Shown: one piece after another, positions 1 to 64,000 of the stretch
Layout: the number at the start of each line of letters is the position of its first letter
Numbering within the stretch: the stretch's first letter is position 1
Source of the DNA: Mixophyes australis
Taxonomy: Eukaryota > Chordata > Amphibia > Anura > Limnodynastidae
Length of the DNA: 64,000 nt
Direction of reading: 5' to 3'
Assembly: GCA_036250195.1 (NCBI GenBank)
Contig: JAVHZZ010000003.1
Span: 37,857,835-37,921,834 of the forward strand
Notes under the pieces: generated by a model
Told to the model about the DNA's origin: nothing
Databases searched by the model: none
Seen by the model: the letters and a program-made list of their open reading frames with translations, nothing else
Made by a program: the position numbers and the translations under genes

Positions 1-405
1 TGTGCATTGGATGGCACTAGTCTGATATCAGCTCCTCATATCAAGTTATGTTTTGATATATAGATATATTAATATATATATATTTTTTTTTAAAATAAAC
101 CTATAATTTGCTTCCACATGACATGCATGCGGCGGTTCATCATAATATATTGTATCACTGACTCCTTTACGACAGGGCCCAACGCAGCCTTCCTGGGTAC
201 CAGATAAACACACAGCTACATAAAGCTGATAATAGATGTTTAGTTTCTGTATCATTTCTCATCTCGCATGAGCTGCTTTCTACTGTGGCCTAATGCATTT
301 ATGCTTCACGGAATCTGTGTTGTTCAGTTCTTAGTCTTCTGCCCAATTCTGCCTTTTAAATGGTGGCCTGGGGTCTGTTTTTTTTTTTTTTTTTCCTTTT
401 TGAAG

Positions 406-565
406 GTTTCAGATTACCTGGAAGTTATCCGAGAACCCATGGACCTTTCCACCATAATGACCAAAATTGATAAGCACCGTTACATGACAGTGCGCGATTT
501 CCTAGCGGACGTCGACCTGATCTGCAGCAACGCTTTGGAGTACAATCCTGACAAAGAACCGGGAG
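406..565 (+). CDS. ATAD2B: ATAD2B exon: C-terminal half of the bromodomain
   Basis: ATAD2B is a nuclear AAA+ ATPase with one bromodomain that binds acetylated histone tails on chromatin. This 160-nt exon starts after a pyrimidine-rich acceptor ending TTGAAG and stops at a GGAG/GTAATG donor. It reads VSDYLEVIREPMDLS... and ends ...CSNALEYNPDKEPG, the bromodomain ZA-loop/helix B to C region, with the conserved Asn of the NALEYN motif that contacts acetyl-lysine. The wording (SDYLEVI, DKEPG) is closer to what I recall of ATAD2B than of its paralogue ATAD2. Start phase is 0 and end phase 1, so the last Gly/Asp codon is completed in the exon at 4257. Earlier exons (AAA+ domains) lie upstream of the window. 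Confidence 0.93.
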
Positions 566-1817
566 GTAATGATGCTCACACACAAACCTGCTCCTGCCAT
601 TATTATATTTCTCCCTCCTCAGGCAATATTGATTTTTAAACCCCTGTCTGCCAGAGGTGGAGCGTTGTTGAATAATTACTGTACTCTAAATGTCATGGGG
701 GGAAAAAAGAAAGAGAGGACCGACAGGTGTAATATTTGCCAATAGATAAAAATAGCTTGTTGTCTAAAATAAAAATAAAAAGCTGGCTTTTTCTATTGAC
801 TCTGTAATACTTTTTTTTTTTTTTTTTATGTTATTGATTCCCTGAGAAGCAGAGTGCCAGAGATAAAACGCTGCCTTGAGATCCATGCGTTATGTTTCTA
901 CCCAATTGCTGTTCCGTGGATGCAGTTAAAAAGCAACAGAAATCCTCTCCGCAGAGAGAATGGTCATGTACTATATGCCTATGTGACTCAGTTGCAAGCC
1001 TGTGATTGGTTTTCTGAGATCACATGTTGCGCTATGAACTTTGGTTTTTTTAAAGTAGAAATAATACAAAGTAATTTGCTTGAAGGAGCATGAGGCATAT
1101 TCGGTGTTACTTAGGCACTTGGTGCGAAGACTAATGATACATTGTGACAGGATCCAATTATTTGCTAGCAGTCAAACTAATGGAAGCAAGCCTCTGATTT
1201 GTTGCTGTGGTTCACAGCTTTTTGTTAGGTTTGCTTTGATTTTTAAACATTATAATTGTATTTTTGGCACCAAAACGTATTTAAATACATTTATCTGCAA
1301 GTTTCAATTGTTTTATAGTTTTTATGCAGTTAAAATATAAATACAGGTCTCCAACCACTTCCTTGAAAGCTTTGTTCTCAGAATTTACCCTGCATTCCAA
1401 TTTGTTACGGAATGTTGGAACCCAGAGTGAGTCGCACTGTAACCACACTGCCCTAAATCCTATCGCTATTTCCATGAACAATTGCTTTGTGGCGATTCTA
1501 TATTTTTACACTGTCATCAATACTGTAAAACAGTTGTTGTTGTTTTGGTGGTTGCACAATATTTTCAGCATCTGAACCAGAAGACTGTGGTGACCCTGTG
1601 TAGATGAAATGACACTGTCCAGCTTCTCACCTTTCTCCTCCTGCGATCACTGCCACAGTTACATCTTGCAGCGTATTGGATTCATACATGGCTGCAGCTA
1701 GAATCAGCCAGTGAGCTGATTTGTCAGAGAAGCATGTGATGTGATAGGGCCGACCAATCAAAATTCATAGAAGTGAAGCACCTGAACCACTGCAGCTCTA
1801 CTGATGTTTAACTGTGT
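566..1817 (+). other. ATAD2B intron sequence without recognisable genes
   Basis: Intronic sequence after the donor at 566. It contains T runs (about 811-828) and unremarkable AT-rich DNA. Short ORFs on both strands have no recognisable motif. Confidence 0.6.
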
Positions 1818-3417
1818 TATAGAAACATATAATTTAACGGTAGATAAGAACCACTTGGCCCTTCTAGTCCAGTGTTCTCCTCAGAAAATTTGGCCAGCTG
1901 GGTGGGGGCAGTTGTAATACTTTGCAATAATAATGAAAAATGTTGGAGGTTATTGCCCACACCTGCCAGGATTGGTCAGACTGGTGGTCAGTGGTCTAAC
2001 ACACACTGTTGGCTGTAGTGCTCACATAGTGCCTGTTATAATAGGAATGGTTTATTCTGTTATAATGGGACTCTGTTGGGCTCCAAAAGCCGGGTGGCAA
2101 GCTCATGAAATAGGTGCTGGGGAGAACATTGTCTACCCGTTTTTTAACCTATGGTAACCTCAAACCCTATTTGATCCTTAGTTGTTTGTAAGGATGTTCT
2201 AATATCTATCCCAAGCATGTTTACATTGCTCTACTGTATTAACCTCTACCACCTGTGATGGGAGACTATTCCACTTATCCACCCCCCCCCAGTGTCAGTG
2301 CATGTCCTCATGTTGTAACTCTTATCTTCGTATAAAGAATGTTTTCCTCCTGAACCTCGTTAAAACCCTTGATATATTTAAAGGTTCTACCATGTCCCCC
2401 CTTTCCCTTCTCTGCTCCAAACTATACATATTAAAATCTTTTAGTCTTTCCAGGTAAGTTTTGTGCTGCAGGCCATGCACCATTTTAGTTGCCATATTTG
2501 TACAGTCTCTAATATATTTATATCCTCCTGGAGATATGGTCTCAGACCTGAGCACAGTATTCTAGATGAGGCCGTACCAATGACCTATACAGTGGTATTA
2601 TTACTTCTTTCTTTCTGTTACTGATTCCTCTCCCTATGCAACCAAGCATCTGACTTGCCTTTCTCATTGCTTTGTTACATTGCTTACCTGCATTTAAGTC
2701 ACCTCTTATATCCCTTTTCTCCTCAGAAGTTTCTATAGTGCCATTAAAACTAGTTTTGTATTTTTGAGACCCATTTGTTTTACCCCTCCTGGTGTTTCTA
2801 CCCTGTTGCAAGTCTGTTTCATCTGCAAAAAAGCATGTTTTTTCTTAAATACCATTTACAATGCCACCAATACAGATATTATAAAACACTGGTTCTAATA
2901 CAGATCCTTGGGGTCCTCCTCTGGTAACCTTTCTCTCTGTGAATGCACTCCCATTTATTATAACTATCTGCCCTGCAACCAAGGTCTTATCCATTCAGCC
3001 ACCTTAGAATCTAGTCCCAAGCTTTCGAGTTTATTTAATAGTCAGCAATGTGGGACAGTGTCAAAAGGCTTACTGAAATTTAGATAAGCTACATATACGT
3101 GCCCCCCCCCCCCCCCCCCATGATCTATTACTTTAGTCACCCAGTCAAAATAATCAATAAGATTTGTTTGATATGATCTCCCCCAGTAAATCCATGCTGT
3201 TTGGGATCCTGGATTTGAGATATTCCACCACTCTTTCTTTTAAGAGTGTTTCCGTCAATTTCCCCACTACTGATGTAAGGCTCACTGGTCTGTAGTTGCC
3301 TCTTCCTTGCTTCCACTTTAGTGTAGTGGGACTACATCTGCTCTTTTCCAGTCCACTGGAATAACTCCTGTAGCTATGTAAACTATTGTCCTCTGTGCTA
3401 TGAGTCTGGTGAATCAT
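1818..3417 (-). mobile_element. CR1-like LINE, 5'-truncated and degenerate, antisense in an ATAD2B intron
   Basis: CR1 is a non-LTR retrotransposon clade whose ORF2 encodes a reverse transcriptase. Minus-strand translation shows RT blocks in the expected order: NYRPVSLTSVVGKLTETLLK (about 3310-3250), a degraded SKAFDTVPH near 3050, GGPQGSVL near 2915, a FADD-box relative (FADE) near 2825, and the C-terminal IPLYRSLVRPHLEYCAQV near 2550-2600. Frameshifts and stops separate these blocks. The CR1 3' UTR type sequence (the RC of AAGAACCACTTGGCCC at about 1846) lies at the left end. The copy is broken by a MITE at 1870-2131 and by a C run at 3101-3119. It is not active. Confidence 0.85.
1870..2131. 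mobile_element. hAT-type MITE inserted in the CR1 3' region
   Basis: Inverted ends CAGTGTTCTCCTCAG (left) and CAATGTTCTCCCCAG (reverse complement of the right end) match at 13 of 15 positions. The CR1 3' UTR sequence stops at the left end and resumes just after the right end, which supports an insertion. There is no coding capacity. Target duplications are not clear. Confidence 0.65.
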
Positions 3418-4256
3418 GCCTCAGTCTACTTTGATTTCTTTATTATGGTAGTAAAGTTCAGTTTCATCCAGCATCAAGCCAGCTGTACCTCCTATGGGGG
3501 AACATGTATGAACATTAATGCATGGGGGAGTGTGTGTGGGTGCCATAGCAACCAATCTGTTTTTGTCAATTTCTTAGTGCAGTTAAAAAAACAAAACAAA
3601 AAAAAAACCAAAATCATCGGTCTAGTGTAATATGGAGCTGGCAACGGCTGTAAGTTAGGATGCATCAGCGGTATTGGGATATCTCTGTTTCTTGGACAAG
3701 TTATCTTTACCTCTTTTAAGCCCCTAAAGATCTACTTATGTCCGAGAATAAAGATGTGACCACCTCTAACCCTGGTATTAAAATGTAATGGTGCTTACAC
3801 ATAGTGGGCTGAAAGGTACTTGTGGTAATCAGTATTCACTGTGTGTAGGAAGTAGATGCACTTTTTAAAACAACATTCTCAAATTAATGCAATTTAACAG
3901 CTTGTTTGACACTCATGTCTGTGATTTCCCCACTCCAGGGACTGAAGTGTCATTCATGTACAGCATATAATTACATTTCTATCCCATTGGAGGGGGGGAG
4001 GGTGCTACCCAGAAAGGCATTTGAAACCTCCATTGATTTTCCCACTGCCAGGTTCTGTGCCTGCTTGTAAATACAGTATCCTTGTAGCATTGAGATAGTG
4101 GGTCTATGTGCAAACGCCCTGTGTTTTCTGCATATTACACATGACCCACATAGTGGAGACAGACTATCCAGAAATAGCTCACAAGATGTCATGTATACAC
4201 TGTTCTTTCTGGGTCACTCCCAGCACAGAAATTGCTCACTGTAGTGTCTTGTACAG
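3418..4256 (+). other. ATAD2B intron sequence, nothing recognised
   Basis: Unique-looking intronic DNA with an A-rich patch near 3586-3612. No motif, RNA gene or repeat could be supported. Confidence 0.5.
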
Positions 4257-4379
4257 ATAAAATTATCCGGCACCGTGCCTGCACTCTGAAAGACACCGCG
4301 CATGCCATCTTCGCTGCTGAACTGGATCTGGAGTTCAACAAACTGTGTGAGGAGATTAAAGAAGTGAGAAGCAAGCGAG
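4257..4379 (+). CDS. ATAD2B: ATAD2B exon: end of bromodomain (helix C)
   Basis: This 123-nt exon is bounded by TTGTACAG (acceptor) and GCGAG/GTATGT (donor). It encodes DKIIRHRACTLKDTAHAIF and continues to ...FNKLCEEIKEVRSKRG, the final bromodomain helix and the linker after it. Phases 1 to 1 match the neighbouring exons. The RHRAC.L.DTAHAI wording is highly conserved in the ATAD2/ATAD2B family. The frame is fully open and shows no sign of decay. Confidence 0.93.
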
Positions 4380-4655
4380 GTATGTTCTCCTCCTCTCTTC
4401 TAACGTCCATTCATGCCTGTTGTTTCATTGGAAACCATAATCTGCACTCTATCCTGCCCATAGTCTAATCTCAGAATTATCCGAGCAGGTTATCTCTTTG
4501 GGTTCTCCAAAGTTAATGTATTTACATATTTATACTTGGCATATAAACGATTTGCATTTGGAGAATCAAATACAGTGTAAAAAAATGTTGTTGCTATTCA
4601 CCTGTTGGGCTACAAATCACAGGACTCCTAGAAAATGGCCAGTATACAGTTAAGG

Positions 4656-4841
4656 CAGTGGTTCCCAAACTGTGCGCCGTGACTTCCTGGGGCGCCGCGG
4701 TAATCTCACAGGGGTGCTGCTGCCAAGGCCAGTGGTAAACAAGGTGGGGGACTACTTGGTAACTATTTTGGCTTAGGGGTGCCTTGAAAATTAATGGAGA
4801 CCCTAAGAGTGCCTTGAACTGAGAGAACTTGGGATCCACTG
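4656..4841. mobile_element. hAT-type MITE in an ATAD2B intron
   Basis: Left end CAGTGGTTCCCAAACTGTG pairs with right end (reverse complement) CAGTGGATCCCAAGTTCTCT. CAGTGG...CCCAA ends are typical of hAT (Charlie-type) non-autonomous elements. Flanking 8-mers AGTTAAGG (4648-4655) and AGAAAAGG (4842-4849) match at 6 of 8, fitting an old 8-bp target duplication. No coding capacity. Confidence 0.75.
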
Positions 4842-5128
4842 AGAAAAGGTAATGGTTTTATTGTGGTGTTGGCGGTTTCTCCCCCTGCAGTTAGTGAATT
4901 TCCCTTTAAAAATAGTTATATTTGAATTGAGACTTTATTGGAGTGAATAAGCAGATCTGAAAGGAGGGGGAGGGGGGGGGGGGGGGTGTATCTTAATTCA
5001 TTTCAACTTCCAGAAATTCCTGTTGACTTGATGGAAACACTGGTGCGAATATTTCAAAACACTGTTGAAAATATTTTCTGGTGTCATTCAGGATTAATGT
5101 AAAAGTCCCTCTTATCTTGTACGTGCAG

Positions 5129-5266
5129 GCTCGTCGGTGGCTACAGAGCAAGTCAACACTCCGAGTTCCGAGGCTCAGAATGTGGAAGCTGGAACTGAGG
5201 AAGTGTTCCGGAATAAGCACAAGAGTCCACTGGATATGGCGAACCACTCGGGATCTAAATGTGCAT
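5129..5266 (+). CDS. ATAD2B: ATAD2B exon: linker after the bromodomain
   Basis: This 138-nt exon (46 codons, phase 1 to 1) lies between acceptor TACGTGCAG and donor GCAT/GTGAGTG. It encodes a polar, poorly conserved linker (SSVATEQVNTPSSEAQNVEA...) ending NHSGSKCA, then the first base of a Phe codon completed in the exon at 10537. The position, length and ...KCAF... ending match the same segment of vertebrate ATAD2B as I recall it. A run of about 35 T lies about 50 nt downstream in the intron. Confidence 0.85.
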
Positions 5267-5314
5267 GTGAGTGTTTCTATGGGGAGGGTAGGCTCCCACC
5301 ACTCTTCTACTGGA

Positions 5315-5318
<4 letters not shown>

Positions 5319-5353
<35 letters not shown>
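5319..5353 (+). repeat. T homopolymer of about 35 nt
   Basis: An uninterrupted T run lies about 50 nt after the donor of the exon ending at 5266. It makes spurious Phe-rich or Lys-rich ORFs in the overlapping frames. Confidence 0.9.
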
Positions 5354-5356
<3 letters not shown>

Positions 5357-7465
5357 CTTTCCATATTTTGCCTTTATAATTTTGAATAGTTGTCAACTTG
5401 ATGTCAGTCTTCCATTTGTATTGCTGGATAACCGTCATGTTATACTTTGACTTTTGCACAAACAATTGTTGGGATAAAGTCTGGGTGTAGAATCATAAAC
5501 GATGGTTATAAAACTAAGTGACCGGTCATCGGATGACCAGACTGAAGTGTTGGTTATTCACGCAGTGTGACCTGTTGGTGAGTACTAAGCCCTAAAAGAT
5601 TTTTGGAAGTGGAATAACATCAGCCACAACATGATCATTGTCGACCTGAGGATGGCCTCGGACACAGAGATAATAGCGTCTGTCTTATTGTATTGACCAA
5701 CGTGAGCAGTCTGATGGCTTCAGTCAGTTTAGTATTGGGCATTGCAGTCTTTTTTTGGGCAACACACAGCGATTTCGATACCCAGTATTGCAGTGTTAGG
5801 CTAGCTTAATAATTTGGACTGATTCAAGAGAGTTTTCAGATATACCACTGTCTGCCCAATCAAATGTAATATTATGAACGGATACTGATTAGCCGATGTG
5901 TAGTTAGTGCAAGCTTTGTATGTGTCACTATAGCAGATCTTAAGTCTCTCTTGGACATATGAAATGTTGGTGGATAAGATCGGGATTGTCTAAGTAGGAA
6001 ATGATGGTGTGACTGTAAAAACATCATTACATTGTGCGATAAGGAATCCATTGGTTTTCTATTAATGTGTCTAGAAGTGATATCTGGACCCATGAAAGCA
6101 ATAATCTCTCTTCCTAGCGTCGTTGGAAGATTGCAGAACCGATCTGTACCTGAAAATATTTTACATGGGTTTTAAGCAGCTGTCTTGGACTATTTGTTCC
6201 ACTCTTGTCTGATAATGTGAACGTCCTTATCATAAACCTCTCAGAACACATTCTCTCCCTTGTCTCTCTTCTTGCCGTCTAACGGGAATGTAATAACTTT
6301 GTGTCGCCATTAGCATTTTACCATTGCAGCAGCATTAACACAAGGAAAACTATTGTTGCAGCATGTGGAATATTCTATCCATGGTCCTCCCTGTGTCTTA
6401 TAACGAATGTTTGTGTGCATTGTATGGGCTCGTCCATAGAGCTCTCCAAGGTACGCTTCCATGGGGGCCAACTTTGGGTGCATGAAACGCTCCCGTGGTC
6501 TCACATTTTACAACAACTTTGTATTTTAATATTTTAAATTATACTTATGTTAAACATTAAAATAAAATGAATAAACAGTCTCGCATGGCAACTGGCTGAA
6601 ATAGAAGGCTTGAAAGCTTGCCTAAAGCAGTAATTGGTGCCCTTTTAAGATCTATATTTGAAAATATAAATGAGTTGACTGAAGCAGGCTGGGCATTTAT
6701 CCAGTATGACCCCTACCCTTCACACACGTCTTGGTCAGTGTCTGGGGGGTTGCGTTGGAATGTTTGGTGCCAGCAGCTGGTGCGGCCCATGTTTTCTCAG
6801 TATACATGAGGACGTCTATTAGGACACAGCCCTGTAAAATGCCAGGCAAAGCACGGAGCGTTAGATCTGGATATAAAAGCCTGATGGAAATAGATATGTG
6901 ATGCTGTGTGGACTTGGGAAACAGCTGAGATGAATCTGATTGTCTCACCCCAGTGTGTCTTACAGCTTAGACCATTGCTTAGAAGCTCTAATTTCTGTTC
7001 ATCTTAAATATAAAATAAGATATAAGAGCAGCGAGCGACGCCGGACATCGCTGCTACTTTATCCTCCTTTTTGCAGTCTTGTCAGATATTTCTGTGTAAT
7101 GAGGGCATCAGCTGCAGTCTAATTAGGATGCTGTTTATTCTCCATTATTTATAAAGCGCAGGCATGAATATAATAAAACATATTCTTCCTGGAGGCTGGC
7201 AGACGTGCCAGGGTACAGATGTACAAGGTAGTGCCGTATTCCGTGGCTGCACTGTGCTGCTTCAGTGTCTTATACATGCCAAGTTCAAATGCAGGTTACA
7301 ATAAATACTTTCATGTATCAATACAGTTTCATCGTTATTCCAGTCTAGACATTTCACACTGGAAGCCCAAACAGATTATGGTAATGGTCCTAAAAATCCA
7401 TCAGGTATGAGAAAGTCCCCCGAAAAAATGTTCTGGCGCTCGTCGCTGGTCCCAGGACAACATGG
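5354..7465 (+). other. ATAD2B intron sequence, nothing recognised
   Basis: About 2 kb of intronic DNA with only short random ORFs on both strands. I see no repeat boundary, RNA gene or conserved motif. Confidence 0.5.
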
Positions 7466-7782
7466 GGCAGTACGGTGGCTTAGTGGTTAGCACTTCTGTC
7501 TCACAGAACTGGGGTCAAACGTTGGATTCCAGACCATGGCTTTATCTGTGTGGAGTTTATATGTTCTCCCCGTGTTTGCGTGGGTTTCCTCCGGGTGCTC
7601 CGGTTTCCTCCCACACGCCAAAAACATACTAGTAGGTTAAATAACCCTGTGTGTGTTTCTGTCTTTGTGTGTTAGGGAATTTAGATAGTAAGCTTCAATG
7701 GGGCAGACACTGATGTGAACGCGTTCTCTGTACAGCGCTGTGGAATTAGAGGCGCTATAGAAGTAGCTGGTGATGATGATGA
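7466..7782 (+). mobile_element. tRNA-derived SINE with an L2-like 3' tail (copy 1)
   Basis: The head has a Pol III A-box-like TTAGTGGTTAGC, then a degraded B box. The strongly conserved central block follows (GTTCTCCCCGTGTTTGCGTG, then GGGTTTCCTCCGGGTGCTCC). The 3' part, TGGGGCAGACACTGATGTG ... GCGCTATAGAAGTAGCTGG, ends in (TGA)n. The same unit recurs at 44999-45325 and its tail alone at about 21283-21345. This fits a vertebrate SINE mobilised by an L2-clade LINE. It is not a functional tRNA gene. Confidence 0.8.
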
Positions 7783-8480
7783 ATTGTGGGTTGTTTTTCA
7801 GGTAATTTCACATGATGCTTTTTTTCCAGGATCTCCAGCAGATGGCGCTCCAGCTACATGGTACACTCCTCTGCCCATTCATTTACTTCTATCTCTTTCT
7901 CAGTGCTTGCAGGTTTGTCTTTAATCGTCTATGAATGTGTCTTGGACAGTGGTCAAAAAATGAGAAGTAAATAATTATGGAAGCTGTTTCTTATACCTCC
8001 CGACAACATCGCCTGATAAATTTGCCTTTAGTGAAAAGTTGCCACTGAAATCTTACAATTACCTCATTGTGGGTGGCTTTGAAGCCAAGCTTGATGCATG
8101 TGTTAGTGCTTGTTAGAGCAGCCTCAGTACTATCAGGCAGGTAGCACATAGAGGTGGCCATGTGTTTCTTATAATCATCCCTCTCTAAGGAATATCTCTG
8201 ACTGGTCTGCTGGTATAAATGGAACCTACACCGACCAATGAGCTGTGAGCTGTCACACAGCGACCTATCATAAGAAGGTCAACTTGTAGCAAGATATTTA
8301 TCATTATAGCTGTGTTATGTGCTAGTGACACTGGATGATATCAAGCAACTTCCTCCTCTTGTACATCGTATAATGTACAAGATGTGCACGTCAGGTTTGT
8401 GGTCTGGGAAACGATCAAACTAGTCCAGTTAAATTGCCTTTAAAGTCTGTTGTCCACAATTTATTTAGTAGTCTGTTATT

Positions 8481-8692
8481 AAAGAGGACCTGTCACCTAT
8501 GCACAGGCATCTATTTTGTGAGCAAAATTAATATTCAGGAGTATGTAGCCCATCCATTCCCTATTGGTTCCTCATGAATATGATTCAGGCAGCGCCTCAG
8601 TGATATCACTGTTTCTTAGCGAAATCTGATGCACAATGGTTCAGCTCAAAAAGTTGACACATCCATTGTTTTAAGGTGACAGGTCATCTCTA
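8481..8692. mobile_element. MITE with ACCTGTCACC inverted ends
   Basis: AAAGAGGACCTGTCACC at the left and AGAGATGACCTGTCACC (reverse complement of the right end) form inverted termini about 210 bp apart. No coding capacity. The superfamily cannot be fixed without target duplications. Confidence 0.6.
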
Positions 8693-8799
8693 GTTGGCAC
8701 TGACTGAAGTAGTGTTACATCAACAGCAGTTGTTGCTTATCTAACGTTTACTGTAAGGAGCAGCAAGTGCTTGATATTTTGTGTAAGATCTATCTATAT

Positions 8800-9364
8800 C
8801 ATACTTGCCAACTCTCTCTGAATGTTAGGGAGACTCCCTGAAATAGGGGTGATCTCCCTCACTCCCTGAAGAGTCTGACATTCTCCCTGATACTGAGCCA
8901 GTACAAGACTTGGTTGGCTTTGCCATCTGTGGCATGATGACACTGTTCAGAAATTGTGTCCTACGTCCATGTATTGATGCCTATGGAGGTGGCCATTTTC
9001 ATGAGGACCAAGATTTAATCAAAGACTGACAGGTAAGACAACATGACTTCAGTAATGGAGACAGAAATGTAAAAGACACTTCAGTCTCTAGAGATTCATT
9101 AGCTGCTTTTCTTTAAAGCATAGTTGCCCATTCTCCAGTAATGTCTGGGAGACTCCTGCATTTCTGGGAGACCTCCCGGGAGAGCAGGGCTGCCACCTGG
9201 TTCTTGTCCCTGCAATAGAAAAGTTGTAGGGGCGGGGCTTAATGACGCAAATATCGAGTCATCTTAGCCCTGTCTTAGGGCCAAAATGATGCAATTCGTC
9301 AAGCCCCACACGCCCACCTTCCCCGGGATCTCCCTGAAGCCAAGAGGAAAAGTTGGCAAGTATG
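8800..9364. mobile_element. MITE with CATACTTGCCAACT inverted ends, containing a second partial copy
   Basis: CATACTTGCCAACTCTC at 8800 faces AGTTGGCAAGTATG ending at 9364. The sequence after each end (GGGAGACTCCCTGAAAT...) is the usual body of this frog MITE type. A second degraded start (CATAGTTGCCCATTCTCC) lies at 9119, suggesting one copy inserted near or into another. Confidence 0.7.
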
Positions 9365-10536
9365 ATCTATGTCTCTATTACGGCTTGGGAAAAGACACAC
9401 TGTGATACAACAGTATGACACTGCATCACACTTCTGTTATGCTGTAAGCAGGTTTGTGTTCCGACACAGGAACACCACAAGCTCAGGAGTATGTACGTAG
9501 CCGCTGCTGTAGCCCTCCCTCTCCTATCCTACCAGTGCTTTAAGGGCTCATCCTGAAAGATAAATAGGATACATTCCGTTTTATTACTAAAAGTACTGAA
9601 ACCCAGAAAAGAAGTTACTGTAGTGAAGTAAGAGCAGATCTTTATCCAAAGCAAACTCTGCAGCTCCTGTGGGGCCAAAGAACTAGTTTCAGAAAATCAT
9701 TATATCCTGTGCTTTGGCAGATTGGTAAACAAGCGATGTTTCTAAAGTGGACGTACGGCAATTCTAGGCGACCGTATGCGCATTGGTTCAGTGGGAACTC
9801 CTTATAAAACTGTGACTACAGTGTACAATAGTTGTATCTGGAGAACTGAAGAAAAGTGAATTCCCCTCTGAATGCGACCATTACCTGTCCAAAGCTTCCT
9901 GGTCCATCCGACTACACAGGGACCTAACTAAGGGTGCTGTTGTCTCTTTAATATGTGTGGCCCAGCGTACATATACACGTACCACAGCTCCTGATGCATC
10001 TTTAACCACAAATATTGTGTATTGCATAGCACACTACTCCAGGTTTGCCCATTATTACAGTACAATCCCTGTAGTGACAACTTATAGTATCAGTGCAAAA
10101 ACATTACCGTCTGACAATATCACTTCGCCCCAGGCAGCAACTGTTGTCTTTTACTTGTATACTTGGGTATAAATTGTCCGAACTTGTCAATAGTTTTGAA
10201 ATAACTTGAAATTAGTTTTAGCTGTTGCTTCTAGTACTTGTCTTGTGATTATGGATTGAACGCGGTGTTAGGTAGAAAGTGTTTTGTCAATTTTTACAGA
10301 GAGCCTGCAGATAATTGCAGACACGTGGGGTTTCTTTTGGATTTCTTAAGCAAGCCTGACCAAAATTCTGTGTTTCTGTCAAAACTTCTAAGTGGACTGT
10401 TCCATCCCAGATGTGGGGGGTAACCGAGATGTCTCATCTGTTTGTCTCAATTCAGGTTTTGTTTGGATCTAGTATTTAGGAATAGAACATGTATATGATG
10501 ATTAACTATTTATTTATTTAAACATTTTTCAAACAG
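9365..10536 (+). other. ATAD2B intron sequence, nothing recognised
   Basis: About 1.2 kb with only short random ORFs. It ends in the T-rich acceptor of the exon at 10537. Confidence 0.5.
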
Positions 10537-11172
10537 TTCCAGCCCGTCGGAAGCACCGTAGAGGCTCACAGTGGGGCAGGGGCATCATTAAGAAGAAGAA
10601 ATCCAGTTATTTAAAAAAAGAGGAGGAGGATTCTAAGTTCCAAGACTACGAAGACAACGACGATCCCTTGGAGAACGGAGACTGTCTTGAAGAGAATGGA
10701 GAGGAGACGGGAGACCCCTCGGTGACCAACGATGAGTCCTCTTGTGACATCATGGATGGAGATGTGGATCACACCAATAGCACACCTGTGAAAGGCAGCA
10801 GCTGTCTCTCCACGGAAGAGGAGAGCTCCAACGAGTCCACGCTTGTCAACAGCAATAAAGCTTTCAAAGAAATATCAGCGGCTGCCACGGATCCACCACT
10901 GGCTGCCGACTACGTCAACGGTAGCGCCTCAATGGAGAGCTTAGAACGAACACCGCTAGCTGCTCTCCATAATGGAAAGGAGGCCTCCAGTACTCTCACC
11001 ACCACGGATAAAGACTCTGGGGCAGGAGCCCACCACACTCATGAACTAGTTAACTGTCACAATGATGCAAGCGTGGATAGTATTGGAGGGCCACAGCAAT
11101 CGCAGGTAGCTGCTGAAAATAATGTTCCCGAGACAGTACAAGAGAGTGTGGACTTAGAGGATGTACAGGAAG
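10537..11172 (+). CDS. ATAD2B: ATAD2B exon: large acidic, disordered C-terminal region
   Basis: This 636-nt exon follows acceptor TTTTTCAAACAG and ends at GGAAG/GTAAGT. It begins with a basic, nuclear-localisation-like patch (PARRKHRRGSQWGRGIIKKK). A long acidic, Ser/Glu/Asp/Asn-rich stretch follows (EEEDSKFQDYEDND, NGEETGDPSVTNDESSCDIMD, STEEESSNES). These short blocks are the recognisable islands of ATAD2B in an otherwise fast-evolving region. Phase is 1 to 1 and the frame is open throughout. A translation starting at the internal ATG at 10668 would be only part of this exon, not a separate gene. A 23-nt C run begins about 11 nt after the donor. Confidence 0.92.
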
Positions 11173-13660
11173 GTAAGTAGTCTCCCCCCCCCCCCCCCCC
11201 CCCTCTCCCTGTCATGTTTATTAGGAAAGACGCATGAACTATTGTATGTAATCTATACTGGAACCGAAAATAGTAGGGAGTTGTCTTTCATATCGGGCAT
11301 TTAAATACAGCTTAAATGGTAACTCCACTACCCAAAACTGGAAATGTTAATTAATAATCCCTGTGTTACCTCTGCTGATAGACAAACAATGGGGCACCAG
11401 CTTGGTCCCTGGACCTCTGCGCCCCCATGTCTGTGCTGTGTTCAGGGTTTTCGGGGATAGTCTACTCACTCCTACTGAGGAAGCCATGTGTTCCCTATAG
11501 CGGAGCATGCTGTCCATTGACTATACACCTCTGTTAGACCGGGGCAGACATTGAGTTACCTCCCGAAAAAGGGGTATCTCTGCAGAAGTCATTAGTATTT
11601 GTTACTTATCAAATTGCATTGTAAAATGAAAATTAGTATTTAAAAAACCTTGCCCACATCTGGATGGCTTTAATTTATTGCCTTGTATGTGGCCTCGTGT
11701 AGCTTCTGGTAAGTTCATTGCTATATCTCTTTGGGTCCCTTATGTGCGTTTAGTCTATATTTATTTAACCAGCAGGGTTTGGTTTAGTTTCCCTGCATGT
11801 GACGCGGCTGTACTGCTCTCTCCTCAGTGGGATACAAGTGTATTCCAGTCTCCCTTCATCTTAGTTACCTCTCTGCCTTGTGTGTGTTGCACACAGTGTA
11901 AGGGACACTGGATCAGGTGATAAACTGATTTATTTTTAATTTATTATGTGGAATGGTCAGGGTGGGACTGATCTTCCAACGACCTGTTATGTCACTTTCA
12001 TTAGAAAACAAAGCTCTATTACCGTGCACAAAAGAAAATTTAGAATGACTGGCTACAGTCAGGGAAAAAAAACATGTGCCCTTGTCACACGGTGTCAAAG
12101 CAAGCTCGTTAAGCAGCACTACACGGGAAAAATATAAACGTTCTGTTACAATGTAAGTGATACTTAATGGCATTACTACTTTTTAGCAAGTAGAAGCAGC
12201 CATTTTGTTAGACGTAATACTCGTGAGCGTTGGTTTAGCTATCAACCTAATATTGGCATCAATGAGGAACAATCCAGAGGAAGCTGCTTTGTGGCTGAAC
12301 CAATATTTGATTGCGGCCCTATAAATTAGGAACGGTGATATTACTAATATTGTGTATGTAGGTTGGGAAATGACAGCTGGGAAACGGATTAAAATAGGTT
12401 CACAAATGAAAAGGCAGCAATAAGTTCTGGAAGAGCGATTTTATTCTATGGTGCAGACCCCGCCTCTCATTTGCATACAGTGCCAGCGGCAAGGAAGCAT
12501 TTATGATGGGGACACAGTTTAGCTGTGTCTAGTACATCACAATTTAGTCCACTCTTAAGATATCGTCTCATACAGATTAACTATAGGTTTATTGTGCGTA
12601 TATAGATCTCTGTGTATGTGATTTTAACACTCGGACACAATGGAATAAGGAGGATGTTTCACGTGTGTGTTTGGGCAGTCTGTGTATCCTGAGAACTGTT
12701 GGGACTTAGACACTTGGTGCTCATGAGACAGCTATTGGCCATTTGGTAAACGCTCAAAGCTTTGCGTTATCGGATGCCCCAGTTTCAGGAAAGCTTTAGA
12801 AGACGTCTCCTTGGAAATAGCTGCTCAAACATCCTGAAAGATGGAGGGGAGGGAGGCTGGTGCCGCACGGAAAGGTTATGGCGGGGAACCGGTCTGGTTC
12901 AGCAGCTGGTTAATCAAATCCGCAACCTCTGCTGAATCCTTAGTCAAACATCCTCTTAAAATATCAAGTATCAGGAGCCTGATTCCAGGCTCTCAATAAT
13001 TACTGCTGTCCTATGAAGAGAATCTCATATTTGTATATCGCACATGCTGGTGTTTAGGAGATGTAAGACCCAGCAGGTGCGTATTTACTGCAGAGTTTCC
13101 TGAGCAATAGCTAGCCTGAAATCTAAAAGGTGTGTTAAAGATGTGTATTTATAACCGATTTATATTGAATACAGTTGAGGTTATAAAAGCTGAAATACTA
13201 GTGTGAAAAGAACTGTTAACTTGCTGGGCATTACGGTCATTATTTATAAGGCGCAGATCACTAGACACAAGGGAAGATAATCTGGTCACTAGGAACCGGT
13301 GCCCCATAAATTTTATAACCGATTCCCCAAATGTCCGTCAGGAGCCCCAAATAGAGGTGGCTCACACTATAATGCATAGACTATTTGATATTTTGGGATC
13401 CCAAATGCAATTTCTGACCCACAAGGAGAGCCCCGCTAGTGTAGGGAACAAGTGCTCTTTAAATAGAACCAGTTACAGCAAAGTTACTTTGTTCTAGGTC
13501 TGTGGCAAGTGCAGAAGTTGCGTTTTATTAAAACGCATTTAAAGGGATTTTTTTACATTACACGTATTTCATGATCTGTTAAACTTACACAGTGGGAGCA
13601 ATATACTTCTGTGTGTGTCATTGTTCCTCCTGTTTAATGTACACCACATTCCCCCGACAG
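11173..13660 (+). other. ATAD2B intron sequence, nothing recognised
   Basis: A 2.5-kb intron beginning with a C homopolymer at about 11184-11206. No exon with good splice sites and ATAD2B-like sequence was found inside it, and phases on both sides agree without one. No repeat boundary could be supported. Confidence 0.5.
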
Positions 13661-13755
13661 ATGAATCGGATGACGTAGTACCGCTTAAGGATCACTATTT
13701 GGAAGAAAAGCTGGAACCTGAGCCACCATTGATCGTCGACCACAGCAGACTTGGG
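13661..13755 (+). CDS. ATAD2B: ATAD2B exon: linker into the C-terminal helical domain
   Basis: This 95-nt exon lies between acceptor CCCCCGACAG and donor CTTGGG/GTATGG. It encodes DESDDVVPLKDHYLEEKLEP then EPPLIVDHSRLG. The PPLIVDH.RL motif is the conserved start of the C-terminal helical region of ATAD2/ATAD2B proteins. Phase is 1 to 0, which fits both neighbours. The donor could be read a base or two differently, but only this choice gives the expected continuation into KLLD. Confidence 0.9.
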
Positions 13756-14258
13756 GTATGGTATGGTGCCATTTTTATAGAACCAGTCCAGTTGGCTACT
13801 TACTGGTGCAATAGATGAAAATGGACCACGCATTTTGAGTTCAGTCTCCATAGAGTACCGTACTCCCCAGGAGTTTCTATTAGACCCAATTGTATATTTT
13901 GTGAGAAATTACATGTAAACGCAAATCAGCCAAATGTACGGGGGCCTGTAGGAGAACGGAGAATACTACTTGCTGTATATTTACTCCTTCGCTCTCCAAG
14001 CCACCTCCTCGCACTAGCCACCAGTGGATCTTTCAGTTCAATTTACATATAAGACCTCCTATTTAGGTCATATTGGTTGAACAATTCTCTTTTTTTAATG
14101 CAGATGTTTTACTGTTCTATGATCTATTGTGGTGGATCCATGTCTTGTCTATCACAGGGGTGTCCAGGCTCCGTATAACCTGCCCTCTTATGGTCTCATA
14201 TAGACAGCCTTATAGCTTCTCTGTCCTTGGTCATGTTTATCTATCTTTTCTCTCTTAG
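13756..14258 (+). other. ATAD2B intron, nothing recognised
   Basis: A short intron of about 500 nt between two well-supported exons. It starts GTATGG and ends TCTCTTAG. Confidence 0.7.
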
Positions 14259-14388
14259 AAACTGCTGGATACGTTGGTGGAGAAAAGTGACCATTTGACA
14301 GTGGACGAGCTAGAAAGGTGGTACTCTGTTCTCAGCCAGTCTATCTACATCCACAGGATGGATTATAACAAGACACATCTAGTGGAGG
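14259..14388 (+). CDS. ATAD2B: ATAD2B exon: C-terminal helical domain, with a +1 frame break
   Basis: This exon starts after TCTCTTAG and ends at GTGGAG/GTGAGT. The first part reads KLLDTLVEKSDHLTVDELER then WYSVLSQ in frame. From about 14340 the matching sequence SIYIHRMDYNKTHLVE continues in the +1 frame. Length is 130 nt, whereas the flanking phases (0 and 0) require a multiple of three, so there is one extra base, most simply one T of the TT at 14340-14341. Read as given, translation would reach TAA at 14367-14369 and lose the last 24 or so residues. All other exons are intact, so an assembly or sequencing error is quite possible. Confidence 0.88.
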
Positions 14389-15754
14389 TGAGTGACTAGT
14401 AAGGACAATCCTCAGCGTTCTGCAGAGCACAGTTAATATGTGGTAGGGGAAGATCTGCTGATAGACCAGATGGCATTAGTACGTTCTCAAATCGTGTCCC
14501 ATCTCCCTTTTATCATCCTAGTCATTAGATAGACAGACAGTAGAAGTCACATAGGGCCTGGTTTATTAAGGAACACAAAATAAACATAATTGGTCCTTTG
14601 AAGAATGCGGACAATTTAAACACCCGTATTCAGCTACAAGCGGATCGGAAGAAACGTCTCCTGCTGAATACGGGAGTAAGTTCACTCTTGACTCTACGTC
14701 ACTTGCCGTATTTAGAGACACAACACCGTGCATGATACGCACAATGCGTATGTGCATTATAAACTCCCAGCTGAACACACAAGGGCAAAATATTGTTCAT
14801 TTATTGTCACCTGTTAATAGATACAAATGTATTTAAAATCAATGTTTCATAACGCTCAGTGTAACACATATCATGATCAAGCATCAAAAATCATGTATAA
14901 CTAGTCATACAGATACCAAATAATTGCATGTATCCTGTCTCAAAATAACCAGTGTCCATATATATTTATGTCCTAAGGCAATATGATGGTGTCCAGTTGG
15001 TATAGATGGTAAGCTTCCCAAATCACATAGGACAGTCCCAATTTGTTTTTATTTGTTATTAGACAGGAGCATGCTAAGGGTACAGAAAAAGGTCAAGTAA
15101 GGAATCTGGGGGGGGGGGAAATGTAATGAAGGTACATGGCAAACGTTGACATATCAAGGGGTACGTAAAATAATATTTCAATAGTGACAGACTTGGAGAG
15201 AAAGGTACAAGCAGTATATTATGTACTGGATAAGGGGGTTTTTGATATCTTTATAAACAGATTTGTAGCCATGTAGAAGCCATAGTTATTTTACGCCTTA
15301 GTGATTGCCGTTTTTCTCCTTGATGTTTTGTGTGTGGATATGTTTCTGCAGCTGTACCTCAGTCTTTTGAGACGAGAACTTGACCCAGAACAAATATTTC
15401 ATTGTAACCCCTCGCCCCACCCTATAACACGACCACTCTTTGTGCCATTTCCTGCCAGATATCAGAGCACTGTAATTAACAATTCTCCTGCTGGGTAATT
15501 TATTGACCAGTCTGAGCGTGGTTGGACATCACAAATGATGGGGGTAACAGTTAGGAGACCCCACAGACTAGGTGGGGGAGGGGGTATTAAACAGCAATAT
15601 TTGTTCTGGATGGAATTTGTCTCTACACTGTGATGTCCTTGGAAGAATGATTAATACATAAATGTGTAGCTTGTGCTTATATATGATCAAACTATAGAAT
15701 GTCCGTTACTGGGGTTAAACCACCTCTTTTCTGTCTCGCATGTCAATTTTGCAG
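14389..15754 (+). other. Last ATAD2B intron, no repeat resolved
   Basis: The intron starts GTGAGT and ends TTTTGCAG. Part of it (about 14550-14780, GGCCTGGTTTATTAAGG...) resembles the edge of a frog interspersed repeat, but its borders could not be set. Confidence 0.5.
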
Positions 15755-15796
15755 GAGATGGAAAGAACAGTTCATAAGTTTCAAACATTCCTGTGA
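15755..15796 (+). CDS. ATAD2B: ATAD2B last coding exon and stop codon
   Basis: Acceptor CAATTTTGCAG is followed by 14 codons reading EMERTVHKFQTFL after one Glu, ending in TGA at 15794-15796. The EMERTVH.F.TFL terminus is the characteristic C-terminal end of vertebrate ATAD2B as I recall it and differs from that of ATAD2, so this exon decides the paralogue. The exon continues into the 3' UTR. Confidence 0.9.
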   Translation, partial: EMERTVHKFQTFL

Positions 15797-16998
15797 AAGT
15801 TGCCAAATCAGCAACGTTACTGTGGGACTCCGGGTGGGAGCGCAGCCCCTCTGAGCTCTTTATTTATTTCTAGTAGCACCAAGTCTGCTCTGAGCCTGGC
15901 TCCCCAGCGTTCAACCTATAAACCATCTGCTGTTCAAATGAGATTGGTGCTATTGTCTCAGGTACCTGATGCCAACCAGCCTACTAGAACCAAACAGAAC
16001 TTCACATCACGGTGGACAAAACCCAACATCACAGCTTGAAAATGATTTGCGGTGCTAATGGCGGGTGGACCGAACCTCCACCCATTGTCTGTCTAGTTTC
16101 TTTCTGATGCCAGAGAGCCATCCGCACCCACGGCCGCCCTCTTCCGGTCAGATTCATGCGATGGAACTGAAAAAAACCTAGATCCTTCTAATGCCAGGCG
16201 CTTGTATTTATTAATTTTCGTGGTGGGGGGGGGGGGGCCTGTCTTGTTTTGTCTTATCGCTCCCTACACCATCTTCTTTTCACGTGTCTGGCATGAATTT
16301 TGTTTTGCAAAACAGTGTGGGAACCGGTCAGTGGCAGCTTATCATAAACCTTAACTCAAAGCTTGCCCCTCTCTGTGCCTTTTAACACTATATTAGAGTA
16401 TTCAAATGATTTGGGTGTGTTTCAGTTTGGGGGAAAAAGACAATCCAAAAAAAAAAAAGCTAAATCAGATTTGTTGGTTTTGCTTTTAAGACTTTTTTTA
16501 AGTTTCCTCCTCATTCACCTTCAAGAGAGCAAGATTGATTGGTGCCTCAACGTCGTCTGATTCGTATATTTCTCAGTGTGCTGCAGCCCGGTTAGTATTT
16601 CTTATGGTGCTGGGTACCCGGAAGTGTTAAGTTCTCACTGAAATCTGCCTACATCATCAGTGGTCTTGTATATCCCCCCCCCCCCCTCCCCCCCGAGACA
16701 TAAAAACATCTATTTAATTTAAAATAAAAATGTCACCTGTGTACGTATTCAGCGTTGCCCGTTTCACCGAGAAATGATTTAGACAGATCTATGCATCAAT
16801 GAATTTAAGAGCTGTCCGACCATCCCTTCCCCCGCCGTTTAGTGTACAAACCCCATTAAGCAGCGCTAGCTCAGTCTGTTTGTACATTGCACAGACCTGA
16901 CCTGTAACGCCCTCCTTAGTCCACCCTTTTTTAGTCCGTTGGCACATGTGTTTTGTGAAGGTGCTAAATATTTTACTGTTTTCTGGGATCTGTGATTT

Positions 16999-17004
16999 AA
17001 TAAA
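16999..17004 (+). terminator. Candidate proximal polyadenylation signal of ATAD2B
   Basis: A canonical AATAAA lies about 1.2 kb after the stop codon. T/GT-rich sequence (GGGTTTGTTTTTTTTATC) follows within 10-40 nt, the arrangement expected of a cleavage/polyadenylation site. Confidence 0.55.
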
Positions 17005-18575
17005 GATACGAAGGGTTTGTTTTTTTTATCTTTTTGTTTTTGTTTTTTTTTTAAATGCTACTTGACTAGAAATATCGAATGACTTTCAGGAAGGAAAAAT
17101 GAGAACCATTTTTGGCTTTAAAACAATGAATATTTCTAATTTCTGTTGTGCAGTGAAGGCTCTTAACGCGGCAGATTCGTATGCCCATACGATCCACATC
17201 CCAAACAAAACCTTTTTTAATGGTGGCATTTGTTATAATTTACAGTCCAGTATTGAACCAGTGCGAACAAGTTACTATAATGCAGTTTTGTATTCTTTTT
17301 GTGTATTTGTGTTTTGTTGCATGCCGATAGCCCAGAAAGGACGTATGACATAACAGTTGTGTGTAACTCCTATGGTCGTTCTGCCCACAGGGATTGTGTC
17401 CTTCCACATCTTAGAAATTCGTATTTCACAGTCGGATATGTTGCCCTTCCAGCTAGTAAATAACCAGACTGATCGCATGTAATCCATCACCATTTGGTGT
17501 CCATCGTAGACTTTTCTTCTGTGCGTGGTCCGTTGGAGTAGTAGATCATTGCCCACATATTAGCATTTGAACATGTATGTTCGGTTTTTATATTTCCCCA
17601 AGGCCTTGCAGACTGTGCTCTTTCAGCGGTCGATGTACGACAAAGCATTCTGGGAGTTGTACGTGTTGTCTACACGCCACAGGGGAAACCTTCTAGTGAA
17701 ACGAGACTACCCGAGTTCACCAAAATGGCTGCCCCGACTGTAGGCAACATGTCGACTTTAAAGGCAGCACCACTTTAAACCACTCTAGTGGGTATTCATA
17801 ATCCATTTGTGATGCTGCCGGTACGTGGGAGATGGCGCTTCTGGTAAAAGCTGCATTTTTACCAATTTAGAAAGGACCCTAAGTGAAATGCAAAGTTGAA
17901 ACATGTAGCATATTTTATTTACTTATATGGAAGATTTATGTCGCTGACTTGTCTTGCTTTAGTTTCCTTTTAGCGAGCTGTACGGCTGCATGGTAATGGT
18001 AATGCCCAAACTGTAACGGGTTTGTCCTGAAATAAGCAGTACACGACTCTTATTCTATTCCCATTCATCTCTCCTAACGCTAGCCTGGCTCATGAGTCGA
18101 CAAATGGATTTGACCACTTTTTGCAATACAGAAAAAATGTTTGAATATAAGTGAAGACGGCCAACTTCTTTCATGAAGGGGTCTTTTGGAGACCTGTGTT
18201 TTATGATGTTTTGGGGGGTTTTTTTTCTTCCTTTGTGTAGATAAATATTCAATTTCTCTGCTCTCCGTGTTACAATAACTCAAGAGGTTCATCCTTTCTA
18301 TGGTCACTGTCTTTGTAGGACATAGAACTTTTTCGAAAAAAAAATTTTTTTTTCTTAATTCACTGCTGACCCTGACTCAGTGTAAGTTCAACAAGGTCGG
18401 CTTTAGTAATAAAATATATATTAAAAAAAAAAAAAAGTGTTTTTAACAAGTTGAAATGAAGTGAGCTGCTGCTGTTTCTATTATTGAGTAAGTTTGATGA
18501 CATAGAATGAATTCCTGTCAGATTGTGACATAAAATATGAGCACAGTTGGGCCAAGCTGGGCCAAATGTTTTATA

Positions 18576-18913
18576 AAGTGTACCTGTCGCCAACACAGAA
18601 CGGAGGCGGCTAGATGTTTTGGGCTGAGCCGATACTCGTGGATGCTGTAGGGTCATCGCTATCATTAGGTGAACTCAAATGCCCGCTTGGAGCGCTGACA
18701 TTTTGGGGGCCCCAAAAACCACTGAATGACTGACAGTGTTACACCTCTAATGCTCTTAATTTTCACAGAGCCCCATCACTGAGCGCTGGTCACCCCTGGA
18801 ATTTAAATTAAATGCAGACTTTCAATTCATGAGGAACCAGTGGAATCCTGGTGAATCGATTGGCTCTTGAGAATCCGCTCTGCCCACAATAAATGTACGT
18901 GACAGATACACTT
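18576..18913. mobile_element. MITE-like repeat in the distal ATAD2B 3' UTR
   Basis: AAGTGTACCTGTCGCCAACA at the left and AAGTGTATCTGTCACGTAC (reverse complement of the right end) form imperfect inverted termini. They are related to, but distinct from, the ACCTGTCACC ends at 8481-8692. No coding capacity. Confidence 0.5.
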
Positions 18914-20902
18914 CCATCCTTTAATAATCTCTCCACTGCCTATGTCTGAATTTTGTAGCTGCATATATAGTTTAATTTTTCTTATTGGCATTTCTTTGGG
19001 GTTTTTTTTGTTTTTTTTTGTTTTTTTTTTCGTGTTTGGAGTGGGTTTTGTTTAATTTTATTTCTGTGGTGGGTTACATATTGAAAGTTGGCAAATCTGT
19101 ATGTATATAAGAGGTTTATTTTGTATTATAGTTTACTTTTTATTGTACCTTCCCTTTTTTTTTCTCCCATTTTTTTTTTTTTTTTTTTTTTTTTATGGGA
19201 GGCTTCAGAATAAAAACAAAAAGGTTTAAATCCAAGGAGTTTACTTGCATCAAAAGTTGGCTGTGAACCGATTCCCTACTGCGTGTTTCTCTGTAAGCCA
19301 GTCTGAGATTCGCCATCCTAGGTAGCAGGGATAGATTCCTGACGTTCTAAAGAAATCAGAACAGCAGAAGTGTTTAGTCAACCGTAACGCTTCCAGGAGG
19401 CTAAAATCCATCGTGATTAGTTATTTTACAAAAGCGTTGTCACCCCCCCTGCCGGTAATGCGCAGTTAGTCTGTGCAGCCAGCAAGATTATCGAATCAAT
19501 GACCTCATCTCTCTCTCTCTCAAAGAAACCATGGGAATTGGGGTAAGATGGAAGAAGCACAACTTATTTCCTGAATCACAGTAGAGGGAGTCTGTTGCAA
19601 TACAGTGGAATCGCCGTTTTACTCAAACTATAACATTTCTATGCTGTACAGAATAAAATACTCATTTTGTTGGCAATATGTAGGTTTCCCGCATGAAAGA
19701 GTATTGGATTTAACAGTCGTTTGTCATGGGTTTAATCCTCTCACCTTTGTTTACATAGTCACTATATTATCATTTTTTTGAGATGACCACCAAAATATTT
19801 TCCCCAAAACTTTATGCAGTGAGCCAGCCTGTTAAAACTACACATCTCAACTCACCCTGCTTCATGCACAAGCCCGTAGCTCAATAGGACTTGGCAAAAC
19901 AGGGGTCTGCGTTGGTATTCAAGCATGAAAAGGAGGATTCGAGTGTTTAGCTTGGTTTAATACATTTGCTTAACTAACATCAAGGGGAAACCATGTTTTG
20001 GTGGATGTTCCCATTTAATTATATCCTTGCCTCTGGTGAGTGAGTGACTGGTAGCGTCATAAGTAATATCTGGCAATAGCTGCCGAATTTGGCGTGTCGT
20101 GGTGGGGATAGGCTACAGTACGACGACCACAGAAGCCTCGTCACTTCTAAACATTCTAGTAGTCCTATCGGTTATGGAGCAGCCGACAGACCTCTAAATT
20201 ACCCATGTTCGTGCCAAATCTGATGGGTAACCTACTTAATGTAAAACAAAAATATACATCTATAAACTATGGCCTCTGATAATGTGGGAACATATTTTCT
20301 TTTCATAGATTCATTTGCCGTTGACAAAATGATTTTGCGTTGTTTACGCATGTTTGTAAACCTATATACGGCCATCCTCCTTTTAATTCTTGGATTCCAG
20401 CTGTATTCTTTTAATATGGTTTATATTGGTACTTGGTTTTCTCATATGTCAGTGTTTTTTCAGGATGTTTGTGTGTCCTATGTAATTGTGTGCCCCTGTT
20501 TTTACTGTGTTTGTTTAACAGCCTCTCTGTTGGAATCTTGGACGCTTGGCTCAGGAGCTAAACATCATTGTATTGTGATCACACTATAAGCTTGAATTTG
20601 TTGGGGGGGGTTCCCTGTACATTTTTATTTTTTATCTTTTTGGGTTTTTTTGCTATATTTTTGTTATTATTCACGTGCATATAGTTCTCATTAACCATGG
20701 TATATCTTCTGGATTTTGTAGCTTTTACCCAAAACTGTGTGTTTAAACTTGATGCCCCTTTTTTTTCTGGGTTTTTTTCTTTCTGACTTTATTTTATATT
20801 AGTTTTGGAAGTAAGTTATTTAAAAATAAAATAAAAAGCATTTTTGAACCTAATGGATTTTAAAATACTGTAATTTGTAATATAACTGCTGTGATATACT
20901 TG

Positions 20903-20908
20903 AATAAA
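20903..20908 (+). terminator. Candidate distal polyadenylation signal of ATAD2B
   Basis: AATAAA lies in the T/A-rich end of the probable UTR, followed by GGGGAAAATGTGTC. Another AATAAA-like cluster lies at about 20825-20838. Assigned only as a candidate. Confidence 0.4.
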
Positions 20909-20930
20909 AATAAGATGGGGAAAATGTGTC

Positions 20931-22600
20931 AATTGGCTACTTATGAAAACTTGATGTGTAACTGTACCCACAGAAGGATATGGTTACGGACATTTATCAT
21001 GAAACTCCCAACACTATACTCAAACCAAGGAACCTTTCTTTTCATCTAATCTATTTCTTTAAAAACACACATGTTGATGCCTAGCTCGGTAATGAGTAGA
21101 CTAACCACTTATTACACATGCAGAGCTTTTTATATCCAATAGGACATCACCAGGAAAGAGTCACATCCATCACTATTAGAAACTGTTACTTTGTTCTCCT
21201 TTTAGAACCAGAAGGAACGTCTTTGATTTGAAGGTTCTCCAGCAGAATCTGCATCTTAACTTAAGCTGATAGTTTTACAAGGTTTGATGTGAGTTCTCTG
21301 TACAGCGCTCCAGACTTAGTGGTGTGATATAAATAAATGATGAAGAGGAATAGTATCCTTCACAGAAATAGACCACAACGATTTACAAAACATACAGCTA
21401 AACCTTCTCTGCCATCTTTATTTCAGCCTCCAAACAATTTATTACTGTTCATTTCCATCTCAATATAATTAAGTTTTAAAGAATTGCAAGTATAAACACT
21501 TGGTTTACTAGTTCATATTGATATGTTAAAACTGTATTTGGAATGACAGGCTCTGCAGGATAAGTCTTGTTACAGTGAGTGGTGACTATATGCTAGTCTA
21601 ATGTATATACCGTATATGTAAATACATACAGAAACACTGTGTTGTATTTGATACTGTTTCCGCATCTTACTGCAAAAGTAGAAAGTATAAACCATTTTTT
21701 ATTTTATTTTTTTTTAATTGAGAGCTTTACCCTTTTTATTATCTAGCAAATGATTTTTTCAAAGTCTCGGCTTAGTAACAGTTGTTGGTGTCGGGACTTT
21801 GAAATGCATCTACGTTGGCTGGAGGAAATCCTGTTTCAGGCCAGTGAATTGGATCTACCTTAAAGCACTGCGGGACACTGCAAATGCCACATTTTGAAGC
21901 TCTCTCTTTCCTTGCCATCCCTGGCTGTTCAAAGCTTTCAGGCCCTATGTTGCAGAGTCACCAAACCTCACAATAGCAGGAGCTTTGTGCAATATAAGTG
22001 TAATGATCTTTCCTGTCCTCCTAAAATACATTCAGCTCTGCCCCTTCCTATTGAGGTCATGCACAAATAGTGACGTGCATGCGTATTGCACAGGTCCTAA
22101 CGGCTGCCTGTTGCATGTGAGTAATAGGTTTCAGAACCTGCTATAAACAAGTGTTGTGTGTCACTTCTCCTTCTATAGTGCTGAACCAGAGTAGCAATGT
22201 TGCTCGTCATAACCCCTGGCTCCTCCCTGGATATAGTCATGTCTGGCTGAGATGCATGTGTAGTATGCAAGCCTTTGAGGCCTGTCTCGTTTACACCGTA
22301 GTGCTGTAAACATTATCCACACACCACATCTCTTCTGACTTCCAAAGAGGAGCATTGAGCTAGACCAGGGCAGTATCCCACTATGGCTCAGACTATGACT
22401 GGCACCAGTGTGAATAATATGCCAAAAAAATAACCGTGGTCTGGGGCATGTTTGTTGAGAATTTACATGGGGCCACTATTTAAAGTATGTAAAAATGCAT
22501 ACACTAGATTACACTCCTTGGGTTTGTGTAGATTGTGGGGTTCTGTGCAGGCTGATTATAATTTAAGGAGACTTTTTATTTTAAAAAAAAAAAATGCTTA
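20931..22600. other. Intergenic, mostly unannotated; includes a SINE tail
   Basis: About 1.7 kb downstream of ATAD2B. The only item recognised is a 5'-truncated SINE/L2-type tail at about 21283-21345 (GAGTTCTCTGTACAGCGCTC, then GATATAAATAAATGATGAAG). Confidence 0.5.
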
Positions 22601-22907
22601 AATCTGTTTTGGTTTTTTTTTTTTATTGAATTTTAGTACATATGAAAGAAAAACAGACAAAACAAACATTACAAAACCTGTGTCAGCTGTTTAACAGAGC
22701 TCTAAATTTACCCAGGCGAAAACAGTGCAGGTACAGGCATAGATATAAAATACCAGAATAGTGCAGAATGATATTGGGAGACAATGGAACAGGTTCAGTT
22801 TTCGAGGAAGCTGGTACATACCAACATATTTAAACACATAGGTATCCTACATAAAGCCATAGACTTTTTATTAAATTTTACCAGAAGTTGGCACCTCCTA
22901 TATAGTA
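22601..22907 (-). mobile_element. Probable 3' end of an L1-like retrotransposon
   Basis: On the minus strand this is sequence ending ...TACTAAAATTCAATAAA followed by an A tail (the T run at about 22612-22624). A polyadenylated AT-rich 3' end of this kind fits an L1-like LINE or a processed copy. The left flank also has an A run. No coding part remains, so the family is a guess. Confidence 0.35.
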
Positions 22908-23304
22908 CAAGTTAACCCGTGCATGATACTCATGCATTCTAGTCAAATCAAGCTACTTAAGGTGTTAAAAAGGTTCTTGTCATGCATTTGGGCCTAGCCC
23001 AGGCCTCCTCAGGGGAAGAGCGTTCCTTCCCGGCGCAAGCGGACTTTTTTAACGTGGTTTTGTCCACATGTCACCACCTCATCCTTCTTCTCCATCACCT
23101 CATCCTTCATCTTCATCGTCACATCCTTCATCAAGCTACTTAAGGTGTTAAAAACTCCCCACTGTCACCCCTGGCAACCACCAACCACTCCCAACTGTCA
23201 CTCAATAAATATGTAGGTCAGTGTATAACTCTGCCCAGCAAGTGGCGCTGCAGCTTGGTTTTTTGTTTTATTCCCCACACGCCACTAGGCATTTATATAG
23301 TAGA
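22908..23304 (-). mobile_element. Non-autonomous Helitron-like element
   Basis: Read on the minus strand, the element starts TCTACTATATAAATGCC directly after an A. It ends with a perfect 6-bp hairpin, GCATGA-GTA-TCATGC, then ACGGGTTAACTTG directly before a T. Helitrons start with TC, end with a hairpin plus CTRR and insert between A and T; here CTTG stands in for CTRR. Inside is a 23-bp direct repeat (22948 and 23133, both beginning CAAGCTACTTAAGG). There are no Rep/helicase sequences. Confidence 0.6.
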
Positions 23305-24799
23305 TTTCAAAGTGGATTTATATGCTAGGAAAACAAGACAAATCATTTGTGTACCCAATATGTAATTTCTTATTCCTTTGCAGATTATAATCATTGTATA
23401 ACTAGTTGGCATAGACAAGTTGCTGTACCTATTTGCTCTATTTAAACATGAACTAATTTCTATCTTACACTGCAAAAGAGCAGCAATTTTCTCTGAGGTT
23501 TTATGCTAGTGGACATGTCAGGGACATATCTGTCACCCTCACCAATAGCTCTGCCTAGGCTGTCACTCAGCCGCTGGACTTTAGGCAAACCAGAGATATG
23601 TTGGAGAAATTATGTGCCAAACATTGACGTATCTTTTTCTCAGGATTACATGCTGCAAAATCATAATGTACATTATGTTCTCTTATTACAAGGCACATTC
23701 TAGTGTGCATGAAGCATTTGCTAACTGGATAAATTATATGACCTTGCATGTTCTGCATTACATTTGAGACAACACACACGTTCTTCAGGCACACTTCTGC
23801 AGAAATGTTGGCACTTGATGAATATAATGCAATATTAATGGAATTAAAACTCCTTTTAGTAGTCTCTAAGAAATGTTTTTACACACTGGGAAATTACTTA
23901 AAATATGACCCATTGGTCATTTTTTTGGACCGGTATTGAGAAATCCTGTCCTACACCCAATCTAAGCCCTGTCTAATGTCAGATGTACAGTCTACCAGTG
24001 GTATATTGCAAATGTCTTCTACATCCTATATATTAGTTCTTCCCCTGTGTCAGAGTTGCTCAGTCTTCCAAATGATCATGTTTTCAGGATCTCTTTAATT
24101 GTGCACAGGTAAATTACTTGCTTTTTCTGGGTTTGAGCACCTCTGACCTACGGGGTATGGCTATTGGTGATAATCGGTTTCACAATTACCACAATTCTGA
24201 CATCGAGGAGACCTACAACTAAAATCCAAATTTATAAAAAAAAACAAAAACGATTTCAATATAAACGACTCACCTCAAAAGCGACGCTGCAGATCTCCGA
24301 TCGCACCAGCATACTGACCGCAAGTTGTTCTGAATGGACAGCTTTCTTTCACTACACTTAAAATAAATAAAATATTGATCAAGAAATATAAGCTTCCTGT
24401 TTGAACCTGTCAGTGTTTGTTATTCTAAGGTAAAAGAAAAAAAACCCCACCCTGTTAAACTTTAATGTTATCAGCAAGAAAAAACCGTCTGGATTGTACA
24501 TGTCAAAGAAACAAGGAAACTTAAACACGTCTATTCAAGATACTCTTATACATTAGAATAGATGTAGGCAACCTGTGGAGTGTCAAGGCAGGATGAGACA
24601 TGTAGTTTTACAACAGCTGGAACGTTGCAAGTTGACGAATTCTGCTTAAGATTAGTTTGGAAAGCTTTTTACTCTGTTGTTATAGTGAGATGTGAATGTT
24701 CTTCCTCTCAAAAGCATTCCATCCCTCTCTGTTTTACTAGACCAACAGGAATCAGGTCAGTCTAGCGATACTGAATTTTCCATTCAGGTGAATGAGTAT
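23305..24799. other. Intergenic, nothing recognised
   Basis: AT-rich sequence with short random ORFs. No repeat boundary or gene could be supported. Confidence 0.45.
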
Positions 24800-25110
24800 C
24801 ACGTGCTGATGCCCCTCCCCATCTGCTGTCAATCATGTGTTGATGCCCCTCCCATCTGCTGGCAATCATGTTGATGCCCCTCCCATCTGCTGTCAATCAT
24901 GTGTTGATGCCCCTCCCATCTGCTGGCAATTCAGTTGATGCTCCTCCCCATCTGCTGTCAATCATGTGTTGATGCCCCTCCCATCTGCTGGCAATCATGT
25001 TGATGCCCCTCCCATCTGCTGTCAATCTTGTGTTGATGCCCCTCCCATCTGCTGCCAATCATGTGTTGATGCCCCTCCCATCTGCTGCCAATCATGTGTT
25101 GATGCTCTTC
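24800..25110 (+). repeat. Minisatellite, units of about 30 and 33 bp
   Basis: About ten copies of a unit reading TGTTGATGCCCCTCCCATCT then GCTGTCAATCATG. A 33-bp form (with GTG) and a 30-bp form alternate in the first part of the array. Flanks on both sides carry related GAATTTTCNATTCA sequence. The repeats are directly adjacent with no spacers. Confidence 0.9.
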
Positions 25111-27238
25111 ACCAGTGAATTTTCAATTCAAGGAAATGGGAAATTCAGAAGGGGACATTGCTGCCTGAGCAGCTTGTGTAAAACAGGCCTGAGCAGAGTG
25201 AGCAGTGGGACCCCCCCTGGAACTGGCGAATTAAGAGTGGAAGGTAAGTAATAATTAGGGTTTTCTATTTATTATTTAGGAAATACTTGCGTTCCCTTCC
25301 ACCTCGAATGTGAGAAGCATATACAGCCTGGAAACTACAGCAGATTTGGGAGCAATTGGTGGTTCTGATGTGCCGTGTGTTTAAATGGATTGCAAATATA
25401 TAGCAGAGGTCATCATAATACAACTGCATTGTAGTGGTCACAGTTTCCCAAAATGCACTTCTGTGGAGGAGTTCAGGTTTATCACAATGTGCTCCCTAGT
25501 AAAATACCTGCACTCTGTACAGTACAGGCTATCTGGTAAAGTGTATAGTTCCTGAGAGCGAAGTAGACCAAATAAAATGAAGCTAACTTGGATAAATGAG
25601 GCACTGGGTTATACTGCAACGTAACATGGAAGAAAAGAATCTTTACAAACTCTGAACAGTTTCTGTTCCAGTGACTCAATTTACTCTGTTTCCTGAGGAA
25701 ATGAAGGAGCTAAGAAAAAAATAAATGTCTCTCAAGCGGCTGATAGACTGCAATAGTGTTGGCAACAACCTTATAGAAGATAAATTAGTCCCTGCAACAG
25801 GAATATTATTATATAAGGATTTTGTAAAGCTGTGTTACCACCTAGGAAAATATTTTCCTATGGTGGCCGCTTCCCCTACCTGGACTAGACTGATATAACG
25901 AGATACAAAAAATAGGTTTTGTGTGTCTGTAACAATCTGTTGTGACTCAATATGCTCAAAATATGTGTGAAAGCAGATTGGAAACACAATTGGATCGGTA
26001 GACATAGTTTTAGTGCAGTTGTGGGGTCCCTTACGTAAGAGGGGACAGGGTAACTATCCTGCAAAACATCCACTTTTCCTTTGTCGAAGGTCTAAAAATT
26101 CTACTGTATCTGAAAGGCTAGCTCCAACTTAGTTATTTTTCCAGCATTAATTTACCGTGGGTTGAAGATGATGTTATAAGTTAAGCCTCTGTATTTGTAA
26201 AATGTTTAATATGTATCCATCTATTGCATGGGTCCCCTGTGCCCACCCCCCCCCCCACAATTATCTGATCACAGTCACCCTTTCAGCCGGTCCCCCAAAT
26301 TGTACAGTTTGATCCAACATTTGTGCGACCAAATTGGTCTCCGGTAGAGTTGTTCATGGATGGCGTTGAATGCCTGGCTTTTGCTGACATGTGGTCATCT
26401 ATACTTGGACACGATCTACTCCTAAAATGTTGGCAAACAAAGCATTTTTCACTACAAGGCTCCTTTTAATAAGATTACATAGAAAATTGAGGATCTATCC
26501 CCCACAGTATCCATTCTCTCTATACACAACTAAAAATCTGCTTTTATTTCACTGCCAGAGAGGAGCATGTGGAATAATCTGCTTTTAGTGATTCATAGGA
26601 CGCAAACTGCAGTCACTATAATGTGACAGGATGAGTGATGTATATTCACCCAGTGACATGCTACTGTGATTGTTCACTTAAAATAATTGAAGGTCACAGC
26701 ATGGGCTAATAAGGCAGACAAACACAAGAGCAAATCGTGGCTGAACAGGTGTGAGATGGAATATGCATTCATCTACGACCTGCCATGCTGCAAGCACACA
26801 CACACACACATCCTACTGCACTGCAGTCGTGTATCTATGGAGAATGTACTGAGGTAATATAGGTACCACTGCGAGGCTGGGCCCAAATGGTCTGCCCCCT
26901 TCCTGCCAAGCTTGGGACACCGCGGGCATCATATGATACAATGCTGTGATAATGCTGCCTGGTGCCTTCCCTACACTGCAGTCCTGCAAGATGTTATAAT
27001 ATAAACCCTCTATTCCTCACAGGGCACCGGCCCTATAGAAGCCCCCAAGGCACAGAGCGTTCTGTATGGGCCGTGACTGTATACGTTAGTCCTGGCAGGC
27101 AGGACTGCACTGTATGCCTGACCCTAAGCAGCCTATTTATAAACCTCAGAAGAGGTTCATATAATGGTAAACTGTTCAGTCGCAAATGCAGTCCCCATAG
27201 GCACCGATGCCGAGATAAGAAAAGCGTATTAGTAAGGA
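25111..27238. other. Intergenic, nothing recognised
   Basis: About 2.1 kb without supported features apart from a short (CA)n near 26797 and a C run near 26247. Confidence 0.45.
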
Positions 27239-28025
27239 TGTTGACCCAATTTTTTCCAAAAAAGCAACAATTTTAGAAAAAGAAGTAAGACTGAAAAGAG
27301 TAAGGAGGGGAGGGGGCGTGGCAGACCGCCTAAGAGTAAGAGAGAGGAAAGAGTGTAGTAGAATATGGGAGAAGATAAAGAAAGAGAAGAGATGGGAGGG
27401 ATGATAAATAGGGAAGGGAAGATAGGATCCAGATGGGGTGATGTTGTAGAATCACATGAAAAAAAGGGGTTTGGATTTGGAAGTATGAGGTCCACGGCGC
27501 CCAAACCTTAGTGACTGACTTAGAGGTATTACGGATTATGCATGTCATGTATTCCATCTGATAAACGTACCAAATCCTGCCAATAATTGTCTGTAGGATT
27601 GGAGCATTGGGCTGTTTCCAGTCCGTAGCAATTTGGCATAGGGCAGCAGAGACTACATGGCAAAACATTCTCATTTGATGTTTGGTGGCTGTTGGAATCC
27701 CGAGAGGGAGAAGGAAAAACCTGGGAGAAAACGGGATGTCAAGCTGCAGTAGCTGTGAGTGCCAAAGTTCCGACCAAAATGGGGCAAGTCTGGGACACTG
27801 CCACCAGATGCGGAGAAAGGACCCTTCTGCACCACAACCTCTCCAACATGTGCTATATGAATCTGGGAAGATTTTTTTGTAGTTTGGTTGGAACCGAACA
27901 CCAAGGATAAAGAAGTTGTATGTTATAATACATATGTATTCTTCAGATGTTTGACACAGTGCTGTACAGAATGTTACGTTTGGTTGACCCTTGCAAAAAT
28001 AAAATCTTTAAAAAAAAAAAAAAAA
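27239..28025 (+). mobile_element. Probable L1-like LINE 3' end with poly(A) tail
   Basis: The unit ends GCAAAAATAAAATCTTT followed by about 17 A (28009-28025), a polyadenylation signal plus tail as left by target-primed reverse transcription. The body has purine-rich and frame-broken sequence typical of a LINE 3' UTR. No RT motif remains. The 5' edge is approximate. A processed transcript of another kind is not excluded. Confidence 0.45.
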
Positions 28026-30336
28026 GTAACATCGGCTGTTTTGCGATGGGCAGCTGGGAGCGCCTCTGGGAAGGTCGCTTGGGCGCTCTGCGGTGATGCA
28101 ACGTCGTGGATTTTGCCTGGTTCAGGAGAAAATGCGATGTTGGAGTACCGTAATACCTGGAAGAGCGTGCAGCAGCACAGGGCATTGAATTCCCCCCCAA
28201 AGAATGACCCTACTGCTGAGACGACCGTGGTAATTGCTCAGTTCTGCTTTCCACCATATTGGATGAAGATATGATGAGGCCACACAAAGTCACAATGGTT
28301 GGTCAACTTGACTAGCCAAAATTGCACACTGTGGGCCTAATTCTATCCGAACCCAATTTCACTGTAAGCAGTCTTTAGACACTTTGTGCCTCACGCAGAG
28401 TTGGCTGCAAAATAGGCATAATTTACACTCAAATGCGCCAAATGTAATAAACGGCGTATTTACACCCATATGTGGAGCCATACACATCGCAAGATCTGTG
28501 GATGTCGGCACCAGAGACGCATGCTCTGGTTTACGCTAGCCACGTGTCACAGGCATTTATGTCCCACTCGTGTCCATTGTTTTATCTATTTGTTTTATGT
28601 GCAACAAATGCGTTCTCTACCAGGAATTGTGGAAAATGTAAAAAAATAAAATAAAAAATGCTGTAATACAGCAGAACTATGTGCCCACACGGTGGAGAAA
28701 GTGGTTCGCTAGAGATGGTCATCACCATCATGACCGCCTGCAAATAATGTCATTTCTAAGGTGTATTTGTGTCTTTCCTGGTCTGTATCTGCTCGCTATT
28801 GAGCGAACACGCCCTCACTGTATGTTAGAACGTCCCCATCCCACCTCTGCAGGCTGGTATAAGAGGCAGTCTCATGCATGTACACGTATGCCTACACCCA
28901 CTTTCTACGCGCGGGCAGATCGATTTCACGCCTGATCCGCGACGCACACTACCGTAGCACTCATTCTGCATCAGCCTCCATTATATACTAAACTGAGCTC
29001 AGGGCTCCCCCTTACAGAGCCCTCTCTGTTCTGGATATTTCATCCTTTATCTTGGCTCCACTTCAGCTCTTGTAAAATGATTTCTATGGTCTGTTCATTT
29101 ATTTATCACAAAATTGTCCGTGTTGCTGTTTGTCTCCTGTAATTTGATGGATTGTATCGATAAGTTATATTAATGTCATTTCTCTTGCTATAAAACTACA
29201 CGACTTACATTCTGCTTAGAAAGGAAGTTCTATTTATTTAATAGCCGCCGATTCTCTCTCCTAACATGGACTCTAGCGAACCTGTTCCTTGATAATTGCT
29301 GCCGCCGCTGCCTCTGTTCAGTGTGAAGATGTGCACTCTTCTTCATCTTACACATACTCTGCCTTGACATCCTTCCATTTCCCCCTGGTCCGTCTTTTCA
29401 TTCTCAAATGCTCAGGCCAGGGTTGCAGAAATATTAGTGTGAAAACATATTTGTCTGGGTGTTATTTGTAAATTCCATTCCTGACTTCTGGCCCTCCTTT
29501 AATATTGAAATAGAATTGTGTAGCCTTGATCATCATTTTTTGCTATGTGCTCGCACGGTCATCGGCCATACAATGTTCTCTGTGTTAGTCTCAGGGACTA
29601 ATATTCTGCAGTCACAATTACCCTTTCAGCAGGAAAGTGCTCTGCCTAAACATTAACACACAGAAATATGATTCTTGTCATTTTACTGAAAACAAGAAAG
29701 GGCTATGACCAGTGCTGTGTCATCACTTTAAAGGGGTATGAAAGTACTGGTGTAATTTGCTATGGCTGACTTGAACACAAAGCAAAACCTTGGAATCCTA
29801 CCAGCGTTAGACTCTCCCCTTGACAGACGTTTCTTTGTCTTGGGGAGCGGGGTGTGCGAGAGTGCAGCAGTGCACCTGCAGACAACTTTAATAAATAAAT
29901 AATACTATATTTATCTAGTAAATATCAATTAATTTTAACTCCCAAGTCCTTTAGTTGTAGAGAGCAGTTCTTCTTTCTGCTATGCAGGGTACAGAAGACA
30001 CAATGATGAGGATTTACCATTTCCAGTCACCAGAAACAATAATTATACTGTTGTTTCTGACGATTTTATTATTTTTAGTTTTTTAAACAGCATAAAATGT
30101 TTCATTTTAAAAATGAAATGGGTTTATACATTTTACATTAAATGGGGACCTTATATAGAAAGTTGGTTCTTGTATAGGGATTTTGGTGAAAAATCTGGGC
30201 AGCGGTTTCATGGGTCACAGTGTCTCTTGGCAACAATTATTTGGAACCATAAACAAATAAATGTTACTTTGCGAGCACAATATGACAATACTAATTCCCT
30301 GTGGGGTAGACTTGCACCTTTCTCTCTTCTTCCTCC
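28026..30336. other. Intergenic, nothing recognised
   Basis: About 2.3 kb with no coding sequence or clear repeat edges. The part near 28335-28480 (GGGCCTAATTCTATCC...) may be the end of an old repeat. Confidence 0.45.
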
Positions 30337-30344
30337 CTCCCATT

Positions 30345-30637
30345 CAGGGCCATCTTTTCCATTGGGCACGATGGGCAGCTGCCCGGGGGCCCCACGGGCA
30401 AGGGGGCCCCATAGGCACGGCTCTTACAGAGAATAAATAATCCTGCAAAAGAAAAAAACCTGCAAAAAAAAAAAACCTTCAAGGGTCACTGAGCAAGTAC
30501 ATCTATCTATCTATTTCTATCTCTATATATCTATATCTGTATCTGTATACATCTATATATCTATATCTATATCTATATCTAGGGGCCCCGGTGCACTGTT
30601 TTGCCCGGGGGCCCATAATGTTGTTAAGATGGCCCTG
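30345..30637. mobile_element. hAT MITE with perfect 8-bp target duplication
   Basis: The ends are CAGGGCCATCTTTTCCATT and, reverse complemented from the right, CAGGGCCATCTTAACAACAT. The 8-bp target duplication CTCCCATT is perfect (30337-30344 and 30638-30645), as expected of hAT. Both arms carry GC-rich GGGGGCCC blocks, and the middle is a (TATC)n-type microsatellite at about 30500-30580. No coding capacity. Confidence 0.92.
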
Positions 30638-31333
30638 CTCCCATTACCTGTTTTAGACTACTTCAGGAATACGCAGAGTTAAACTTGATCGGATTTTATG
30701 GACTGGGTGTTAAGCTAATATTTTCATTTTATTTTACAGTATTTACCCCAGTTCTACCCTTCCCCTTTTTATAGTATAAATTGACATTTTAAGTGTATTC
30801 ATCTAAGGTTTACAATGTAATAATCTGTGATATTGACTGTGTGTAATCTTTAACAAACCTATTTTAATTTCTAACCTTTTACCATTGGTGTTATTACATT
30901 GTTATTTCATCTCAATACGGTTATGCCACAATTGTCTGATTTGCTTTTGTTGTATCTTCTATTTCCGCTTATTTAAAAAAAATAATTAAACAGATTCTCA
31001 GTAAAGAAAAAAAAAAATTGATACTTTTTTAAAGCAAACAAAACATTAATTAAGCAGCACACTGTCTAAACAAATGTAGGGCCCTCTGGGAAAAGTAATC
31101 AGAGAACACAATAAAGCTATTCAAAGCGAAAAGACTATTGTTGAACTATTATTGAACCTTACAGTAAAAATTTCATATTAACAAACCATAATCTGCGGCA
31201 TCAGCGACGCCATAGTTCAAGATAGTTGTTGTTAATTTGTATTCATTTCACTGCTAAGGTGTCTACATGACAAATAAATATTGTGTGGCAGAGAAAGAGG
31301 CAACATGTATGTGGGGGAACAGAACATATAAAG

Positions 31334-31334
<1 letters not shown>

Positions 31335-31402
<68 letters not shown>
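31335..31402 (+). repeat. (AC)34 microsatellite
   Basis: 68 nt of uninterrupted AC dinucleotides. It generates a spurious Cys-Val repeat ORF on the minus strand. Confidence 0.98.
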
Positions 31403-31406
<4 letters not shown>

Positions 31407-31654
31407 AGTAACACAATTGGATAGCTAAAAAGACTATTAGTTGAACTATTGTTAAGTATTGATAATTATTAGTACTATTAAGGTGTGAAGCTTCTCGCAT
31501 TAAACAGTATATTTTGTGAGTGTGTCTGTGGCAGAGCACTATGTCATTGTTGAGGTTATTGTTGATTTAATTCCATTGCAAATGTGTCCTACTGATCAAA
31601 TCAATATTGTCTGCAGAAAAAGAGGTGGGAGAAACCCATAGTGGGTCTGAGGCC

Positions 31655-31875
31655 AGGGCCTGATCAACCAATAGGGTGATGAGGCTGCAGCTTGGGGTGC
31701 TGGGACCTGGGGGGGTGCAGCGCCGGCAGCGTGTAAGATTTTAACTTTTTTTTTTTTTTTTACTATTGATTACTTGCACCCGGAGCTGCCCCTCCCCCCT
31801 CCACTACGTTGACTACGTTGTCGCTCCCTCCTTGGGATGCTGGGGGGGCATTGATATATATATTTTTTCTTTTTT
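31655..31875 (+). mobile_element. 5' end of the array-bearing non-autonomous repeat family (fragment)
   Basis: CAGGGCCTGATCAACCAATA, then ...CTTGGGGTGCTGGGACC..., then ATTGATTACTTGCACCCGGA and CCCCTCC... match 56034-56200 almost throughout. This copy breaks off before the tandem array. Confidence 0.65.
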
Positions 31876-34800
31876 TTTCTTTTCGGAACGAACGTTTCAC
31901 CTTGTTTTGAGATTTCAGTTTGGCGGAAGTCACAACTCTGTTTCACTTGGCTCCCCAACATTGGATTTTGTTGGATTTCAAAGAATACGAACCACTCATC
32001 TCTAAAATATATATATATATATTTAATATTATAATGCCTTGTATTGAACCCAAATGTAAACCTGAGACTTCATGTTGTCTAATGAGATATTTACCTATGC
32101 TTCAAGAGGAAGGGGGTAGATTTAGGAGAACATTCCAGGCTCAGTCTCTGAATGCTGCAGAGCATTTGCGCAGTCGCACAGATACGTGAAGCAGGAAATA
32201 AAGGCGGCCTCCATGTACCCTGAGAACCTGATGACCCGTATTTTGGGAGAGAAATGGAAAAGTCCAGTCATAGCCTCCAATAATAATGCAGCCTTTGGAG
32301 ACTGGTATTTCTGTTCAGCTATTGGTGGTGTATTACGGTCAGAACGAGGGGAGGCAGCAGAACCTGGAGACTATCCGCATGGTCCAGGAATATGTTGTTA
32401 AGCTGGTAAACACAAGTTATATGTGTAAGGTGTATGATGGATAAGTGCCAGTCCGCTCATGTTGTAACCCTGTAGATGTTTCTGCATAGCGACGTATAGT
32501 GTATAAAGTGTATAAAAACCTTAGCTGATAATCTTGATATACATTTGAGAAACATCAGAAAATTCTGAGTTGCATGTAATGAAGATCTAAGCTGTAATTC
32601 TCACTTCTTGTATGGCTTTGTTGTGTGAATGTTGAAATAAAGCTGTGAAAAAAACACTGACTACACCTATGGGAGATGGACCCAGGTATCCAGGTGTCAA
32701 ACACCTTGTTCTTTAAATTATGATGAAGCATTCCGCACATAAGGATTTTCATATTTAGCAACACACTAAGCTGTTCTTTATAGATTTACTAGAAAAGTCC
32801 AAATATAATTTTTACATATTTATGCATTTTTCTTATGTATGTCATACACACCATTTTATGTAAATATATATTACTGTTATTAATTAGCCAATGTCTGTAG
32901 GAGTGTGATTACCATTCGTGTGGTAAATTCAGTGGGACCAAGAGGCTGAGAAATCACCTATCACCATTACATTATTTTACACTACCGCTTAGGGGTCTAT
33001 TATCCACAATACATGGGACTATGCTTTCTGAAAAAGGTTGTTGTTTTTTTAATATTTTGAAGCACTTTGCCTTAAATATACTAAATTATAAATAGGCCCC
33101 AGTCTTTTAGTTACCATTCCTGACCTTCTTCTCCTCCTGACAGCTGTCAAGCAGAGCTCCTCACAGTAACTGAAGGAGACACTTTCTGATCATGTCTGTG
33201 TGTAGGACATTATCACCAAATAGCAGCAATTATTTACAGTCTTCCTTTCTGATTTTCATTATCTGGTTAATGGTTTTCCAGGTAAAATAACCCTTAATTC
33301 TACCTGTATTCATAATGACTAACTAGTAGTCATGTGACCCTTCCTTCCTTTCTTATTTCCTTCTGATATTTTTGCAGAATAAACCACTTTCCCAGAATTC
33401 CTAACATGAGCACCAAAGAGTATTGCAGCATGGGGACGGCTCATGCCCTGCTGAACCACTGATTTGGTTATAAACAAACCTCTTCCGTAAGTCAGCTGGC
33501 AGTCTGTATCCGTGGTACTCAGGGCCTCTGATAGGACTCCAGGGCCCCTGTGCGTGTGCTTCTTATGGTCACCCCCTAGACTTGGCTTATGGGGGGGGGG
33601 TGACCCTGCAGAAAGCACAAAGGTATTCGTTCTCCCAGTCACTATACCCAAAATCAGGCTCTGATAGGACCAGAGCCCTATCTGTTCTCTCACAATCATC
33701 ACCTCCCCATTCTCCCAGAACTCCATTGATAACCAACCAGTTACCTAGTTATACCTAATTCGATAATTGTGAGTGCAGCTTAATTTAAACAAGAATCACA
33801 CCGTTTATTTTCAAAAAAAGATTTTTTTATATGACAATAGGCTGAGATGCAATTGAAACATTGCTGATGTTTTATTTATTAACCAAGACTGCTGGTCGGT
33901 TCCCAGGGAACCCCAAATATCTAGGTGCAGATACCCCTGAACTCACGAGGAGTCATCCTTCAGCGCTCAGGAGAGGAAAAACCCCCTGTGGAGGAAACCT
34001 CTGGGGAACCATGGCTGCGAGGACTGCCCTTCCCTCTGGGCATTAAGGGGCTATGCAGAGATAAAGTACCGAGCCTTGAACAAATGTACATGTGAAGGTG
34101 TAAGGGTGAAATATTTGTTGATCATGTGTAGGAGCTTACAATCTAATGAAATGAATCCTGTCCTAGGAGCTCACAATCTAATGAGATGAATCCTGCCCAC
34201 TAACAATTTGATTCATCTATAAAAAAGAGGGATGGGTGCCTATACAAATACAATTACATGCTTCTCACTTACTTCTGCATTAGCTATAACAGAATAACAT
34301 CCATATATTAGAACTGGATACAATATGATCGGGTCTTGCCTGTAGAGCTCACACAATCCTGAATTCTGCTTGCACTTTTCTGTACATGAATATTATATTA
34401 TTTAAGTTAATTTGAAGAGAGCAGGGGATCCTGCGCCGTAACTGTTAAAAGAACAAGTTACTTGGGCAACCTTGATCTTCATTCTCTTCGCTGGTGTCAG
34501 TGATCCTCGGTGTCACCCTCCCAACTGACTTCAAACTGACTGCAGCAGTTTCTGGTCTTTATATCAGTCTCATGATAATTTCATCATAATGGTCTCCATG
34601 GAAACTATATCACCTGCTCTGATGTAATAATAGGCTCTGACCTCATGTTACTGATGAGGGATGAAAGTATAAGCCAGAGGAGGTGGAGGGTGTAAGCCTA
34701 AAATATAAAAACAGAAATCACATTCATGTCATGTCTACATCAGGTCTATGAGTGGATGGAGGGTTTGTGCCCCCCGTGGCCCTTTCTTGCTGTGTTACCC

Positions 34801-34897
34801 CTTCCCCCAGATTGGTCTCAGAGATCCATGGCCCAAATCTTTACCACATTCCACATTCCGGCAACCCATGTAGCAGGTTAATATGAATTTTATTCCT
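31876..34897. other. Intergenic, nothing recognised
   Basis: About 3 kb without supportable genes. A 135-codon minus-strand ORF at 33319-33726 has no motif I know and lies over GC-rich, repeat-like sequence. Confidence 0.4.
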
Positions 34898-34962
34898 AAG
34901 CCCTAATGCTAATCGTTAACCCTAACTCCTAACCCTACCCCAACCCTAACCCTAACCCCTAA
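34898..34962 (+). repeat. Short interstitial telomere-like tract
   Basis: Degenerate repeats of the vertebrate telomere hexamer in the CCCTAA orientation, for example AACCCTAACCCTAACCCC near its right end. It spans about 65 nt. Left of it the copies are diverged (CCCTAATGCTAATCG). Confidence 0.85.
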
Positions 34963-35384
34963 AGTAAAGTGAATACTTACCTGGGTCTGTGCATTGGCGT
35001 TTTAAATTCAGAAATTTGCAAGTCGCGCATGTAAGTGACGTCATTTGCAACAGTCGCGATGTCCTCTCTTCGGACTGACGGTGTCTTTTTACTGGTAAGT
35101 AGTTATTTTTTCTTTGTCGCTCTGTTCACTATAGGAATAATTCTGTAGGATTAAAGAGTTTCGGTGTTTACAGCACCGATAACTTGATTACCACTGTATT
35201 TCTAGTACCACTATTTAAAACACCATAAATAAAGAAGCATTTATGAATTGCAAGTACTTAAAATGAACGATCTTGTTCTATATAATCAGATTAAAAATGC
35301 ATTAATTAAAAAATGAATGCAAATGATGAACGGCCCATAACTGAATCTAAAATATCATTAGTAACAAGGAACTCTATGGTCCCT

Positions 35385-35898
35385 GGAAGTTATAAATGCC
35401 GCCAACGACCGCCGCCTCTCCTCCACACTTATCACCTCTTCCCACTCCAGAATCCAAGACTTCTCCCGTGCAGCCCCCCTTCTCTGGAACGACCTCCTTC
35501 ATTCCATCCGTCTCTCTCCTACTCTGTGCTCCTTCAAACGTGCACTCAAAACTCACCTCTTCTTCATAGCCTACCAACCATACACTTAACCCCCATCTCC
35601 TCCCTTTGCTCATCCTCCCTTCTCTCCTCTTGCCTCAACTGGCTCCTCTTGTGCCTGGTCTGTTTACCCTCCTTTAGGATGTAAGCTCGTATGAGCAGGT
35701 CCCCCTCCCCTCCTGTCTCCATACCTGTTCTTGCGCTCCGTCTTTACTGCATATAACTAGCCGGAGTTTCTGAAGTATTGGTACTTTTTGTTCATTGTTC
35801 TGTATGGTTTCACCCTGTATAGTCTACTGTTAGTACTGTGTGCGGCGCTGCGGATACCTTGTGGCGTCTAACAAATAAATGATAATAATAATAATCTC
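35385..35898 (+). mobile_element. L2-like LINE 3' end (5'-truncated)
   Basis: Plus-strand translation of 35460-35585 reads FSRAAPLLWNDLLHSIRLSP and then FKRALKTHLF, the C-terminal tail of L2/Rex-type LINE ORF2. A 3' UTR follows (GATGTAAGCTCGTATGAGCA...) ending in (ATA)n at 35880-35898. No poly(A) is present, as usual for this clade. The 3' UTR is related to the fragment at 49829-49978 and, at its end, to the SINE tails. Confidence 0.75.
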
Positions 35899-36279
35899 TG
35901 CTCCTTCTATGTTGTGCAGAGATGTTAGTATTTGTGCACACATTATGGGGCTTGTGTAGAGCTTGATATGGGTGTCTTTTTCAGACAGGAAATATGGATT
36001 TTTGTACCGCACATGAACAAAAGATGCATAAGCGCAAGTTAGTATGTAGAGTCTGGCCCATCTTACTTTTAGGTTTAGAGAGGTATAAATATTCTGTGTA
36101 CCCAAAGTAGGTGTAATACAAGCACATCAGTCCAGTGAAACACGTGTTCTCACCACCTCATTAGACCGTGTCAATTCTTGGAATCCCCAGATGACCAGTT
36201 CTCAATCGAAGTAATATGTGGAATAAATAAAGGTATCAGAGATAGTGTAATACCTTATGATCAAAGTAACCCAGTGAAC

Positions 36280-38060
36280 AAACACCAAAAAGCTTCCCTC
36301 TTCCCTCCTCCCTTTGCACTGAATGTCGGGTGTGACGTCATCACGTCACGCCTGACAGTCAGTGAGGAGCAGCACAGAAAGGACCCAGCAAGAAGACAGA
36401 AGAAAAGAAAATAGATGAAAAAAGCCAATACCAAGTTAACTAAAGGAACGAGGGAAAGGGGAGGAAAGCAGAAAGGCAGAGTGTGAGAAGGAAGGGGGGA
36501 GCAGCATGGCACAGTGAGATGAAGAAGGGTGGGAGCAGCATGGCACAATGTGATGAAGAAAGGGGGAGCAGCATGGCACGGTGAGATGAAGAAGGGTGGG
36601 AGCAGGATGGCACAGTATGATGAAGAAGGGGGGAGCAGCATGGCACAGTGTGATGAAGGGGGGCAGCATGGCACAGTGTGATGAAGGGGGGCAGCATGGC
36701 ACAGTGAGATGAAGAAGGGTGGGAGCAGCATGGCACAGTGTGATGAAGGGGGGCAGCATGGCACAGTGAGATGAAGAAGGGTGGGAGCAGCATGGCACAG
36801 TGTGATGAAGGGGGGCAGCATGGCACAGTGAGATGAAGAAGGGTGGGAGCAGCATGGCACAGTGTGATGAAGGGGGGCAGCATGGCACAGTGAGATGATG
36901 AAGGGGGGAGCAGCATGGCACAGTGTGATGAAGAAGGGTGGGAGCAGCATGGCACAGTGAGATGAAGAAGGGTGGGAGCAGCATGGCACAGTGTGATGAA
37001 GAAGGGTGGGAGCAGCATGGCACAGTGTGATGAAGAAGGGTGGGAGCAGCATGGCACAGTGTGATGAAGGGGGGGGGCAGCATGGCACAGTGTGATGAAG
37101 AAGGGTGGGAGCAGCATGGCACAGTGTGATGAAGGGGGGGGGGCAGCATGGCACAGTGTGATGAAGGGGGGAGCAGCATGGCACAGTGAGATGAAGGGGG
37201 GGGCAGCATGGCACAGTGTGATGAAGGGGGGAGCAGCATGGCACAGTGTGATGAAGAAAAGGGGAGCATGGCACAGTGTGATGAAGAAAAGGGTAGCAGC
37301 ATGGCACAGTGAGATGAAGAAGGGTGGGAGCAGGATGGCACAGTATGATGAAGAAGGGGGAGCAGCATGGCACAGTGTGATGAAGGGGGGGGCAGCATGG
37401 CACAGTGTGATGAAGGGGGGGGGCAGCATGGCACAGTGTGATGAAGGGGGGAGCAGCATGGCACAGTGAGATGAAGGGGGGGGCAGCATGGCACAGTGTG
37501 ATGAAGGGGGGAGCAGCATGGCACAGTGTGATGAAGGGGGGGGGCAGCATGGCACAGTGTGATGAAGGGGGGGCAGCATGGTACAGTGTGATGAAGGGGG
37601 GCAGCATGGCACAGTGAGATGAAGAAGGGTGGGAGCAGGATGGCACAGTGTGATGAAGAAGGGGGAGCAGCATGGCACAGTGTGATGAAGGGGGGGGGCA
37701 ACATGGCACAGTGTGATGAAGGGGGGGGCAGCATGGCACAGTGTGATGAAGGGGGGGGGGCAGCATGGCACAGTGTGATGAAGAAGAAGGGGGACAACAT
37801 GGCACAGTGTCATAAAGAAGAAGGGGGAGCCACATGGCACAGTGTGATGAAGGGGGGGCAGCATGGCACAGTGAGATGAAGAAGGAGGGCAGCATGCCAC
37901 AGTGTGATGAATGGGGCCAGGTGAAGGGGGGAAAAGCAGCATGGGGGGCATATGGTGGCACAGGGGGCTTGTGGCAATGAGGTCTCTTTATTAAATGTGA
38001 AAATGAATTATTTAATGGCAATGATGGTTGCGGGAAATAGGTATATTTATGAAATGTAAA
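36280..38060 (+). mobile_element. Non-autonomous repeat with expanded tandem array (copy A)
   Basis: Order of parts: a pyrimidine-rich strip (CCCTCTTCCCTCCTCC), an imperfect palindrome around TGACGTCATCACGTCA (about 36325-36362), a purine-rich leader, a large tandem array, then TTTATTAAATG...GCTGGGGCTG sequence. The same order is found at 38.9-40.1 and 56.2-57.7 kb. No coding capacity. The termini of this copy are not clear. Confidence 0.6.
36483..37915 (+). repeat. 1.4-kb tandem array, units of about 28-36 bp
   Basis: About 45 copies built on GCAGCATGGCACAGTG plus TGATGAAG, with variable G runs and an optional GAAGGGTGGGA block. Higher-order groups of units repeat. All three minus-strand frames, and parts of the plus strand, stay open because the unit has no stop in them. 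The ORFs of up to 586 codons are therefore by-products of the array, not genes. Confidence 0.95.
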
Positions 38061-38880
38061 TAATATTTATTGCTGGGGCTGTTTTGAGGTCAGATTTCTA
38101 TTACACCACTGGTCCCAGGATATCATCCTTTACAATGTTACGGCTTCCTAGTAACTGTCATAAGCTTTTAGAAGTAGCAGGAGAGGTCTTCACCTATAGC
38201 TGCCGCCTTCCTGCACAGTTGGATGCATTGACAGGTGCTTGGATGCCCTCAGGACTTAACTCAATGTAGTGAAAGCTTTTGAGTAGGAATCAGTAGCACA
38301 GAGATAGGAGAAATGGGGCAAAGAACCCACCCCCCACATCCACTCAAGAAGCAACAATAATTTAATTACAACCGTGCGCCCCGGCTGCCTGTCACTAGCC
38401 AGGATGCAGCGGCTGTATGAGGCGTCAAGGTTGCCCTGGCCTACACAACCAAAATCAGTCTTTAACCATTAAAAAACATGCAGTACAATGCTTATCTCAC
38501 TGCTGTATCCAGTGGAGGAGGGTTCAAAGGGCTACATATAGTCTCTTCATAGTACTTCACAATCACTGTGGAGGAAACTGTTGAAGTGGGGATAAAAAAA
38601 GTCATAAATGGCCAAGCTACCCATCCCACCACTCCACATGCCTTCAAACCTAACTAAATGCCCCTTACATCCACACCAGCTGCTTTTGTCCCCATTCTTC
38701 TGTCTCCCCTGTATCACACTGTGCCCTCCATTATGTTGCTCTTCCTCCCCTTCACTTGTCTCTCCTATTTAACAATGTGCCCTCCATGCTGCTTTTGCTC
38801 CCCTTTCTGTCTCCCCTGGTTCACATTCCCTTCTCTTACCTTTCTGTTGCTTTATTTCTTATGGATTCTTCTCTTCTTCT
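38061..38880. other. Intergenic, nothing recognised
   Basis: Pyrimidine-rich towards the right end (38640-38900), which leads into copy B of the array-bearing family. Confidence 0.4.
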
Positions 38881-40080
38881 GTCTTTACTCGTCGCCTCTC
38901 TCTGCACTCTTCATATAAAATGTCAGGCATAATGACGTCATGCCCGACATTCAGTGTGAGCGCAGTAGTGAGAAGGGGAGAAGGGAGGGAGCCGGACCCC
39001 TGTTACGCCGCGGGGAAGGAGTTAAAAATAAAGACCTTTCTTCCGGGTATTGTCTATGGTGCCCCGTATGCCTGTGGGGCCCTCGGGCAGTTGCCCAGTG
39101 TGCCCATGCAGAAAGACAGCCCTGGGGGGGAGTACCTGTACTAAACTATGTGGGGCTGCCTGTTTTAAACTATGTGGGGGGGGGCTGCCTATTCTAAACT
39201 ATGGGGGGGCTGCCTATGTTACACTATGGGGGGCTGGCTATATTAAATTATAGGGGGGCTGCATATATTAAACTACAGGGGGGCTGCCTATACTTTACTA
39301 TAGGGAGAGGGTGGTGTCTATACTAAACTATAGGAAGTGAGAGGGGAGCTGCCATACAAGACTATATTGAGGGGTGGGGGCTGCTATACAAAACTATAGG
39401 GAGGTGAGCCTGCTATAATGTGGGAGGGAATGATATGAGGCAAGGGAGAGGGGCTGTCTTAATAGCACTTCGGTGGGAGGTAGGCTATTAATATAATGGT
39501 GGAATTTAGGTCGGGGCTAAATATTTAATGGGTGCTATTTTATTTGTGGAATGATGGTGGGGCAATTTAATTTATTGGTGGGGCCTATTAAATTAAGATG
39601 GAGTGACAGGACCTTTAAATCAATGCTGAGGTGGTTTGGTGCTAATAATGAAATGTGGGCTGAGTTTAGGGAGAAGGACTATTTATTAAATGTAAATATT
39701 AATTATTTAATGCTGGGGATGGTTGTGGGAAATGGTTATATTAAATTTAAATGCTATTAATTTATTGCTGGGGCTGTGTGTAGGGAGGGAAATAGGTTTA
39801 TTTATTAAATGGGAATACCGTTACTTTTATGTCAGGGCCGGTTGGAGTGAAATAGATCTATTTATCAAATGTGAGTACTATTATTTTAACATTGGGATTG
39901 GAGGGAGGCCTAATTATTAAATGTGTGTGCTATTGATTTAATGCTGGGGCTGGTTGGAGCTTTCTAAATTTCATTTACATTTTTTTTTTCCAAATAGGGC
40001 ATCCAACATTCCAGGATCCAGACAAGCAGCAACTGATCTAAAAAAAAACAGCAGCCGCAGGTGGTGAAAGTGATAAGAAC
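38881..40080 (+). mobile_element. Non-autonomous repeat with degenerate array (copy B)
   Basis: Same layout as copy A: pyrimidine strip, the palindrome ATGTCAGGCATAATGACGTC continuing ATGCCCGACAT (38920-38950), a tandem block, then TTTATTAAATG-type units (39670-39960). Here the tandem unit is about 30 bp, GGGGGGCTGCCTATNTTAAA CTAT, at 39125-39420. The unit differs from copies A and C, so each copy amplified a different segment. Confidence 0.55.
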
Positions 40081-40098
40081 AGGTAGGGGAGAGCAGGA

Positions 40099-40201
40099 CA
40101 GTCTACCAACTGTCCTGAATCTGGTGGGACAGTACTGAATTTGGATGACTGTCTTGCTTATTCAGGATTTGGTCCGACTACAAGGACAGTTGGTAGGTAT
40201 G
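40099..40201. mobile_element. Short MITE with CTACCAACTGTCC inverted ends
   Basis: CTACCAACTGTCCT at 40103 faces AGGACAGTTGGTAG ending at 40196. The body repeats the GGGACAGT motif and is about 100 bp long. It is similar in style to the CATACTTGCCAACT MITE at 8800-9364. Confidence 0.7.
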
Positions 40202-40982
40202 TCCTGCTTCCCACTGTACTGCTCGTGAAGGCAGAGCTGCGTGCAACTAACTTTGTTTAAAATGTATCTAAAATTATAACCCTTCAGTCTTAAGTGCCCT
40301 ATGCCCCCCAGAGCCGTATTCCAGCTCTGGTGATACTTTAGTGGTTCTTGCATGGATCCCATTGCCTCCTTCTACCTTGCACTCGTCCCATTCTCAGATC
40401 ACTTTGTTGAACATATGACCAGACCCCATTGCACTGGTGATATCATTAATCCTTCCTCCTTTGTACTTACTATATCACCAGAAAACCTTGGAATAGCTCT
40501 CCCCTGCAATATACCATTGTCTGCCATCACTCCCTGCACTGTTATTAATTCAAACAACCACCAATCACTGGGCACATTTAGGGCTCATACACAATTGTTA
40601 CAAAAAAAGTAATTCCTTGTAGATACTTGCAAAATTTCTTCTTTGTGATGATCACACTGGATAGCCATTTATTATAAGGATTATTTGAATGCCTTTTTTG
40701 AAGCACACAGTACACATATTCATATATTATATAGAGAAATTTGACTCGTAGTTTGCATCTCAGGACATCAGGGAAGGATGTAACAGTGGGGTGAGGTGCT
40801 CATATGCTGCTCTGACAGACTGATCAAATACAATTGTGCCAACATGTTTCATAATAGTTACAAAGATATGTTTCTATGAAGGGAATTTTGTAAGGATGTG
40901 TTAGTAGCAACTGAACAAGTTTAAGCACAGAGACATAAACCAGTCACAGATAATGTAAAAGGATTCATATATTTGTATAGCA

Positions 40983-41203
40983 CAGGACTGGCAACATTTT
41001 CCCTGCATGGCTTTAGAGATGGCCCACGGGGTCTTAAGTCATCACATCCAGGTTTTCCTAAATGTTACCATGACTAACTTCCAGTAGTTCTAAATCACGC
41101 CTACTTTTATGTTGGCCACACCTCTAGTTGACTTGGTCCCACCCACATGAGGCCACTTTAGGAATTTTTTCCAGGGCCACTTTAAGTTTCCAATCCGCCC
41201 CTG
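40983..41203. mobile_element. hAT-type MITE candidate
   Basis: The left end is CAGGACTGGCAAC; the reverse complement of the right end is CAGGGGCGGATTGGAAAC, a classic hAT MITE terminus. Flanking 8-mers are only partly alike. No coding capacity. Confidence 0.5.
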
Positions 41204-41204
41204 T

Positions 41205-41375
41205 GTACACCCCTTCTTGGGGAATGCCTCTGCTGCAAGTATCGGACAGTCCCTGCTGGGCGAAGCTTACCGGGGCAATGATTTTTCAGCCCTCCCTCTC
41301 ACATAAATATTTACGAGTCCCCTGGTATGATTCAGAAGTGCAGCATTACTGCACAGATGTAACTCTTTCCAAGGA
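41205..41375 (+). repeat. Interspersed repeat, copy 1 of a related pair
   Basis: CTTGGGGAATGCCTCTGCTG and onward to GAGTCCCCTGGTATGATTCA is clearly similar to 55815-55985. The family is not recognised. Confidence 0.6.
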
Positions 41376-41385
41376 CATGCATCAT

Positions 41386-41709
41386 TTAACATTGTGCCCT
41401 CTCATCATCTTTTAAATGTCTACTAATGCCGCCGTCCGTAGTTGTCCACTGTTGTCTTAATGAAGGATTTTGTAAATCTGCCACCGGTGCACTTCCTTTC
41501 TCCAATTCAATTCTAAAAATAATTAACCATACTTTATGGTTCTCTAACTCCATCACATAGCATAAATCACCATCCATCATATCTCCATTTATACATGTAT
41601 TTTTTGCCAGGTCCAAAATCTGTCCTGTTAATTTCTCAGGATGTGGACTTTCAATTGCATTGTAAAGACATGTTTTGGACAACCAAATCTGCATCATTGT
41701 ATTATACAT
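41386..41709 (-). other. Unrecognised 107-codon ORF
   Basis: An open minus-strand frame beginning MYNTMMQIWLSKTCLYNAIE. It has a coding-like amino-acid mix but no motif I recognise. It lies between an interspersed repeat and a TIR element. It may be a remnant of a transposon gene or chance. There is no splice or promoter evidence. Confidence 0.2.
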
Positions 41710-41719
41710 AATTACATGT

Positions 41720-42434
41720 TGTCAGGCTTCGAGGATAACTGGAGACTTCAGATACTCAGACACCACAAACTGGTATTGGCGACACTGAACTAGCAGGTGT
41801 GTAGTCTAACGTACCCCTGTTGTTCACCAGGGACCCCCGCAAGGAGGGATGGGCTTAGCTGCACAGGGTACGCAGGTTGCGGTCCTACTAGCCAGTTACC
41901 AGTGTAGTGATAGAGAGTGGTCAACCAGTCCGGGTCAAAAGCCAATCTGGAATGCACAGTACCAAAGATCCACAGAGAAGTCAGGCAGACCAAGGTCGCA
42001 GAAACAGGATATGGTCTGAATCCAGGAGAATGGTCGACAAGATGGGTCACAACAAGCGCAATAAACACGATCCAGAAGAGAAGTCAGGGAAGCTGGGCCA
42101 GAACCAAAACAGGAGCAGGAAACAAGCAATAAACGCTGGAGAACAGGGGACCTGATACAATGGCACCCTAATGGTGCCAGAGCAGGGTTTAAATAGAGAC
42201 AGGCCACCAGGGATAGGAGGAGGAAAATGGGGCGCTCAGACACGCTGACCGCTGAATAGAGGAAGCGTCCCATTGCCTAGCAATGGGACAAGTCAGTGCG
42301 CACGTGCCCGACAGCGCGAGGACAGCACGCTGTGTTCCTGTTGCTTAGCAGCAGATGCCCCCGACTGAGTCTATCAGGTCACTGTCCCTGCATAACAGCG
42401 GAACAGCAGGGTCGGCGCCTAACACGTTTGGGAA
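41720..42434. mobile_element. Non-autonomous element with TGTYAGGC ends
   Basis: TGTCAGGCTTCGAGG at the left and TGTTAGGCGCCGACC (reverse complement of the right end) are inverted termini with 11 of 15 matches. The body (AGTCCGGGTCAAAAGCCAATC...) is GC-rich and non-coding. Both strands show random ORFs only. Superfamily unknown. Confidence 0.5.
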
Positions 42435-42950
42435 CGGTGACTATTGGTTTATTTGAACTATCTCTTTTACATATTTCTTACATGTCACTAGAGATGCTCA
42501 CTGCTCCCCGTGTTTTGGTTTTGGTTCCGGATCTGGATTAACTTTGTGTTTTGGTTTTGGTTTTAGTTTTGGCCAAACTGCTCTTGCGTGTTTTGGTTTT
42601 GGTTCTGTTTTTTTTTAAAAAAAAAAAAATGCTAAAATATGCTAAAATCACATCATTTTGCTCTTTTTTTGTTCCTACATTATTATTAACCTCAATAACA
42701 CTAATTTCCAGTCATTTCCAGTCAATTTTGACCACCTCACAGGTCACAATATTATTTTCATACACTTTCAGACAAAGACTACAGCAAGCACAAACACACG
42801 GCAGTTCACAGGAGATCTAGGAAAACATTGCCACACAGCAGTGGCAGAAACAAAAAAAACAAAAAAAAAAGTGGTGCCACCTTTGTGGCTGAAGTGCTTG
42901 GTTTGTTCAGGCCCCCACAAAACAAGCTACCAATAGATTAGCTGCCTTAA

Positions 42951-43345
42951 GCCCAACAGAGGCAGGATGATACATATGTCCAGTTTAAAGAACAGCTAAG
43001 AGACCTCAGAAAACAAATGGGTGTGTCACCGGACCCTGCAAACGAAGATTTGGAAGATGAAGACGAGGAGATCGCCATCATCTTGAGCACAAGGCCGGTA
43101 CAGTGAGACTGCGAATGGCTCATTAAATCAGTTATGGTTCCTTTGATCGCTCCACCCGTTACTTGGATGACTGTGGTAATTCTACAGCTAATACATGGTG
43201 ACAAGCGCTGACCCCCCGGGATGCGTGCATTTATCAGACGGAGATCAATCCGGGGTGCCCCGGCGGGTTGGAGATGGTGAACCCAGTGAAAAAGAAAGTA
43301 TGTGGTCACACGTACGAGAGAGAAGCAATTGAAAACAAACTTCAT
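42951..43345 (+). pseudogene. NSMCE2: Chimeric retrocopy: NSMCE2-like coding fragments flanking an 18S rRNA block
   Basis: NSMCE2 (MMS21) is the SUMO E3 ligase of the SMC5/6 complex. Codons from 42954 read QRQDDTYVQFKEQLRDLRKQ and continue MGVSPDPANEDLEDEDEEIA to IILST. From 43271 the text resumes as EMVNPVKKKVCGHTYEREAI. KVCGHTY is the start of the SP-RING (zf-Nse) motif, and both blocks are in the order and spacing expected of NSMCE2, except that roughly ten residues between them are replaced by 18S rRNA sequence. No introns are seen inside either block. It stops before most zinc ligands, so it cannot make an active ligase. The whole lies inside the left end of the hAT element. Confidence 0.7.
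43093..43270 (+). rRNA. 18S rRNA fragment (5' domain), embedded and non-functional
   Basis: GGCCGGTACAGTGAGACTGC, then GAATGGCTCATTAAATCAGT, TATGGTTCC, TACTTGGATGACTGTGGTAA, GCTAATACATGG and GATGCGTGCATTTATCAGAC follow one another exactly as in the 5' domain of vertebrate 18S rRNA (roughly nt 65-240 by recollection). Substitutions relative to the conserved sequence (GTGAGACT for GTGAAACT, TACAGC for TAGAGC) show it is an old copy. It begins and ends within NSMCE2-like sequence. It is a fragment, not an rDNA unit. Confidence 0.88.
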
Positions 43346-43384
43346 CCTACCACCATATTAATTCAACTCCGCAGGAAACCACCA

Positions 43385-45850
43385 TTACAAAAGTCTCTGT
43401 AACATAAATGTCAAAAACAAAAATGTAAAAAAAAATGCTTTTGCTGTTTTGTTTTGTTTTTAAAAAACACATCTAAAAATAAAGGTGAAAACTTGCTGTT
43501 GAAAAACATAAAATTGGCAACATGTCATTGTCATCATCCTCACCCTCATCAGTGTGTACATCATCACTCAATAGTAATTAATCCCGGCTGGAATCCACTA
43601 TTACAGAAGTCTCTGTACTTTGATCTAAATGCCAGTAAAGGCCTTACTCGTGGAATTTGTAGTTAATTTTACGACAGAGATGTCACGATTTTTGGGCAAT
43701 TCTTTCAGACCAGACCAACTGTCAAAATGTTCTACTGAATCATCTGCATCATCCTTGGGTCTCTTAGAAAAGCTTAGTTTTTCCTAGCAGCAGGAGCTGG
43801 AGAAACGGAAGTAGGGGACGCCGTCGTGTCAGGTACCACTTGAGCTGTCAAGTTGATCACCAGAAGCTCATTGCATTACTTATGATCCTGGACAGTGGGA
43901 AATAATGAGAAGACATAGCTCTTAAACCTAGGATCAAGCATAGTCGCCAAAATGTAGTGATAAGATTTCCAGAAGTTGATAACTTTGATCCTGGTGAAGC
44001 AATTAAAGTACTTCATCTACAAGAGACATACTTAGTGTAATTTCTTTGTTTTATCTACTCCTTCAATTTTTCAAGGTGCTTTTCCAAAAGTCTAATCAAG
44101 AGAATCACTTTGCTCAAGCTATCAGTTCACAGGTGACTACTTCGAATCATTTCAGCACCTTGCACAACACAGAAAGTATTGGACTAAAATACATTTCCCC
44201 TCCTTTCCCAATGTCATAGCTTGTGGAGTAAGCGTGGATGGCTTTCGCTGTTCCTACTTTCTCACAAGCATATAAAGTGTACAATTCTACCTTGTTACCA
44301 CCTCTTGCTTCAGTTGGTGGCAGGGCAAAATAAATTCTTCTTGCAGCTGCTGCAATTTCCTACATGCTGTTGCAGAATGCTGAAAATGTCCCAAAATTTT
44401 AGGGCCACAGACAGCATCTCCTGCACGTCCCTGCAATTTTTCAAAAAGCTCTGTACCACCATAATATGTGTGAACAAAACAGGGAATATGATGGATTTCA
44501 CCCAGCTGTAATGCTCTCACAATATTGGTGGCGTTATCATAAATTACATATCCTCAGAAGATTCCAAACGGGATAAGCCATGTTGCAATGACATCCCTTA
44601 GTTTTTCAAACAGGTTGTCATTGATATGCCTCTTAGTGAAGCCGCCGATACACAGAGTAGCCTGCCTCTGAATAATCTGGCGTTGTTGGGTACATGCTGC
44701 TGCTGTTCCTGCTGCTGAAGGCAATTCACCAACCCAGTGGGCTGTCACAGTCATATAATCTTTAGTTTGCCCAGTTCCGCTTGTCCCCATATCTGTGGTT
44801 AAGTGTACAGTGGGTAGAATGGCATTTTGTAGCTCAATAATTATGTTTTATGGAACCTTCTGGTAGAGGTGAGGAATAGCTTTTCTAGTAAAATGGGGCC
44901 ATGATAGAATTTTATAACAGGGGCACGGGACCTCAATTTACTGTCTAAAACCAACTGCATTAATTGTGGATATTGGATGCAGATCTAATACTAGCATAGT
45001 ATCACGGTAGCTAAGTGGTTAGCACTTCTGCCTCACAATGCTGGGGTCATGAGTTCAATTCCCAACCACGGCTTTATCTGTGTAGAATTTGTATGTTCTC
45101 CCCGTGTTTGTGTGGGTTTCCTCCAGGTGCTCTGGTTTCCTCTCACACTCATAAAACATACTAGTAGGTTAATTGGCTGCTATCAAATTGTATAGTGTGT
45201 GTTTTTGTTAGGGGAATTTAGACTGTAAGCTCCAATGGGGCAGGGACTGATGTGAGTGAGTTCTCTGTACAGCGCTGCGTAATTAGTTGCGCTATATAAA
45301 TAAATGGTGATGATAATGATGATAGTCGCCATGGAGTCAGTGATCCGCTTTGCGACTGGGTGACAGCTTTCATACTTGCTTTCTCTTGCAAAGGATTGTT
45401 TAACAGTCAATTGTTGTAAAATACTAGTAGTCTTCTTCTTGGCCTACTTCTGGGATGAAGCAGTACCAGGAATAACACTCAAGAATTCTTCAGAGTAATC
45501 CTGGATAAGGGAGAAGTCACCTAGCCTAAGCAACTTGGATGCAGCACTAACTCCGATCACTAGTTAGGATATTGATGAGTAAGGTGTTGTCGGTGTGGCT
45601 TTACAAAAGCTACAAATGGCTAGACAACTGTTGTCAGGATTGGGTAAAAATAATTGCACACATAAGAGGTGGATTTTTTGGTCTTATGCCCAGGCATGAC
45701 AATGACCTTCTTCTCATCACTGGCAAGAACACTGCTTTCACTGGTGCAGGACTTACACGAATTTCAATATCCTCATCAACATCCTCATTAGCGCCATCAT
45801 CAGCTACACAAATATCCCCTTTATCCTGTTGCAAATACAAAGTGGTATCC
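43385..45850 (-). pseudogene. hAT transposase remnant, left arm
   Basis: Minus-strand text runs from an acidic N-terminal part (ADDGANEDVDEDIEIRVSPA, near 45800) through KQSFARESKYESCHPVAKRI (near 45370) and the catalytic-domain blocks TTDMGTSGTGQTKDYMTVTA (44790-44730) and DNATNIVRALQLGEIHHIPC (44540-44480). The hAT hallmark MLDPRFK lies near 43930. Stops and frameshifts break it, a SINE sits in it at 44999-45325, and no C-terminal dimerisation motif was found. It pairs by sequence with the plus-strand arm to the right. Confidence 0.8.
44999..45325 (+). mobile_element. tRNA-derived SINE with L2-like tail (copy 2), inside the hAT transposase
   Basis: Same structure as the copy at 7466-7782: A-box-like TAAGTGGTTAGCAC, B-box-like GAGTTCAATTCC, central GTTCTCCCCGTGTTTGTGTG, tail GCGCTATATAAATAAATGGT and (GAT)n. 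It splits the minus-strand transposase between ...RITDSMA and LVLDLHPIST. ATAGT flanks both sides as a short target duplication. Confidence 0.85.
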
Positions 45851-46080
45851 TACATTTGTGTATCACTGACACTAAGAGGCATTCCGATGACAACCTTTTT
45901 GAAAACGAAGGGATGTCATTGCAACGTGGCTTATCCTGCTTGAACTCTCATAAGGATATGTAATTTCTGATAACGCCACCAATATTGTTAGAGCATTACA
46001 GCAGGGAGAATTCCATCGAGTAGGTTGTGTGTTGGAGAGCTCCTGCAGACCCAGAATAGTACATTCATTTTATCCAGCAA

Positions 46081-49000
46081 GGATGGAGGATCCTGGGGGA
46101 GGCGAGGAGGAAAGCCCCCAGGTTTCCAGGCCTACTCCACCTGCAGAAAGTGTGATCTCTGGGGTAAATTTTTCCCTTCTGCAGCCTCAAAACGTCTTAG
46201 CCAGCATGGTTGATGAACCCTCTAGCATGGAAAGCCGCAGTCAAGTTTCCAGCCTTATATTGCTGATGCCCCCCCCTCCCCCCCAAGCAATATCACGGGG
46301 GAGATCTCAGGGCCTCTGGCTATGACCTTGGGTGAAGAATGCTCCCCCTGCATGGACATGAATTCAGGGGAGGATGTATCTGAGGACCCATCCCATGTAC
46401 AGGCCCTAGTGAGGCAACTAGGTGCCGGCATTGAACTCCCACCTGTGAAATTAAACATGGTGGGGAAAGCGAATGAAGCCAATATGGTCCCAGTGACTAT
46501 GCAACTGGGGACTGCGATAGATCCGTCTGTGCCACTTAACATGTCGGACTCCTCTCCGAGTGTGCAAGTAAGCAAGTCCCGGGGTCTACACAACCGAGGA
46601 CCGTGGGAGGCCCGTCTGTGCAGTCTAACAAGTCGGACTCCCCAGCATCCGTGGTACCGCCTGATGAGACCCGTGAAATTACAACTGGTGCGGGCGATCC
46701 GGAGTTACCGCAAGCAGAAATCCGGGACAGCCTGTCAGTGGATCACGCCGTGTCCCGAGAAGAGAAACCTCTTGTTGTTGATGTGGATCATGGTAGTATT
46801 GACTTACCTAATACGGAGGGGGAGGTCGGAGAGCCAATTACCAGGGAACTTCATGAGGGGCTGATCGCTGATATAACAAGGTTGAAAAGACAAATATCTG
46901 CACTGAAAAAAAAAAAAAAATCGGGCTTTTAGCAGGGAACGAGTAGTTATGTGTTTGGAGATAGAGGAACTTTTGGCTAATTTGTTACTGAAAGAACAAA
47001 ATCTGCAACGCCTGACTGAGCAACTACAACACATGGAGTCCTGTAATGTGGATGCCTCGGCCGATGATCAATCATGTTTACCTGCTAACCCGGTGATGGG
47101 TACTCCTGTTGATGCGGGGGTAGACTCCCTGTATGATAAAATCAGGAGGCAGGAGGGGGAGCCGCCCGTGAAGGAACCCGTGGGGGCTGTAGCTGATGCT
47201 GGGTTGGTTGTTGCATCGGCCGTAGTTACTGCGGCTCGTTCAGCCGTCTTACCTCTGGCGTCACTTCCGGTCACGGCTGGCAGTCCTGATCTGGGTATCC
47301 CGAGGCTGAGGGTGGATACAGTAGCATCAGGCTCCTCTCTCCAGGAGGTAGGTATGAATGAGATGTTTAATGTAATGCCAGTGAGATCGGTTGTTGAAGG
47401 CGAGATCTCTGATGCCATATCTGTTGTTGATATTGTCTCCACTAAGGTCAAAACAGGCACTGATATGTTGTCCCTGCTACTACAGCATTAGAGGTTGGTG
47501 CAGGGATTAATAGCGGTGGATTATCTACTCCTGTCTTTGCTAGCAATAGCTCCCCTTTCCCTGATGCTGAGGTGCTCGCTGATGTGAGCAGCACGACTAT
47601 ATGTACAGCTAGGCCCATTGAGTCCAGTAAGGATTCTATATCCGTAGGCCGGATCGCCCCTATTAGCAACTGTATTGGAATACCTTTGAGCCCGGGAAAA
47701 TCAAAAATTATTAATACTATATACGGGCCCCTCCAGGTGACAGAGAGGGCTAAAAAAGCTGCTGTTCTAATCGACCAAGTGACCAGGGAAAATGCTGAGA
47801 GGTTCCAGGGGGGTCTGGGGGATCAAAATAAGCCCAGTATTAGCGCTAGAGGGGAGTTGGTGGGTCCAATTTCACCCGCCGTGGTAAGGCATAACCCTGA
47901 TGTCAGGACTGGGCCCTGGCCGGTCACCCATGTTTGCCCCTCAATTAATCTGGTGCCCCCGGTGTACCATTAGGTCCAGTTCCGGGGCCAATTTCTTATG
48001 CCCGGGTGTTATTGGGTGCACAAAGACCTGTGGCGTCTCCTTCCGGTGGCCCTCTTCCTAGGGGTCCTCAGTCTGGGGGCCCATCTCTCTCAGGCCAACC
48101 CCCCAAGAGAAGGAATGTTGTACAGCTAAGGTACATGGGGAAAGAACCCCCAAATAGAGGTGATTTTCTGAAGGTTTTTTTTTTCCTCCTTTGGTTTCGT
48201 CCCAGCGGATCTTTTTACCTGCATGCATCCCGTCGGGACCCCCGAGTATGATGGCAGCTTTATGACATATCAGGGGCTGCAGGCGTTCTGGGGCCGATGG
48301 GGTGGATGTAGGGGACAGGATCCGTGGGCAAAATTTAAAGCTATTGCTGTCACCAGACAGGAAAGGGTCAAGATTACCATTCTGGTTAGAAACGAGTCTA
48401 TCCCCGTAGCTGACTTAGCCTTTTGGGTGGGGCGGTACGCGTGCCTGGTGTCCCTACTTGTGAAGGTGCCTGATCCAAGCCATGGTGTCTGGGGTGGTGG
48501 GTGGTCCGCCATGGTAGACCTGCGGTGCACAGAGGCTGGCCTGGTCCATATCCCAAGTGCTGCCTTCCTGGGGAGGGACAGGATTCAGTGCTTTTATCCG
48601 GGTCAGCCGAGGATGTGCAACCGCTGTGGTGACTTCCGCCACCTCAGCACCAATTGCCAGCATCAAAAGTGTGGGCACTGTGGGGATACCGGGCACGAAA
48701 CCCGTTCCTGTAGCAGTATTAGATGTAACTTGTGTGGGACAATTGGCCATCCCTTCAGTAGATGCCCCCATGCATTCCATAACACAGAAATAGCTGATGA
48801 GCTGTTGGTACAGGCCGCTGAGGGGATAGAAGAGGCGCAGAGGGGTGAGGGTGTGGTGAAACCTGTTGATCCAGTCTCCACTGAGCAGCTGAAGTCTATG
48901 CCAATCCCCCCCCCTCCACTTTCCGACAGGGGCCGAGTGTTGAGCAGCCTGGTCCTAGTACCAAAACTTCATCCATAGGCAAGGAATGGGTGGAGCCAAA

Positions 49001-49286
49001 AAAGAGTATTAGGCAAAACAAATTAAGAAGGGTAAAAAACCTGGTTTTGTCTAATAAGTTCCAATTCTTGTCTAGTGAGGGGGAGGAATCAGAGGAGGGG
49101 GAGGTTGTAAGAACAAACGAGGGGGATCTAGTTCTTAGACAAAGTACTAGCAGCAAGAGAAGGAAGCATTCCGGCCCTGTCCTAGGTGATATAGCAGCCT
49201 ATAAGAAGCCCAAAGATAAATCGAAGTCCCCGAGGGCCTTTCTTAAATCATTTCCCCCAAGTGTCCTCCCTCTGTGGAAGAATTAG
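46081..49286 (+). pseudogene. Tx1-like LINE ORF1 (gag-like nucleic-acid binding protein), frameshifted
   Basis: Binds the LINE RNA in the RNP. Reading is carried over several frames: an N-terminal acidic/Pro-rich part from ATG 46081 (MEDPGGGEEESP), a coiled-coil-like stretch (LEIEELLANLLLKEQNLQRL, 46952-47011), a globular RNA-binding-like domain at about 48130-48570 and three zinc knuckles of the form C-x2-C-x4-H-x4-C at 48615-48770 (CNRCGDFRHLSTNC, CGHCGDTGHETRSC, CNLCGTIGHPFSRC). A charged tail with ESEEGEVV ends at the TAG near 49286. An A run at 46907-46920 is one likely frameshift site. Confidence 0.75.
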
Positions 49287-49828
49287 CCCCAGCTCCTATT
49301 TCCGACCTTGACCCTGATCCGGCCCCCCTTCCTGTTTCTCCTGCCCCTACGTCTGCTCTGATCCCTTCTGGGTCGGCTCGGGAGGTATCTTCCTTGGTTG
49401 CCGGTTCAGGTTCCGTCCCTGCCTCTCCGTCTTGTTTGGTCCTTTCCCACAGCCCAACTTCTATTCCTGTCCCTCCTCTTCTTCCTTCTCCTCCCAACCC
49501 TGTTCATCCCGTCCCCCTCCTTGTAGCTCCTGTGAGTCAGGTGTCAGTGTTGTCGGGAGTCTTGCTCGCTAATATTCCTTCTAGTACCCCAACTTTGGTG
49601 GCTAAATTGTAAGTCGTGGTGGCCAGTGTTGGGTCTGGTGGGGCCCCCCTTCTGGTGAAGAGGTTATTCTTCAGGAGGCCTTGCCAGCGGGCCTAAGTTG
49701 CAAGAGGTATGGGTCCTCGGATGAGGACTCTGCCAAACAGGTAAAAAAGAAGTGAGCTGATTCCTACTTTATAGCTCTGAAGGATGGCTTCCCAGCCCAT
49801 TAGATTTGCCACCATTAATGTGGCATCT

Positions 49829-49978
49829 AAAGATTGTAAGCTTGCGAGCAGGGTTCTCTTACCTCTCTGTCTGTATGTATTACCCAATATTGTCTTATCA
49901 GTGTTTGTTCCCAATTGTAAAGCGCTACGGAATTTGTTGGCGCTATATAAATAAATGTTGATGATGATGTTGATGATG
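49829..49978 (+). mobile_element. L2-like LINE 3' tail inserted in the Tx1-like ORF2
   Basis: AAAGATTGTAAGCTTGCGAG, then ...GTAAAGCGCTACGGAATTTG, then GCGCTATATAAATAAATG and (GAT)n. It is related to the 3' UTR of the L2-like copy at 35.7-35.9 kb. ATCT is duplicated on both sides (49825-49828 and 49979-49982). Removing it restores the endonuclease start, so this is a clean insertion. Confidence 0.8.
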
Positions 49979-52898
49979 ATCTATACGTTCCGAGCGAGCT
50001 CGTTATATGGCCTTTGATTTTTTCAGCACGGTTGAGGCTGATTTTTTATTTTTGCAGGAGACCAGATTGAGTCAGCTGGCTGACCTTCATAAAGCCAAAA
50101 GGGAGTGGAGACGTGGGCCCTCCTACTGGTCTCTTGCGGCCGAGCCGTACGGTGCGGTGGCGGTGCTTTTTACTGGCATGATAGCCATCCAGCGAGTTAT
50201 AGAACTAGAGGTAGGTAGGTGCATGATCTTGGATGTCAATCTGAGAGGGCACGACCTGAGGTTGATTAATGTTTATGGCCCCCAATCCAAGTGGGAAAGG
50301 AAGTGCTTTTTTGGTGCGATAAACCGTACCTTTTTTTCAGCCTGACAGATAGTCTTTGGTGGTGACTTTAACACTGTCATTAGGACTAAAGACAGGGGAG
50401 GTTCAAGGACTTCTCTGGGCTATGACTCCCATTTTTTAGCTAGCATAATTAGGCAGGCTGGTCTGGTGGATGTGCATATTCGCCATTTTCCGAACCACAC
50501 GGGGTTCACCTACGTTAGAGGCAGCTGTAGGTCTAGGATAGATAGGTTTTTTGTTAAGGAGAGCTCAAAAACCTTGGCTCCTGAGCTGAGGCCTGTAGAG
50601 TTCTCCGATAACGTTTACCTCTCTGCGTCTTTGAATGCTTCGGAGACTCTTCGGAAGGGTAGGGGCCTCTGGCGTCTGAACTCTAAGCTCCTGGAGGAGG
50701 AGGTGATTAGACAGTCCTTTAGGGACTTCTTTGAATCCCAGGAAACACTTTTGGAGGCGGGTTGGAGTAGGTCTGAATGGTGGGAGATGCTTAAAAAAAG
50801 GACCCGGGTTTTTTTCCGTGGACTGGTAGCCCGAAATAACTTGTTAAAAGAGAGTACCTACCTAGCACTGAGAAGGAAACAAGGATTCTTGATCTCTGGC
50901 CAGGGAAATGGTGGGGAAATCTCCCGAGTGAAGGCTCAGATGAGAGAGATACAATATGACCTGTATGCTTCCTTGATTCTGGAGAGGGACTATGGGAAGT
51001 ACCATTCGCCCGACCCCTTCCAGAGCTGTAGGAACTCGGTAGATGTTAAGGAGGTAAGGGGCTTACGCGATGCTGGGGGTGTGCTCAGGGAGGATAAGGA
51101 GGGCATCCTTGGTGTCGTGCGGTCCTTCTACTTTGATCTCTTGTCAAAGAAGTCACTTGACAGAGAAAAGATGGACCAGTTCCTGAGGGAAACCCCTGGC
51201 CTTGGAGACCTAAGTGGCTCGTTCGAATCCTTGGGCAGTAAGGTAATGGTGGACAAGGTCAGGATGGCGATAGATGGTTTATCTATCAAGAAAGCCCCGG
51301 GCCCGGATGGTCTGACATCTGAGTTTTTTTTAAAACCTTTGGGGACATCCTGGCCCCGTACCTTGCGGAGGTCTTTTAATGAGAGCTTGGGTAGAGGTTT
51401 ATTGCTTCCCTCCATGAGGGTTTCCGCCCTTATTTTGTTGTCCAAGGGGAAGGATCAATCGTGTGTTGAGAACTGGCGCCCCATCGCTCTTCTCAATACC
51501 GATAGGAAGATTTTGGCAAAGGTACTTTTAATAGACTGATGCAGGTCTCCGGCCAGTTGCTTTCTCCCTCTCATCATTGCACTGTGAAGGGTCGAAGCAC
51601 CTTTAGTGCTGTCCTGGGGGTGCCGGAGGCCATTGAGCGGTGTCGTGCTGAGAAGTGGGGGAAGTACCTATTAGCATTAGACCAGTCAAAGGCCTTTGAC
51701 AGGGTAAACCATGAGTACCTTTGGGCTCTGCTTCTGTGGTATGGTCTTCCAGTCCAGGTGGTGAATTGGCTTCGTACTATTTACAAGCAGGCAGAGAGCT
51801 TACCTCTTGTGAATGGTTGGGTGGGTCCGTCCTTTGGGGTCAGCTCTGGAGTAAGGCAGGGATTCCCCCTGAGCCCCCTCCTGTATGTGTTTGCAATAGA
51901 TCCCTTCATTCGAAGGATTGAAGGCGGCTCGATAGGAGGGGTTACTGTTGGGTCCGGAGTGTCCTCTGAAGGTCGTGGCCTACGCTGAGGATGTTACTGT
52001 TGTCTTGTCGAGTCCCGCGGAAGCAATAGAGGTTGCAATTCTGGTCTGCGGGTATTCCGAGGCCAGTGGCTCATTGGTAAACCAGGAAAAGAGTGAAGTT
52101 TTCTGGATGGGGGAGGAGGGTTGTGAATTCAGCCTTCCAGACAGTCTCCCCCGGGCTAGTAACAAGATCAAGATCTTAGGAATTCAATTCGGCCCTGGTG
52201 ATTATGCCAAGCAAAACTGGGAACTTAGGCTGGAGGAAGCTTCCCGGAAGGTAGAGAGCTGGAAGAGGTGGAAACACTCTCTCAGGGAAAGGGTGGACCT
52301 TGTCAAGACCTTTCTGATCCCGGTTTTCTTGTATATCAGCTATGTGTGCCTTTTGCCGGAGTCTTTATGGTCTAGGGTTTATGCAGTTTTCTTCCAGTTA
52401 CTCTGGGGAAATAGGCTGAACCTGGTCAGGCGGGCTGTGACCTATCGGCCGAGGAGGGATGGTGGCCTGGGCATGATTAACCCAGTGCTTTTCTTCATCA
52501 CAACCTTTTTAAAGTTGCACCTGAGCAGTCTCCTAGTTGAGACCCCTCCTCAGTGGGTGGATGGCTTCAGGGTTTGGGTGGATCCCTTCCTTAGTGCATG
52601 ATATGGGGGGGGGGGGGGCATGGTGAAAAGCTTCCGGGTCCGGCATGGGTATCCCCCGGCCTACGTTTCCTTGGGATTGAAGGTGACAAGGTCTTGGGGC
52701 CTGGGGGCGGGGGAAGTCAGGAGCTCTTCTAGAAGGGAGCTGGAGAAGAGAGTCCTGCACTCCCATTTCTGGGTCCCGCTGTCACTGAGGGACTGCCTGG
52801 GTGATGTGAGTTCGGCAGGGCTTTCTCTGATCAATTCAGGAAGAATCCCGTTGGAGCTTTGGGATATTGCCTGGCTCTCCTTTCAAGGGAGACTCTAT

Positions 52899-53130
52899 GG
52901 GGGGTATTCAATTGTTAGCGTTAACGAAAAAAAACGAGCGCTCAAAAATTCTTAGCATTAATACAGTAATTACTCGCGGAATTTCAGCTCGCTGCTCCCT
53001 GAGCGGCGAGCTGAAATTCCGCAAGTAAATTACCGTATTAACGCTTTTCGCGCGCAATATTACTGTATAAACTGTAATATTTTTTGAGTGCTCGTTTTTT
53101 TTCGTTAACGCTAACAATTGAATACCCCCC
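52899..53130. mobile_element. 232-bp palindromic MITE inserted in the Tx1-like ORF2
   Basis: Inverted ends GGGGGGTATTCAATTGTTAG, continuing CGTTAACGAAAAAAAACGAG, match almost perfectly over about 47 bp. A second inner inverted repeat (GCGGAATTTCAGCTCG / CGAGCTGAAATTCCGC) surrounds the centre. TAT is duplicated on both sides (52896-52898 and 53131-53133). The LINE frame joins smoothly across the site once one TAT is removed. The 3-bp duplication and G-rich tip suggest a PIF/Harbinger-like origin, but this is not settled. Confidence 0.9.
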
Positions 53131-54949
53131 TATGTGAGAGGGAACCTCAAGTACAGAAATGCTGATGATCGTGGCTGGCCACGGGAGGAATGTCTAGGGG
53201 TGGAGGAGACTATGGACCATTTCTTGCTTCAGTGTCTCTTTAACGTAGAGGTTTATAAAAGAGTCTCCGGATCCTTGGGGATCCCCTGCCTTTCGGGGCT
53301 TAGTTACCCTGAATGGGTCTACGGAGCATTCAAGGCCAGGTGGAGGGTTTTTGATTTCTGTACCCTTTTTTTAGTTAGTTTAGGGGTTAGATATTTCTCG
53401 TGGAATGCACGGTGTCAGGTGTCCATCAGACATAAAATCCTTCCTTGTGAAGTGGTGGTGGGTGACATTCTCCACGAGGTGTGGAAGTTGAGGGATATGG
53501 AGGGACGTTGGATTAACAATGCCAACTGGCTCAGACTCTGGCGGGGTCTGAGGCATCCGTAGGGAGGTCAAAGGCCGGCGCTTTCTTCTTTCTAAATGGC
53601 TTTTCTTCCTATTCTTTCACCCTCTAGATTTTGGTGGTTAAATGTTTTTTCAAGTATGGCTTAGCATGCACCTACAGCTTGCTTCTTTGCGGTGGGTAGT
53701 GTGTTTGTGAATTTGTATTTGGATATGTTATGGTTTAGTGGTGGCACCCTTTTCTATTTTATGCGGGTTTTATTTTTTTATATATATGTATTTATAGTCC
53801 TATTTATATTGCCGGAATCTGTCTGAGCTTGGATAACAGATTTCCAGTGCCTTACTTTGTGGTTTGTGATTTTATAAAAAAGTGGTGCCACCTTTTTGTA
53901 ATATTACTGTATGCTTATGTTGCAAGACTTAATAAAAATATCTCCATCACAATCCCTATTTTGCTCACACAATCAACTTGGTGGTACCGAGCTTTTTAAA
54001 AAATAACAGTGACATGCAGGACATGCTGTCTCTGTCCAGAAATAATTTGGGTAATTTTCGGCATTCTGCAACAGCATGTAGGAGATTGCAGCTGCTGCAA
54101 GAATAATCGAATTTGAGGGGGGAATGTACTTTAGTCCAGCGCTGTGGATAATACTTTCCACGTTGTGCAAGGTGTTGAAACCACTCTAAGTAGTCATCTG
54201 GAAAGTGAGTTCAGATACTGTTAGCTTGAGTCAAGTGATTCCCCTAATTAGACTTTTTGAAAAGCAGCTAGAGAAATTGAAGGAGGGGATGAAACTAAGC
54301 AATTTCGCTAACTATGTAGGACTTGTAGATCAAGTACTTTATTCGTTTCACCAGGATCCGAGAGTTATCAACATTTTGGCAACTGTGCATGATTCTAGGT
54401 TAAGAGCTATGTCTTCTCTTTCTTTCCAGCTGACCCAAATCTCAAGAGATGCAATAAACTCCTGGTGAGCAAGCTGACAGGTCAAGTTGTACATGACATG
54501 ACGACTCATCCTCCTTCAGTCTCTTTGGCAACTGCTGCTAGGAAAAAACTTAGCTTTCCCAAGATACCCAGTGGTGATGCAGAAGATTCAGCACAAAATT
54601 TTGACATTTGGTCTGGTGTAAAAGAATTGCCAAAAAATCATGACAGCTCCGTCGTAAAATTAACTACAAATTCCACGGGGAAGGCCATTACCGGCAATTA
54701 CATCAAAGTACAGAGACTTCTGTAATGGTGGATTCCAGCGGGGATGAAATAGTATTGTGTGAGGATGACGTACACGCTGATGAGAGTGAGGATGATGACA
54801 GTGTAGATTGTAGGTGCTGGGATCTAGCTGAGAGAAGGAAGCTAGCTGATGCTGATATGCTTGTTAATATTTTGGGCAGAATGGCATGTTGGCAATTTTA
54901 TGTTTTTTGACAGTAAACTTTCACCTTCATTAGAGAGGTGTTTTTGTTT

Positions 54950-55640
54950 CTTTAAAAGGTACAAGAATTTTATTATATCTTTGTTTCCCTGACTTAAAAC
55001 CACTGTGCACTTGAACATAGGCTTTAGCACATGACATAGAGGGATTACTATCATCATGACTGAAGACTGGAGAGTGACAAGAACACTGACACCCCTCCTG
55101 TTTCTGTATGAGCAATGGCACAGAGCAATGGGACTGGAGAGTGAAAAGGAAGCTGACACCCATCCTGTTTCTGGGTGAGCTATGGCACAGTAGAATGTCA
55201 CTGGAGACTTGTAAAAACACTGCCAGCCCTATTATTACAATTTTGCTTTCAGCACTGAACACTGCCACCTCTCCTGTTTCTGGGTGAGCTAGGGCAAAGT
55301 AGAATGTCACTGGAGACTTTTTAAAACACTGCCCACCCTATTATTACAATTGTGCTTTCAGTACTGAACATTGCCACCTCTTCTGTTTTTGGGTGAGCGA
55401 TGGCACAGTAGAATGTTACTGGAGACTTTTAAAAACATTGCCAGCCCTATTATTACAATTTGTCTTTCAGCACTGAAAACTGCCACCTCTCCTGTTTCTG
55501 GATGAGCTACGGCACAGTACAATGTCACTGGAGACTGCCAAGAGCACTGCCACCCCTCCTCTTTCTCGTTCATTAATGATGCTGTCCAACTGCGCTGGAG
55601 ACTGCCAACAACCCTGCTACCCCTTCTGTGTTTCTCTGTG
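54950..55640 (+). repeat. Subterminal tandem repeats of the hAT right end, about 120 bp
   Basis: About five units with the pattern CTCCTGTTTCTGGGTGAGCT, ATGGCACAGTAGAATGTCAC, TGGAGACTTTTAAAAACACTG, CCCTATTATTACAAT. Individual units start near 55098, 55155, 55262, 55378 and 55490. A parallel block with a different unit text is seen in the shorter family member at 59160-59640. Confidence 0.8.
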
Positions 55641-55802
55641 AAATGGTGCTGGATCTCCGTGGAGGGCGGTTCTTATAGAACCCAAAACTCAAGATCCGAC
55701 GACGCAACAACGACGTTTTACCTAGTTTTCACTTCCGAGGGGGCACGAAACATCTCTACACGTCACTAATAGAACATAAAAATATAATTTATATACATTC
55801 CT

Positions 55803-55990
55803 TATTTATATACATGGGTCTTGGGGACCACCTCCGCTACAAGTCTCAGACAGTCCTCTCTACCCCGGGGTTGGATGAAGCTTACCCAGGGAGAAAGATT
55901 TTTTCTCCCTCCCTCCCCATAAATATATATGAGTCCCCTGGTTTGATTCAGAAGGGCAGCATTATGGCACAGACCATATAATTAAAACAA
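55803..55990 (+). repeat. Interspersed repeat, copy 2 of the pair
   Basis: Similar to 41205-41375 (GAAGCTTACC, CATAAATATNTANGAGTCCC, CTGGTNTGATTCAGAAG). Family unknown. Confidence 0.6.
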
Positions 55991-56354
55991 GGTAATGAAA
56001 GCCATGCTCTTGGCCACCGATGAGCAATCTGTCCAGGGCCTGATCAACCAGTAGGCTGATCAGGTTACAGCCTGGGGTGCTGGGATCTGGGGGATGCGTA
56101 CCGCTGGCAGGATTTAAGATTTTTTTTAACAATTATTTTTTGTACTATTGATTACTTGCACCCGGAGCCCCCCCTCCACTATACTGTCGTTCCCTTCCCT
56201 TTCGTCCCCTCCTCCTCCCTGGCTGTCGGGCGTGATGTTATCATTACGTCCCGACAGTGTCAGTGAGGAGCCCGGCAGAGAGGAGCAGCAGCCCGAAGAC
56301 AAGTGTCAAGTAAGGAAAGCACGTTGTACAAGGGAGTGGGGTGGTGTGCTGCGC

Positions 56355-56580
56355 GGTGGGGGGGAACATTATGATTTAGGGGGGCAGTGTAATGCAGAGG
56401 TTGCAGTGGTGTGAGGCACAGGAGGGGGCAGTGGTGTGATACACAGTGGGGGCAGTGGTGTGAGGCACGGGGGGGGAGGGAAAGTGGTGTGATGTGATGC
56501 ACAGGGGGGGGCAGTGGTGTGATGCACAGGGGGGAGCAGTGGTGTGATGCTTATGAGGGAGGCAGTGGTGTGTTGAAGGG
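56355..56580 (+). repeat. Tandem array, unit about 25-30 bp (GGCAGTGGTGTGATGCACAG)
   Basis: About eight variable units with runs of G. Minus-strand frames are open and His/Pro/Thr-rich as an artefact. Confidence 0.85.
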
Positions 56581-56884
56581 ACATATGTGTGATGAATGGA
56601 CAAGCTAGGGCTGTCTATTCAGATTACTTTTCATTTCCATTTGGACCAATAATAGAAAGAAGATGGCCATTGCTTTTAACAAGTACATAATGGGTTTATG
56701 GTGTTTTTTGTTCCGAAATCTAACACCTGGATACCTCCAAACTAGAAGTCCTGTGTTTGCCTTTGGGCAGCAGCGGAGTCTGGACTGCATTCTGCATCAA
56801 TCATCGCTGGAAAGGAAATTTTGCCTAGGGCACTGAGAAACCTTGCACCAGCCTAGAGGGGCATAGCCACATAGTTGAATAAGG

Positions 56885-57370
56885 GTGGCAGCAGACTGTG
56901 ATTAAGGGGTCAGACTGTACTACAGTGGGGACAGTGTGCTCTGCAATAGGGGGTAGTGTGCTCTGCGGTGGGTGGCAGTGTGTGCTGCAAGGGGCAGAGT
57001 GTGCTGCAAGGGGGATGGTCTGCTCTGCAGTGGGGGGCAGTGTGTGCTGCAGTCGGGGGCAGTGTGTGCTGCAAGGGGCAGAGTGTGCTGCAAGGGGGAT
57101 GGTGTGCTCTGCAGTGGGGGGCAGTATGTGTTGCAGGGGGATAGTGTGTCCTGAAGGGGGACAGCAGACTGGGCTCTCAGGGGGAAAGTATGAGGGGGAC
57201 TGAGTGTGGTGCAAGGGGGATAGTGTACTGAGGGGCAGAGTGTGATGGAGGGGGGCAGAGTTTGATAGAGGGCACAGTGTACTGAGGGGCAGAGTGAGAT
57301 AAAGGGCACAGTGTACTGAGGGGCAGAGTGAGATAAAGGGCACAGTGTACTGAGGTGGCTGTGTGATAAG
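56885..57370 (+). repeat. Tandem array, unit about 25-30 bp (GCAGTGTGTGCTGCAAGGGG)
   Basis: About sixteen units with two larger duplicated blocks (56985-57040 and 57065-57125). Later units read CACAGTGTACTGAGGGGCAG. Open frames on both strands are by-products of the repeat. Confidence 0.85.
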
Positions 57371-57812
57371 GGGTGCAGTGATTTGATGGCTTGGTGGAAG
57401 AGGGTTATGAATTGGCAACTGGGTGTTGAGAGATTTATTTATACATCCTTTTCACTAATGTTATAAATTGGCAAGTGGAAGGTATGTGGGAGGATGAATT
57501 GGCTGTGGGGTAAGTGATGAATTAACCTGGGAAGTGGGTGATGAAATTACCTGGGGCATCATGAATTGGCCACTGGGGTGTGATGAAATAGCTGTGGGGG
57601 GGGGGGGGGGAATGATCTCTGTATTGTTTGGCGTTCATGTGGATAAAGCTAAGTGACAACAAAGTTACAAGCAAGAACAGCAAGAACAGGTAAGCAAATC
57701 TGTCTAAATTTATTTGCTTGATAATAATCCTGAATTTTTCTTTAATGATTTGAGGGAGGGGGGCACTACGGGTGTATTAGCCTAGGGCTAACCCTTAATC
57801 GGGTCCTGCCTG

Positions 57813-58790
57813 AGCCATTAAGGAGAGCAAAGCAAAGAAAGGAGTAAGATCGCTCCTGGCCAAACCATGTTATAATGCAAGGGGTGCAAGTTAGTTTATT
57901 ATTTACATAAGTTAACTACTGGCTGTTTTTTTCAAGTAGCACACATACTTATACTTGATAGCTTTATATTTACACTAAAGTTTAAAGTTGATTTAGGACA
58001 TGGCCTAAACTATACATCCTCAACTATAAATCTGTCCCCACAGTTTAAATTTACCTCCCCCTCCAATGCAACATGGTTTTGGCCAGGTGAAAAGTTACTC
58101 CTTTTATTCATGCTTTGCTTTCAGGCCCCTAGAGAGTATTCATTGTAGCACACACAGAACAAGCAACCACACAATGCATGTAAAATAAGTTTACAATACT
58201 ACCTATGAAAGTGAGAGGATCAGAGAGGAAAAAAAAAAGACACTCACAAAAAAAATCTTCTAACATTTGTGTTGTAAACGAGGGTTAAACATGTTCTCCT
58301 TCAAATAGCTAAATTCTGTTTTCCCTTTGTATTTATATAAGTAATATCAAGTAATCTGTGATTTTATGTATGTACCCAGTAAGGGTTATAACCACCCTGA
58401 GGTAAAGAACTGGCTCGAGTGCATCCCTCTCCCAGAGTGCTCTGCTGCCGCTACCTGGAACTTTGCCAGCAGATTATGAACTAACACGCACAGGAATTGC
58501 TGCTGATTCTGGTGTTCTGAATCTTATAAAAAGCGTGTAAGGGGTCACTTCTGTGAGGTTACCGCCACTAACTTCATCCGTAGGGATTAGGCTACTTTGT
58601 TGAGAACCATTGTGTGAGGTTATTATACCCAGGCTTATAGAGGCAGGTGGACCAAGAGTGAATTGGGCAGCACCTCAGTCCCTCTCCAGCCCCCACTCCA
58701 CCTCCCAGAATTCAAAATCCCTTGTTAACATTTTTTTTCTTTTTTTGCACTACCCCCAAATCCTGCAGTCTGTCGAATCCCACTATTTAC
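57813..58790. other. Intergenic, nothing recognised
   Basis: About 1 kb of AT-rich DNA between two transposons. Confidence 0.45.
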
Positions 58791-59838
58791 TAGAGATGTT
58801 CACTGACCCCCGTGTTCTGGTTTTGGTTTTGGATCTGGATTAACTTTTTGTTTTGGTTTTGGCAAAACCGCCCTTGTGTGTTTTGGTTTTGATTTTGGTT
58901 TTGAATCCCAATTTTCTTTCTAAAATCTCTTTTTTTTTTGTTGTTGCTAAAATCACATATTTTTGCTTTTTTTTCCCCTCTACATTATTATTAACCTCAA
59001 TAACACTAATTTCAAGTCATTTGCAGTCAATTTTGACCATCTCACAGGTCACAATATTATTTTCATACACTTTCAAACAAAGACTGCAGCGAGCTGGCTG
59101 GATGCCAAACACATGGCAGTTCATAGCACATCTAGGAAACATGGCCACACAGCAGTGTCAGTAAAGAAAAGTGGTGCAATTAGCAATGGAGCTCTACATT
59201 TTGTGTTTTACCTGTATACCATAGTACAATGTGACTGCAGGTATACACCAAGCCTGCCAGACCTATTATTTGTATTTCAGCAATGACAATTAGCAATGGA
59301 GCTCTCCTCTTTGTGTTTTACTTATATAACACAGTACAATGTGACTGCAGATTTAGAAGACCAAGCCTGCCAGCCCTAGTATTTGTATTTCAGCAATGAC
59401 AATTAGCAATGGAGCTCTCCTCTTTGTGTTTTACTTACATAATACAGTACAATGTGACTGCAGGTTTAGAATACCAAGCCTGCCAGACCTATGATTTGTA
59501 TTTCAGCAATGACAATGAGCAATGGAGCTCTCCTCTTTGTGTGTTACCTATATAACACAGTACAATGTGACTGCAGATTTAGAAGACCAAACCTGCCAGA
59601 CCTATTATTTCTATTTCAGCAATGACAATTAGCAATGGAGCAATGGAGCTCTCCTGAATGTCACTGGAGACTTTGAAGAACACTGCTACCTCTTCCCTTT
59701 CTTTTCTACCTATGACGCTGCCCAACTGCACTAGAGACTGCCAAGAACTGTGCTACCCCTGCTGTGTCCCTCTTGGAAATTGCGCTGGATCGCAGTGAAG
59801 GGCGGTACTTATAGAATCCAAAACTCACAAGATCCGAG
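58791..59838. mobile_element. Short non-autonomous relative of the composite hAT
   Basis: Begins TAGAGATGTTCACTGACCCC and follows the left end of the 42489 element for about 370 bp (TTTTGGTTTTGG-rich, then GTCAATTTTGACCA). It then has four units of about 118 bp beginning GCAATGACAATTAGCAATGG, and closes with the GGGCGGTACTTATAGAATCC region seen at 55665. No transposase is present. The right terminal TAGAGATG could not be found, so that end is deleted or diverged. Confidence 0.75.
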
Positions 59839-60089
59839 ATCTTGAATGCAGGGGATTGGCTGCAGACATGAAATGGGTGATAGACTGATCATGCTCCAGG
59901 TTCATAAATTCATAAATGTAGTCGCTCTCCAGACTAAATAAATAGCTGCTACTGTGACTCGTCATGAGACTACCATGCTCCCAAAATCTGCAAGACACGG
60001 GTTTAACTCCAGTGAGCCTGTCTGTATTTTACATCTGTATTATTCACTTCTAGCTCCTATAGATATAGACTGGGTTTGCCGGTGCCTAC

Positions 60090-60600
60090 GGTGACTTCCA
60101 CTATTTAAATCCCACTCTTGACAAAGAAACTGTATCACCTATGACACCTAAATTTCCTTATCCCCTTATTCTTTTATTGGCATGTGAAAAACACTAGACT
60201 TAGAGGTATCAAAATCCTTTGGTTCTAACATTTTGGTCCTCACCACACACTACGCTTGTCCCAGATTGATTACATTTCTTGATGGTGATCTGATCCCAGT
60301 CTTATCATGGGATTTAGTAGCCTTTTGCGATCTGAACAGAACACTGGATGTTGTAAGATCCTCTATTTGGGAGGCTCATAAAGCATATATCTGAAGACAT
60401 TTAGTTTCATGTGCATTGTGCAAGGAAAAGGAGTCTATGAAGCAACTTAAGGACTTATCAACGCTTTACAAATTGCAGAAACTCCGTTTAAGAGCAATCA
60501 TTCACGAAGCTTCTTCAGAACCTGTAAAACAGAGGGCTACTAGATCTTTGTTTAGTGACCAAATTACTAAGACAGAAGCAAAAATTTTATCATAATTAAA
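60090..60600 (+). mobile_element. Degenerate L1-like LINE ORF2 fragment
   Basis: Broken frames around 60220-60310 read like the L1 endonuclease end (FGPHHTLRLSQIDYIS). At 60350-60590 they read like the segment before the RT (IWEAHKAYI, LYKLQKLRLRAIIHEASSEP). Many stops are present. Downstream sequence to about 61560 may belong to the same copy, but no RT motif was seen. Confidence 0.45.
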
Positions 60601-62204
60601 GTAAAGCAGTAAGAATGCTAACTAGTAAACCAAATGAAGTGAAATCTAAAGTCAAGATCCTATAAGTTCTTATGGTGGGGACCCAAGACATTACACCAAT
60701 ATTGTTATCAACATTATCTGTTCCCTAATACACCACAAAGAACCCGTGACCTCTGGCGAACATGTATACATTTTTGGCATCTTGTTATGTGTATACCCTG
60801 ACAACCACTGAACATGACCGTGGTACCTATAGTGATTACATTGCTTTGTGAGGCAATGTTAAGGACTCTTTTTCCAAGTTGTTACTGCTAGACTCAATGG
60901 AGCCTTCCCCAGCAGGGGTCCCCAGAGTACCTGCTGTCTGGGGACCAGTCTCTCTCCATTCCATAAGATACAACTACAATTGGGGCTGGAATGATATTTA
61001 CCCTCCTCCCAATTCTCAAGAACTCTCTACCATGGGAGTTATAGCTTGAATAAAGAGTGGGTCCCGGGAGATTTTAAGACTATTAATAGATAAAATATTT
61101 AGAGCTCCAAGATACACTATCTTATTTTGGGTGGCAAAATACCGAACATACCCAGACATGATAAATTCAGTGCAGATATTTAAAATGCTTAGCATGGCTC
61201 TATTTCCTATGGTCGTAAATAGTCTGACCTTCCACCTCTAGCACAAGTGATTAAACAGATATGGTATGTTGCTTTCTACAAGAACTACTGTGTGCGTATC
61301 TGCTCAGTTGGACTCGATAAGGAAAATGTACCACTCATGGGGTGGCTACCTGCTCGCACCACATTCCTACTTCTGATAAGAGACGTCATCGTAGTGACTG
61401 TGGAGTTCTTCCTTTGACTAGATGATAATAGGACTGATTATCTGAATGTTGTCCTTTATGATTGTACTGTAGTGCTATTGGTCAAACTCTGGAATTGAAT
61501 TTACTAGACCTTTTAGTTTTATATTGAGATGGTTGGTGTTTGTTGGTTGGTGTTTGGTGTTTGTTTACTGTTTCGTCATTTGGTTTCAATAACAATTTGA
61601 AGTGAAAACAAATTGTTACCTGTATTGATCATTTCCAAAATCCTAACAGCAAAATTGGTAGATCTAAATAAACATGAATTTGGGTAGCTTGGTTGGAGAC
61701 TGCGGCTGTTTTTCCTGTACAAATGTGTTTGAATACATGTACACAGAGGTGGAGGAGCACACAATACATTCAGCAGCTTTGTTGATGATTGAATCTCCAG
61801 TCTGAATGTAGCAGCTTTAAGTCCATCGGCATTCATCAAACTTAGGGTCAAGTGGAATACTAGAAATGTAGCAGACACAGTGAAGTTCTCTGAAGCCGTC
61901 TGTTTGAATGGGCTGGAAAGAATGGGGAAGTATTGATTCAGAAGAAAGCTTTTGACTTACTTGGTATTAAGTTGATGGAATTCTCATGTTACCTGAGGGA
62001 TAACATTTTACAGTTAAATCTGACTGCTGTTTGTGCGGCAGATCAAAGCCTTTGTCTATTTTGAGTTGGGCGGATTTGTGTTCTGAACGCACTTGCGTGT
62101 GTTTGTATCTCAAGATGCGTCCAACTGGAAATAGTAGTATTTGTGTCCATATATAATAATGTAATGAAGTGCAATATACACAAAAGATAATAGTGTCTTG
62201 ACAG
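60601..62204. other. Intergenic, possibly continuation of the L1-like remnant
   Basis: No intact ORF and no motif. The 100-codon minus-strand ORF at 61576-61878 is not recognised. Confidence 0.35.
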
Positions 62205-62262
62205 TTATTATTATTATTATTAATAACCTTCATTTATGAGGTCTGCAGCGCCATACAAATTA
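62205..62262 (-). mobile_element. L2/SINE-type tail remnant
   Basis: On the minus strand: GGCGCTGCAGACCTCATAAA, then TGAAGGTTATT and (AAT)n. The position of the microsatellite tail and the GGCGCT...ATAAATGA pattern match the tails at 7740 and 35850. Confidence 0.45.
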
Positions 62263-62759
62263 ATTTGTAATTTCCATATAAAATGTAATTGAATACAAAC
62301 ATCTCCATATCTTGGTGTCAGATACCACAGGACACCTTCAGAGGTCTCGTGGAGTCCATGCCTCGATGGGTCAGAGCTGTTTTTTCCTTCACCAGTTAAC
62401 AGCACCTACCACCAACAGATTGATGTTTCATGTCAGATAGAGATGAATAAAGAACGGCAACTGGCTTTGTTGTTGCTTCTGGATAATTGCTGTAGAACAC
62501 CAGAACCACATGGTATCAATGGTTCTTTAAGTTAGGGGTGGACCTTTGTTTAAAAAGAGTCTCCTGGAGTAAAGTTGCATCAGCCTTGTCTATGTATAAT
62601 GCTTGTAAGAACTGAAATTTATTTTTGTATTGACTATAATCTAAGGAGGTCATGCATCTGGTGGCATTAGTAATTGTAAGAATTAAGTAGGTTGTGGCCT
62701 CTGTGACGTTAAGGCTGCATCTGTGAATTAGAAAAACCCAAATGGTCCATGAATTTGTT

Positions 62760-63302
62760 TAACACTGGGACAGAGAGAATGGGAGGAGAGAGGGTGGCAA
62801 AAGAGTAGAGAGGGTGGGAGAAGGGCAAGGGGCATGGGAGGGAAGGAGGAGGGCAGGGAGAATGGGAGAAGGACAGGGATTATGGGAGGAAAAGAGAAGG
62901 GCAGGGGAAATGGGAGGAAGAGAGAAGGGCAGGGAAACTGGGAGGAAGGGAGAAGGGCAGGGAGAATTGGAGGGAGGAAAAAGGGCAGGGAGAATGGGAG
63001 GGAGGGAGAAGGGCAGGGAGAATGGGAGGGAGGGAGAAGGGCAGGGAGAATGGGAGGGTGGGAGAAGGGCAGGGAGAATGGGAGGAGGGAGAAGGGCAGG
63101 GAGAATGGGAGGTAGGGAGGAGGGCAGGGAGAATGGGAGGGAGGTAGAAGGCAAGGGAGAATGGGAGGACAGGGAGAATGGGAGGGAGGGAGAAGGGCAG
63201 GGAGAATGGGAGGTAGGGAGGAGGGCAGGGAGAATGGGAGGACAGGAAGAACGGGAGGGAGGGAGAAGGACAGGGAGAATGGGAGGGAGGGAGAAATAGG
63301 GG
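62760..63302 (+). repeat. Polypurine minisatellite, unit about 28 bp
   Basis: About twenty units of GGGAGAAGGGCAGGGAGAAT plus GGGAGGGA. One strand is almost purely purine for more than 500 nt. Long open frames on both strands (for example 274 codons on the minus strand) follow from the unit lacking stops and are not genes. Confidence 0.95.
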
Positions 63303-64000
63303 GAGGTAATATTACATGATTTACGCTCCTGGAGAATATGAATGAGTCAACCAGATTCATTTTACATGTAATTACTTTCAGTGGAGTAAAGAGAGAGGGT
63401 GGCAGTAAATGCCATGAATTGAAACTACTGCAATACCCCCAGGCATAAATTGTTAACAGTAATGATAAAGGTAAGGTAACAGAAAATGAACAGTGAGTTA
63501 GTTTAAAGGTGCAGCCCATGACATGAGATAAACAGCTTATGACTAAAGTCATTCATGGCTGACTGTATGTAAGTATGTGTGTAAGTCAGACAGGTGGTTG
63601 TTTGTGATATCGAGCTACAAGTATCAGGACTCTCACACACTGCAATATATATGTGAAGGAAGGAAAGCAATATTCATGTCATTTTAAGTATTATGCTATT
63701 TCTCTGCATATGCTGAATTTGCTTCTTATTGAGTAGTTGTGTCCTGTATGTTACACCTTTAAGGTGGCTGAATTGCCATTCTGTACAAATATAGGAGGAG
63801 TAGCTAACATCAGATTAGACAGAGGGAGAGAAAGAAGAAGAAGAACCCAGGTTTTAGACTCTCACTCACTCTCAGGAATTTTTTTATTTCAAGAGTGTCC
63901 TTTTCTGGCTTTGTTATGTTCTTGGACCATTCTTTAGGCTGTGTGTTGTACCGCTACAGTTGTTTAACCCAGGGTCATATATAGTGACTCAGCTTTAGGA
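63303..64000. other. Intergenic, nothing recognised
   Basis: No supported feature to the end of the window. Confidence 0.45.

Follow-up and report, generated by a model that had tools for sequence, protein, structure and literature searches.

A hAT-type transposon of Mixophyes australis carrying intronless NSMCE2 sequence with an 18S ribosomal insert, a probable retrocopy patched after capture

The window, a 64,000-nucleotide stretch of the Mixophyes australis genome, contains a chimeric segment in which NSMCE2 coding sequence is interrupted by 18S rRNA sequence. We consider it very probable that this segment arose in four steps: an NSMCE2 retrocopy was inserted into a hAT element, received an 18S patch, was trimmed, and was amplified by hAT transposition.

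Both flanks of the chimera resemble NSMCE2. In a PDB protein search, the left flank (42963-43092) matched residues 124-161 of entry 9lwj_J, an E3 SUMO-protein ligase NSE2 that we take to be the human protein (E 3.9e-4; runner-up E 0.08), and the right flank (43271-43345) matched residues 175-195 of the same entry (E 1e-5) and contained a Pfam zf-Nse match above the family cut-off. The middle block matched the Rfam model SSU_rRNA_eukarya on the + strand (E 7.4e-12); its score of 47.8 bits is slightly short of the gathering score of 50 bits, which explains why the Rfam scan of the whole window returned no 18S entry. By PDB match and consensus alignment, positions 42959-43090 (+ strand) correspond to nt 342-473 of the NSMCE2 coding sequence (CDS), derived from reverse-transcribed mRNA. 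The 18S block, delimited by Rfam and genome rDNA, occupies 43088-43269 (+ strand), including 3-nt overlaps with NSMCE2 at either end (CAC, 43088-43090; GTT, 43267-43269). NSMCE2 resumes at 43267-43343 (+ strand) with CDS nt 501-590, the start of the SP-RING, of which 12 nt are deleted in the window copy. The stretch replaced by 18S is thus CDS 474-500 (27 nt). The initial annotation had described NSMCE2 on both sides of a co-oriented 18S block and the replacement of about ten residues, and the PDB and zf-Nse matches, the + strand Rfam match with the genome rDNA alignment, and the 27 missing nucleotides agree with it on each of these points. The microhomology that it suggested looking for at the two junctions was found as well, 3 nt at each (CAC and GTT).

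Further copies were sought in the genome of the window (3.13 Gb, 680 contigs), a check that the initial annotation had also named. A 491-nt query (42930-43420) was 86-100% identical in all 40 places scored among 4373 first-look candidates, the window included, and in 33 of the 40 the match spanned the full query (1-491). A whole-genome search for the 5' join, with a pattern of 26 nt and at most 3 mismatches allowed, found it at 465 places, while the reversed-pattern control gave 0. In every one of the 20 loci aligned, NSMCE2 blocks stood on both sides of the 18S. Divergence from the consensus was alike, at 3.8-5.8%, in the left part of the hAT, NSMCE2, the 18S block and the hAT stretch adjoining on the right, and was higher (8.6 and 14.1%) in hAT stretches further right. 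Because the chimera is present in many copies, with both flanks in all aligned loci and an 18S block that has decayed like its neighbours, an assembly join is a very unlikely explanation.

NSMCE2 uninterrupted at the patch point was found at no fewer than 124 places (control 0), and the uninterrupted exon 5/6 junction, a pattern that tests the 3' side only, at 373 places (control 10), both in whole-genome pattern searches, whose counts miss diverged or deleted copies. With the exon 5/6 pattern, an ordinary unpatched copy already takes up all 3 allowed mismatches; 373 is thus a low count, and unpatched elements may therefore be as numerous as patched ones. In the rows of this pattern (TTTAACACAGTTGG), a recurrent TTTAACACAG variant was seen ahead of the exon 6 sequence. 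A zf-Nse profile search yielded 150 scored matches among 1488 candidates, every one above the family cut-off, and many of them start at profile position 10-13. These starts and the TTTAACACAG variant perhaps mark further trimmed subfamilies. The 31 loci analysed below are a non-random set: 12 are the best zf-Nse matches, 10 were selected because their open frames are long, and 9 because of their join or profile range. In one more place, L056, the join was seen, and this locus otherwise stood outside the locus analyses.

The chimera sits within a DNA transposon of the hAT type, which is about 5.4 kb long and flanked by 8-bp target-site duplications (TSDs); the four longest elements measured 5168-5567 bp. 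Piecewise end-to-end alignment with loci L023 and L027 placed the whole window element (TAGAGATG...CATCTCTA) at 42489-55758 on the + strand, in the chimera's orientation and with two later insertions, a LINE and a SINE-like repeat. It is bordered by the left TSD CATGTCAC (42481-42488) and the right TSD CACGTCAC (55759-55766), which is identical to the left one at 7 of 8 positions. Along the + strand, the hAT left end (42489-42878) is followed by element sequence leading up to NSMCE2 (42879-42958), from which about 100 nt of the family consensus are absent. Beyond the chimera come a displaced hAT piece that abuts the NSMCE2 3' cut (43339-43401, with similar sequence at 43559-43617, 76%), the internal part of the hAT, with transposase remnants readable on the - strand (43402-46017, + strand), a LINE-like insertion (46018-53942, + strand) and the right part with the right end (53943-55758, + strand). 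The SINE-like repeat (45001-45321, + strand) appears as an alignment gap against L027 and has a relative at 7472-7782 (81%). The LINE-like insertion contains ORF2-like frames and a frame that encodes ZCCHC3-like RNA-binding domains (PF23058, E 3e-14); an endonuclease match was weak (E 0.003, below cut-off), and reverse transcriptase was recognised by eye only. Self-comparison of the window also revealed hAT-like sequence on either side of the chimera, with the displaced piece touching the NSMCE2 3' end, and a large inverted duplication inside the element (43526-44200 vs 54118-54803). A reverse-oriented match at 53943-54945, considered as a second hAT, proved to be the right half of the window element with its internal inverted duplication. 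Elsewhere in the window, at 58792-59179, there is a second, diverged hAT left end (~77%) that lacks NSMCE2 and continues into a 113-bp tandem array.

In 12 loci with extended flanks, family members start like TAGAGATGCTCACTG and, where the end was located, finish like GCATCTCTA. Terminal inverted repeats are present (TAGAGATGC...GCATCTCTA, with variants) and short, about 8-9 bp; no inverted 18-mer was found with up to 3 errors allowed. Eleven of the 12 loci fetched for the TSD test had a recognised left end, and among these the 8-bp TSD was exact (8/8) in L023, L025 and L027, matched at 7/8 positions in L022, L029 and L032, and was not found in five, counts that were made without a shuffle control. 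One decayed - strand frame matched the hAT-like RNase-H domain PF14372 at E 0.01, below cut-off, and four further element frames had no hAT match in the profile search. We assign the element to the hAT superfamily on the basis of its ends and TSDs, the transposase match being below cut-off. Host gene sequence is located between the transposon ends and is mobilised together with them, as in transduplications and Pack-TIRs.

The consensus of the 12 best zf-Nse loci contains the hAT left end, the whole NSMCE2 cDNA and then hAT sequence again. In this cDNA, a start codon about ten bases past the hAT opens a frame of 239 codons, followed by a stop, a 3'UTR, AATAAA and a poly(A) tail; the consensus protein aligned with PDB NSE2 over 235 residues without gaps (E 2.7e-72). 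The copies cover CDS 1-720 without introns. An intron-bearing NSMCE2 gene was found on the minus strand of C5, with exons CDS 401-501 and 502-608 bounded by AG/GT and introns before CDS 401, at 501/502 and after 608. It lies at most 0.2 Mb from WASHC5, which is on the opposite strand; the two genes are neighbours in human, too. Loci L075 and L081 (C5:18.603-18.607 Mb) are this gene, and the right join of 18S and NSMCE2 falls at its exon 5/6 boundary (our numbering). Across the two exons compared, 14 of 208 nt differ between the element consensus and the gene, which changes 4 amino acids. Since the NSMCE2 copies lack the gene's introns, they are mRNA-derived; with the poly(A) tail, a mark of LINE-type retrocopies, and an existing intron-bearing gene, this upholds the earlier proposal that the NSMCE2 part ultimately comes from reverse-transcribed mRNA. 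A TSD of the retrocopy itself was not found. When placed on a hAT stretch that lacks NSMCE2, its 5' and 3' junctions are separated by about 380 nt, and we infer that the retrocopy may have inserted with a target deletion, in which about 380 nt of hAT sequence would have been lost at the site. For annotation, these copies call for caution, as matches to NSMCE2 or 18S in a genome like this one may stem from the cargo of a transposon.

The elements coexist in three states: full cDNA without 18S, full or nearly full cDNA with 18S, and the trimmed type of the window. The last of these (CDS 342-473, 18S, CDS 501-590) was seen in all 20 aligned loci, which show minor losses of their own. Six copies with ACCCTGAGC at the join were fetched, and five of them (L055, L060, L061, L062 and L064) have 18S sequence, NSMCE2 sequence past CDS 590 and the 3'UTR. 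Clear intermediates are L055 (CDS 1-473, 18S, 505-720) and L060 (CDS 2-473, partial 18S, 501-720), while L061, L062 and L064 carry the 18S at CDS 473/501 with further NSMCE2 losses; no NSMCE2 was found downstream of the 18S in the sixth copy, L063. The 5' join of the cDNA was recognised in 19 of the 31 loci (poorly in L064), among them the patched L055, L060 and L061, and the 3' join, where hAT sequence follows the tail, in 21 of 31 (spuriously in L037), among them all five patched copies named above. Patched and unpatched copies thus share the cDNA/hAT junctions, and the 18S block is therefore a later patch. With a patch in an existing retrocopy, the apparent return to nearly the same place on NSMCE2 means only that a single break was repaired and that NSMCE2 lies to either side of it; a double switch of a LINE enzyme need not be invoked.

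The initial annotation had preferred another explanation, in which a LINE reverse transcriptase switched from NSMCE2 mRNA to 18S rRNA and back again, after which the chimeric cDNA was integrated. The NSMCE2 part is indeed RNA-derived, and excerpts of the literature put double template jumps on record (PMC2104539) and describe 28S/LINE-1 chimeras (PMC13174262). However, uninterrupted full-length NSMCE2 copies share the same hAT and the same outer junctions, so that the chimeric cDNA would have had to make a second landing at identical nucleotides. For the same reason, the blocks did not all integrate in one event, as they would in a tripartite LINE template-switch chimera. Moreover, no direct repeats around the chimera itself were better than those in shuffles. 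A switch before integration is thus exceedingly unlikely, and hAT transposition, to which the TSDs point, rather than LINE integration of the chimera accounts for the spread. A plain LINE retro-insertion of the chimera was likewise dropped, there being no repeat better than shuffles and no poly(A) at the chimera end.

We return to the four-step account. A polyadenylated, spliced NSMCE2 mRNA would have been reverse-transcribed, presumably by LINE machinery, and inserted into a hAT DNA transposon. A break in the NSMCE2 copy of one element would then have been closed by a 182-nt patch of 18S rRNA or rDNA with loss of 27 nt, as a class-2 templated insertion or by a microhomology-mediated template switch with the CAC and GTT joins. 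In one lineage, further internal deletions may have reduced NSMCE2 to nt 342-473 and 501-590, and hAT transposition with 8-bp TSDs would have amplified patched and unpatched elements alike. The window would then contain a single member of the trimmed, patched subfamily, into which the LINE and the SINE-like repeat were later inserted. Sequence comparison is the basis for the retrocopy nature, the amplification by hAT and the order of capture before patching; trimming after patching is the simplest order, and the enzyme of reverse transcription, the repair pathway and the template molecule of the patch are inferred. The sampled full-length patched copies share changes that are missing from the window type and are thus a sister lineage of it, not its direct ancestor. 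A tree of 44 copies was poorly resolved and near a star, and on it the 18S state needs 3 changes, not 1.

The family consensus of the 18S block was identical to genome rDNA in 176 of 183 columns (L067 and L070) or 175 of 183 (L066). Compared with this rDNA (GTAAGTACACACGGCC...GGCGGTGTTCCGGG), the microhomology is 3 nt at both joins, CAC and GTT. With 27 nt lost and no poly(A) or TSD, the patch has the features of a class 2 templated sequence insertion. Five of the seven differing columns (7/183) are common to both patched subfamilies; these five differences were absent from five genomic 18S fragments (L076-L080), which did not each reach every site. Either the donor was an 18S pseudogene outside the sample, or the patched lineage drifted ahead of amplification. 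One rDNA-like copy, L065 (C4:10002110-10002393), has a variable stretch about 38 nt shorter than that of L066-L070 (284 vs 322 nt).

Within the four-step account, the template of the patch may have been rDNA instead of 18S RNA, with copying by DNA-templated switching (gap filling, FoSTeS/MMBIR), a variant that we hold to be quite possible, if short of probable. The 3-nt microhomology of the two joins fits it, and the cited part of PMC8277862 explains most single-copy animal Pack-TIRs by gap filling, with a median microhomology of 2 bp. However, an RNA-derived patch would have the same sequence, because the block lies entirely within mature 18S. The right join at the exon 5/6 junction (CDS 501/502) would not be predicted from a random break. 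It would suit an aberrant NSMCE2-18S transcript, formed by RNA ligation or mis-splicing at exon 6 and followed by gene conversion of a hAT copy with its cDNA. The left join, however, lies inside exon 5, and the 3-nt GTT overlap accounts for the position of the right join without splicing; such a transcript is very unlikely, and the coincidence with the exon boundary is possibly due to chance, given the GTT overlap.

NSMCE2 is the SUMO ligase of the SMC5/6 complex, which acts on foreign and extrachromosomal DNA. We considered whether NSMCE2, before it was patched, had been retained by the hAT as functional cargo. The 239-codon consensus frame is open despite the divergence from the gene given above. 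The chance of this falls from 0.57 to 0.02 as divergence along the transposon branch increases from 1 to 7%, which makes the open frame mildly surprising, depending on branch length. Among the 31 loci, L045, L047 and L051 have one open frame over residues 1-239 and L042 has one over residues 1-238, in a sample where L045-L054 were selected for long frames. Changes present in at least four copies have an N/S ratio of 1.55 (17:11), nearly all of them at CpG sites. Against this, N/S was 4.0 for private changes and 2.46 for changes in 2-3 copies, compared with 2.5-3.1 expected without constraint; the patch breaks NSMCE2 at 465 places; and the cargo promoter is only putative. A working cargo gene before the patch is thus unlikely. 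Purifying selection on the present copies was dropped in view of the private changes, and these copies are most simply passengers; the window segment is most likely non-coding passenger sequence. It is distinctly improbable that a vertebrate hAT kept complete NSMCE2 as putatively expressed cargo that aided its multiplication, until patch and deletions made it a non-coding passenger that spread further.

The remainder of the window includes a bromodomain exon of ATAD2B at 400-567 on the + strand (PDB ATAD2B match, E 1.8e-27) and, at ~4259-4385 and 10536-11173 on the same strand, what we take by eye to be further ATAD2B exons. The hAT of the window lies in or downstream of ATAD2B. Long stop-free stretches at 36261-38066, 56825-57451 and 62728-63552 are repetitive and of low complexity.

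No vertebrate hAT with NSMCE2 or an 18S patch appeared among the literature matches listed, judged by title and the start of the abstract; the comparisons that follow rest on the cited portions of each paper. A fungal hAT with a captured histone H3 transcript occurs in hundreds of copies in Pseudocercospora and relatives (PMC6710886). Like the element described here, it combines an intronless host housekeeping cDNA with a hAT that has TIRs and TSDs (PMC6710886). It differs in its setting, namely fungi with RIP, where most H3-like copies are the third exon only, whereas here a vertebrate element carries a full-length CDS, 3'UTR, poly(A) and a secondary 18S patch (PMC6710886). Animal Pack-TIRs and Pack-hATs, including those of the western clawed frog, similarly have host sequence in a hAT and breakpoint microhomology, so that frog hAT captures with few copies were already known (PMC8277862). 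In the cited part of the animal survey, the 370 Pack-TIRs reported include only four multicopy cases, unlike the hundreds of places and the retro-copied donor seen here (PMC8277862). The 18S patch resembles class 2 templated sequence insertions in its origin from a distant locus, microdeletion, microhomology and lack of TSD and poly(A) (PMC5110952). Unlike in those insertions, the template is 18S, the words 'rRNA' and 'ribosomal' being absent from the main text of PMC5110952, and the patched site is a mobile element that has multiplied the scar. Tripartite chimeric retroelements also join three RNA-derived blocks, but theirs stem from three different transcripts, with direct repeats flanking the fungal and mouse cases cited, whereas the outer blocks here are one retrocopy to which the middle was added later (PMC2104539).

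Gene capture by hATs is known, and the full-length, high-copy, rRNA-patched vertebrate combination is an unusual variant rather than a new kind. Intermediates surviving in one genome show how a DNA transposon can gain a whole retro-copied gene, undergo repair with ribosomal sequence and multiply both gene and scar, and the hundreds of copies offer material for dating and comparing one templated-insertion scar. The element represents a vertebrate counterpart to the fungal hAT-histone H3 (PMC6710886), with a copy number well above that of the multicopy animal Pack-TIRs described in the cited part of the survey (PMC8277862).
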